A stretch of DNA of 64,000 nt from Vigna angularis (lineage: Eukaryota > Streptophyta > Magnoliopsida > Fabales > Fabaceae), in NCBI RefSeq assembly GCF_016808095.1, contig NC_068975.1, positions 1,860,001 through 1,924,000 of the forward strand, in the 5' to 3' direction. The notes below the pieces were generated by a model. The model was not told the DNA's origin and did no database searches. It saw only the letters and a list, made by a program, of their open reading frames with translations. The position numbers and the translations under genes were made by a program. Shown piece after piece: positions 1 to 64,000 of this stretch. Positions within the stretch are counted from its first letter, which is position 1. Every line of letters begins with the position of its first letter.

Positions 1-292
1 CAGAAACCCGAAGGGGAGTTTCCTAACATAAATGTGAGGCAATATAGATACTACAGGAAAGATCAACCTTCAGACCAATTAATTGAGGCTTTCATACCAT
101 GTCAAACACCAACTTTATGAATATTTTTGTTTTTAGGTGGAGACCGATGAATGATTTGCTATCTTAACACTGCAACCCATGGAAATGTATACTATGATAA
201 AATCTCCATTTTTGATTCTGGTATTTGACAATCTATCAGTTATATCTTGGTTATGTGCTAGCAAGCAAGGAAGCATGTACAAGTTGGCTAAC

Positions 293-4883
<4,591 letters not shown>

Positions 4884-4907
4884 TTTCCCGTGTTTGGTAA
4901 GATATTC

Positions 4908-5905
4908 CTGAAAGTTTGTTCAAATGGAGAAATGGAGCACAGCACAATCTTGGTTTCGTGATTCAAATGGTGAAAGTAAGCATGGAACACAACTTTTGTT
5001 CAATGATATCACAATCAAACAACACAATACACGATCAGTCGGATAAAGTTAATCAAGATAAAATACAAGAATCTCAATAGACCAAGCAATTGAATGTGAT
5101 TATGCAATGTATTTCAACTATAAACAAAAGGGGTTGATTTCAATTGGGAATGGGAAAGTATTCCCTTTCAAAAGTTGATAATACCAACCGTCACGATCAA
5201 TACATTTATGAATGTTATTGAGACCGAGTAAACCCTTTGATCTGGACATTCAAATCATGAACTTCAGGTGGGAAACAAAAAACATTCATCAAAACCTGCA
5301 TGCAAGAAAAGAAAAACTCAAGAAAAATAAACTAGTCAAATCAACTATTCAACCATTCGATATTCCAGAAAGTCAACTTTTCAATCATACAAAACTTCAG
5401 AAAAATTAACTATTCAACCATTCAACATTCCAGAAAATAAACTATTCAATCACACAAAATTTAGAAAAATGAACTACCCCACCGTACAAAACAAATAAAG
5501 TATCCTGTATTAGTCAAATTTGGCATCAAAATTCATGATTTTGGAAGAATTGGTTAGTTGCGTCCCGAAAAACTCAAGGTGTCTTTTAATTCTACTTGTA
5601 GCATTGAAACCAACTTTTAGTTTTAATTCAACACGTACTAAGAACTAAACTTAAAAATTAAGTTACAATATTTTTTTTAACTTGAGTTCAACTCAAAGTA
5701 AATTCCTACGAAGAATTTAAACACACATGTATATGTTTTTTACCAAACTAGGCACATTTGGTGCCAAAATGACAGGAATAGGCAAATTTTAAAAGATTTA
5801 CTAGAATACACAAGTAGTGTGCAGGTCCAACGAATTTAAAAGAAGAAATCGTACATCTCTACACGACTTTCCTAGTCAATTTGTTAGAATCAAAAGTTGC
5901 GAGAG
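4908..5905. other. Upstream region of LACS gene; no gene seen
   Basis: This AT-rich stretch should hold the LACS promoter and any upstream exon. It also contains a small 65 bp tandem duplication listed separately. No convincing reading frame is present on either strand. Confidence 0.5.
5343..5472. repeat. 65 bp tandem duplication
   Basis: Two adjacent 65 bp units (5343-5407 and 5408-5472) both start aactattcaaccattc and both end near agaaaaat. They differ at several positions, so the duplication is not very recent. Confidence 0.75.
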
Positions 5906-6030
5906 GTTCATGACTTCAACTTGAAAGTTGTCGAAGGTTCAACTTGAAAGTTGTCAAGGTTCAACTTTGAAGTTGTCAAGGGGTGCACGACTTCTATTTG
6001 GAAGTAGCCAGTGGGTGCATGACTTTCAAC
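5906..6030. repeat. Degenerate tandem repeat, unit about 22-27 bp
   Basis: The phrase ttcaacttgaaagttgtc followed by aagg occurs in about three to five degrading copies in a row. It lies just outside the copia element that starts at 6098. Function unknown. Confidence 0.6.
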
Positions 6031-6097
6031 TGGGTTTATTTGTATCCAGAATGTGATTTGTTAATCGATTACATAATACTGTTATCCACGTTATTAG

Positions 6098-6404
6098 TGT
6101 TAAGAAAATCTCACCATACACACTATATAATTGAGTATGTTATTCATTAATAATCGAAAGGTTTTAAATAACCGTGATACTTACAATATTATGGAAATAA
6201 AAATAAAATATCAATTATCTTAAAATTAAAATCTGTTTAATCTATCATAAAATAATATTGTACCTATATAAACAAAAAATCATAACTATTTATTTCTATT
6301 TTATCTATATCAAATCAAACTAAATATTACTAGACCCAAGATTAATAAAATAAGATTTAAACAAAATTATTAATAAAACCCTAAAATTTAAGTTTATCCC
6401 AACA
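6098..6404 (-). repeat. 3' LTR of the copia element
   Basis: It begins tgttaagaaaatctc and ends tatcccaaca. It aligns over its whole length with 7783-8115, apart from an insertion of about 20 bp in the latter. Confidence 0.85.
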
Positions 6405-6589
6405 AACTCTCCATAAACTCAAATTCTTCCTTCCTTCATTCGGTTTTCAATGTGCATCATCCCACACCGGGTTTGCTTCTTTTAATCATATTTGAGTTGG
6501 AGTTATCCAAGCTCTTACTAGTCATATCTTGTTTCAAACATTTTCTCTCCAAGATTTTCAGCTTCAGTTCATACAACCGATTCTTCTTT

Positions 6590-7769
6590 GCTTTTACCTA
6601 GGTTGTTAGACGACCATGTTTTACCTTTAAATACAATACCTGATTTTTCATAAAAATTGAATTACTTTTTTCCATTATCTGACACATGCTTAAAATATTG
6701 CTCTTCAGCTCCGGAACATAGTAAACATCCCTAATCTCTCCAACTCGTCCATTCTTCTGCATATGTCGGATTGTTCCACGCCCTTTCACAACCACCTTGG
6801 AGTCATCTCCGAAAGACATAAATTTGGCCTCCACATTGGTGAGTTTATAAAAAAAAAGTTATCGTTTTCACACATATGATTGCTTGCCCTAGTATCTAGA
6901 TACCATACCAAGTTGGTAGAAATCTCATCAGCCTACATTTCTTCTTCATCTTCTTCTTCCCTATTTTTATCTGGTTCAAGAACGCTAGATGTTTTCTCTT
7001 CCTTTTCAAGAGTCATCTTCTTCAGATCTTTAAGCTCAACCCTCTGTTTATTCATAATTTCATTAGCTTTATCCAGAAGCCTCCCTATCCGCTGAATCTC
7101 TTAATCTTTTTGTTTGAGTTCCCTTTCCACATTTGTCCCACCTTTTAACGAGATCACTTCATCCATTATTGATACTGAATTTTCCATGTCTATTGTATTC
7201 GAGCTCTTTGCCAACAACAGTTCTTTTACATCTTCAGTAAGGAGATTCGTCTCCCCCTTTATCTCTGCCTTGCAATAGTTTGCAATATGGCATGTCTTAC
7301 CTCAATTGTAGCATTGCTTGATCTACACTCGTTTACATAGTGGTCATACTTGCCACACTTAAAAAACTCAACTCTTGACTGATCTCCTCGGCCTTTTCCT
7401 TGTCCTCGATCACGTCAATTCTTCTGACCGGTTTGCTCTTCATTATCATTCTCAAAATTACCTCGGCCACGTCCACCTCGTCCTCGGCTTCCTCGCCATC
7501 TGCCGTCAGGACCTCGGTTCTGAGTAATCCGAGTTTTATTCGAGTCAACATGTACCTATAGTGCTTGATCGTCAGGTTCCCTCTTTTTCTTTTTCTTCCT
7601 CAATTCGTGGGCTTTTAATGACCCAGCTAACTCCTCCACAGTGAGAGTTGACAAAACCTTTGTCTCTTCAATAGTGACCACGATACTTTCAAAATCATCC
7701 GTCAGATTTCTCAAGATCTTTTCCACAACTCGGTTAGGAGGAACCTCTTCTCGGTACTCAGAGCATAAA
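6590..7769 (-). pseudogene. Copia gag/protease-region remnant
   Basis: Minus-strand frames show, in order: the end of a UBN2-type gag (KILRNLTDDFESIV and LSTLTVEELAGSLKAHE, about 7590-7740); an RGRGGRGRGN-like stretch; a zinc knuckle near 7285-7345 reading CGKYDHYVNEC, with the first Cys replaced by Phe; a stop codon; and a protease-like WYLDTRASNHM near 6890, where DTGA would be expected. DVYYVPELKSNILS (6700-6730) belongs to the pre-integrase region. Frameshifts, stops and the Gly-to-Arg change show it is dead. Confidence 0.85.
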
Positions 7770-7781
7770 GCTCTGATACCA
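7770..7781 (-). promoter_or_regulatory. Primer binding site, initiator tRNA-Met type
   Basis: On the minus strand the sequence reads TGGTATCAGAGC, the usual copia PBS. Mid-gag sequence follows almost at once, so the gag N-terminus has been deleted. Confidence 0.85.
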
Positions 7782-7782
7782 C

Positions 7783-8115
7783 TATTGAGAAAATCTCACG
7801 ATACACACACTCTGATATTTTCCTAAAATTGAGTCTATTATTCATTGATAATTAAAAGGCTTTAAATAGCTGTGATACTTACAATATTACAAAAATAAAA
7901 ATAAAATCTGAAAATAAAATATCAGCTATCTTAAAAATAAAATTTGTTTAATCTATCATAAAATAATATTGTACCTAGATAAACAGAAAATCATAACTAC
8001 CTATCCCTATTTTATCTCTATCAAATCAAACTAAGTATTACTAGACCCAAAACTAATAAAATAAGATTTAAACAAAATTATTAATAAAACCCTAAAATTT
8101 AAGTTTATCCCAATA
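7783..8115 (-). repeat. 5' LTR of the copia element
   Basis: Partner of 6098-6404. Its inner edge sits one base from the tRNA-Met-type PBS at 7770-7781. Confidence 0.85.
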
Positions 8116-9240
8116 ATTTGAACGCTCCATCAAGTTATCTAAGTTGTTCACTTTCTCCACTGAGTTACTTGGGCTCCACATCAAGCTATCAACATACTCT
8201 ACCAAGTTGTTCAAGGGTGTATATTGGTGGGACTTTGACCTCGAGGAGATCTTCGGTTGGGAGTTGTTCCCCTTATCACCACCAGCGACTTGGTTCTTTC
8301 CCTCCTTCTTCTCGTCTCTTGTGCTTGCGGCTTCTTGTTGCTGCTTCTTGTGGTATTCCCGCATGTCCTCCACTCACATAAACTTTGTCACCCGTTCTTG
8401 CAACTCCTCCATAGTCTTTGTTGGTTTCATGCAAAGACTATCAACGAATGATCCAATTCTCAGAGTCATGGAAATGTGATGTAGAGCAAACTCATGGCTA
8501 ACATCTTTGATCTGTTGTGAGATCTTCTTGTAACGGTCCATCAAAGCCCGTAGCAACTCGTCCTTCTCCTACTTGGTGTTGACCAAGGTTAGGCGAGGTG
8601 TTGACTAAGGCTAGGCGAGTCAGGTTCTGGATCCTGTTAGTCGTGTACTGCCGACAAACAAGGTGCAGAAGGTGGAGAAGTTGTCCACAGGGTTGGTTGG
8701 TAAGGAGTTGAATCACGCCAACGCCTTCCCCTTCAGTGATAAGGAGAAGGCCCTCCACCACACAGGTCGCATGACGTGTAGAAGGGCATTAGATTGACAA
8801 ACATCATCAAATGCTCGTCTAGGTCAGTTGACTCATCATACTTCTCAAACGTCGGGGGAATCCACCACTTGGGCAAGGACGTCTCCATGATGGTTGGGGT
8901 AAATGGTAGCAGACCGACCATGTGGACCATCTATACCGAAGGAGCTCCCTTGCGTGCTCATGTGCTTCCTTCTTGGATCACCTTGGTCGACACCTCAACC
9001 TACTTGTTTAGGTTCAACTGGCCAAGAGCGCCCGACATCGAATGTTGGATCATCTTCTCCTAGCGTGCGATTGCATTCTCGGCCCTTAACGTCGCTAACT
9101 CCACTTTGTACCTCATTTTCATTTCTTGCATCTGGCGTTGCATTTTCCTGATCAGCTCCATAGAATCTTGTTGTTCACTCGACTCTCCTAATGGTCACCA
9201 CTGGGTTGTCTTTTGCTTCCTCGAGCCCCTGGTGGGTGTC
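8116..9240 (-). pseudogene. Decayed Ty3/gypsy gag
   Basis: Minus-strand fragments match the retrotransposon gag pattern: LPKWWIPPTFEKYDESTDLDEH (near 8850), an RALMDRYKKISQQIKDVSHEFALHH block (about 8480-8550), and LRIGSFVDSLCMKPTKTMEELQERV with a basic tail (about 8290-8470). The blocks are in expected gag order but in different frames, with stops between them. No pol is attached, and the copia element lies directly at the 3' side. Confidence 0.75.
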
Positions 9241-10520
9241 AAAAATTTCCAGTTATGAGGTCGAGGTTATCTGTTTACTAAAACCTGGATTTCCTGATGC
9301 TCGTCTTTGTCATCATTTGTCCTTCAAACTGCTCAGTTAAATTGGGAGGTTAACTCCAGAAGGTAGTCCGTTGTCAAAGTCAGTAAAGATATGGCGAGTT
9401 CAATGCATAATAAATGCAAACACCTACCTTTTTTACTTCAAACCTATATTTATAGATTTCGAAATGTGTTTTCAATTACTAACGACCTAATCATCGTGAT
9501 CCAATTGATGTTAATCATGTTTTATCGGAAGTTAATCTCTATCCAGCCTAATCATCATTTAAGGATGACTGTTCGGTTGTTGGATATAGCCGCTCGGTCT
9601 GTCAAATGGTCATCGTGGCATTCATGACTGTATAAGCAGTCCGGTTCAAGATTAACCAATGGCACAAAACAGATCCAGAATTTAATAGAAAGATGCCTAC
9701 ATTTATATGTGAATAAAGATGAAGTATTGACTCAACCCTTGGTAGGCATCTTAAGGTCTCTGTCATGCCATCAATGTACTGTAAATTGTAGTTAATTATC
9801 TAGCAGTATGCATCAAAACAGGCGATGCATATGCCATGCCGCTAAAAGTGATGTCAGGAACCAATTTTAAAAATTATTAAGCTTATGAAGACCAAAACCG
9901 ACAATTTCTTGTTGAAGAATTAAAACCAATTTAGTCATATATTTAGAATCTATAATATATTTTATCCAAGAATAAGAAAACAGGCGAGAAAATAATTCTC
10001 ATTTGTTGTATTTGAGTGTGCATAGGTATGATATTGCTTTTGGGTTATATAGTTTAGGATTCATTAAGTACCTCATTCCCCATTATCTCTAATTTGTTGT
10101 GTTTTTCGCTAGCCTATCACGAGGTTGGTCTTTGCTAGAAGGCTCAGATTATCTTCTTTTGTCCGTATCACATGGTTCAAAACCGCAGCTATCTGTTTGG
10201 AGTATGTCAAAGTTAGCTGCATCTTGGTCATACAGACTCCAAATAGAAGGTTTGACGATTTATTTCTTTTCCTTATGATACACAGACTATATGTCTCTTG
10301 TATTCAATTTAAGAAATCATGTATCATTTGAATGGTTGTCTGTCTTGCAACCAGCAGAACTATCTAAATTATTGGTTCATATTTTTCATGCATGTTCTTC
10401 CATTTAGTGGATTTTGTTTTATCTTTATAAATTTGCGACTACATGATGAGAGTTGTGTTGATATGCAGAATTATAATGCATATGTTTGCAGTTGTCTTCT
10501 TTGCAATAGATTTGTCATAT
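9241..10520. other. Gene-free interval
   Basis: The left part is probably the leader or LTR of the decayed gypsy gag, but no LTR partner is found. The rest is AT-rich with only short unconvincing open frames. Confidence 0.4.
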
Positions 10521-11345
10521 TTTGGTTTTCTGGATGCTATATGGATTCTCCACCAGACATGACAGATTCAATTGGAATGAAGGTTTGCAAATTAAAAAAA
10601 ACTCTATATGGATTAAAACAATCTTCAAGAGCATGCTTTGAAAGGTTTACCAAGTCTATGAAGACTTTTGGCTATAGAGCAAGTAACTCTGATCACACCT
10701 TATTTTTTAAGAGAGGAAAAAGAAAAATTACAACTTTGATTATAAATGTAGATGACATGATTGTTAGAGGAAATGACGAAGATGAGATTTCTAGTTTACA
10801 ACAATACCTTGCATCTGAATTTAAGATGAAATAACTTGGAAACTTCAAATATATTTTGGGTATTAAAGTACCTAGATCAAAACATGGTATTTTTCTATGT
10901 CAAAGAAAATATACTATTGATTTATTATCGAAAACTAGGTTGTTTGGAAGTAAACCAATTGATACACCAATTGAAGAAAATCATAAACTCTTTCAATGTT
11001 CAAATTCAAAAGCATAGACAAAGGGAGATATCAAAGACTGGTAGGAAAATTAATTATTTGTCTCATATACGTCCAGATATTACCTATGCAGTGAATGTTG
11101 TTAGTCAATTTATGCATGACCCACGAAAGCTTCATATGGATGTTGTTGAGAGGATTTTGAGATATTTGAAGTCAACTCCTAAAAAAGGAATTTTGTTCTC
11201 AAATCATGGAAACTTAAAGGTAGAAGGCTATACTGATGCAAATTGTATGAAGGAATCTTGTAACTTGAAGGAATAAAACTATGATTTTGTACTGTGACAA
11301 TAAGTCAGTGCAATTGTTCATAGTATTGTGCAGCATAACATTTTA
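10521..11345 (+). pseudogene. Ty1/copia reverse transcriptase/RNase H fragment
   Basis: The RT segment carries KTLYGLKQSSRACFERF (about 10595-10650) and NVDDMIVRGN, the copia form of the YVDD catalytic box with Tyr replaced by Asn. A stop at about 10834 and frame changes interrupt it. Further on are a degraded YLSHIRPDITYAVNVVSQFMHDPRK block (about 11050-11130) and ILRYLKSTPKKGILFSNHGNLKVEGYTDAN (11150-11245). A YCDNKS remnant lies near 11300. No LTRs, gag or integrase are recognised. Confidence 0.85.
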
Positions 11346-12800
11346 AATAAATCTTTTTAAAATATTTAATTATCTCTTGTTAATACCTAACAATATCTAT
11401 TATCTTTTAATAATATCTAATATCTTTTAATTAAATCATTATTGCACCCTTTCATCTTATATTTGAAATATTGATTTAACCTCATTTATTTATTTTATCA
11501 TAATTTTCCAAAGTCTTACCGAGAACATGATTCTTTTAAACTTAAATAACTATTCATAAAAATATACAAATACACAAATTATCTATAAAATAAAATTAAA
11601 AAGTTATTTATTCTTATAATACTCATAATAAGAAAAAATAATACAAGTATTTCCACTAGGATAAACAGAATTCTCCTCTCTTATGTTTATAATTTTTTAC
11701 CATTTTATCTTACCTATTGAGTAAATTGTTAATATTAAAATAACTATCTTTAAAAAAACCAATACATACAAAAAGTAAAATTACCTACAATAAAATTATA
11801 AGTATCATTTATATTTATTTTTCTTATTATTTTTTATGAAACCTTTTATAATTCAAAAATATATTATTATTATTATTATTAAAATGAATTATAAATTAAT
11901 TATTTATACTCAACTTATGCACTTAATTAATGATTTTAAATGTTTGATTTAATCAATTTATTTAACTATAATCAAATTAAAAGTAAAGGATAATAATTTA
12001 AAAAGTAAAAACATTTCAATTTTGGAAGCCTAAATTTATTATTTATAAGAAAACTCCTGCTTCAATTTAAAAACATTGGCTTAATTAATCCAATAGTCCT
12101 CACTTTTATAATCCTCATTTTTGTGAGAGTATGTTAAGTCTTCACTTTAAAAAAAAAATTAAATTGTGTTTTAACCCTTTAAAAAATTGTCTCAATCAGA
12201 TATTTTATGAACAAAAATTAAACAAAAGTTACTAACAATAGCATGCCATGGTTTTTTTAATTTTATATTATTTTAAAAAATATATATTTTCTTGTAAAAG
12301 TTTTTGTTATTTATCAAGTTCTTAATATAATACATACAACATCGTGTGACAAAACATTATCATTATCTTAATTTCAATTTAATTTCTACATTTATCTTAA
12401 ACAATATTTAATTTTATTTTTTTCAAAATAAAAAAAAATTGTCTCTCTTTAAAATAAAACAAAATTTATTATTTATATAAATATTATAATAATATTTTTA
12501 TTTAAATTAATTTGTTTAATATATTACATTATTATATATTATTAATTCATGTTTATTAATCATATCTTTTACAAGATTAAAATTGTATAAATATTTTTAC
12601 AAAAGAAAATATTTAAAATCAATATACTTTTAATTTATGTTTTTAATAAAAATTAATTAATTAATAATATTTATATAAACAATAAATTTAATCATCTTTT
12701 AATTAGACGATCTTTTAATTGGAATCAAATCTATTATTTATATATATACTAAATTTTTTTTTAAAATTTAGTTATTAAAATCATTATTATCAAATAATGA
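11346..12800. other. AT-rich gene-free DNA
   Basis: Extremely AT-rich with poly-A and poly-T runs and no credible reading frame or RNA gene. It leads into the 0.5 kb tandem duplication. Confidence 0.6.
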
Positions 12801-13808
12801 ATTAATAATATATAATAATATAATTTGTTAAAAAGTTGTTTTTAGTAAAAATATTAATGTAACACTTATACAAATGATAAATTTTCATTATTTAATGTAA
12901 AGAAAGATAATATTGTTTAATTTAAAAATATTAAAATTAAATCAACTTAATAACATAAATATAAAAACTAAATTAAAATCAAAACAATAACATCTAAAAA
13001 TGTTCTACCATATAGCACTAACAATATCATATATCACCATAAAATTCTATCATGTAACACTAACAATATTACATATTACACCACGAACTACAAGTGACAA
13101 CAAAAACTTTTACAAAACAGAATAATTCTTTTAAAAATATTAAAAAATATCAAATGTTGATACATAACATACCATTAACTTTGTCAAAAATTAAGACAAT
13201 TAATTTTTTTTTCAAACAAAGACCAACCTAATACAAAGCCACCAAAGAAAAAACCATCTGACTAATTAAACCTAAAACACTTTCATTAAAAAGTTTATAA
13301 GGTATAACTAACACTACAGAAAATTAATAATATATAATAATATTTGTTAAAATGTTATTTTTAATAAAAATATTAATATAATATTTATACAAATAATAAA
13401 TTATCTTAATGTAGAGAAAGATAATATTGTTTTATTTAAAATAAATTAAAATTAAATTAAATCAATAAAACAAATATAGAAACTAAATTAAAATAAAAAC
13501 AATAATTGAAAGTTTTATACCACATAACATTAACAATATCACATATCACGTGACAACAAAATCTATTACAAAACGGAAAATAATTCTTTTAAAAATATTT
13601 AAAAAAATCAAATCTTGATCAGTAACATACCATTAATTTTTGTTCAAAAATTGAGACATTTTTTCAAAAATTTAAGATACAATTAAATTTTTTTAAAAAA
13701 CAAAGACCAACTTAATATACAACAACCAAAGTAAAAACTATCAAACTAATTAAACCTAAAACATTTTCATTAAAATGTTTAAAAGGTATAACTACCACAC
13801 ACTGCAGA
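12801..13808. repeat. Tandem duplication of an about 0.5 kb AT-rich unit
   Basis: Unit 1 (12801-13322) and unit 2 (13323 to about 13808) share the same order of landmarks. These are attaataatatataataata, agaaagataatattgttt, acattaacaatatcacatatcac-like text, gtgacaacaaaa, aaagaccaac, and aaaaggtataacta. Many substitutions and small indels separate them. No coding content. Confidence 0.75.
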
Positions 13809-15459
13809 ATATAAATTCTAAAAAGGCTACTACTTTAAAAATAGTACAACATATAATTTAAAAACTAAAATCCTTACTAATTCGTGTATGTAACCTCAGA
13901 TGTAGCTAGATTAATATCTTCAAAGTATTTATCTATATTAACGGCCGTCTGAAGCATTCCAAATTCACTAATTTTCACGGAGGGAAATCCAACTTCTTAC
14001 CAACTTACAAAAAATTACTATTGCTTTCAATTTTGGGGGTTAGTATTTAAAATATATTAAAACATATGGTAAGAAATAAGAACACAAACCAGTTTCTCAA
14101 TTGTGATTTACACGCAATTTAATTACAAGACATTTATTTAAAAGGTGGGAGGAAATGAGCTTCTAAACAGTAAACCAGGATGGGTGACAGCCAATCCAAC
14201 AGCCTCTGAAAACACCAAATTCGGTCTAGTGGTAGTCTCTTTTAACTCCACAACAATTTAAGAATGAATGAGTGAACAAATTTATTATCAGTGACCTCTG
14301 ACTACAAGAGTTAAATGAAATCACGAGTCATTGTTCGTGCTAGCCGTATTCCAGGATGAAAAGGTGTATGTTTGTTAAAGGGTTGAAGGGGGCTATGAAT
14401 AGTAGTTAGTACCATCATCCATAAACACACTGATAATATATCCAAACCAAACAACCTGTGTATCACTTTAAAATACAGATGCTTATTGGTAAGCACCTAA
14501 AACTACTTCTCATCAAGCTCCCCCAGACTATGTCCAAGAAACCAAATGCACACACTACTCCCTCCGGACTCAACCCTTATCTTTAACACTAAGCACCACC
14601 AAATATACAATTGAGGATAATTTAGAATAAAATACTTATTTATTATATTAAAATGACAATATTAAATGATTTAATATTCTTGAGAAGTTTGAAACTAGTT
14701 AACTTTCCTCATCTTTAAGTGCAGAGGTAGTAGTAGAATCACAGGATATAAAATGTCTAACTGGCAACGTCATGTAGTTTCTGAATTTACTCCCCTCTGT
14801 ACATGGAGAAATATCTACTTAACATCTTAAGGGTCTTAGAGAAAGAGTTCATATTAGTAATCTGCCTCTCTGATCCAATTTCCGAATGCTAACACGGAAT
14901 GCTGTCAAAAGAGCCCTTAAGAAGAGTGACATGAGAACCCTGTCGAGACTAATTAAGATCTATCTCATGGATATGATCTAACTAGGCATGTAACTAAATC
15001 ACAGCAACTGCATCAACTAGTTTTACCTGAAAAGGTTGAGTCAGCATCTTTAACGCTAGCCAAACACAACTTAAGGAAAGATGGAGAACAAGTACTCTTT
15101 CAAACAAATTTCTAGTATGACCTACAATAATACACAATCACACAACTCCACCACGATTCTAACTAAATATTATATCCAGAATTGTGACAGACTAACTTGC
15201 AAACATCTGAATATCACAAAAGCACAATGTGCCTATCTAAAATCGTATAGGCTGATAACTGATGGGAATCTCTAGATTGATGATGCTCGGGAAGCTCTAG
15301 ACTGATGTTGTTTCTACCTTCGGTTGTCTAAGCATTAGATAAACAGACATGCTAGTGGCTCTTCTGACTTCTAGATAGTGGTCACCTGCAGTAAGTGCTT
15401 TGTGTCTAGAAAATGCTTAAACCTGCATGCAAATTCTACTGCAAAGCTTAGTAATCAAA
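13809..15459. other. Interval downstream of the hnRNP gene; no gene seen
   Basis: The right part (about 15.2-15.46 kb) should be the 3' UTR of the minus-strand RNA-binding protein gene. The remainder is unremarkable AT-rich sequence. Confidence 0.5.
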
Positions 15460-17800
15460 CTATCTTGTGTATGGATGGTAACGACTACTGCCACCATAGC
15501 TTCCCCTACTGGGATACACTCCACCACCTCCAGCTCCACCATAACCAGCAGCCGGGCCTGTTTCATAGCCCCCACCAGTTCCTGGACCACCATAGCTCCC
15601 ATAGCCCCCAACACCTCGTCCATATGCACTTAACCCACTGTTGCCATAACCAGTACCAAGACCACCCATGTACGATCCGTAGCGACTAGAGTAGCCAAAT
15701 GATGATTCTCCTCGAAAGCCAGCATAGCCCCCAGCACCACCACCACCATAGCCCCCAAAACTACCACCAAAGTCATCTCCGGCCCCATACCCACCATAAT
15801 CACCAAGCCTACCCCCAAACCCTCCACCAAGTGACCTATAAGAACCAGGACCATACCCACTTCCGCCAAAACTTCCATAAGAATCACCAAATCCACTGAA
15901 TCCATCATTGTAAGAACGTGCCCTAGAGTCACTAGCAAACGGAGCAAGAGAAGCTGGGTTTGAGGATTTCTTTGGTTCAGCCTTCTTGATCTCAACCTAC
16001 AACAAAGAAGTGAGTCAACCTAGGTTTATTTATAAGCACAATTTTATTTTGCCTGGGATGCACGGACAAAAAATAAACCTGAAGCAACCTCACCCTCTAA
16101 GTCCAGCAATACCAATAATTTAGTAACGAAAGCATGCATTCACACAATAAATCATCTAGAAGCAAAACTCTTTCAGAACAAAATCTTTTGCCGTGGAAAC
16201 AGACCACCTACCTCCCCTTAGCAACTACCACATCAATTTTCAAACACGTGAAATATCCTAAAGAACCAAACACAGCTCACCTGAGTACCAGCCATATCAA
16301 TCATGTTCCCATCTGCCAAAATATTATCCACAACCTTTTCACTATCAAATACTATAAAGCCGAACCCCCTTGATCGCTTTGTGGTGTGGTCCCGTATAAT
16401 CTCATGCTCTACCACCTTCCCATACTTGGAGAAGAAGTTCTTGAACTCATCTGCAATGCACAAAACAAATATAAATCAAAACAAACAATAAGTTCCATAG
16501 AACCAATAAAGATGTAAACACCCGATCATCCAAGCTAAATTCTACACCAGACACATCACCACTCCCCAAGAAAGCAAAATTCTCACCCTAGTCCCCTAAA
16601 AACACAAAACCTAATTAAATCATTCACGTTCAATGTTTTTTCAGACACCAAGTGTCATGTGCTTAAATTGTAAACATTTATAATATGGCTTAAATTGTTA
16701 TATTCAGCGCTTAATTTCTAGTGTTGCCAAAAAACATGCTAAGATTTTTGTCACGAGCTGAATTCCGTATTGTCAAAATTAAGGTTGATCTCTTTTTAAA
16801 AAAAAAGGAAATGGGAACAAATAATAGATAGAAAAGTGACTATAATTGTTATGTTACTTAAAATTCCACCATTATTTTAGAAGATTAAGTGCATGTGCGT
16901 TTTACCCCAATCCCTCTTTCCAAGACACGTTCAAACTCTACTCTCACATTTCACTGCAGTTAACGAACTGAACGTGAACTCAAATCAAGCATAGCATGTG
17001 TAACCTTTAGTGCAAAATTCTATGATGAACATGTGTGATCAAAATTAGGTCTTCCCCGAAATGTTTTTATCTAAAACAACATAAACATGGATAATGGATA
17101 AACGAAGTGATAATAACTATTAGTATTATGTGAACGAGAATTGGACCTTCAGATACTGATGTTGGAATACCGCCGACGAAGATTTTCTTGGTTTTGAAGT
17201 CATTAGCCTGCGACGAACCCTTGGGAATGGTCCTCTTGATTTCAACCTGGGAGGAGTAAAACACCAAGAAAGGATCAAAACCGTGGGTTTCTTGTCCCAA
17301 AACGCAGGAAAAGAGTGAAGAAAAAAGAGTACCTGCTTGCCGCTGATGATGTGGTTCTCCTGAATGACTTGGTCAACGACGGAGGGATCCGCATAGGTGA
17401 TGAACCCGAACCCCCTGGGTCGACCCGTTTGACGGTCCTTCATGATAACGGAGTCCGTTATCTCGCCATACTTTTCGAAGTAATTCACAAACGTTTCTGA
17501 CAGGATTTAGCAAATCGAATCAGAGAAGATGAACGATATGAATCGAAAAAAATTAACAAAAGCAGATGGAAACTAAGAAATCGAATATAAGAAAATCAAA
17601 AAAATCAAAGAAAGTGTATGGTTTTATGACCTAGGGTGGTTTCTTTGGCTAACCCTCCGATGAAGATTTTCCTGCAGAAAAAAGGGAAAGTGAGAATAGA
17701 AGAGTGAAACTGAATGAGAACAACAACGAATGGTGAAAGGAGCAAACCCGGGACTTGCGCCGTCGCCAGAGTGGGGGTTGTCGGATTTTCTGGAAGTCAT
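15460..17800 (-). CDS. hnRNP-type RNA-binding protein, two RRMs and Gly-rich tail
   Basis: Six coding exons join in frame with GT-AG borders: 17748-17800, 17631-17671, 17333-17496, 17147-17246, 16281-16450 and 15460-15996, giving 354 aa. RRM1 has RNP2 KIFIGG (19-24) and RNP1 RGFGFITY (59-66). RRM2 has KIFVGG (107-112) and RGFGFIVF (147-154). Residues 177-354 are Gly/Tyr/Ser-rich with repeated GGYG and SYGG. This matches plant nuclear hnRNP A/B-like proteins (RNP1 and Musashi-like group) that bind mRNA and affect splicing, stability or transport. The start ATG is followed by a short Ser-rich leader and then RRM1, as in the family. The exact orthologue is not assigned. Confidence 0.95.
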
Positions 17801-18570
17801 TGTTGCAGATCGAGATCTGCAGGGTGCGGAGAGCTATGGAGAGAGAACAGAGCCAAGACAAAGACAGAAAGAGCACTAACTAGGTTTTCGATGAACACTT
17901 TGTGTGAATTGTCGTCGTGTTTGGGCCGGGCTTCGGTTTCTTTCAAACATTCGGTCAGGAATTTCTTTTGCCACTCCCGTGCTTTTCGTCTTCACCGTTA
18001 TGAATATTAATTTTTTTTGTTAAAGTTATTTTCAAATTATGCAATTTAGAAATCATATGATTGTGGAAACTAAAACGTTAAAAATGTATATTGAATTATA
18101 CAGCCTAAAACAATAACTTGAAAGTCAAATTTGACTTCCAATTGTATAATATGAAAGTCAAAAGTCAATATTGAATTTCCAATTACAAACTTTTTTCTTT
18201 TTTATAAAAAAAAACTTTTAATCTAGATAATTTATAATATATTTCTAAATTTCAAAGTAACTTCAGATTGTATGATGGACGGGTTATGAAGATGTATTTC
18301 ATTATCTCATCCACATTTATGAACTAAACAAACATTTTTAAAAATTATAAAAAACACAAATATTAAAGTTTAAAAATATTTTAAATGTTTTTTTATTTTC
18401 TCTCCCTAAATTATAATAAAAAATAATTATACATTAATTTCTCTAAATTATAATAAAATGTTTTCTTCATACATTAATAAATATTAAAGTACACCAACTA
18501 AATGAAATCACACATTGATAAAAAAAAATTAAACTAATAATAATTTGGTTTAGACATAAATATTTTCTTT
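17801..18570. other. Promoter side of the hnRNP gene; no other gene
   Basis: The first about 200 bp upstream of the ATG should hold the 5' UTR and promoter. The rest is AT-rich without a credible gene. Confidence 0.45.
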
Positions 18571-18908
18571 TTTGAATTTTATAATGTTAAATTATTATAT
18601 TATAGGAAATAAAAGTTCTTTATATGTTTGTGATGGTAAATGGTTGATGATGATTTTTTCATGGTATATTCGGTTTTGTAAGAATATTTTGGCATCCATG
18701 ATTGATGTGTATTATGTGAAGAAAGATTGTATGGTGTCTACAAAGAGCAAGATGACTAAAGTTAAGGAGGTCAACCAAGTTTCACAAGATATGATTATGT
18801 TCTTAGAGATGTAGCGGGATTTTACTAAATATAACAACAACAAAATATCGTTGAGGAGATGCATGTGTTGAGGCAAGAGAATGCCAAGTTAAAGAAAAAG
18901 GTGGAATG
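18571..18908 (+). other. Possible retroelement coding remnant
   Basis: Beyond a stop near 18812, the text around 18850-18908 reads in one frame as EEMHVLRQENAKLKKKVE, a coiled-coil pattern seen near retroelement gag proteins. It directly abuts the LTR-like start at 18909. The assignment is weak. Confidence 0.3.
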
Positions 18909-20040
18909 TGTAACATCCCAATTTTGGATGTCACAAATAAGTTATAAAACCTTTTTAAAAACCATTTTAATTTGAAATAAAAAGACAATCTTATTCATAT
19001 AATCTAAATTAAATTAAATAATCACGAAACTCATTACAATTAACTTATATATAAAATTGTTCAATAACCCAAAAGTTTCCAACACTCGTTAATCATCATC
19101 GTTTTACTCATCAATCGGTACATCTATATAATCAATTGTTCTCGTATAACAACATGAGTTATACGATTATCACACAAACACAAACAAACAAGGGTGAGCT
19201 AACAGAATAAACATCAATACAACACTTATATCTCAGTCGTTAAGTCCTTAACACAATCCTAGCATGCACTCCACCCATTCATGAAACTCCATCCTATAAT
19301 TTATAAATTTCTTCATGGCCCCACCACTATCTAAACCTATACAACTATCATCCTACATTTCATGTTACTTCACCACCACTCTTTTCATGCATAATTTATA
19401 TCCTATATAAATGTCACCTCAACATCATGGCCTCACACCCTTTTCTCCTTATTTTCATGTAACATAATTTACTCTTCCATGCAATCATACACACACGACC
19501 CACAACCACTTTGAATCATATATTTCCATGACAAAGGCTACCTTCACATTAAACCAAAGCCCTACTCCCAAAGCCAAATTCCAAGGGCAATCACATGCCC
19601 TCCAATTCTCACGTTAACTACCGCAAAACTTACACCCCTCCTAAAATCCAAAACCAACCTCCCTATTATAGCTAAGGGTGAACTAACCACCCATGTCGTT
19701 ATTGGTTTGCTCCTCCACAACTATAACAACAACCCAACTCTCACTCCCTACTACCATAGTTTCAGTCACCCCTCACCTTCACTCATGGTTAACAATACAT
19801 GGCCAAGAGCAAGGAAAGCAACCAATACACATGAAACAAGGCCCTCTATTTTGAAAAACTACTAACATATTGGCAACCCGAAGAGGTATGTGATTCCAAG
19901 AATGTTGGTAATGCAAGACAATAACATAAATTTTTAGTTTCGAGAGAGAAAAGCATACACATCCTCCTAACCTTAATAATAAAACAGTTTCTCCAAAAGT
20001 CACAACCTAACCATATAATGAGTTCGTAATGTGACCTTAT
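18909..20040 (-). repeat. Gypsy LTR-like fragment beginning TGTAACATCCC
   Basis: The edge tgtaacatcccaattttgg resembles the edges at 23299 (tgtaacgcccc) and 40044 (tgtaacaccc). It also shares an internal block with the 40044 LTR: gttatacgat, then atc..cacaaa, then aagggtgagctaaca (19150-19205 versus 40270-40340). No PBS or partner LTR is present, so it is a fragment or solo LTR. The right boundary is uncertain. Confidence 0.5.
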
Positions 20041-20299
20041 TTTCTAACAACCCATAATGAGGCACTTAAATTATGGTTTCAAAGGAACCGCTTATTCCCT
20101 CGGAATATCTAGAAACTATCATGCACACACCTAACAATTACTTCCTAAAACTCAGCACCCACTCCTTCACACTCAAATCTTCACATTTAGTCAAGAAGTT
20201 TGTACCCGGGAGCCTTCCTACGGTTAAGACAAAATCGTTTATAAGAATGAACTGTCTAAACACCCTCATTAGTTTTGAAGTTTAACAAGCAACAATAAA

Positions 20300-21990
20300 C
20301 GAAATGAGTATATGACAATGTTATTACTAAAGGAATACAACCAGATTATAAATGGTTTGTGAAAATGCTCTGAAAAAACTAAACATCTTAAGGAAAGCCT
20401 TACTAAAAACACCAATGTATTGAACAAACGCACCACTAAACGGTTTCATTATTTAATGCATCAATGAGAGTCTTGTTCAATGCAACAAGTGTGATACATC
20501 ATTAAGCGATGATCAAATGCACTCTCGATATATCTTAATAAATGAAAGTGTCAAAAGATGTCTTTAAAAGTCCACCAAAGGTCTTAAACGATATTCCAAA
20601 CACTTGTGTTGAATAAAAGAGAGAAAAACTTAAAGAAGCGTTTACATAGGCTAGACAATACCATGTGTTGAACGATATGCTTCATCCAACGATGACGTCT
20701 TCATCAATTGCTTGGTATCTTAGTAAAGAGCTTAAACGATAAAAACCTACTTGAACCGTAGAAAACATAAAATGTACTTTGTTTTTTGAACATGCATTAA
20801 ATGTCATTAAATGCTTAATGTTTAAAAACAACAAAAGTAATAAGAGAAATGACATATCTGTTGCATGCACATCTACTCTACTTTGTGCATATTGCCTATT
20901 ACATGCATCCACCTACTTCATCCTACACAAATCAAAAGTGGATGTTAGACACAAAGAAGACATCCACAAAATGTTCTTTTCATTAAAAGCCATGCAAGAA
21001 TAATCGTGCTGCCTACTTTTGTCAAAGTACTGAAGGAGCAAGTCTACTCTAAAAAGTTGACTTTAACCAATGGTTGCTGCATTCAACAAGACTAATAAGA
21101 CTCAAAGATCAAGGCAAAGCGCTTTCTAACGGATATCTATTTTAAAAGCCTTTAAATAGAAGATCATTCAAAAAAAAGAATTTAGAGAATTAGATATAGA
21201 GAACAAGGTCAAGAGAACAACATCGTAAAAAAGCTCAAGCACACAAACTCAAAAGAGAATATTTAAGAAAGAGAAGAAAAAATTAAGCAAGAAACACTTT
21301 CAAGCTTCATTGATATACAAGCTTACAATTGTAAGAAGAGAGAAGAGAGAAAAATTCACGTGAGTCTATTAGATTGAATTGTATTGCATACATATCCTCT
21401 CTACGAGAGTTATCGTCTAAGGACTTGTAACCAACCTTTTTATTGTAAATTCTGATGAAAATTCAAAAAATTTACGTTTAACTTGGTGAAGTTAAATGAT
21501 AGCTAGATAAGTTTGTCTAGTGGAAACCAGAAGTGGATCAAACTTAGTGACGTTTAACTTGGTGAAGTTAAATGGTAGCTAGACGAGTTTGTCTAGTGGA
21601 AACCAGGAGTGGGTGAAACTCAACTAGACAACATATCAGAAAGATATATGCATTGTCTAGGGATATAAGGAGTGGTGAAGAATATTGTGCAACCAGGAGT
21701 GGATGAAACTCGATTATAGTCAGAGTAATAGTGGTTACTTTGAGTGACTAGGGATACCAGGAGTGGTGGGAATACTCAGTTGTAATCTTGTTGAAGATTA
21801 TAGTGGAACCTGCTAAGGTGTTAAAGGAGACTGAACGTACCTCGGTGGAGCGAACCAGTATAAACATAATTGTGTGTTTATTATTTTACTCTTGCTAAAC
21901 ACTTTTCTTAAAAATCCTATAGTTGCAAAGAACATTCTAGAATAAATTTCATGAAGACTTCTACTCTAACAAAGTTGTACAAGCTACTCT
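20300..21990 (+). repeat. Sirevirus (SIRE1)-like LTR fragment A
   Basis: It shows the repeated phrase gtctagtggaaaccaggagtgg, a TATA-like tttaaatagaagatc near 21145, and a tail with aggagactgaacgtac, then gaaccagtataaac, characteristic of Sirevirus-like LTRs in legumes. A 65-75 bp direct repeat sits at about 21470-21610. No internal genes or partner are present, and the boundaries are approximate. Confidence 0.5.
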
Positions 21991-22059
21991 TCAATATAAA
22001 CTCTGATAAAGCACTGTACCTCTACAGAAAAGATTAAAGACTGATCTCTCACCTAAATA

Positions 22060-23050
22060 CTACATACTATTGTAAAATCAACTCAATATCCAATGGTCAT
22101 TTCTCAATAGAGCCTATATAAGGAAGATCAACTAAAGAAAAGAGAGTTGTTATTATTTGAAAAAGATGTAGAGGGGTGAAGTAGTAATATAGAAGAGGTG
22201 AAAAACAAAGGAAGAAAAAGAGAGTGAGTATGCTCAAGAAAGATCATTATTCTTCATTAACTCTTCCTTATCTCAAAGCTTATATCGTCTCATACTTTTT
22301 AGACGTTATCATCTTATCTGGTCTTTCACCATATTTTCAAACCTATAATGTCTGATGCTTCCAAAATAAAAGGAAGAGAAAGAACAAAGAAAAGAGAAGA
22401 GGAGAATGAGCAACAAAAAGAAGATTGAAGATCAACTTTAATGTTGCCATACTACATCGTTTGATGTTCTTCACCAAGGAAGTAACCTTAAAGTTACAAG
22501 ACTCCACTTCACTATATTTATTCTTTTTAGGAGAGCAACTTGAGTCTGTAACTAAACAATATTTCATATTGTATTGTATTGAAAATGTATCCTCTCATTG
22601 AGAGTTACTAATTTGTATCTTGTATGAATTCTATAGTGGATCTGATGTAAGTTTTGGAGAGAACTAAACTACTCAATCAGGAGTGGGTACACTCGTTCTA
22701 GACGTGTTGTCCAGGGATAGATCCTGGAGAAGCTAAACTCAGACTAGATGTGTTGTCTATGAGACCAATAATGATGTAAGAATACTCAAGCAATAGTGGG
22801 TAAACTTGTTCTAGAAGTGTTGTCTAGGTATTGATCCTAAAGAAGCTAAACTCAGACTAGACATGTTGTCTAGGGGACTAGGAGTGATGAAAGAATACTC
22901 AACACGGAAGGGGGTTAAACTCTTGTAATCTTGAAAAGATTAATGAAACCCCTTAAGAGTTCATATTGGAAAACTGGACGTAGCTCAAGATTGAGTCAAC
23001 CAGTATACAAATTGTGCCTTATTGTTTCCCTCTTTTAAAAACTATTGTTT
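22060..23050 (+). repeat. Sirevirus (SIRE1)-like LTR fragment B
   Basis: Same architecture as fragment A but a different subfamily. A TATA-like cctatataaggaagatc lies at about 22110-22127, a run of gtgttgtctagggga and aggagtg phrases occupies 22690-22920, and the tail has actggacgtagctcaag, then aaccagtatac. Repeats of about 110 bp within 22670-22900 are visible. No coding region. Confidence 0.5.
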
Positions 23051-24372
23051 AGTCTCCAATGTCATCATCTGAAAGAATTCTTAATTATTTATTTGATGAA
23101 CCCAACATCTAAACATAGTACAAATTTTCATACGTTTATTATAAGTCATTAAATGCTGCTTTGCGAAAATATTTTGAAAACATTATTCTCCCCTTTAGTG
23201 TTTTCATGTGTACTTCTAACAAAACTCTTCAGCAATTAAAGCAACCAATTTCACCAAACGGAATACCCAACGAAAGCTAGCATCACATATCATGCATTTT
23301 GTAACGCCCCAAATTCAGGGTGTTACGAGTTTACAAAAAAACCAAATATTTAAAAAATTTCTTATAGCACAAAAAATATATAAAAAACCTTAACATTTAA
23401 ACATGCACAATTTATTCAAAACAATATTTTCAAACGCCTTGTCCAATTACATTATTCCAAATTAATGAAAATAACGAAGGATATAAAATAACTCCAATTA
23501 CAATGTCTTAAAAATCTAATCCAAAAGAACTTTTAAGGAAAACTCAAATCTTTCCCTGTCATCTCACAAATATATCATGCCTCTCGAACATCTACAATAT
23601 CATATGCTTACGTATACCACATTATATGATCATCGCCAATAATTTCATTCACAAACACAAACATGTATGGGGTAAGTTACCGATAAAACAATAATAAAAA
23701 CAAAATACATACATACTAATTATATCAACAATAATAATCAAACACCTTATACACAGAAGTAGTAATAATAGGATTTCTAATCCTCTAAACATAATAAATC
23801 AATCATATCCGATTACTGGCTTCCCGAGCTTCGATCATCCATCTTTGATCCTTGATCCTTGATGTCATCATGAACATCACACAACTTAACCACTAGTCTA
23901 TCCATTCATCAACACATATGTTAATAACACCACATGTTACCATTACTATCAACATAGCATTCCTCTAGAGCATCTTCGTCATTACGATCATCAATACGTG
24001 TACCACATCATGAATAACCTCATCTTGACCACCACCATGAGCCTCCACAAAAACCATAAACATCATAGTGAAAAGAATCAATCCCACTTTTGTACCCTAC
24101 CTCATGCGCATGTAGTCGCTCCTATAAACCATTTGTAGCCTCCCCTACAGATCTGCTCGAGTAGTCACGCAATCCAACTAAGGAACATGTATTTTTGTCA
24201 CACAAGGACAAGGAAAACATCATCACCGTACACAAGGAAGGTTCAATACTCGAACAACCCTTCCTTTGCACACAACGCAAAAGGAAGCACCTATCCATAT
24301 ATAAACTCAGGATTTACTAGGTACAACAAGTAGACTTATCCCTCACTCTTATGCTCATCAACCACACACTTA

Positions 24373-24659
24373 GGCCTTGTTCTTTTGAGTGGATTTGAGG
24401 GGATTTGAGAGAATTTGAAGATAAATTTTTTTGTCATTTATTTGAGTGAATTTGGAGGTAAATGAGAGTGAATTTGGAAATAAATTTTTTTAATTTGTCA
24501 TGTCAATACAATTCTATACTAATTCTCACAAATTTTATTTCCAAATTCACTCTCATTTACTTCCAAATTCACTCAAATAAACGACAAAAAAAATTATCTT
24601 CAAATCCTCTCAAATCTCCTCAAATCCACTCCATCAAATCCACTCAAAAGAACAAGGTC
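24373..24659. mobile_element. PIF/Harbinger (Tourist)-type MITE
   Basis: This 287 bp fold-back element has terminal inverted repeats of about 120 bp that start GGCCTTGTTCTTTTGAGTGG on the left and end with the near-complement on the right. It is flanked by a 3 bp TTA target duplication (24370-24372 and 24660-24662), as expected of Harbinger elements. It has no coding capacity. Confidence 0.85.
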
Positions 24660-24829
24660 TTAGGTAAACCCCTATACTCACTCATGCTCCAATCTCCAAC
24701 ACAAGTTAAGACTGGCCCTAAACATAACCACTAATCTCATTCTCTGGTTGTCATCCCCTTCAAAAGCTCCTCAAGCTTCATCGACGTCCATTCTTCATCA
24801 AATTCGTCATTTTTACCAAAAATGCACTA

Positions 24830-25080
24830 GAAAAATCGATTATCATAAGTGATAATCGATTATTCTCGAGAAGTTCACAATTAGACAAAATATATTGTTA
24901 TAATCGATTATCACTTAGATAATCGATTATTCTAATGATTCTAACACAACAAATTTCCATATTCGTCACTTATGAAAGGATAATCGATTATCATCCCAAA
25001 TAATCGATTATTCCCAAAATCAAACTCAACACCAATGTGAATATAATCAATTATAACTAATGATAATCATTTATTGCCGA
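24830..25080. repeat. Cluster of AATCGATT-centred palindromes
   Basis: About seven copies of ATAATCGATTAT or close variants lie within 250 bp at irregular spacing. Similar clusters occur in LTRs of legume retroelements. Confidence 0.7.
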
Positions 25081-25848
25081 GTCAAAACACATCCAAGACA
25101 TAATTCAAGTGTTCAAATCCCACATACATTAACTCTAGATCGCGAGAAAACATACCTAACACATAATGCATGCATTCAAATCTCATAAACCCTTATGAAC
25201 ATACCATAATGCATACATTACATCACTTCATCACTTGAATAATAAAAAACTCATCATTATGCATATTACAACCCAAACAAATCCAACATACTGCATATGA
25301 TCATCATACAACTTTTTACAACTTATATTTGTGTGGTAAAACCCCCAAACAACATATATTTGTCCTTCTTTAGCCTCAATACATATTATCAATGGATAAC
25401 CCAACAAAAACATACATACTTTCATTGAAAAAACCCAACACAAAAATGATATAAACCCTATCATCATGCATACACAAACCCTTGCCCAATAATAACAACA
25501 TATAATCATAGTCATCATCACATAAACATGTATTAAAACAAGGATTTCCATGCAAGAAAATCAAGAATGCATAGCATACAACAAACAAATGTAAGCTTCC
25601 CCATACCTTGGCCAATCCTAAGGCTTTATCTACAACTCCAAAACAACATCAATCTTTCCTTGTACTAAGATTTTTTGCAACTCTAACTCTTCTCTCCTAG
25701 AAAATGTCTCTCTTTCCCTATCTCTTTCTCTTTTTCGTTTTCAGATTTTGAGTAATATTATGCAACATTTTTTCCTCTTCCCTTTTTTTGTCTCTTTTCA
25801 CTTTATCTCTATCTTTTTGGTTAAAATAAGATCTCTCACTTAATCTCT

Positions 25849-26480
25849 GTCGCAACCGGAAAATCGCGACGGGACAACGATCCGTGAAAGAAAAAGAAAC
25901 GATTTTGAAAAAGAGATTTGGAGTCGCCACCATAGTTTATTCTGGAAAACTACGGAAAAACCATAAAATGATAAGGCATGGTCTATTAGAACCAGATTCT
26001 TGGTTCGAGAGTTGGTTACGTGTAGGGAAGGTATTAGCACCCTACAACGTCTGCCTTAAGGCAGTACCTTCAATTAAATATGCGAATATGATGTGGTTTT
26101 CAAAATGTTTAACTTTCCCTTAAAATAAAACTCGAAAGAAACAAACAATATTTTTTAGTTTTTTGGACCCGACAAGGATTGACCTTGCTCCTACGTATTC
26201 CCATTCAGAGTGAGAAATCAGGGTTCCGTAGTTCTTTTAGAAACTGCTTGAGAAGTTTGTTTGGAAATTTGTTTGAAAATTTGTTTTGAAATGATTTGGA
26301 TTTTTGGGGAAATGAACCTGACAAGGACTCGCCTTGTTCCTACGTATCTCCACTTTTGATGGAGAATCAAGGATAACGTAGTTCTGGCTAGCAATATTTG
26401 TTTGTTGTTTGAAATTGTTGACATTTTTTAGTTTTTGATGATTTTATATTTTTTTGGTATTTTTTGATATAATATTTAGA
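25849..26480 (+). repeat. Tat/Ogre-like retroelement terminal and leader sequence, copy 1
   Basis: It starts tgtcgcaaccggaaaatcg and continues through ggagtcgccacc. From about 26160 it shows two degenerate copies of gacaagg..cgccttg.tcctacgtat..cc. The same text occurs inverted at 28434-28890 and direct at 34014-34420. The 34 kb copy has a PBS-like TGGCGACTCCACTGGGG, the tRNA-Arg type known from Ogre/Tat elements. The family assignment is inferred. Confidence 0.5.
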
Positions 26481-26486
26481 TTTTTT

Positions 26487-26700
26487 GCGTAATGAGTACT
26501 AGGCTGATGCGTACAATCGCACGAGTACTCACACGGCTTTTTTCTTTATTTTTTTTATTGTTTTGCGTAATGAGCACTAGGCTGATGCGTACGATCGCAC
26601 GAGTACTCATACGGCTTTTTTTTGTTTATTTTATATTTTGGGTAATGAATACTAGGCTGATGCGTACGATCGCACAAGTACTCATACCGATATTTATTAC
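26487..26700 (+). repeat. Three tandem copies of an about 75 bp palindromic unit
   Basis: Each unit has gcgtaatgagtactaggctg followed by atgcgtacgatcgcacgagtactca, then a T-rich spacer. GAGTACT and AGTACTC form an inverted repeat around an inner TGCG..CGCA, so each copy can fold into a stem. The family recurs at 28434-28615 (inverted) and 34282-34410. Confidence 0.85.
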
Positions 26701-28433
26701 ATGTTTTTTTTTAGTTTTATATATAACAAACAAATCCACTAAAACAAAGGAGTGGGGGTTATCTTACAAGGGGGTTACATGCAATAAAAAACCAATAAAA
26801 GGAAAAAAGAAAGCATAAAAATAAAACAAGAGAAAAGCTCAACAAGATTAGGGATATAGAGATAAAAACTAGGAGTGCTGAGTGAAATTTAAGTTCCTTT
26901 GTTTTGGGCCAATACTCTCTTCTTCAATTTGTGTCTGTCAGGGTGTAAGGATGAAAAATGAGGGATGCATCCCGGAATGTATGTTAGGTCCAAATCCTTT
27001 TCACCCTCTTTTTTTGTTTGCACAGAGGGGGCTTAAGCCCAAATGAAAGGGGGTGTGAATATGAGTTGTGCCTCAACAGAAAGAAAGGTGGCAGACCACG
27101 CTAGGCCCAAAGCCTCTTTGTTCAGAAACCCATTAGGGGTTCAAATGAATCTTCCATTTTTGCCATTAACGTCCAAAACTCAGGGTCTCTTTCTTCTTCC
27201 TTCCACTGAAATCAACACTGCAAGTTGTGGCCCAAGGTGTTGCGAGCGCAGCCGTCCACCGTCAAGACCATCGTCGGCCGTCACTGAAGCTCTTTCCCTT
27301 TTCCTTTCTCGCGTGCGATTCTCTGGCACCAGCAATCCAGGGAGGGGTTCGCCTCCGCCTCACGACCTTACTCGCGCTGGTGCAACTCCCAGCCACCGTC
27401 GCCGCTGCTTCTTCGATTAAACCACCGCGCCACTGCTTCTCCGGTCCAGCCACCGCGCCACCACTGTGATCCCGAGCCAGGACGCCACCAGTTGCAGCGT
27501 TACTCTCCTCTTCCTCCGATTCGGCGCGAGCTCTCCCCTTCCCCGTCGAACACCGCAAAAGCGAGTCCAGACGTCTTGAACCAAGACACTGCCAGTGTCA
27601 TGAGCAAAAACAGCCACCGTTGATGAAAAGCTGGCCACTGTTGTCCTCGCCGGACTTCGGTTCCTGATTGGTGCCGCCAGCATCACTCTCCCTCTTCATC
27701 ATCTTTTTTCGTTTGATATTTTGTCTACTGGGAAACAGTAAGCTCGTGGTGTGCGCATATGAGTGTGAGGGGCTGGATTTGTTATGTTCAGTGGGTTGAT
27801 TGGATTATGAGAAAATGATGATTAAAGTTGAAAAATGGATTCGTTGGGTTACTTCTTATATTTCTTGCAGGTTTGGTGTGGATAAACAAAAATGCCTGTG
27901 AAGTGATGGCAGGGAGGTATGATTGCTCTCGGGTGTTTGATATGAAGATGATGATATTGGAGATGGTGTTTGCTTGGAGTGGATTCAAAATCCTGATAAG
28001 ATTAGATCTGAGGAAGAAACAAAAGGTAGTGTGAGGAAGTGTGTGAATATGGAGGATGGGTGTTTGGCCGTTTGTGAATGATGATGGTCATGGGGTGAGG
28101 GGGGTCGAGACTGGATTATGGTTGAAGGTAAAGGTGTTGGAGATCCAGTGTTGGACATCAAGGCCCGTTCAGAGATGAATGATGATGGGCATTCAGTTGA
28201 GGTAAGGTGAAGATGATGGTGTTTTACACGGTGTATGGAGCTGAAAGTCTATGGCGGAGTGAGAGCTACCGAAGCTTGGGCTGGGGAGGATGAGATGAAG
28301 GCTCCTCCAGGGTTTGGAGTTCGGCGATGGTATCTCTCGGCTGTAATCCCCCCTTGGTTGGTGAGAATCCCCATTCTTGTAGTGATGTAAAAGGACATTT
28401 TCAGAGTTACAAGATGGGACGCCGTGTGAGTGC
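26701..28433 (+). other. Retroelement-derived module with GC-rich cargo
   Basis: The lead-in (gggggttac, aggggttc) parallels 34420-34860, so this is the same repeat family. At about 27200-27690 it carries a GC-rich block unlike its AT-rich surroundings. Short open frames there (Arg/Pro/Ser-rich on plus, Ala/Gly-rich on minus) match nothing recognised. From 27770 to 28330 the plus strand is G- and T-rich with gatgatgg phrases, as at 35300-36060. The GC-rich block may be captured host DNA, but its source is unknown. Confidence 0.45.
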
Positions 28434-28615
28434 TCGTGCGATCGTACGCATCAGCCTAGTACTCATTACGCAAAACAAAAAGAGGAAAAAGCCGTGTGAG
28501 TGCTCGTGCGATCGTACGCATCAACCTAGTGCTCATTACGCAAAACAATAAGGAAAAAGCCGTGTGAGTGCTCGTGCAATCGTACGCATCAGCCTAGTAC
28601 TCATTACGCAAAAAA
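28434..28615 (-). repeat. Three tandem palindromic units (inverted copy)
   Basis: Three copies of gagtgctcgtgcgatcg followed by tacgcatcagcctagtactcattacgc, separated by short A-rich spacers. They form the outer end of the left arm. Confidence 0.85.
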
Positions 28616-28890
28616 TATAAATATTACAATAAAAATACAAAAAAAAATATAAAAATCTTCGAAAACTAAAAACATTCACTTTTTCAAAACAACAAACATA
28701 TGGCCTTGCCAGAACTACGTGATCCTTGATTCTCCACCAAAAGTGGAGATACGTAGGAGCAAGGCTAGACCTTGTCAGGCTCACTCTCCCCAGTGGAGTC
28801 GCCATCAGTCGCAACCGGAAAAATCGTGACGGGACGACGATCCGTAAAAATAAATAAAGCAATTTTGAAAAAAAGAGATTTGGAGTCGCC
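28615..28890 (-). repeat. Tat/Ogre-like LTR end, PBS and leader, copy 2 (inverted)
   Basis: Reverse complement of 34009 to about 34270. The PBS-like sequence appears as ccccagtggagtcgcca at about 28788-28804, next to gtcgcaaccgg. Confidence 0.6.
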
Positions 28891-30833
28891 ATATTCCTCT
28901 TATTTAGAGCCAACACACTTTCAACTAAACCACTTTGTCTTTTCTCGGGCATAGCAGTCCTCAACACAGGTTCCAAACATTGAGTTTCCGTCCAAATCTT
29001 CATCTGCTTATGCGGATTAATCTTCAGATTATCAATATCGATAGTCAAACCACCACTCGCAACCTCATACCCGTCAAAATATGTCGAAATAGTGGAATTG
29101 CCAGGAAACGCTAAATCATGCAGATCTTGGAGAGCTTGTATTTCACCAACATCGGGCACTGTCACGTTTACATCTGACATCACTATCTCTTCATATTTTG
29201 ACCCAAACCGTCATTTTGAACCTTCCTCGTGCAAGTGTTTCATCAATTTTTCTTCCTACACGAGCATCATATCAGAGATGTCACTATAAAGTTTGTCCTC
29301 AGCCTTTGTGTAGTATATCAAAGATCTCTTGTGTCTTGTAGTACCTACGACGATGTATGGGTTAGATTTTCTACCACCAGGATATATTTCGTTCTCAGTG
29401 GCTTTCAACCGAACCAATATCACACTATCGTAAGTTTTTCCTTGACTTTCATGGATTGTGTTCACTCCCCATTTCCCAGGACCCAGATATTTTTGCATAT
29501 CATCCTTCTCAACTTGAGTAAAGGTCAGATAATGAGCACCTTCAATCTTTGGAACACTGTAAATCGATGACATTCTAGTTCTCGGACCAAATACCTTCAT
29601 CAACTTAGTTACATCATTAGCACTCATCACAATGGAGTTCCCATAAAATTTCTTTTTTGTGAGATAAGACGCGACATCCAATGGTGAACGGTACGTTAAT
29701 CTCTTTTCAACAGTGTTAGAAATCTGTAATTCACTATATCTCAAGTCAATCGCTTCTACCCTATTCACAAAGGGAATTTGTTGTGAGTCACCCTGGCAAA
29801 TCACAATTCGAGCAGACAACATGTCTGCGCAAAAGTATACCATACCAGCATGAGCCATCAACGCCTCATCAAAATGCAGTACACCAGCTCTCGACTTAGA
29901 ATCATTCAGAAAGAAAGAGTCTACAGTTCTAACCCTCTTAAGTTGAGCTTCAGTCGCATTACGTTCTTTTTTAAATCTAGCTTTCAAATCCAACGCAGCT
30001 TCCTTACCCATTGTGAGCACATATTGTCTGTTCAAAGACGCTTCCTTGACAATATGCGTTGATTTACCACATCCAGGCACACCATCTATTAATGTAATAC
30101 ACGGCATGTGCCTCTGTTTCCTGTCATTCATCGCTGTCTTCAAAACTTCAAGTATTTCCAATTCATTCATCAGGTATGTATGATCACAAACCATAAACAT
30201 TGCATTCTCAGATTCAGGAAATCTTGGACAATCACTAATGATCTTACCCTCGTCATCCTTTTCCCATTGCAGTCTAACCAAAGTACCTCCCTGCTTATAA
30301 GTATCCTTGTCGAACTTAACAGCGTACATGTGACCGAGAATCTTAGGTTTCTTGTACAACCAACTACCTTTCCCTCTTGTAATCTTCAAAAAGGCTGCAT
30401 TCTTCGGGAAAGGTCCCTCCGAATCATGATACAAACCGTAAACATGTTCTCTGATAATATCCATCATTGTACTCTTGTATGAAATAATCTTACATTGCAG
30501 GTACCAGACGTACTCTTTCTTCGCTTTCGTAGCGAAAGTATCATCATCAGAAACAGATGGCCTTTCAGGTAGTTTTGCATAATTAACGCTTAAAGCGTCC
30601 AAACTCTCCTTTTCACACCTTAAATCTTCAGCCACAGCAGAGTCTTCATCCATCGAAGCCCACATTGGTCTCTTCTCTTCTTGGTCTTCATCATTACCAG
30701 ACGAACTACTTTCCCCAATTTCAAAGACAATATCGCAACTCTCAACAAGAATCTCTTTACCTTTTAAAATGCGTAAATTTTCAAACTCTTCTTGTGTAGG
30801 TGTTTTAGTTTCAGTAATTACAGACTCCACTTC
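28888..30833 (-). pseudogene. Endogenous virga-like replicase fragment, left arm copy (helicase + polymerase start)
   Basis: On the minus strand this copy repeats the helicase part of the right arm almost codon for codon; about six amino-acid differences are visible in about 520. A Gln codon has become a stop (TAG, 29256-29258), 14 codons before the natural TGA at 29211-29213. The polymerase start continues to about 28888. Here it reads through VESVLALNKRNMA, whereas the other copy has lost one base. It then runs into retroelement sequence. There is no viral start codon; the open frame above 30833 is antisense to the loop. Confidence 0.9.
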
Positions 30834-32065
30834 ATAAAGGTCAGAAAGTGAAGTATGGTTTCTTTGACGATCCAAATTGTGGATATACTCACGATTTGCG
30901 AAAGTTGAAAAAATATTTAACAAAGACGTTTGTGAAAACTGCCGACGGTGACGTGTTTTATTTGGAAGTGACAGATATAAGAGGTGATGTTGTTTTTATT
31001 TCTCTGACAGATGCAACAGAAGCTAGGGCGATGGGAGTGAAAATGGATGAATCTGTGAAATACTTGCCCTTAGACATGAAAAACAAAGTGGTTTTTCCTA
31101 TGTTTGATTTGGATAGTAGGTCTGGTGAAATATTTTTTGATGAAGAAATATTACCAAGAGATTTTGTGCACCGAGCGTTGGAGTATGTTTGTAGATTAAA
31201 AGATAATCAAATGACGGCTGAAACTGTCATGAGTTATCTTGCGTCTACTAATAATGCTGTAATAATTGGAGGTTCGACAAGAAAAGTGCAAGAGAAAGTC
31301 GATCCCAGGAAGTTGCCAGGTATTACCACGACACTTCTAGTTTATGCCGAGGTGCAAAAAAGGAAGCAGAAAGTGATAATCGGGAAACTGCGGGATAGAG
31401 TCAAAGAAGAAGTAGTCTTTGGTGATTTAGTGAAAACTATGGTAGCCAGGGTATTTGGAAAAGAGAGCTTATATCAACAGGCAGTAAAACAGTTTGCAAG
31501 TTGGCTTAAATTTATGCACGGTGACACAGTGGTAAAAATTGATGATTGTGCAATGTTTGCTGAAGTGAATGACACGGTAAAATTTTGGGCTGAGAGATTT
31601 GGAGATGAAGATTTCTCTTTGGATTTTAAAGCACTTGAAGAGAAAGCCGCTTTGTATGAAGAGTATGAAAGAGAGAGAAGAGATATGGTTAATTATGTGG
31701 TAAGTCAGAGGTTAAATGGAGCTGTGATAGATGCAGAAGAAAAGAAAGATGAGACAGAAACTAAGGAAGTTAACAAGGTGAAACAGTGGTTAGAAGAAAA
31801 TTCGGAGAAGGAAGTTTACCAAGGAAAGGTTCTGATTGATGCTGACAGGTTCAGTGAGTACTTGAAAGGAGACTTCTTTGGGCAAATTGATGAGAAAGAG
31901 AAAATTAAGGGGCGTTGGTTTAAAGAACTTAAGAAGAACTTTGAGAAATGCGTGAATAAAATCTGTGGCAACGATTATGTGTTTTTGAGCTATAATGATG
32001 TACAAGCTATTGCCACGGATGTGAAGGAGGAGGTGGATGTAGTTTCAGACCCGAAAGAGGTAACT
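30834..32065 (+). other. Loop between inverted repeat arms (virus-derived, present once)
   Basis: This 1232 bp spacer is viral too. From about 30841 it encodes the stretch between the methyltransferase-like domain and the helicase. It is continuous with the right-arm reading frame. It contains no intron-like signals that I can support. Confidence 0.85.
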
Positions 32066-33688
32066 GAAGTGGAGTCTGTAATTACTGAAACTGAAACACC
32101 TACACAAGAAGAGTTTGAAAATTTACGCATTTTAAAAGGTAAAGAGATTCTTGTTGAGAGTTGCGATATTGTCTTTGAAATTGGGGAAAGTAGTTCGTCT
32201 GGTAATGATGAAGACCAAGAAGAGAAGAGACCAACGTGGGCTTCGATGGATGAAGACTCTGCTGTGGCTGAAGATTTAAGGTGTGAAAAGGAGAGTTTGG
32301 ACGCTTTAAGCGTTAATTATGCAAAACTACCTGAAAGGCCGTCTGTTTCTGATGATGATACTTTCGCTACGAAAGCGAAGAAAGAGTACGTCTGGTACCT
32401 GCAATGTAAGATTATTTCATACAAGAGTACAATGATGGATATTATCAGAGAACATGTTTACGGTTTGTATCATGATTCGGAGGGACCTTTCCCGAAGAAT
32501 GCAGCCTTTTTGAAGATTACAAGAGGGAAAGGTAGTTGGTTGTACAAGAAACCTAAGATTCTCGGTCACATGTACGCTGTTAAGTTCGACAAGGATACTT
32601 ATAAGCAGGGAGGTACTTTGGTTAGACTGCAATGGGAAAAGGATGACGAGGGTAAGATCATTAGTGATTGTCCAAGATTTCCTGAATCTGAGAATGCAAT
32701 GTTTATGGTTTGTGATCATACATACCTGATGAATGAATTGGAAATACTTGAAGTTTTGAAGACAGCGATGAATGACAGGAAACAGAGGCACATGCCGTGT
32801 ATTACATTAATAGATGGTGTGCCTGGATGTGGTAAATCAACGCATATTGTCAAGGAAGCGTCTTTGAACAGACAATATGTGCTCACAATGGGTAAGGAAG
32901 CTGCGTTGGATTTGAAAGCTAGATTTAAAAAAGAACGTAATGCGACTGAAGCTCAACTTAAGAGGGTTAGAACTGTAGACTCTTTCTTTCTGAATGATTC
33001 TAAGTCGAGAGCTGGTGTACTGCATTTTGATGAGGCGTTGATGGCTCATGCTGGTATGGTATACTTTTGCGCAGACATGTTGTCTGCTCGAAGTGTGATT
33101 TGCCAGGGTGACTCACAACAAATTCCCTTTGTGAATAGGGTAGAAGCGATTGACTTGAGATATAGTGAATTACAGATTTCTAACACTGTTGAAAAGAGAT
33201 TAACGTACCGTTCACCATTGGATGTCGCGTCTTATCTCACAAAAAAGAAATTTTATGGGAACTCCATTGTGATGAGTGCTAATGATGTAACTAAGTCGAT
33301 GAAGGTATTTGGTCCGAGAACTGGAATGTCATCGATTTACAGTGTTCCAAAGATTGAAGGTGCTCATTATCTGACCTTTACTCAAGTTGAGAAGGATGAT
33401 ATGCAAAAATATCTGGGTCCTGGGAAATGGGGAGTGAACACAATCCATGAAAGTCAAGGAAAAACTTACGATAGTGTGATATTGGTTCGGTTGAAAGCCA
33501 CTGAGAACGAAATTTATCCTAGTGGTAGAAAATCTAACCCATACATCGTCGTAGGTACTACAAGACACAAGAGATCTTTGATATACTACACAAAGGCTGA
33601 GGACAAACTTTATAGTGACATCTCTGATATGATGCTCGTGCAGGAAGAAAAATTGATGAAACACTTGCACGAGGAAGGTTCAAAATGA
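30848..33688 (+). CDS. Endogenous viral element: virga-like replicase, linker and SF1 helicase
   Basis: An unbroken frame of 946 codons encodes part of an alphavirus-like replicase of the Virgaviridae type. In the virus this protein copies and caps RNA in the cytoplasm. Helicase motifs in order: Walker A GVPGCGKST (about codons 657-665), FDEA (about 727-730), QGDSQQIPF (about 753-761), LTYRSP (about 785), VNTIHESQGKTYDS (about 863-876) and VGTTRHK (about 902-908). Codons 1-400 are the linker after the methyltransferase, whose core is missing. The frame opens with GTG and no viral start; the first ATG is near 31031. It ends in TGA followed by CGG, and the same frame continues into polymerase. 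An old virus copy, not a host gene; intactness suggests recent integration or retained function. Confidence 0.9.
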   Translation: MKYGFFDDPNCGYTHDLRKLKKYLTKTFVKTADGDVFYLEVTDIRGDVVFISLTDATEARAMGVKMDESVKYLPLDMKNKVVFPMFDLDSRSGEIFFDEEILPRDFVHRALEYVCRLKDNQMTAETVMSYLASTNNAVIIGGSTRKVQEKVDPRKLPGITTTLLVYAEVQKRKQKVIIGKLRDRVKEEVVFGDLVKTMVARVFGKESLYQQAVKQFASWLKFMHGDTVVKIDDCAMFAEVNDTVKFWAERFGDEDFSLDFKALEEKAALYEEYERERRDMVNYVVSQRLNGAVIDAEEKKDETETKEVNKVKQWLEENSEKEVYQGKVLIDADRFSEYLKGDFFGQIDEKEKIKGRWFKELKKNFEKCVNKICGNDYVFLSYNDVQAIATDVKEEVDVVSDPKEVTEVESVITETETPTQEEFENLRILKGKEILVESCDIVFEIGESSSSGNDEDQEEKRPTWASMDEDSAVAEDLRCEKESLDALSVNYAKLPERPSVSDDDTFATKAKKEYVWYLQCKIISYKSTMMDIIREHVYGLYHDSEGPFPKNAAFLKITRGKGSWLYKKPKILGHMYAVKFDKDTYKQGGTLVRLQWEKDDEGKIISDCPRFPESENAMFMVCDHTYLMNELEILEVLKTAMNDRKQRHMPCITLIDGVPGCGKSTHIVKEASLNRQYVLTMGKEAALDLKARFKKERNATEAQLKRVRTVDSFFLNDSKSRAGVLHFDEALMAHAGMVYFCADMLSARSVICQGDSQQIPFVNRVEAIDLRYSELQISNTVEKRLTYRSPLDVASYLTKKKFYGNSIVMSANDVTKSMKVFGPRTGMSSIYSVPKIEGAHYLTFTQVEKDDMQKYLGPGKWGVNTIHESQGKTYDSVILVRLKATENEIYPSGRKSNPYIVVGTTRHKRSLIYYTKAEDKLYSDISDMMLVQEEKLMKHLHEEGSK

Positions 33689-33691
33689 CGG
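33686..33691 (+). promoter_or_regulatory. Leaky-stop context UGA-CGG
   Basis: TGA is followed directly by CGG, and the downstream frame stays open into polymerase sequence. UGA-CGG is an established read-through context in several rod-shaped plant RNA viruses, where it separates the helicase product from the polymerase extension. Here it is a fossil of that switch. Confidence 0.7.
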
Positions 33692-34008
33692 TTTGGGTCA
33701 AAATATGAAGAGATAGTGATGTCAGATGTAAACGTGACAATGCTCGATGTTGGTGAAATACAAGCTCTCCAAGATCTGCATGATTTAGCGTTTCCTGGCA
33801 ATTCCACTATTTCGACATATTTTGACGGGTATGAGGTTGCGACTGGTGGTTTGACTATTTATATTGATAATCTGAAGATTAATCCGCATAAGCAGATGAA
33901 GATTTGGACGGAAACTCAATGTTTGGAACCTGTGTTGAGGACTGCTATGCCCGAGAAAAGACAAAGTGGTTTAGTTGAAAGTGTGTGGCTCTAAATAAGA
34001 GGAATATG
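33689..34008 (+). pseudogene. Endogenous viral element: start of RNA polymerase domain, right arm
   Basis: In frame after the leaky stop are about 90 codons typical of the polymerase N-terminus, including LQDLHDLAFPGNS and TAMPEKRQSGLVES. One base is missing near 33985 compared with the left arm, so the frame ends at VWL-stop (33992-33994). At about 34008 viral sequence gives way to retroelement sequence. The catalytic core of the polymerase, with its GDD box, is absent. Confidence 0.85.
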
Positions 34009-34420
34009 GCGCCTCCAAATCTCTTTTTTTCAAAATTGCTTTATTTATTTTTACGGATCGTCGTCCCGTCGCGATTTTTCCGGTTGCGACAGATGGCGAC
34101 TCCACTGGGGAGAGTGAGCCTGACAAGGTCTAGCCTTGCTCCTACGTATCTCCACTTTTGGTGGAGAATCAAGGATCACGTAGTTCTGGCAAGGCCATAT
34201 GTTTGTTGTTTTGAAAAAGTGAATGTTTTTAGTTTTCGAAGATTTTTATATTTTTTTTTGTATTTTTTTCCTTTTATTGTTTTGCGTAATGAGTACTAGG
34301 CTGATGCGTACGATCGCACGAGCACTCACACGGCTTTTTCCTTTTATTTTATTTTGGGCAATAAGTAATAGGCTGATGCGTACGATCGCAAGAGTACTCA
34401 TACCGATATTTATCATTACA
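34009..34420 (+). repeat. Tat/Ogre-like LTR end, PBS and leader, copy 3
   Basis: Sequence from ctccaaatctc to ccggttgcgaca (ends about 34091) looks like the last about 80 bp of an LTR. Then come two bases and TGGCGACTCCACTGGGG (34094-34110), a tRNA-Arg-type PBS known from Ogre/Tat elements, followed by gacaaggtctagccttgctcctacg and two palindromic units. The same arrangement sits inverted at 28434-28890. Confidence 0.6.
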
Positions 34421-36900
34421 TGCTTTTTAAGTTTTATATGTTTTTTTTATTATTCTTTTTTATTCATTTTTTTGTAATTTTTATGTAAAACGACAAAACA
34501 AGTTTAACAGATATAAACAAAGCAAAGGGATGTGAATTACTGTACATGGGGGTTACATATCGTAAAAACTAAATAATAAAAATAAAGAAACAAACACAAG
34601 AAAATAAAGGTCCAACAGCGACAGGGTGTAGACGGGAACGGGGTACCAGCAAAAAAAAAACCTTCGTTTTTTTATCGTTTTTAACATGGGTCTGAGCCCA
34701 AGGGAAAGGACAGGGGGGTGCAGGTGAAATATGGGGGGTGCATCTCGAAATGTGTGCTGAGGCCTACTCTTTTTATTTGTTTTTTTTGTTTTATTAGTGA
34801 GAGCTGCAGGCCAAGGCCCTTCCCTTTTTCGGTTCATGAGACCCCTAGGGGTTCCTCCCACTTTTACCAAAAGAAGCAAAGGTGTTCAAACGGCCACCGC
34901 GGGGAGGGGCTTCTACCCGGACCAAACATTGCCGGCAACGCCAAACACCACCAGAACCGCCGCTGCTACCTCCCCTTCCAGTCTCGGCGTCGGTATCGGA
35001 GAAGAAACAGTGGTCGTTGAGAAAGTTGATGGGCGAGGAGGCCTCGACAGAGTGTACGGACTCGAAGAAGGGCGCGACAGGGAGACGTTGGTGACGGCTG
35101 GCGAGGGGGTCGGCGGAGTGGATGTCACGGTAGCAGGCGAGGCAAAGCGCGGTGGTGTCGGTCTTGCAGGTGACGTGCGCGGGCGTCCGCTCGCATAACT
35201 CGCAGAGCATAACACGTGTGTGGCGCGAGGCGAGCTTGTTGGGGCGGCAGTGCAAACTGATGGTGGCGGTGTTGGCGCTGACGAAGTGGAAATCGGGTGG
35301 GCGAATAAAGATGAAGATGATGGATGTTGGTGGTGAGTCTGGTTAGGAAACTTACCAGTATGGAAGGTGAGTTAATGGATGATGAGAGTGAGGATACGGG
35401 AAATGGGAGTGGAAAAAAGGAAATGGTTTGTTCTGGTTACGGGTGTTGGGGCTGAAAAGGAAGAAAAGAAAGGATAAAGATGATAGGTGTTGGCCGTGAG
35501 TGTGGATATAGCTATGGTGACTGGTGCATATGGATGTTTGGCCGTGTGTGAATGATAATGGTCGTAGTATCTGGGGAGGTGCAGTAGGGGATGGATAATG
35601 ATGGGTGTTCCCGATGGTTGTGGGATAAGGGGTTAGGATGAAGATGATGGGTATTGGCTGTCCGTGAGGTGTTGGTAGTGGTTATGGGTATTGAGGCTCA
35701 AGAGTTGGGGCTAGGCCGTGGGGAATGAAGATTGATGGAAAGGTGTTCCTAATAACCGTGGGCCGTGATATCAAGTATTGGAGGTGGTATAAGGATGGAG
35801 GTATGGAATTTCCAGTGAATACATGTGAGTAGTGTGAGGGGTGGAGAATTGAATTTTCAGAGAAGCTTGGAAGTGAGGGGAGTGTGGTTGGGTCACGATG
35901 GAGGCAGGATGATGACGGGAAATATGGTGGAGCAGAGGTTTATGAAGAGGAAAGGGATGAAGATCATGAGTTGTTTGGAGGTTTTGGTTCAGAGATGAAT
36001 ATGAAGAGGTGATGATGCTGGAGGTGGACAGAGGCGCGGGGGGCATAGCTTTATTATCTATTAATGAAAGTGGGTGTGGGAAGGGTGATGATGATATTCA
36101 GTAACAACAGACATCTACAAATATCGACAACACTAGGAATGTTTTTAACAGCAAACACATGCAAACTTAACTCATGCAAATTTAGCAATAACATAACAGA
36201 GAGACAACGTTCAAGGGCAGCGTAACCAACATTATCAAGGACAAGTAACCAACTCAGTAGGATATGGAATGCAAGACATCAGTTACCTCTTGAAGATCCG
36301 TTTGCTGTTGTTAACCCGTGTGTCTGATGGATTCTTTCCTTGTGGCTGACTTTCTCTTTTTTAGTAACCCCCTCTTCCTCCCCTCCTTTGGCTGAGTAGT
36401 TTTCTTTTAGTAAGGTGTCCTCTCCTCCTTTTCTGAGTAGTTCTCTTTTCGTAACCCCCTGCTGATGAGAAAACCAGAGTCTTTCGCCGTGTGCTGTTCT
36501 TCCCCCCTGCCCTTCTTTCATTATGCATTCACCTTTATTATTGGGAGCCAGGGTGTTGAAGGCGAGTGGGAGCAAAGGTGGGTGGGAGGCAGGGTGTTGA
36601 AGGTGAGTGGGAAGCAAAGGTGAGTGATGATGAGAAGTGGAGATAGTGGAGGTTGATACGGTGGGGAATAGTGGAATATTATGGGAATCATTAGTGGAAG
36701 TTGGATGGTGGTGGAATATTGTGGGAATAATTTGTTAGAATAAAAAGAGGGTTGGTGAAGTGGGAGCGGATAGAAGTGGATCTGATGGAAGATTGTAGTA
36801 GTTGTTAAAGTGGGGAAACATTGAGACGAGCGGCAGGGGGGACGACCAGGACGAGCGGTAGAGATTGTAAAAAGCCGAACGACTAAGTAAGTTTTGGTTT
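34421..36900 (+). other. Retroelement-derived module carrying a captured gene fragment
   Basis: It parallels 26701-28433: the same gggggttacat and aggggttcctcc landmarks, then a GC-rich cargo block (34880-35290), then a G-rich, C-poor plus strand to about 36060. Around 36270-36300 is an LTR-like motif, ttacctcttgaagatcc. At 36545-36625 there is a short tandem repeat of about 40 bp around cagggtgttgaagg. No retroelement pol genes are present. Confidence 0.45.
34845..35300 (-). pseudogene. CONSTANS-like B-box zinc finger fragment
   Basis: The minus strand encodes the end of one B-box ([10 protein letters not shown]) and a complete-looking second B-box. The second has [20 protein letters not shown], then [18 protein letters not shown], a [11 protein letters not shown] tail and a short Ser/Gly-rich segment. 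This is the tandem B-box layout of CONSTANS-like transcription factors. The first box is degraded, the CCT domain and start are missing, and both flanks are repeat sequence. It therefore looks like a host gene piece captured by a retroelement, lying antisense to it. Confidence 0.85.
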
Positions 36901-37610
36901 AGACGTTTTCTATATAAATTTTATTTTCCTTTTTTGCCCCAAAATTGAAAATTGTTACTTTTGTAAGGCTATACTAATTAATATTTGTTTTAAATGAAAA
37001 GTTAAACGATCATTCCAGGGAAAGATACACTGCATATTAGTTTATTAAATTTATAAAATATATCTGAAAAATGGCTCTGGAAACTTGTCCAGTACATATT
37101 ATTCATTTGCATATTATTTAAAAAATAACTGTACATCTCACGCGTTAAGATATCACTTGCATTCCCAATAATACACTAAAGGTTTTCATGTTATATCATC
37201 AATCACATATTATATTTATAATTTTTGTGTTTTATACTAATTTTGTCTGAAACTTCTACAACACGTGTCATCAACTGATAGGTAGGTATCACAAGACAAT
37301 TTGAATGATTCTTGAACACTTAATTTTTTTACATTTATTTGATATTATCTTTTTTTATTTTATACTCTCTCATTTCTTGAAAAATACAAAAATTTATATT
37401 TTTATGATTATTTTATTTTTATACTCTGTATCAAATGAATATAAAACTGTCATGGTCTCTTTGCAAAAAAAAGGTGAGAGTTTAATGTAATATATGTTAA
37501 TAGTAACAGATGCAATGGAGAGAAAATATTACTCATTCCATAATCTATTCTGAAAGATAATAAATACAGTTATGTTCCAACAAGATTCTCTCAATGATCC
37601 TAAAGCTTTA
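36901..37610. other. AT-rich gene-free interval
   Basis: Nothing recognised here beyond AT-rich spacer sequence between two repeat blocks. Confidence 0.4.
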
Positions 37611-39364
37611 CATAAGTGATAATCCACAAGAAGCCAATAAATCACCACTCCCTGACAAAGTCTTGGGAAAAGAATCATGCAGGGCGAACGTTAAAAACGA
37701 ATAAACTGGATCCAACACTATTGGGCCGAACACTGACATCAAACCAAACTAGACCGAACGCACAAAATCGAACGCTAAAAAAAATAAAGCACCATTAGTA
37801 CGTACGCAGAAGACCAACATCATGCAGACCGAACGTTCTTTAAAACAAAAATGACCGAACGTTATTTTCAACTCGGATACTGGACGAACGTTATGGGATC
37901 CATCATCATCAACGACCGAACGCTGCCTATGGACACCAAATGTTATTAAACCGAGCCCCAAAGGACGAACGCTCAAGATCAAACGTAGTCGTAACAATAC
38001 CTCTGACGAGTACTTCCTGAGGATTAACATCATCGAGATCGATCGTTCCTTACGAACGATCACTTTGGGACAGAACGCTCTAGGGACGAACGTTAAGGTC
38101 GAAACTCATTATCTGAATATTAAAAGATCGAACGTTAGAGTCTTGGCCGAACGCCTAGATCACGTTGTCGCTCCCTTATAGTGTTGGCCGAACGTCTGGG
38201 GTATTGGCCGAATGCTTACAACTTAACCGGACAGTATGATATCAAAACCTGACGAACGGTATTAAGCCCATTCTGACCGAACGACATAAATCAGCAGCTA
38301 ACCGAACGGTGCTAAAATCAAAACTTAATCGAACGCTCAATAGTCACTAATACCCCAAGGTCGATGTTCAAGATTCAAAACTTAAGAATAAGCAACTTAA
38401 AACCGAACGCTCACTTATAACCAAAAACCGAACGCTCACTTATACCCAAAAACCGAACGTTCAGGATTCAAACCTAAAAATCCATATTAAGGACGAACGA
38501 CTGCAATCACTAATACTCAATACCGAACGCCCAAGATTACTTCTTGTGGATGTCAATTTAGGGACGAATGCTCAAGTTGAAACCTAGAATACCAATTGAT
38601 AACGAACGCTCACAATCTGTATAATGCGAATACTAAACTAAGTACGAACGTCTAACATCTCTAATTCACTGGATAATATCTTTGACGAACGTCTAATATT
38701 TAACTAACTCAAGGACGAACGCTGACGCTCGTTACATGAGAATACAAAACCGAACGCTCATATTAGTTTTGGCCGACCACTAATTGGTCGAGCACTGTTG
38801 GGACGAATGTCCAATTTTGACTGACCAAAATTGGACGTACGCGCGTTCTGCAGAATTCTGCAGAATTGCACCAGATTTCCAGAAACCCCAATTTCATCCC
38901 CTTCTTCCCAGATTTTACCCAGATTTACAGCAAACACATAATATCTCAAAAATCAAGGAAATAAATCAAACTCCCCTTACCTCTTGAAGACTTCCTTTGT
39001 AAATTTTGGGATCTATCTCCTCTCAGACGTGCAGATCAAGATCTCCTTGCAACTTCAGCAGTTCTCCATTTCCTCTCCCAGATCTTGCTGCAACAACTTC
39101 ACTCTCACAAGAGGCCCAACCCCAATCCTCCTCTCTGCATATAAAAAGGTAGTATTGCTTCCCTTGAGTGCTCCTTGAACGGTTGAAAATGGAAGGAAGG
39201 AAGGGTTCCCTTCCTCTGGCTGCTCTCCCCTGATGCCCAAAAATGAGACCCCTCTCCTTTGCTAAGCTTCTCATAATAATGCACCTCCAATAATTGCATT
39301 CTAATAATGCAAGAGGTGGGTGACCACCATGTCCCCACCACTTCTAAAAATATAGGTTCTTACA
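37611..39364 (-). repeat. 3' LTR (left copy), incomplete
   Basis: The segment 37830-38130 matches 42255-42540, and 38800-39364 matches 43490-44061 closely, both ending aggttcttaca. The middle is shorter than in the other LTR. It contains many ACCGAACG motifs. Confidence 0.75.
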
Positions 39365-40025
39365 TTCTCCCCAACAACAAAAATTTTCGTCCTCGAAAAT
39401 TAAGCCTATCGGAACAAGTCGAGGTAAGTTTCTCTCATCTCATCCTTCAAATTTTTCACTTAACTTAAAGATCCTAACAATACTTCATTCTGCTTCAAAG
39501 AACTTATGTTTTGCTTTATCTAACTGTCTCTCGAAATCCTCTCAAACCTTGCTACAACCATGCTTGACTAAAGCTTTTCTTAACCTAACCTCTGAACTTC
39601 TTGCGAACGTACGATATATGAATTTCTGACTTTGTTTCATGAAAATTTCTTCACCCAAAACATTACTTCTAAACTCCCACATCTTCACCCGTCCTTGAAT
39701 ATGCATCCCTCTACTACCATAGAGCACAATACACCACCACAAAAGCAAGAACAAAACAGGAATTACTACAGGAAACAACACTGAAACTCTAACTCTTTCT
39801 TATCTCAAACCTTCAGAATTAAGAAAGGAAAATCATCTATGGTAAAAGTCATGAGTGTGCACCCTCATTACTCTTATCAAGACGTTTTCTGTTCTCAAAA
39901 CTTCTAGTTAGATACACACCCTACTATATAGACTCGGAGGAAATGGTAAATCATACCATTTACACTTAATTCTTCACAGCGAAGACACGGTAAACCCACA
40001 ACACAGAGGTCATCCTAAGGATGAA

Positions 40026-40039
40026 CTGCTCTGATACCA
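40026..40039 (-). promoter_or_regulatory. Primer binding site, initiator tRNA-Met type
   Basis: The minus strand reads TGGTATCAGAGCAG, adjacent to the LTR end GGGTGTTACA. Confidence 0.85.
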
Positions 40040-40043
40040 TTAA

Positions 40044-43000
40044 TGTAACACCCAAAAAAAATTTGCCCTTTTAAAATTCAAAATTTAAAATATTGTAATA
40101 ATACAATTACGGTAACACCCCGAACCTCAAACTTAAATCTATACATAAGTTTTAAGCTCAGACTTAACAGTAAAGATAACATTGAATCCTTCTAATACGA
40201 TCTTCCATCTCTTCCTGCACTTGCGCCGGATCACGCGACATCCCTTCATCTGCTCCCGTATAACAAAAACGTTATACGATCATCGCAAAAATATGATTTT
40301 TCCGATACATGCACAAATAAGTAAGGGTGAGCTAACATGCAATATAACATTTATAAAATATGCATAATTGTTTTGATATAAACATCATAAAATATTTAGG
40401 TTAGACATCCTCATATACCATCATTCCAAAATTTCTACTAGACACTCATACGGATGATACATTGATGAGCTACTGGACAAAGCTATTCCCCAAACATTCT
40501 AACCGGATACTATTTGGACGGACGCTATCTGCCGAACACTATCTGTCGAGCGCTATCCGCCGAATGTTATTTAATGAATGCTATTTGGCTGAATCCCATT
40601 TGAATGGACGCTAGGTGATCATGTACTATTGAGCCGAACACTAAACTCAGAAAACCATAATGACCGAACACTCTCATAATGAACACTAAGATCAAACACT
40701 AGGCTGAACGCTAGAAACCGAACGCCAGATCGAATATTATTAGGCCGAACGTTGTTTGCTTAAACGTCCCAGAAATGAACGCTAACTCAACGAGCTTCCT
40801 ATTTATCGAATAATGTTTGCACGAACGTTAAGATTGATCACTTAGGCTTGACACTAGACACCAAACGCTATTAGACCGGATACCATTAGGTCGAACACCA
40901 AGAGACCGAACGCTAAGTAAGATTAAGCACTTAGACTTCACGCTGAGACAGCGCACTCTACTAGAACAATTACTATTATTTCGAACACTATTCAAACGAT
41001 CGCTCAAAGATCAAATCTCGCGCACCACAGATTAAGTACTATTCGGACGAATGCTTAATTGATCACTTTACTGTATTTAACACTATCTGAGGGCAACATC
41101 ATCGAGACCGAACGTTCCCTACGTACGACCACTAACTGTTCACAATCCTTACCTGAGACAAGCGTCATCCAAATCGAGCACTACCTATGAATGATCACTG
41201 CCTGAATCATGCATCATCACGACTGATCACTACTTATTAATCGATCACTACCTCAATGAATATCAAGGCCGGTCACTCCCCATAAATGATTGCAACCTCA
41301 GAGCAACATCACCAATAAAGATCATTCTCTAAGAACGATCGCTATGAGACAGAACACTATAATAACGAACGTTTGAGTCTGAGTTAAATGCCTAGAGTAC
41401 TTTGCTGAACACCTAAGTACTGACCAAACATAATCAAACTAAACCACAGGGTACCAAATTAAGACCGGACGCTAGCTACCTCAGAACAACTAACATCAAG
41501 ATCAACATTTACCTAATAACGCTCGCTACCTGAAAATAAATAACACCAAAACCGAACGTCACTAATAAGAACGCTCGCTACTACCTATAGACCCAACAAG
41601 TTTTACTTCCCGTCTCTCTCGAAGAATTATTCCAAATCCAGCTTTATCTGCACTACCATCTCTCCCGTACCAGTACGATCATCACGGTTGGAAACCACAG
41701 CCACAACATGCAAGATGAATATCCGGATGTATCACATCATAAACCCATTACATATAAACTATAACAATTCCCATGATAAATCGACCCACATGACATTGCA
41801 GACTAGTCTTTCATAAACTAATGTCGTTTACTTGTAATTCGTCGTCATAACCTGCTCTCAATAACAGGCGACCCGAGTCGTCTTCCATCGCGACTTCAGA
41901 CCTATCTCCCCGACTCCTCAAGGACTAACGAGTAAAAACATCGATACTACGCGTAACGATGCACTATACTCAACACGAGCTGAAGTCATTGGGCGAGACA
42001 TTCACCTCCTCGTGTAGAAGAAGGTGACACTCGAATCTCAGTCTCACGTGAGACTAGCAAAAATGCTGAAAAGACAGACGAAGTTACAAGTAATTAACAT
42101 AGTGTATGTACCACCTCCAACAGAATAAACGTGCTCAATCACGAATTCATACATATTCTCAATAACATGTATAAATAAACCAATATTGGATCAAGGAAAT
42201 AACCAACAATTCTCAATAATTTCTTCAAAATACTCCCACGGATTCATACATATTCGCCGAACGCTATTTTCAACTCAGATACTGTCTGGACGAACGTTCT
42301 GGGATCATTCCTCATCAAAGACCGAACGCTGCCTATGGACACCAAACGTTATTAAACCGAGCCCCAAAGGACGAACGCTCAAGATCAAGCATAGTCGTAA
42401 CAATACCTCTGACGAGTACTTCCTGAGGATTAACATCATCGAGATCGATCGTTCCTTACGAACGATCACTTTGGGACAGAACGCTCTAGGGACGAATGTT
42501 AAGGTCGAAACTCATTATCTGAATATTAAAAGATCGAACGCTCACTATGGACGATCACTAACTGAAAACGTTATCAAGACCGAGCATTCACTAATACATA
42601 ATATGACCGAACGCTTCAGATTGAAGCCTGAGACTAACTGATCAAGATCGAACGCTAACAATCACTAACAGATATCAAAATCGAACGCATAAGATCCAAA
42701 CTTAGAATATCAAATTAAGGCCGAACGCTCACAATCACTAATACTCAAGACCGAACACTCAAGGTTGACCGAATGATCAGGATCACTATCCGAGGATAAC
42801 AAATAAAGTCGAACGCTCATAATCTTTATTACGCCGAAGTCGAACGCTTCATATTCAATCCTAATAAAACCAACTTAAGACCGAACGCTTACGAACAACA
42901 GTACACCAAAACCGATCATTCAAGATCAAACGCTATTAAACTAAACATCCTTAGAACGAACGTTTTTAATATTAATCGAACACCGAGAGTACCATGTCGA

Positions 43001-44061
43001 ACACCTAAGAATTTGACGATCGTCTACAATCCTGACCGAATCATCACTTAACCGAACAGTAATAAATCATAGACTGACCGAACGGTACTAAATCCAATTC
43101 TTAACCGAACGGTACTGAACATTCCAGACCGAATGGTAACAGATCGATACTTAACAGAAAACTATTCAATCAAAATCAACCGAATGATATAAAATAAACC
43201 TTGACCGAACAACACAAATTAACACCTACCCGAACGGTAGAAATTCATGGTTCAACCTATACTAACGACCGAACGATAATATCACTTAATAAATGATCAA
43301 GACCGAACGCTAATATCACTATTGCAAACCAAGGACGAACGCTAATGCTCGCTAGCTTTAAATGACCGAACGTTCCAAAACTGGCTGACCTTGGTCGAGC
43401 ACTATACGGACGAACGTTCCAATTTGGCCGATTCGGGCGGACGCTCAGAACAAATACCGAACGTTCAGAAATTGGCCGACCACTATTTGGTCGAGCACTG
43501 TTGGAACGAACGTCCAATTTTGACTCACCAAAATTGGACGTACGCGCGTTCTGCAGAAATTCTGCAGAATCGCACCAGAGTCTAGAAAACCCAGAAACCC
43601 CCTTTTGATCCAGATTTTGCCCAGATTTTCAGCAAACCCATAATATCTCAACAATCAATGAAATAAATCGAACTCCCCTTACCTCTTGAAGACTTCCTTT
43701 GTAAAATTAGTGATCTAACTCCTCCTAGACGTGTAGCTCAAGATCTCCTAGCAACTTCAGCAGCTCTCCACTTCCTCTCCCAGATCTTGGTGCAAGAACT
43801 CCACACTCACCAGATGCCCAACCCAGATCCTCCTCTCAGCCCCTTCTAAAGTTGGTATTGCTTCCCTTGGGTGCTCTTTGGACGGTGGAAAAACGAAAGA
43901 AAGGGTTCCCTCTCTCTGGGCTGCTCTCCCTCAAGCCAATAATGAGACCCTCTCCTTTCCTAAGCTTCCAGACTTATGCACCTCTAATAATTGCATCCTA
44001 ATAATGCAAGAGGTGGGTGACCACCGTGTCCCCACCACTTCTAAAAATACAGGTTCTTACA
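40044..44061 (-). repeat. 5' LTR (right copy), 4018 bp
   Basis: It begins TGTAACACCC four bases from the PBS and ends aggttcttaca. Between about 40500 and 43500 it is packed with degenerate accgaacg(c/t)t motifs. Near 43540 is ttctgcagaaattctgcagaa, also present near 38850. Confidence 0.8.
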
Positions 44062-44513
44062 GAAACCACATTCCCATGAATCTAGCTGCTTGTTACACTA
44101 AAATGACAAACTAAATAGTCAAGAATTTAGATCATTCAATAACATAGAAAATAAATTAGAAGTATAAATGACTTACAACCTTTGGATACAAAATTTGAAC
44201 TAGTTGACCTCGGGATTTACCAATAACTTTATTTAGATTGAAAACACAAAGTAAAATTAATATAACTATATTTATCATAAAAGTTTAAGGTGAACATCAA
44301 ATTCAAAGTCATTTTTGGAGAAACACTTACCCTTGAAGCATGGTTCTCAAGTCAGTTTTCATCTTCCTGTGCAGCGAACAAAACCATATAATTTTACATT
44401 GTTTGGGAATGATGACCATCCGCTGCCAGTGCGACCTATCACGAATCACATATATTTAGTTAACTAATTAAGTAAACTTTAATGAACTTTTACATATAAC
44501 AACACCTACCCAT

Positions 44514-44760
44514 CAATGAACTTTTCCAAAATTATTTTCACCGACATCACGTATCATGTCCTCTAAATGATCACTCATCCATTCTTTCACATAATCTGTT
44601 CCTCGTGACGTGGTAGGCTGGTCTAGTACTTCTCCATGCCAATTCCAAACGGAGTAAGTTCTCATTATGCCGAACATGAATAGATGGTCACGTACATTGC
44701 CTAAGTCTTGCCGTATTTGATTAACGAACACAAGGACAAAAATATGTCCCGTTCACAGAC
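44514..44760 (-). pseudogene. CACTA transposase N-terminal (Transpos_assoc) fragment
   Basis: The minus strand encodes a short piece with VRDHLFMFGIMRTYSVWNWHGE, followed by an acidic SDHLEDMIRDVGE. This matches the transposase-associated domain found at the front of TNP2-like CACTA transposases. It has no start and no downstream transposase core. Confidence 0.75.
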
Positions 44761-45391
44761 TTAGCATGTTGTTCAACATATTGCAAAAACTCCGAAACAC
44801 CCTTTTCATATTTTTCACTGATGTGACGTTCATTCATCCAGCTTCGATCCATACTATGTTCGTAACGTACTTCATCAGTTTCAGTTTTTTAACTCTCACA
44901 AGGTTAGGCCCTACCCATTCAGAAAAATTATTTTTCATAAATTGCTAAGACACATGCAAAGAAGTCTACATCATAAATTTGATAAGATTTCCGCAGCATT
45001 TCGCATTGGTCTCCGAAATACACGAAATGAAAGTAGTCAAGGATGACTACAATCAAATATGCATTAGGAGAACAACACAAATACTGAACCGAAATTTTAT
45101 TAATCTTATCTATAAACTCCAACGTACATGTTATAGCAAATTATGAAAATTAATTTTTCCAAACTCTCCAATCGGACAATTCAAAATTTAATACAAACGA
45201 TTAAAAGATTAATCGTTTGTGTTAAATTTCAAACGGGAACTAAGTTTCAGTCAATGATTTCATACTTATAACCTAACATGCCAATTATAATAACACAGCT
45301 ATCACATGCATATTCAAAAGCCAATAACACATGCATACCTAAAAGCCAATAACACATGCATACCTAAACGCCAAAAATATGCATACGAAAA
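44761..45391. other. CACTA interior remnant
   Basis: No credible gene. The last 90 bases hold three copies of the aaagccaataacacatgcata phrase that reappears right of the gypsy insertion. Confidence 0.5.
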
Positions 45392-46282
45392 TGATTACAA
45401 ACTCCTAGCTAAGGGTCCAATCACAAGAAGCATGGCCAAACAAATTCAAGAAGGATTAAAATCATTTCCAAAAGAAGGAGCTAAACTCTTATTTACTTGG
45501 GCTATCATGAAGTATTTCTAGACCTTGTATTAAGGGTCAAGTAGTATAGGGTATATTTTTAGGCCTTGTATAATGGGCCAAGTATTGTATGGTTTGTAAT
45601 ATTAGCTTAAAAGAGTGTGTCCCACCATGGGACATGATGGCCACATGGCAAGCTCTTAGTGAAGACACTTCTTAAAAAGGAAGTGGCCATGTGTCACTTT
45701 CCAAGTGGAGAAACTCTTCCTAAAGTGGATTGCCACATGTCACTCTAAGAGTGGAAAGCTTTTGCAAAAGTGGATTGTCACATGGCACTTTAAGAGTGGA
45801 GGAACTTTGCAAAAGTGGATTACCACATGAGTGGAGAAGACTTTACAAAAGTGGATTGCCACATGGCACTCTAAGAGTGGAGAAACTTTGTAAAAGAGGA
45901 TTGTCACATGTCTCTTTAAGAGTGGATAGTTTTTAGGGTTTCTTGTCTACTTTGGAGACACCTTTCTCTATAAATAGAAGGGTCTCCTTCCTTGTAAAAT
46001 CACTTGATGAATTTGAATATTATTATGCCAAAATGTGTGCAAACATATCTTGTCTCAAGTCAAGGCTAGAGCATCCCATGAGGTCCCTCTAACCACCCTT
46101 CTCTAGAGTTGGCCCAACCTCTCCGGAGATCCATCAAACACCTCTATCCTACCACAAATACTCACCAAAAACCTCACCAAAATTGTGAGCCCACCACCAT
46201 ATCCATCGCTTCCGCACAAATTCCACCTCCATAGCTTCATCTTCGTGCTTTGGCCCAACCTAGCTCGAGGAGGACGCTATCA
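45392..46282 (+). repeat. 5' LTR of gypsy element
   Basis: Begins TGATTACAAACTCC and ends ctatca. Contains a run of about five 45-57 bp repeats around aagtggattgccacatg (45715-45935) and a TATA box, ctataaatagaag, at about 45968. Confidence 0.95.
45715..45935 (+). repeat. LTR U3 tandem repeats
   Basis: About five imperfect copies of aagtggattgccacatg..actctaagagtgga lie just upstream of the TATA box, a typical place for enhancer-like U3 repeats. The same array sits in the 3' LTR at 52915-53125. Confidence 0.8.
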
Positions 46283-46284
46283 TT

Positions 46285-46297
46285 TGGTATCAAGAGC
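46285..46297 (+). promoter_or_regulatory. Primer binding site
   Basis: TGGTATCAAGAGC follows the LTR end after two bases. It is the tRNA-Met type with one extra base compared with TGGTATCAGAGC. Confidence 0.8.
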
Positions 46298-48008
46298 TTT
46301 GGGTCTACAAGAGCTAAGTATCTTGGTCCTTTACCTATCTTTGTGTATTTCTTGTTGTTATTGTGTTGTTCTTTATTGTCTTCCATTGTTTACATCCATA
46401 TATGTTATTTTTATGGTTCTAGTTTGTTCTTTTGCGGAACCATTCGGTTTTTACCACTAAGTTTCCATATACATGTGTTGTGGCGTGCTTTTATATTTTT
46501 TTTTTGAGTCTTTCTTCATATATTTGGTTATGTTTTAATGTCATTTTTGGGTTATTTTTTATTTTTAATTCCATCCATGTTGTCTAGAGTCATGTGTAGT
46601 CATTTTTATGTCATTTTCTCTTAGTTCGGGCTTTGCAAAAATCATAAAAAAATATGTCCCATTGGGATTTCGAAATTACAGTATATACATCCATTTGAGT
46701 GCTTTTTTTATTTCATATTTGAGTTCATGCTTGTCATTAGATCATTGTCAAGTTCTTAGAGTTAAGTTTCTCTTGTGTTTCTTTGAGTTTCATGCTCTAT
46801 TTTTGATTCTAGTAAGATTTCTTCCATTTTTTTTCTTTGAGTCATGAACTTTGAGCTACCCAAACAAATTGTCCAGATCTAATTTGTGTTGAAAAACAAA
46901 AGTGTAGACAAAAGTAAAAAGCCAAAGTAAAAAAAAAAAAAGTAAAAGTACAAGCAAAAGCAAAAGTGAAAAAAAAAAGTTACTTTGACTTGAGACTTTG
47001 ACATGAGACTTTACCATGACACTTGGAGATGATACTTGGACATAATACCTTGACATGACACTTGGACATGACCCTTGGATATGAGACTTGGACATGACAC
47101 TTTTGACAAAATATTGTCTCTGCCTATAGTGCACCATTAGCTCAGTGTTTGTAAAGATAAGAAGTAATAATTCTCTATTCTAATTGTTTTTTTTGTTTTG
47201 TTCATCTATTCTAGTGCCTTTCTTTAGGTAATTCTTTTGAGTGCCTAGCCTTCGGTTTTTTAAGCTTTATTTTCTTGATTGTCTTGTTCATTACTCTCTG
47301 TTTTGTCTCAACATAACTCCTTTTGAAGAGCTATTGTTCAAATTGGCCCTTGATTTGCATTCTCTTTGGATTCCTACCTTTCGGATTTGGTTTGATATTT
47401 GGTGTAGGATATTCTTTGGAGGAAAAACGAAATTGGACATAGTATATCGGGTGATCGGAGACCTCTTTGGACCTTGAAACCTTGAGGAAGAGACAAGAAG
47501 AAAAGGAGTGAAACACTTTAGAGAGGAACACACATTATTTATTTGTATTACGCATTTTTGAGTTGTAAAATTGTATTGCTTTTGGATTTGTAACTCATAA
47601 CCTTGTTAGGTATCTTGGGGTAGTCTGTGATACTCAATCCCATATCCTAACAAAGACTTGTAAACCATATTGAAAACGTTTTTAGTTGGTTAAAGTTTGA
47701 AGGTTCCAAAGTGCCTTCTAACTTTACCATTAGGCCGCATAGTCTAGTTTAATTGTTGTCTTTAACTGCTTATAATTTATTGTGTGTCTACTTGTGTATC
47801 AAACCTAATTCCATTTGAGAAGTTTGGTGCAAGAGAACTTGAGGTAAACTTTGGCTAGGAAAGGCTTGGATTTTAAGTGATCCTTAGTGATTCTCCTCTC
47901 TTTCCTGGAAGTGAACTTGAGATTATTTTGCCTCCTTAAATCTCTAAAGGAATTTACTTTTGAAATACAAGTTTGTGTGTGCATTACATATTTTGAATTT
48001 TTTTAAGA
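46298..48008 (+). other. Gypsy 5' leader
   Basis: 1.7 kb of T-rich untranslated leader between PBS and gag-pol start. A run of acttggacatgac-type repeats lies at 46985-47100. No gene seen. Confidence 0.6.
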
Positions 48009-51000
48009 ATGTCTAAGGAACCTTCTTACCAAATTGATAGTGATTATAGTGAAGAGGCCCAACCAAATTTAGAACAAATGGCCAAGGAACTAAAATCACT
48101 AAAACTTTGGCAAAAGCAAGAATCCATTTTGAAAGAAAAAGAAAGAGTTGAAAGAGAACAATATCTTGAAACCTTAGAAGAAGAACTTAGAGTTCTAGCC
48201 CAAAAACAAGAAAAGGTCCAAGAAGAGATAAAGAAAAGTAGGAGTAGGAGTCACTCAAGGAGAAGTTCAAAAACTCCCACAGAAAACACATACCCTGAAC
48301 AAGATAGTAGGACTGCTGCACAATTCTACCAACATCCTCCACCTAGAAGGTATAGAAGGGAGAGTGAACAACCACCAAGAGAGATTAGGATAGACCTTCC
48401 TCATTTCCATGGGAAAGAAGATGTTGAGGCATACCTAGATTGGGAAATGAAAGTAGAACAACTTTTTGAGTGTCATCAAATAATAGAGGAAAGGAAAGTT
48501 TCCCTAGCCACCTTAAGCTTTCAAGGGAATGCCATGTATTGGTGGACTGCCCTAGTGAGAGAAAGAAGACTCTCCAATTCCCCTCAAGTCCAATATTGGA
48601 ATGACTTGAAGAGTGCTCTAAGAAGAAGACACATACCTTCCTACTACCATAGAGAGCTTATGGATAAACTCCAAAGGCTCCAACAAAGAACCATGAGTGT
48701 GGAAGAGTATAGGCAAAAGATGGAACTCTACATGATGAGGGCGGGAATTAGGGAAGAAGAAGGAACCACAATTTCTAGATTTCTAAGTGGTCTTAATCTT
48801 GATATTAGAGATAGAGTGGAATTGTTGCCCTATCAAGGTCTTAATGATTTGGTACAAATTTGCATAAAGGTAGAGCAACAACATTTGAGAAAAGGTTTGA
48901 AAATTGACCACTCAAACTCATATGTTAAGAAAGACTACAAGAGGGAGGGAAAACAAGTGAGAAGAGAGGAAACCCCTAGGAAATTTGAGAAAGAGAAAGA
49001 GAAGCCCAATCAAGGATCATCATCATCCATGCGCACTAGTGAAATTAAATGTTTTAAGTGTCAAGGTAGAGGTCATATTGCATCACAATGTCCCACCAAA
49101 AGGATCATAATCTTAAGGGGTGTTGACTCATATAGTAGTGAAGAAGAAGAAGAGAAAGGTGCAAGTGAGGAGGAGAATGAAGGAGAAGATTCCTACCCTT
49201 GTGATGGAGATCTCCTCATGATGAGAAGAGTTCTCAAGAATCAACCCAGTCCCCAAGTCTTAACACAAAGAGAAAACATCTTTCATACAAGATGTAGAGT
49301 TTCAAACAAAACATGTTCTCTCATTGTAGATAGTGGCTCATGTTGTAATTGTTGTAGCACTAGGTTGGTGGAAAAGTTAGGTCTCACCATCAAACCTCAT
49401 CCCAAACCTTACAAACTTCAATGGCTAAATGAAGGAGAGGATTTGAATGTGAACCAACAAGTGGAGGTCAAGCTCTCAATAGGGAACTATGAAGATAAAG
49501 TACTTTGTGACATAATTCCTATGGAAGCTTGCCACATTCTATTAGGAAGACCATGGCAATTTGACAAAAAAACTATACACAATGGTCATACTAATGAGAT
49601 TACTCTCCACCATAAGGAAAAGAAGTTTATTCTTCATCCCCTACCACCTTCTAAAGTATTTGAGGATCAATTACAAATGAAGAAACTAAGGAATGAAGAG
49701 AGAAATGAAGAGAGCATGCATAAGGATTTAAGGGAGCAAATTCCCAACTCTTGCATTCATGAAGAAGGGGAAAGTAGTGCTCTTACCAAGGTCACTCAAA
49801 AGGAGAAAAATTTGTCTAAGAAAACATTGAAGAAAACTCTCCTTTGTGAGCAACCTTCCTATCTCCTTTTTTGTAAAGGAGCACTTTCATGCATTACTGC
49901 AAATCTAGAACCCAAGTGTCTATCTCCTTTGGATAAACTTTTGAAAGAATTTAGTGATGTGTTTCCCAAAGAAGATCCCAAAGATCTTCCACCAATCAGG
50001 GGTATAGAACATCAAATAGATTTTGTTCTTGGGGCAAGTTTACCAAATAGGCCAGCCTATAGAACCAATCCTCAAGAAACTAAGGAGATTGAAACTCAAG
50101 TTCAAGAATTATTAGACAAAGGTTGGGTTCAAAAGAGTTTGAGTCCATGTGCTGTGCCCGTGTTGTTAGTTCCTAAGAAAGATGGAAAATGGAGAATGTG
50201 TTGTGATTGTAGGGCTATCAACAACATCACCATTAAGTATAGGCACCCAATTCCTAGGCTTGATGACATGTTAGATGAGTTGCATGGATCCATGATATTT
50301 TCCAAAATAAATCTTAAAAGTGGTTATCACCAAATAAGAATAAGAGAGGGTGATGAGTGGAAAACTGCATTTAAGACTAAATTTGGTCTATATGAATGGT
50401 TAGTAATGCCATTTGGCTTAACTAATGCACCTAGCACCTTCATGAGATTAATGAACCATGTCCTTAGGGATTGCATTGGAAAATTTGTGGTTGTGTACTT
50501 TGATGACATCCTAGTATATAGCAAGAGTCTTCATGATCATTTAGGACATTTGCAAATTGTTCTCTCCACCTTGAGGGACAATCATCTTTTTGCAAACAAA
50601 GAAAAATGCACATTTTGTGAAGATAGTGTGGTATTTCTAGGATTCATAGTGAACAAGCATGGTGTGCATGTTGATCCCACCAAAGTCCAAGCCATTCAAG
50701 ATTGGCCAACTCCCCAAAATATAGGAGAAGTTAGGAGTTTTCATGGTCTAGCATCTTTCTATAGGAGATTTGTCCCTAACTTCTCAAGTATAGCTTCACC
50801 TCTCAATGAGCTGGTAAAAAAAGATGTGAAATTTGTGTGGGGAGAGAAACAAGAGTTGGCTTTCAAGCAACTCAAAGAAAAACTTACCAATGCACCCATT
50901 TTATCTCTTCCAAACTTTTCAAAAACTTTTGAGATAGAATGTGATGCAAGTGGTGTAGGAATAGGTGGAGTTTTGTTACAAGAAGGACACCCCATTGCCT

Positions 51001-52715
51001 ATTTTAGTGAAAAACTAAATGGTGTCACTCTCAACTATCCCACCTATGATAAGGAGTTGTATGCTCTTGTAAGGTCCCTTCAAACTTGGGAACATTATCT
51101 AGTTTCCAAGGAGTTTGTCATTCATAGTGACCATGAGTCACTTAAATATTTAAGGGGACAACACAAGCTAAACAAGAGACATGCAAAATGGATGGAATAT
51201 CTAGAACAATTTCCTTATGTGATCAAATACAAGAAAGGAAAATCTAATGTTGTGGCTGATGCTCTTTCTAGAAGGCGCAATCTCTTTTCAAAACTTGGAG
51301 CACAAATTCTTGGCTTTGATCACATGGGAGAGTTGTATGAACAAGATGACTTCTTTTCCTCCATCTTTTCAAATTGTCAAAAGAAGGCTCAAGGAGGTTA
51401 CTATGTGTCCAAAGGGTATTTGTTTAAAGAGGGTAAGTTGTGTGTGCCTCAAGGTTCCCATAGGAAACTCCTCATTAAGGAGTCGCATGAAGGAGGTCTC
51501 ATGGGCCATTTTGGAGTTGATAAAACTCTCAACATTCTTCAAGAGAAATTCTATTGGCCCCACATGAGAAAGGAAGTTCAAAGGTATTGTCATAAGTGCA
51601 TTGCTTGTTTACAAGCCAAGGCTAAAACTATGCCTCATGGTGTGTACACCCCTCTCCCTATTGCTTCATCCCCATGGGAAGACATTAGCATGGACTTTAT
51701 ACTTGGTCTACCTAAGACTCAAAGGGGATTTGACTCTATCTTTGTGGTTGTAGATAGGTTTAGCAAAATGGCTCATTTCATACCATGCCACAAGGTAGAT
51801 GATGCAAGTTACATAGCAAAACTCTTCTTTAGAGATGTGGTAAAATTCCATGGGTTGCCTAGGACCATTGTCTCAGATAGAGATCCTAAGTTTCTTAGTC
51901 ACTTTTGGAAAACACTTTGGTCTAGACTAGGAACCAAGCTTCAATTTTCAACCTCTAGTCACCCACAAACTGATGGACAAACCGAGGTTGTGAATAGGTC
52001 TTTAGGAACCATGTTAAGGGCTATCTTGAAAGGAAACCACAAATCTTGGGATGAGTACCTTCCTCACATTGAGTTTGCATACAATAGGGTGGTTCACAAA
52101 ACTACCAAAATGTCTCCTTTCGAGGTTGTGTATGGTTTTAATCCTCTCACTCCTTTAGACCTCATACCTCTCCCAAATCCTAGTGATTTCATTCATAAGG
52201 AAGGAGTGTCTAAGTCTGAATTTGTGAAGAAAATGCATGAGAGGGTAAAGTCACAAATACAACATCAAACTGAGAGATATGCCAAGTATAGTAACAAGGG
52301 CAAGAGAGAAGTTATCTTTGAAGAAGGAGATTGGGTTTGGCTCCACTTAAGTAAAAATAGATTTCCAACACAAAGGAAGTCCAAACTCAACTCTCGTGGT
52401 GATGGACCTTTTAGAGTAGTTCAAAGGATTAACAATAATGCATATAGGCTAGAGTTGCCTTGTGAGTATGATGTAAGTGCTACTTTCAATGTTTGTGATC
52501 TAACCCCTTTTGTAGGAGATTTGGAGCAAGATGAAGATGAAGAGCCTCAAGATTTGAAGACAAATCCTTCTCAAGAGGGAGGGGATGATGACAAACTCCT
52601 AGCTAAGGGTCCAATCACAAGAAGCATGGCCAAACAAATTCAAGAAGGATTAAAATCATTTCCAAAAGAAGGAGCTAAACTCTTATTTACTTGGGCTATC
52701 ATGAAGTATTTCTAG
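48009..52715 (+). CDS. Gag-Pol polyprotein of gypsy element
   Basis: Single 1568 aa frame. Gag has a Glu/Lys-rich coiled N-terminus and a gag core (about residues 130-300). The zinc knuckle is [14 protein letters not shown] (about 345-360). Protease carries VDSGS (about 439). Reverse transcriptase has [15 protein letters not shown] and [11 protein letters not shown] (about 829-839). RNase H follows, with DALSRR at its end. Integrase has an HHCC zinc finger (about 1155-1200) and DDE-type core residues (from about 1228). The tail [19 protein letters not shown] leads into a C-terminal [15 protein letters not shown] encoded in the 3' LTR. No classic chromodomain is obvious. No stops or frameshifts, so it may be active. 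The start ATG follows the leader and gives a normal gag N-terminus. Confidence 0.96.
52573..52585 (+). promoter_or_regulatory. Polypurine tract
   Basis: aagagggagggga lies immediately upstream of the 3' LTR and inside the gag-pol reading frame, where it encodes part of QEGGDD. Confidence 0.85.
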
Positions 52716-53476
52716 ACCTTGTATTAAGGGTCAAGTAGTATAGGGTATATTTTTAGGCCTTGTATAATGGGCCAAGTATTGTATGGTTTGTAATATTAGC
52801 TTAAAAGAGTGTGTCCCACCATGGGACATGATGGCCACATGGCAAGCTCTTAGTGAAGACACTTCTTAAAAAGGAAGTGGCCATGTGTCACTTTCCAAGT
52901 GGAGAAACTCTTCCTAAAGTGGATTGCCACATGTCACTCTAAGAGTGGAAAGCTTTTGCAAAAGTGGATTGTCACATGGCACTTTAAGAGTGGAGGAACT
53001 TTGCAAAAGTGGATTACCACATGAGTGGAGAAGACTTTACAAAAGTGGATTGCCACATGGCACTCTAAGAGTGGAGAAACTTTGTAAAAGAGGATTGCCA
53101 CATGTCTCTTTAAGAGTGGATAGTTTTTAGGGTTTCTTGTCTACTTTGGAGACACCTTTCTCTATAAATAGAAGGGTCTCCTTCCTTGTAAAATCACTTG
53201 ATGAATTTGAATATTATTATGCCAAAATGTATGCAAACATATCTTGTCTCAAGTCAAGGCTAGAGCATCCCATGAGGTCCCTCTAACCACCCTTCTCTAG
53301 AGTTGGCCCAACCTCTCCGGAGATCCATCAAACACCTCTATCCTACCACAAATACTCACCAAAAACCTCACCAAAATTGTGAGCCCACCACCATATCCAT
53401 CGCTTCCGCACAAATTCCACCTCCATAGCTTCATCTTCGTGCTTTGGCCCAACCTAGCTCGAGGAGGACGCTATCA
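52586..53476 (+). repeat. 3' LTR of gypsy element
   Basis: 891 bp, the same length as the 5' LTR. Differences seen: TGATG versus TGATT at the start, gattgccac versus gattgtcac near 53096, and tatgcaaac versus tgtgcaaac near 53229. The first 130 bases encode the end of Gag-Pol. Confidence 0.95.
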
Positions 53477-54324
53477 GAAAAAGCCAATAAAATGCATACA
53501 CAAAAGCCAATAACATGCATACAACAAAAGTTTTCAACAAAGCAGCTAACCTTTTTAGCAAATTAAAAAAGCAATGGAGGGAAATGGAGTAATGCATGCC
53601 CAAAATTGTAGGCCAAAAAGAGTCAAAAACGCCGCCCAAGCACACGTTACAAACTGCACCAAAACGCAACGAAAACAAATTTTAATCGGTTCAAATGGAT
53701 GATATTTCATGAAAGAGTAATTTAATCGGAGTAAAAGTAAATTTAAACGGTCCAAAAGAGAGAAAATCTACATGGATATGCAACGCCTTAGATAGAAAAT
53801 GCGAGGAAGACGATGAACAGTGAGCGTAACTCCCCGCAGGTTCGCGTTTTCCTATATAATAGGTTATAGACGTCGGGCGCTAGGGCGTTCGACATCTATA
53901 ATAGTATAGACGTCGGGGCCCTCACTAATATGACGTCTTTTTGATTTAAAAATTCATTTTCGCGGGGCTTATAAGCGTCGGTTTAAGGGGCCCCGACGTC
54001 TAGGTGAACGTTTCACCTACCCTGTCAGGCATATAAACGTCTGTTAAGAGGGGCCCCGACGTCTATAATATTATAGACGTCGGGGCCCCTCATAACAAAT
54101 GTCTATATGGCAGAAAAAAATAACTTCTCACCTACCCTGTCAGCCATATAGATGTCTGTTAGGAGGGGCTCCGACGTCTATAATATTATAGACGTTGGGG
54201 CCTCTCTTAACAGACGTCTATATGCCCACTTATTTACGAAAATGCCACCGGTCAATAATTTACGTTGGTTATTTGGTAGACCGACGTCTACGGGGTGACG
54301 TTAAAGGCCAATTCTACACTAGTG
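53477..54324 (-). repeat. CACTA terminus with GACGTC subterminal repeats
   Basis: Between 53860 and 54300 are about fifteen copies or near-copies of agacgtc in both orientations. Many are paired as tatagacgtcgggg and ccccgacgtctata, leading to the terminal CACTAGTGTAGAA (minus strand). Subterminal repeats of this kind bind transposase in characterised CACTA elements. Confidence 0.8.
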
Positions 54325-56004
54325 TATGATATTACAATGATATCAAGTACCCTTTTTAATACTTAATGCTAGTATAATTTGCAAATTTAAGCACATAGTA
54401 TTTATAGCACAACTATTATGCATCAGCTAGCAAAAATATGATGTATACTAGCAAAGTTATGCAACAAAGATATAAATGCTTGAATTGAATCAAAATGATT
54501 CATATATCACAATGTACAATGAAATTTAGTGAGTTTAAATTGAACAAATCATATCATGTGCATTGTACTCAAAACATGTATCTAATGACAATTTAGACTT
54601 ATGCAACAGATCAAATATAGCCATTAGATTTACATTTAACCATAATTGGTCACCTAACTAATTATAGTAGGTTAACCAATTAAAATTTACAGAAATGGTC
54701 AATTAATCGATTTTGCTCTCTACTTAATCCATTAAAAATCTGTAAAAGCATATAAATTGATTGTGCTGATATCAGAACCCTTCTCACTTGGATTAAAACC
54801 GGTAGAAACATGTTTCTTTATACCATACAATGTCAATATTCTAGAGTAGGGTATGTACATCAGTTTATTCTATTGATCATATATAATGAATGACAAAGGA
54901 AATTGAATCATTTTCAATATCATAACATGAAGTACTAAATATCAGATTAATATGCCATAGCAAAAATCAACTTCGGTAGTCCATTGAATTCAAACAAGCA
55001 TAGATCAGTTCAATTAATCATTCATATCTGAACATGACAGTTAATATCAATATCAGATTCATGTACTATAAATACAATGCCCACAAGAAGACTAATCATA
55101 TTCAATTTCTACTTTTATTTATATATTTATAAGCATAAAAACTAAAATAGACCTAACCATTGCCCCATGCTGCAAGCCCTTGTCCCCTCCCTCTTGAAGA
55201 GGATATGTCCTTAAATAAAAAAGGTTTATTAAGGCCCACAACAAAAGTTATCTATTCCCTCATTAATCAAAAATATGTTTGCAATAATCATCGAACAAAA
55301 CTTTTAGTAAGTTTTTGGGTCCTAGACAAAGTATATTTTAATGAAATTCTAGAAGAAGGTTTTTTGAAAGAATTTTCTTGACAATTTATAAAGTCCACTT
55401 TTGGACCCAAATTGAGTTAGTTGTAACTCAGTGTAACACTCAAGTCTAGTGAAGAGTTTAAAATAACTGATAATAATGTAAAGTTAAACAATTTTGTGGA
55501 ATAAGGAAAAAATAATTAATGAATGGAGAAAAGTTTAAGGCTCAAAAGATTTCCCTTTACATCCTAATTTCAATTATTATTATTGAGAGAATGAAAGGTG
55601 CTTTGAGTGACATGTCATCCTTAATATGACTTCTTCCTTCTAGTTTGCTCTTTTCTCATCTCTCTTTCGGTCGTTTTCTTCTTTTTATTGTAGTTCCTCT
55701 TTTCTCTTCTTTTATCCTCTCTTTTTGTATTTATTTTTTTATCTTTATTTATTTGAATTCATAAATAAGTTTATAATTATTACTTAATTGTACACTCCAT
55801 ATATATAAAAAATAATATAATTATTTTCAAATAATAATTATAATATTAAGTACTATATTTTAAACATTTAAATTTAACATGAATGACATATATTATATCA
55901 AATTATAAATATTAAGTATTGTAATTTTAATAATAAAGACACAAGTCGTTTTTTATAAATTATTATAATACGTTATTTCCAAACTTGTTTTAGGTGTAGT
56001 GCTT

Positions 56005-56085
<81 letters not shown>

Positions 56086-56176
56086 CTATCTTAATTGCAA
56101 ATACCAAATTTTATCGGGATAAGAGGAATTTAATTAATGAATTAATTTGTGGGAAAACAATTATTAAAAAAAAAGT
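54325..56176. other. AT-rich gene-free interval with microsatellite
   Basis: Contains a long (AT)n tract at about 56008-56082. Short open frames (for example 55160-55381) show no family resemblance. The right edge is the promoter region of the eIF2 gamma gene. Confidence 0.5.
56008..56082. repeat. (AT)n microsatellite
   Basis: About 75 bp of nearly uninterrupted AT dinucleotides with a single aa break. Confidence 0.95.
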
Positions 56177-56179
56177 TCA

Positions 56180-56447
56180 AAAATGCTTTCTAATCCAATG
56201 AGCAGAACACCACGCGAGCAGATCAGAACGGCCAGCGGAGAGAACTGCAACCGAGAGTGGGGAGAACGGAGAGCAGAGAGAATTGCGACCAGAGTGCAGG
56301 ACGAAAGAGCAGAGCACGACGCGCCAACACGCAGCTAAACGACGATGAGTTTGGCGTGACCGGAGAATAGAACGACGAGCAGCGGCGAATATAGACAACG
56401 GCGAACCCTAATCCGCGAGGTGAAGGAGAAGAACGAACCTAATCGCA
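56180..56447 (+). other. Probable 5' UTR exon of eIF2 gamma
   Basis: A purine- and GC-rich leader ends aatcgca followed by GTGAGT, a good donor. The next good acceptor, tgcctgcag, is at 58362-58370, just before the start codon. The transcription start is not determined. Confidence 0.55.
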
Positions 56448-57737
56448 GTGAGTTTTTTTTTTTAATTTCTGCACAAGAAATGACGATCCATGGCGTCGTT
56501 TGGGTTAAAAAGAAATCTCCTCTGGACTCGCCAACTCGATTGCAAGCTCGCGAGTTTGGCCGAACTCACCGAGTTCACAGCGGTCCTACCGATCCTGTTC
56601 CCTAAACGAGTTTGCTTCCGAGTCGACTCGGTAATCGGTGTGGGAACGTAAACTCGAACGAGTTTAGGAGTTCACAAGCTAGTTTCATAACATGTCAAAT
56701 ACTATTTTTTGCTGTGTTTTTATGTTTATCGGTGTATGTGTCAAAAGGAGTGCTCTATGCTTATTGTTCTATTGTTAGTGCTAATTATGCCTCTGATTTT
56801 TTTGGATTTAGGTCCTCTTTGAGGAAAGGGTGGTGTGGTTATAATTAATTATGCAATTTTTCTTATTACATACAGTGTTTTTAAATTTGTTACCCCAAAG
56901 ATTAGAATCCTAGATGATTAAATGCATAACCCTAATCTAATATGAAACCGTAGATATGTGTAAAATCCTAATAGCATGCTTGTACATTCTGCATTACCTA
57001 CCACACAGTGGTAAATGTTCTTCCGTATAACCCTAAACCCTAGATATAGTTGCTACTTTAGTCGAGAGCTTTGTCTAAATTTACCATTTTGAATTTTGGC
57101 TGCCTTGAGCTGATTTTTCCGTATTTACTCTCTTTGTGTTATTTGAAACATATTTATACTACTGCAAAAGACTCTGTCGTCCGGATATTACATAAGAAAC
57201 TGCGCATAATAGATATAATAGATATGGATACACAAGCGAGTAGGTGTGGGTTGGTGCCTTAGTGGTGGAGAGGATCTGGGTAGTATGAGCTGCTAACAAT
57301 GCGCCTATATGCGTGGTATGAAGGTTATGGGTGAATGTGAAAAGAGTGTTATTAGTGGCTATGTCATATCGTCAATGGATTTTTCCAGAACATTTTGTAT
57401 GTAATGTATTCTATTTTTGTCCTAGCACCTGTAACTCCCATTGATTGAACGTTTTGAGCTATAGCTCAAGCTCATTTTCATTGACATGGGCTTTATTTTA
57501 CTATATGGGTCATCAAACTTTGAACACTATGGTGATGTCTTCTGTTGGTAGAATTGGAGCACATTAGATGTTATTTGAGGCTATGATTTGTCTGAAAGTT
57601 AACAATGATTATCAACTATGTTGTTGCTCAATGTTAATTGCTGTTGGAAATTGAAATTGTGCAAAAAGAGAGTGGAGAATTATATTGATTCCAGTCTATT
57701 TTCAAAAGCTTAAGTTTTTGTTTTAGTAAATTAATCT

Positions 57738-57950
57738 TGTTAGAATAATTATATATATGTATCATCATTAAGCCTAGAGCTTGCTAAATCATTTATTTGT
57801 TGTACCTAGTTCTGCACCTAGGAGTCTAGAGCAGTCCCTTGCTATTTCATGTACTTGTGTATTTTCATTATATATAGAAGATAGTGAGAGGGATCTCTCA
57901 AGCCCTCTAGAAATATATTTTCTGTTCTAATCTCAAGTAATCTTTACCCT
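57738..57950 (+). repeat. Probable solo copia LTR in intron 1
   Basis: Starts tgttagaataattat and carries tatatatagaagatagtgag, then ctctagaaatatattttctg, then ctaatctcaagt, a promoter/R/U5 layout like the copia LTRs at 59.6 and 61.3 kb. No internal region. Confidence 0.4.
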
Positions 57951-58433
57951 CACTCCCAGGCTTAAGTTTTTCAATCGGCAATCTACTCATGTTTCTTGCA
58001 AAAAAAGATTATTTTATGTAGAAAAGCTATAATTATAGGGCTTTGCTGCCTTAACTTAAAGTTGAACAATGTATTCATAAATGCCACAAATTTAGGGGGT
58101 TTTGTGCATCATTTTGTTATATTAGAAAATTATACCGACAAACTTAGGACAATATTATTTTGGACACTTGAAATATTTCATTTTATTTGTTGATAAAATA
58201 ATGAATCTGCGTGTAGCATACATATTTTACCCGATGAGGGATTGTGTTAGGATAAGGCATTAGAGAATTATATCCTGTCCAACATATTATATACATACTT
58301 TGAGAAAAAGAAAATAAATTGTAGATTCTGATGCTGGTTTTTTGTTGTTGTGTACGATATATGCCTGCAGATAGTTTTGTTGTCAAGTCATAAATTAGTT
58401 TCACCACATAAGATCCCATTGGAAGCTGTCAAA

Positions 58434-61400
58434 ATGTCGCGGAAGGGTTTGATGGAACAAGACCTGAGTAAGTTGGATGTGACAAAGTTGCATCCACTTT
58501 CACCAGAAGTCATATCTCGGCAAGCTACTATTAATATTGGTAATATTTTCTCACATTTTGTGATTTTTTGATTTAGCACTTAGAATGTAATTAAAATGCA
58601 CTGATGGTGTAAAAGTTTTCACCATCCAATTGTAGATTGCGATGTATGTTAAAACTGTTTACTTTTTTAAAAAATATTTTGAAAGTCATACAGGTGATTT
58701 CTAATTGGTTGGCATTGTAGAAATTATTACACTGATGCCACATGAAAATTTAACTTTACAACTTCAATTCTGTAAGCTTCTTTTCCATCTGTGACGGTTG
58801 ATATTGATGTATCGAATTGCATCCTGATAGGCACTATTGGTCATGTGGCACATGGCAAGTCAACAGTTGTGAAAGCAATTTCAGGTGTCCAGGTATTCTT
58901 TTGTCTTGGAATGTTTCTCTTTCTTACAAAGTGATTTAGGTTTAGCTGAACAGTATAAAACCTGTTTATAGGGTGAGGATTGCCCCCATATCTATAGTCA
59001 ATGAGACTTGAGTTTTTCTCAATACACCACTTCCTGTCTATCATTGGGCTTGGTTCGGGTATAACATGGTGAGTGACCCTTTTAATCGATTTAGGATAGA
59101 CTCTGATGTCGTCTAACAAAGTGATTTAAGTTTAAATCAATCCTACAAAATCAGTTTATAACGTGAAGGTTGTCCCCACTTATGTACCATATTTTGACCC
59201 TATCTCTAATTGTTGTGGGACCGAGGTTTTTACTAATACTCTTCTTTTGTTGGGTAGTAGAGTTGAGGATTGTAGTGTGTAACTATATAACGGACAATGG
59301 ATGTATATAATCCATGGAGCATGATGTTCAGGAATGGTTTTTTTTATCAGGAACCCATTTAAACATAGATTATTGATGTATTTTTTTCCAATGGACAGAA
59401 CAATTATTTTCTCATTATTTTAATTCTTGTTATTGCTGATGATTTATATATTTAGTTAACCCAGGTACGTGTGTACATGCAGCTTGTAAAACATGGCTGG
59501 TGGGTTTGTTTCTATTGGAATAATTATTATGTCTATTTATGATTAGTGAAGTCAGAAGGACTAAAAGTAGCGAGTAGTGTGTGGGTTATCTCTATTTATT
59601 AGCTGTCTAGGATAGTCTCTTGACCTTCCATCTCCCTAATGTATCAACTTTTTATCAATATAAATAGTAGAACATGAGAAGGGTCCAACAACCCTCTAAA
59701 ATAATATTTCTCTATTTTTAATCTTAAGTTGATATTAGAACCGGTCGATCCTGCTCAGGTTTCTGTCTTGTTTTATCCGCCAGCACTAGTCATCACCGTT
59801 TGCGATTGTCCAGCTTCTGTCCACCTTTATCTACAGTTGCCCACTGCCTTTTGAAACTATCCAACATTGTCAACCACTATTTTGTGCCGGTTCGTTGTCA
59901 TCCAATCATCGTTCGCAACTGTCCGTCATTGCAGTTTCGTCCGGTGAGCATTGGATTTGGATCGCCACTCCAAATGATGACCAACCCTATTGGTGTCGAG
60001 GGCCAATTTGCCGCCACTAGTAGCCACATGCGTCATCTCTATTGCTGCAACCAAGTGCGTGTTGTCTTCGTTCTTCTGAACGTCACTGCACCACCTCCAT
60101 GGTTGTTGCTAGACCCCATTTTCTCTGTTCTGACCCTTAAAGCTTCATTTCAGTGAAGTTCAGAAGCCACCCTTGTGGAAGTCACCCTAGGGTTTTCATT
60201 TTCCCTTGTTGTTTTAGCATCTCTTCGCTGTGTTTTTGTTCTCTTGATCAGAGATAGCTATTGGAAGTGTTATTTCATTCTTTGGAAGTCTCTCCATTAC
60301 TTCTGAGAAGCTAAATGGGAAAAATGATCTATCTTGGTTTGCTATTGTTGAAATGTGGTTTCTTGGCCAAGGACATCATGACCACCTTGAGCAAAGATGG
60401 TAGCCATGTGCTTGCTGAAAAAACTGAACAATGGAAACAAGAAGATTTCCAATAGTGTGCCCTGTTGTGGCAATTTGTGAAACCAAGACTTTTGATGTCT
60501 CGTAGAGCTTTAAAAATATGTCACTCCTCTTGGAAGAAAGCTCAAAACATCTAGCCAATGATATCAACGTTTCTACTATTCTACAAATAAGCTTGTATCT
60601 CTCTAAATGATAGACCATGATATGGTATTCTTCATGATTGAAGCCCAATCAGCTGTGGAAGAACTGATGATGTTCTTGGAAGTTGAATCTTTAAAAGATA
60701 ACCCTTAATAACCCTTTAACCACCCTTAAACTTCCCTAAACTGCCCTAAACTGCCCAACTACCCTTAACTGTCATGAAACTTCTGATTTTGAACCTTCTT
60801 CCTAGCATACACCTTAAAGGACTTATCAGTCATCATTCACATTTTAAGGTACCTCAAAAAGGCTCTCGGCAAGGATTGTTATATGAAGATAGAGGAAGCA
60901 TTTAGGTTTCTAGGTACTGTGACGTAGATTGGGTAAGTTCGTCTATTGCAGTTGGAGTGGTTAGTCAGTTCCTTGGAGGAAAAATTATTTCATGGAAAAG
61001 AAAGAAACAAAATGTAGTGGCCTGATCAATAGCTGAAGGTATATATAGGTCATTGGTGTCACTAACGTATGAACTTATATGGGTGAAGCAGTTCCTTCAA
61101 GAGCTAACCTTTGTGACATCTAGACTATGAAGATGTATTGCGATAATCAAGTTACTCTCCACATTGCATCAAATCTAGTGTTTCGCAAAAGAACTAAACA
61201 TATAGAAATTGATTGTCATTTTGTTCTTGAAAAGTTGTTGACAAAAGAAATATGTAGTGAATTTGTTGGATCAAATGACCAATTCACAGATGTATTGATC
61301 AAGTCCTCTCTATTGTAACAACTTTTTATCAGTATAAATAGTAAAACATGAGAAGGGTTCAACAGTCCACTAAAATTATATTTCTGTTTTTAATCTCAAG

Positions 61401-63578
61401 TTCAATATGTATATTTTAGTTTGTCAAGGATAAATTATATTTTTATATGGAAGCCTGACTTGGGTTATCTTTTCTGTTTGATGGAAGCCTTCCTCTAGGA
61501 AGTGGTTATCTCTATGTAGAGAAAGAATGGGGTTGTTTGACAGCATTTAGATCAATTTATTTTTTACCTTTTTGTTCATCTTCTGTTTTAAAAGGCAGGA
61601 TTACACATTAACATACCATATTTTATTCTTAACACATTTCTTTTATATTTGGATATTTACACTGTTGACCTATTGTTTCCACGTATATTGTGCAGACTGT
61701 GCGTTTCAAAAATGAGTTGGAGCGTAACATTACAATCAAGCTTGGCTATGCAAATGCAAAAATATACAAGTGTGAAGATGAACGGTGTTCAAGGCCTATG
61801 TGCTACAAGTGAGTGTTTATTTTTACATTTTCCATTATGATATCAGGTTATTTTTTACTTTTTGGTGAGCTGATCAATTTTTCTTACAGGGCTTTTGGAA
61901 GTGGGAAAGAAGATAGTCCTATGTGTGATGTGCCAGGGTTTGAAAACAGCAAGATGAAATTGCTGAGACATGTTTCATTTGTGGATTGTCCAGTAAAGTC
62001 CTGGATTTGCATTATTATTTAGAATTGCTTTTTATTATGTGTAGTGCATATCACAAGTGAGATATTTGTTTTTACTTTACCAATTTCTGTAGGGACATGA
62101 TATTCTCATGGCTACTATGCTTAATGGAGCAGCAATCATGGATGGAGCTTTACTACTCATAGCTGCTAATGAAAGCTGCCCACAACCACAAACCTCTGAG
62201 CACTTAGCTGCTGTGGAAATTATGCGTCTACAGCATATAATAATCCTTCAGAACAAGGTTGACTTGATTCAGGAAAATGTGGCAATCAATCAGCATGAAG
62301 CAATTTCAAAGTTTATACAGGTAAGTTTCTTTGAAGAGATTTCTTTTACACAAGTGGATTCCTTTTCTATAACCTACATGATAATTGTTTTATTTTTTTG
62401 ACTTACCAGGGAACCGTTGCTGATGGTGCACCAGTAGTACCCATTTCAGCACAGTTAAAGTATAATATTGATGTTGTGTGTGAGTATATTGTGAAGAAGA
62501 TCCCAATCCCTGAGAGGAACTTTGTTTCTCCACCCAATATGATCGTGATCCGGTCGTTTGATGTCAATAAACCTGGTTTTGAGGTTGATGAAATAAAAGG
62601 AGGTGTAGCTGGTGGAAGCATTCTGAGGGTAAGTCTTTTGGTCAATTTCCTATAAGTCATACTTGATTTTGTACTGTTGTCCATGAAGATATTAAAATCA
62701 CTGATGATGTCTGGAATGCGTAACTTATATGATGTTTAATACATGCTAGTTTTATTTTTAAACCGAAGTCAACAAATGAAATTAACCCTGTCTAGTATGT
62801 GTGGCGTGGTTTAAAAGACCAAGGATAGACTCGCCTGACAAATTTTTCTTTACAGGGTGTTTTGAAGGTGAATCAATTCATTGAAGTTCGACCTGGGATT
62901 GTGGTGAAAGATGAGAGTGGCAATATCCGATGCACACCAATATACTCAAGAATAGTTTCATTGTATGCTGAACAAAATGAGCTTCAATTTGCTGTACCTG
63001 GAGGCCTAATTGGTGTTGGGACAACGATGGATCCCACACTGACACGAGCTGATAGGCTGGTAGGTCAAGTTCTTGGAGAGGTTGGATCCCTACCTGAGGT
63101 TTTTGTTGAACTCGAGGTAAGTTATTCTTAATTGCCATTTGTGCTTGCTGCCACTAATGAGTTGAGTTATCAATCAAGTTTGAGTTTTACAATTAATAAG
63201 ATGAGTTATGATAAAGATCTTTGTAACACCTTTATTTCTTCTGAACCTTGTTCTGTATTGGTCGTGCAGGTAAACTTTTTCCTTCTTAGACGGCTTCTTG
63301 GCGTCCGAACAAAAGGGTCTGAGAGACAGGGGAAGGTATCGAAACTGGCGAAAGCAGAGATGCTAATGTTGAACATAGGATCAATGTCAACGGGGGCTAG
63401 AGTAATTGCTGTGAAGAATGACTTGGCGAAGTTGCAACTTACATCCCCTGTGTGCACTAGCAAGGGTGAGAAGATAGCACTTAGTCGACGTGTTGAGAAG
63501 CATTGGCGTCTTATTGGATGGGGGCAAATCCAAGCAGGAATCACCCTTGACGTCCCACCTGCCCCCCATCTCAGTTGA
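58434..63578 (+). CDS. eIF2G: Eukaryotic translation initiation factor 2 subunit gamma
   Basis: This GTPase subunit of eIF2 carries initiator Met-tRNA to the 40S ribosome in the cytoplasm. Eight coding exons join in frame with GT-AG borders: 58434-58539, 58831-58892, 61696-61808, 61890-61992, 62093-62320, 62410-62628, 62856-63116 and 63270-63578. The product is 466 aa, the normal length. Motifs: G1 GHVAHGKS (39-46), G3 DCPGH (126-130), G4 NKVD (182-185) and G5 SAQ (217-219). Four Cys (82, 87, 92, 106) form the zinc-binding-like insert typical of the family. The C-terminal domain with [16 protein letters not shown] is complete. Intron 2 (2.8 kb) holds copia debris. All splice sites and the frame look intact. 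Confidence 0.97.
58928..59180. repeat. Direct repeat pair in eIF2 gamma intron
   Basis: Segments near 58928-58990 and 59118-59180 share caaagtgattta, then gtttata, gtgaggattgcccccat and gtgaaggttgtccccac-type text. Possibly ends of a small transposon; class unknown. Confidence 0.4.
59540..61402 (+). mobile_element. Decayed copia element inside eIF2 gamma intron
   Basis: LTR-like sequences with the shared block actttttatcaatataaatagta..acatgagaagggtccaac occur at about 59645-59733 and 61316-61402. After the left one is a degraded PBS (ttgatattagaacc). A gag remnant at 60300-60690 reads [20 protein letters not shown] in part. An RNase H remnant at 60880-61318 includes [29 protein letters not shown]. 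Protease, integrase and reverse transcriptase are missing. It lies in the same orientation as the host gene. Confidence 0.8.
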
Positions 63579-63880
63579 ACGCAGGCAAGACACATCACAG
63601 GAAACACCTGCAGCAGCTATAAGAACCCTAAAACAATTTAGATATGTGGGAAGGGAGACAATTGTTGGGAACCATTTTTGTGAGGTAGCGAAGAAAACGT
63701 TTTGATTGTTCTCTATTTTTTGTTTTCACATCGTTATTTATTTTGCCCATGTAACTATGATTGAAGTTCAATGAGTTCATCTTTAAACGTATGTTCTCAG
63801 TAAGAAGGGGATATATGCGTAGTAATGAAAAAAAACCGAAGCTAGAGCAATTAAAATTAACACATTTATTTTATATATAT
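63579..63880 (+). other. 3' UTR region of eIF2 gamma
   Basis: Downstream of the TGA stop at 63576-63578 the sequence is T-rich with no other gene. The polyadenylation site is not certain. Confidence 0.5.
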
Positions 63881-64000
63881 GCGAGCATATCAGAACCGTG
63901 AGTGGAGAAAACTGCAACCGTGAGTAAAGAGAATGGCAAGAGAACCTATAGAGTACGATGATAGATCACAGCAAGGTATATACGGAGAATAGAACAACAG
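63881..64000 (+). repeat. Diverged copy of the eIF2 gamma 5' leader
   Basis: gcgagcatatcagaaccgtgag, then tggagaaaactgcaaccg, and a final ggagaatagaacaac resemble 56214-56384 (gcgagcagatcagaacgg, ggagagaactgcaaccg, ggagaatagaacgac) in the same order and strand. It is cut off by the window edge. Confidence 0.7.

What the first reader, a model, noticed from the sequence alone, without database searches (positions are those of the whole stretch)
28434..34345. Virus replicase fossil arranged as a 2.3 kb inverted repeat: a ready-made long hairpin RNA locus
Two near-identical arms of virga-like helicase and polymerase sequence face each other around a 1.23 kb viral loop. Any transcript crossing the locus would fold into a very long duplex carrying virus sequence, the ideal substrate for Dicer-like enzymes. 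Such a locus could act as heritable RNA-based immunity or as a source of 21-24 nt siRNAs. The inverted structure is seen directly; the immune role is a hypothesis.
Basis: partly seen in the sequence, partly recalled or inferred. Interest (0 to 1): 0.95.

Follow-up and report, generated by a model that had tools for sequence, protein, structure and literature searches.

The report
Virus-derived inverted repeat in adzuki bean
A piece of the replication gene of a plant virus related to the pomoviruses sits in the adzuki bean genome as two mirror-image copies, so any RNA made from it could fold into a long hairpin of the kind plants cut into virus-silencing small RNAs; whether the plant uses it that way is not yet shown.

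Summary
Window 28486-30834 and 32065-34411 are 98% identical inverted arms around a 1,230-nt loop. About 1.94 kb of each arm and the loop derive from the replicase of a pomovirus-like RNA virus: methyltransferase in the loop, helicase and a polymerase stub in the arms. The outer ~0.4 kb of each arm is the end of a large LTR retrotransposon with an 18-nt primer-binding site. The host is adzuki bean by match to annotated proteins. Gene models of another assembly run from each arm into its own flank and keep arm-specific residues, so an assembly artefact is unlikely. Viral arms differ by 14 substitutions in 1,922 columns, in a neutral-looking pattern. Profile searches found two more fossils: a non-inverted pomovirus-like one (C5) and, 1.26 Mb away, a cucumovirus 2a fragment that is also an inverted repeat (546-nt arms, 100%). 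A close parallel, a cucumber mosaic virus RNA1 inverted repeat in soybean that yields siRNAs, is published (read through reviews). So this is a new member of a known kind. siRNA production is plausible by analogy; protection against a virus is untested.

The parts
28893..30834 (-). left arm, viral part: pomovirus-like helicase, TGA at 29211-29213 and RdRp N-terminal stub, reverse orientation; TAG nonsense at 29256-29258
   Evidence: stop-to-stop frames 29256-30995 and 28536-29210
30835..32064 (+). loop: C-terminal viral methyltransferase (PF01660 positions 182-308, PF08456) and linker; viral protein similarity begins within 5 bases of the junction, no host spacer
32065..34005 (+). right arm, viral part: linker, superfamily 1 helicase (PF01443), in-frame TGA CGG at 33686-33691, RdRp stub (1-nt deletion near 33985 relative to the left arm)
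   Evidence: the 3' limit of viral sequence (about 34005) is placed by eye
30818..33688 (+). 956-codon open frame from just before the junction through loop and right arm to the TGA
34006..34093 (+). 3' end of a large LTR (...GGTTGCGACA) plus 2-nt spacer, fused to viral sequence
34094..34111 (+). 18-nt retrotransposon primer-binding site; the joint to inverted LTR sequence falls at its end, sharing GGGA
   Evidence: L007/L020 and L008 have a site with one mismatch each at the same place
34108..34482 (-). LTR interior in opposite orientation with 68-78 bp tandem repeats; a weaker LTR match at 36113-36376 (69%) has the same orientation
28805..28892 (-). left-arm copy of the LTR 3' end and spacer
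28787..28804 (-). left-arm copy of the 18-nt primer-binding site
28421..28790 (+). left-arm copy of the LTR interior and tandem repeats (94-95% to the five genomic copies L004-L008); left end of the palindrome
25846..26722 (-). further LTR piece left of the palindrome, orientation opposite to 28421-28790

Best explanation
A non-retroviral endogenous viral element (EVE). (1) Shown: a replicase fragment of a pomovirus-like RNA virus is fused to the 3' end of an LTR and the primer-binding site of an Ogre-like retrotransposon in adzuki bean. (2) Inferred: the viral RNA was copied into DNA by retrotransposon reverse transcriptase jumping templates; a joint exactly at the end of the 18-nt primer-binding site is what plus-strand strong-stop DNA would leave. 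(3) Shown: this unit, retrotransposon part included, exists as an inverted duplication. Inferred: a snap-back or template switch at the DNA stage made it, after fusion with the LTR. (4) Inferred: a transcript across it folds into a ~2.3-kb hairpin that Dicer-like enzymes cut to 22/21/24-nt siRNAs, which chiefly silence and methylate the locus itself and could cleave only very closely related viral RNA. My odds: EVE and inverted repeat real 0.97; hairpin siRNAs in some tissue 0.6; protection against any present-day virus 0.1-0.15.
For: Viral identity: Pfam methyltransferase, helicase and RdRP_2; Beet virus Q, Beet soil-borne virus and other virga replicases; helicase tree joins it with the C5 fossil (100/100) inside a pomovirus-like group whose deeper forks are weak; in-frame TGA CGG before the polymerase stub. 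Retrotransposon joint. Both arms real: models P0005 (loop, parts of right arm, right flank) and P0006 (left arm, left flank) with arm-specific residues. Duplex potential. Analogy for siRNAs: soybean CMV RNA1 inverted repeat with 22-nt, then 21- and 24-nt siRNAs, just downstream of a Copia LTR promoter (review PMC6256188, passages); tomato caulimovirid inverted repeats and soybean DCL2-dependent siRNAs (review PMC10377300, passages).
Against: No RNA or small-RNA data were available. No plant promoter was identified; the bacterial-type scan does not bear on it. The outer, LTR-derived part is less alike than the viral part (about 398 of 431 against 1,907 of 1,922 columns), and its tandem repeats blur the outer edge. 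P0006 carries the right-arm residue at one of six informative places (codon 33521): polymorphism, gene conversion or error. No sign of selection since duplication.
Confidence: 0.62

Rival explanations
1. Inert fossil: the inverted repeat is real but silent, an accident of retrotransposon capture and later rearrangement, with no siRNA role beyond background methylation of the LTR.
For: Neutral-looking arm differences (random changes in the helicase frame would give 28% synonymous, 69% replacement, 3% stop); 9 of 13 polarised changes are C>T or G>A, as in methylated DNA; flanked by a very common LTR family.
Against: Soybean and tomato inverted-repeat EVEs of the same form are siRNA sources (from reviews); a second virus inverted repeat lies on the same chromosome.
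Confidence: 0.3
2. Assembly artefact: one viral copy assembled twice in opposite directions.
For: Palindromes are known assembly errors; no raw reads were available.
Against: 14 substitutions and 1 gap between the viral arms; another assembly (contig 31,747,250 bases against 38,116,500 here) has two consecutively numbered models that reach the two different flanks with arm-specific residues.
Confidence: 0.03
3. The inversion arose in the viral RNA (copy-back defective RNA) before integration.
For: Head-to-head join of viral sequence with no host spacer at 30834/30835.
Against: The mirror symmetry continues through the LTR end, primer-binding site and LTR interior, so duplication followed fusion with the retrotransposon.
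Confidence: 0.04
4. The open frame is kept for a host-used viral protein.
For: 956-codon open frame with a full-length helicase profile match.
Against: The left copy has a nonsense codon and arm differences show no purifying selection; so few changes have accrued (about 0.3-0.6 million years with recalled rates) that an open frame is expected anyway.
Confidence: 0.03

Closest known systems
Cucumber mosaic virus RNA1 inverted-repeat EVE of soybean (Da Fonseca et al. 2016, Plant Sci 246:62; original not held; passages of reviews PMC6256188, PMC5669357, PMC8623320, PMC10377300; phaseoloid kinship of the hosts recalled)
   Same: Plus-strand RNA virus replicase segment, inverted repeat, next to an LTR retrotransposon, in a related legume
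   Different: Different virus family; soybean arms near 3.4 kb around a 0.5-kb plant spacer, here ~1.94 kb viral arms around a viral loop with LTR ends inside the mirror; siRNAs shown in soybean, untested here
Tomato endogenous caulimovirid inverted repeats (Valli et al. 2023; not held, passage of review PMC10377300)
   Same: Rearranged virus DNA in inverted repeat; heritable RNA-based immunity proposed in its title
   Different: Pararetrovirus source; 22-nt siRNAs and target cleavage reported there
Non-retroviral RNA virus sequences of plants (Chiba et al. 2011, PMC3136472, passages)
   Same: RNA virus sequence in nuclear DNA; retrotransposon or pararetrovirus reverse transcriptase suspected
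   Different: Its text has no hit for 'inverted', 'tobamo' or 'beny'; here a pomovirus-like source and a visible LTR/primer-site joint
C5 pomovirus-like EVE of the same genome (G000:C5:33146768-33156940)
   Same: Same viral lineage, sister in the helicase tree
   Different: Not inverted, interrupted by ~6.6 kb of other DNA; judged a separate capture (dN/dS 0.05-0.08 between the two)

Membership tests
Endogenous pomovirus-like element (Virgaviridae) | Methyltransferase-helicase-RdRp replicase order with best matches to pomoviruses | tested here: met
   RdRp only a stub; forks around the wider pomovirus group are weak (84/84, 91/81). Which named viruses are pomoviruses is recalled
Endogenous pomovirus-like element (Virgaviridae) | Leaky stop between helicase and polymerase | tested here: inconclusive
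   TGA CGG in frame; that this is a read-through context of several virgavirus genera is recalled
Endogenous pomovirus-like element (Virgaviridae) | Integrated in a chromosome with host flanks | tested here: met
Endogenous pomovirus-like element (Virgaviridae) | Other pomovirus segments (coat, triple gene block) present | not tested
   PF00721 search did not complete; the helicase family, to which TGB1 belongs (recalled), gave 4 matches, all at the replicase loci
Inverted-repeat EVE siRNA locus (soybean CMV RNA1 type) | Near-identical inverted viral arms of kilobase length with a shorter spacer | tested here: met
Inverted-repeat EVE siRNA locus (soybean CMV RNA1 type) | Neighbouring LTR promoter directing transcription through the repeat | tested here: inconclusive
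   LTR pieces on both sides, the right one with its sense strand pointing into the repeat; promoter and start site not located
Inverted-repeat EVE siRNA locus (soybean CMV RNA1 type) | 21/22/24-nt siRNAs from the arms | not testable with these tools
   no small-RNA reads available
LTR-retrotransposon-mediated RNA virus capture | Direct joint of viral sequence to LTR end and primer-binding site | tested here: met
   the process itself is inferred
LTR-retrotransposon-mediated RNA virus capture | Target-site duplication around the inserted cDNA | not tested
   outer borders lie in LTR arrays; not searched

The most novel reading that the evidence does not exclude
Phaseoloid legumes have repeatedly turned RNA-virus sequence into long genomic inverted repeats: a pomovirus-like replicase and a cucumovirus 2a fragment on one adzuki chromosome (found here), and CMV RNA1 in soybean (published). 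Either reverse-transcription snap-back makes such hairpins readily, or plants that keep them gain siRNA memory of past viruses, a hairpin analogue of the insect piRNA-EVE system.
Probability: 0.15. Interest if true: 0.9.

Novelty: new member of a known kind. Interest (0 to 1): 0.6.

Why it matters
It gives a second legume species with RNA-virus inverted repeats, from a pomovirus-like source that I did not find as a plant EVE in the held papers (mostly listings seen), with a readable retrotransposon joint. Of three loci found in this genome by viral helicase, methyltransferase and RdRp profiles, two are inverted repeats. That makes a long-standing question testable: are such hairpins made by chance or kept as immunity?

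Tried and rejected
Assembly artefact and RNA-stage copy-back were considered and disfavoured (see rivals). IMG/VR scans for relatives of the replicase frame and of the second locus's polymerase piece gave none. Bacterial promoter/terminator scan, tRNA scan and Rfam (none at gathering score) added nothing. Instead I scanned 118 kb already held, which is too little, and chosen around viral and LTR loci, to give a rate. Never answered: coat protein searches (PF00721; PF00760), the LTR-end search, the right-flank search and further copies of the second locus. Da Fonseca 2016, Valli 2023 and Jia 2020 are not held and are cited through passages of reviews. No held paper holds both 'Vigna angularis' and 'endogenous viral' (0 papers).
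Full report
Observation. Repeat search finds inverted arms 28913-30834 / 32065-33986 (1,922 nt, 99%) with 1,230 nt between, extended outward by a 293-nt pair. BLAST joins them into 28486-30834 / 32065-34411, 98.0% over 2,353 columns. In the viral part 14 of 1,922 columns differ by substitution (10 transitions) and one by a gap. The longest perfect run is 751 bp.

What is in it. On the + strand a 956-codon frame (30818-33688) holds the C-terminal part of the methyltransferase (PF01660 182-308, PF08456) in the loop and the superfamily 1 helicase (PF01443, E 2e-45) in the right arm. A separate frame of the left arm matches only positions 3-62 of RdRP_2. The helicase frame stops at TGA CGG, and the polymerase stub follows in the same frame. 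With the helicase half as query 40 proteins were found; the only ones named as plant are three from Vigna angularis (P0005, P0006, P0018), and several hits are unnamed. A helicase tree of 26 rows, with P0018 standing for the C5 fossil, joins the two at 100/100, near Beet virus Q, BSBV and PMTV; the forks that define the wider group are weak.

Host and reality. The window is G000:C6:1860001-1924000 of a 448-Mb, 33-contig genome. Vigna angularis gene models LR48_Vigan09g006300 (P0006) and 006400 (P0005), on a 31.7-Mb contig and so from a different assembly than this 38.1-Mb one, cover the locus. P0006 runs from the left arm into the left flank (28476-28270 and 27753-27265). P0005 runs from the loop and parts of the right arm into the right flank (34797-35333). 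Of residues that tell the arms apart, P0005 has the right-arm type at 5 of 5 informative places and P0006 the left-arm type at 5 of 6; the exception is codon 33521. Two assemblies therefore agree on two distinct arms. The numbering suggests, but does not prove, that the models lie side by side and face each other.

Retrotransposon joint. Outside the viral part both arms hold the last ~86 nt of an LTR, a 2-nt spacer and an 18-nt primer-binding site (34094-34111), then LTR interior in the opposite orientation, beginning at 34108 with GGGA shared by both sides. The genomic copies at L007/L020 and L008 have a site with one mismatch each right after their LTR end and then go on differently; L004 and L006 have no such site there. 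A C4 element shows two LTR copies about 21 kb apart that align over 4,091 columns at 98% plus a further 471. The name Ogre-like is recalled and was not tested by protein domains. That the joint falls at the end of the primer-binding site is what plus-strand strong-stop DNA would leave (retrotransposon biology, recalled), so I infer capture of viral RNA by retrotransposon reverse transcriptase. Because the mirror continues through this joint, the inverted duplication came after the fusion.

Age and selection. With recalled rates of 6.1e-9, 7e-9 and 1.3e-8 per site and year the arms date to about 0.60, 0.52 and 0.28 million years; gene conversion would make this too young. Of the 14 substitutions 3 are synonymous, 10 replace a residue and 1 makes a stop. 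Random changes would give 28%, 69% and 3% in the helicase frame; 5 of the 14 lie in the stub beyond that frame. With C5 as outgroup 6 fall on the left arm, 7 on the right and 1 is unclear; 9 of the 13 are C>T or G>A. The outgroup is distant, so polarity is weak. The window and C5 elements differ with dN/dS 0.047, 0.080 and 0.071 in three segments, with high synonymous divergence. They diverged under constraint, as viruses do, so I take them as separate captures.

Other virus fossils in this genome. A DNA search with the viral part gave 5 matches: two in the window and three pieces on C5 (33146609-33156127). Protein comparison extends that copy from the start of the replicase to the helicase end (33156940-33146768), with ~6.6 kb of other DNA inside and stop codons in helicase and methyltransferase. 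RdRP_2 found C6:625193-626576 besides the window. That locus is an inverted repeat with 546-nt arms, 100% identical, 269 nt between, and a 43-bp direct repeat at 5142-5184 and 6744-6786 of L028. Its polymerase piece is 84% identical to a partial cucumber mosaic virus 2a protein (150 of 179 residues). PF01660 found the window and C5 only; PF00680 found nothing. So 2 of 3 loci found by these four profiles are inverted. Other virus families were not searched. No background rate was measured: the scan covered 118 kb of held, non-random DNA.

How it likely works. A transcript across the locus could fold into a ~2.3-kb duplex. Reviews describe the same form in soybean: CMV RNA1 as a near-complete 3.4-kb inverted repeat downstream of a Copia LTR promoter, giving 22-nt, then 21- and 24-nt siRNAs (PMC6256188, passages); in tomato, caulimovirid inverted repeats with 22-nt siRNAs able to direct transcript degradation; and in soybean, DCL2-dependent 22-nt siRNAs from inverted repeats (PMC10377300, passages). 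By analogy I expect hairpin siRNAs if the right-hand LTR, whose sense strand points into the repeat, or another promoter is active. Only 8 of 3,153 21-mers are shared with the C5 relative, so any defence would be narrow. Immunity is possible and unproven.

Novelty. The kind (an RNA-virus EVE as a hairpin locus in a legume) is published. The pomovirus-like source, the primer-binding-site joint and a second, cucumovirus inverted repeat on the same chromosome did not appear in the listings or passages I saw. I saw passages of seven papers (searches cover eight: PMC12548735, PMC6520822, PMC5452135, PMC3136472, PMC6256188, PMC8623320, PMC5669357, PMC10377300) and listings only of the rest. Subscription journals are mostly not held, so this is weak evidence of absence.

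Noticed in passing
L028:5185-6545 (G000:C6:625185-626545): Cucumovirus 2a-like polymerase fragment arranged as an inverted repeat with 546-nt, 100% identical arms and a 269-nt loop; a 43-bp direct repeat at 5142-5184 and 6744-6786; a second small inverted repeat (85-nt arms) within 6665-6880.
   Followed up: partly
L014/L015 (G000:C5:33146768-33156940): Second pomovirus-like replicase fossil, not inverted, interrupted by about 6.6 kb; matches Vigna angularis model LR48_Vigan08g146600.
   Followed up: partly
window 45391-53476: Repeat pair 99.7% identical (892 nt) around a 1,572-codon frame with gag, RT, RNase H and integrase domains: a young LTR retrotransposon.
   Followed up: partly
window 11000-14000: GC falls to 18% with self-complementary sequence at 12362-12988, about 70%.
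   Followed up: no
window 54013-54226: 115-bp unit repeated 1.8 times, with inverted self-similarity (82%); may be a transposon end.
   Followed up: no
G000:C6:37077383-37100619: Five copies of the LTR tandem segment at regular ~5.72-kb spacing.
   Followed up: no
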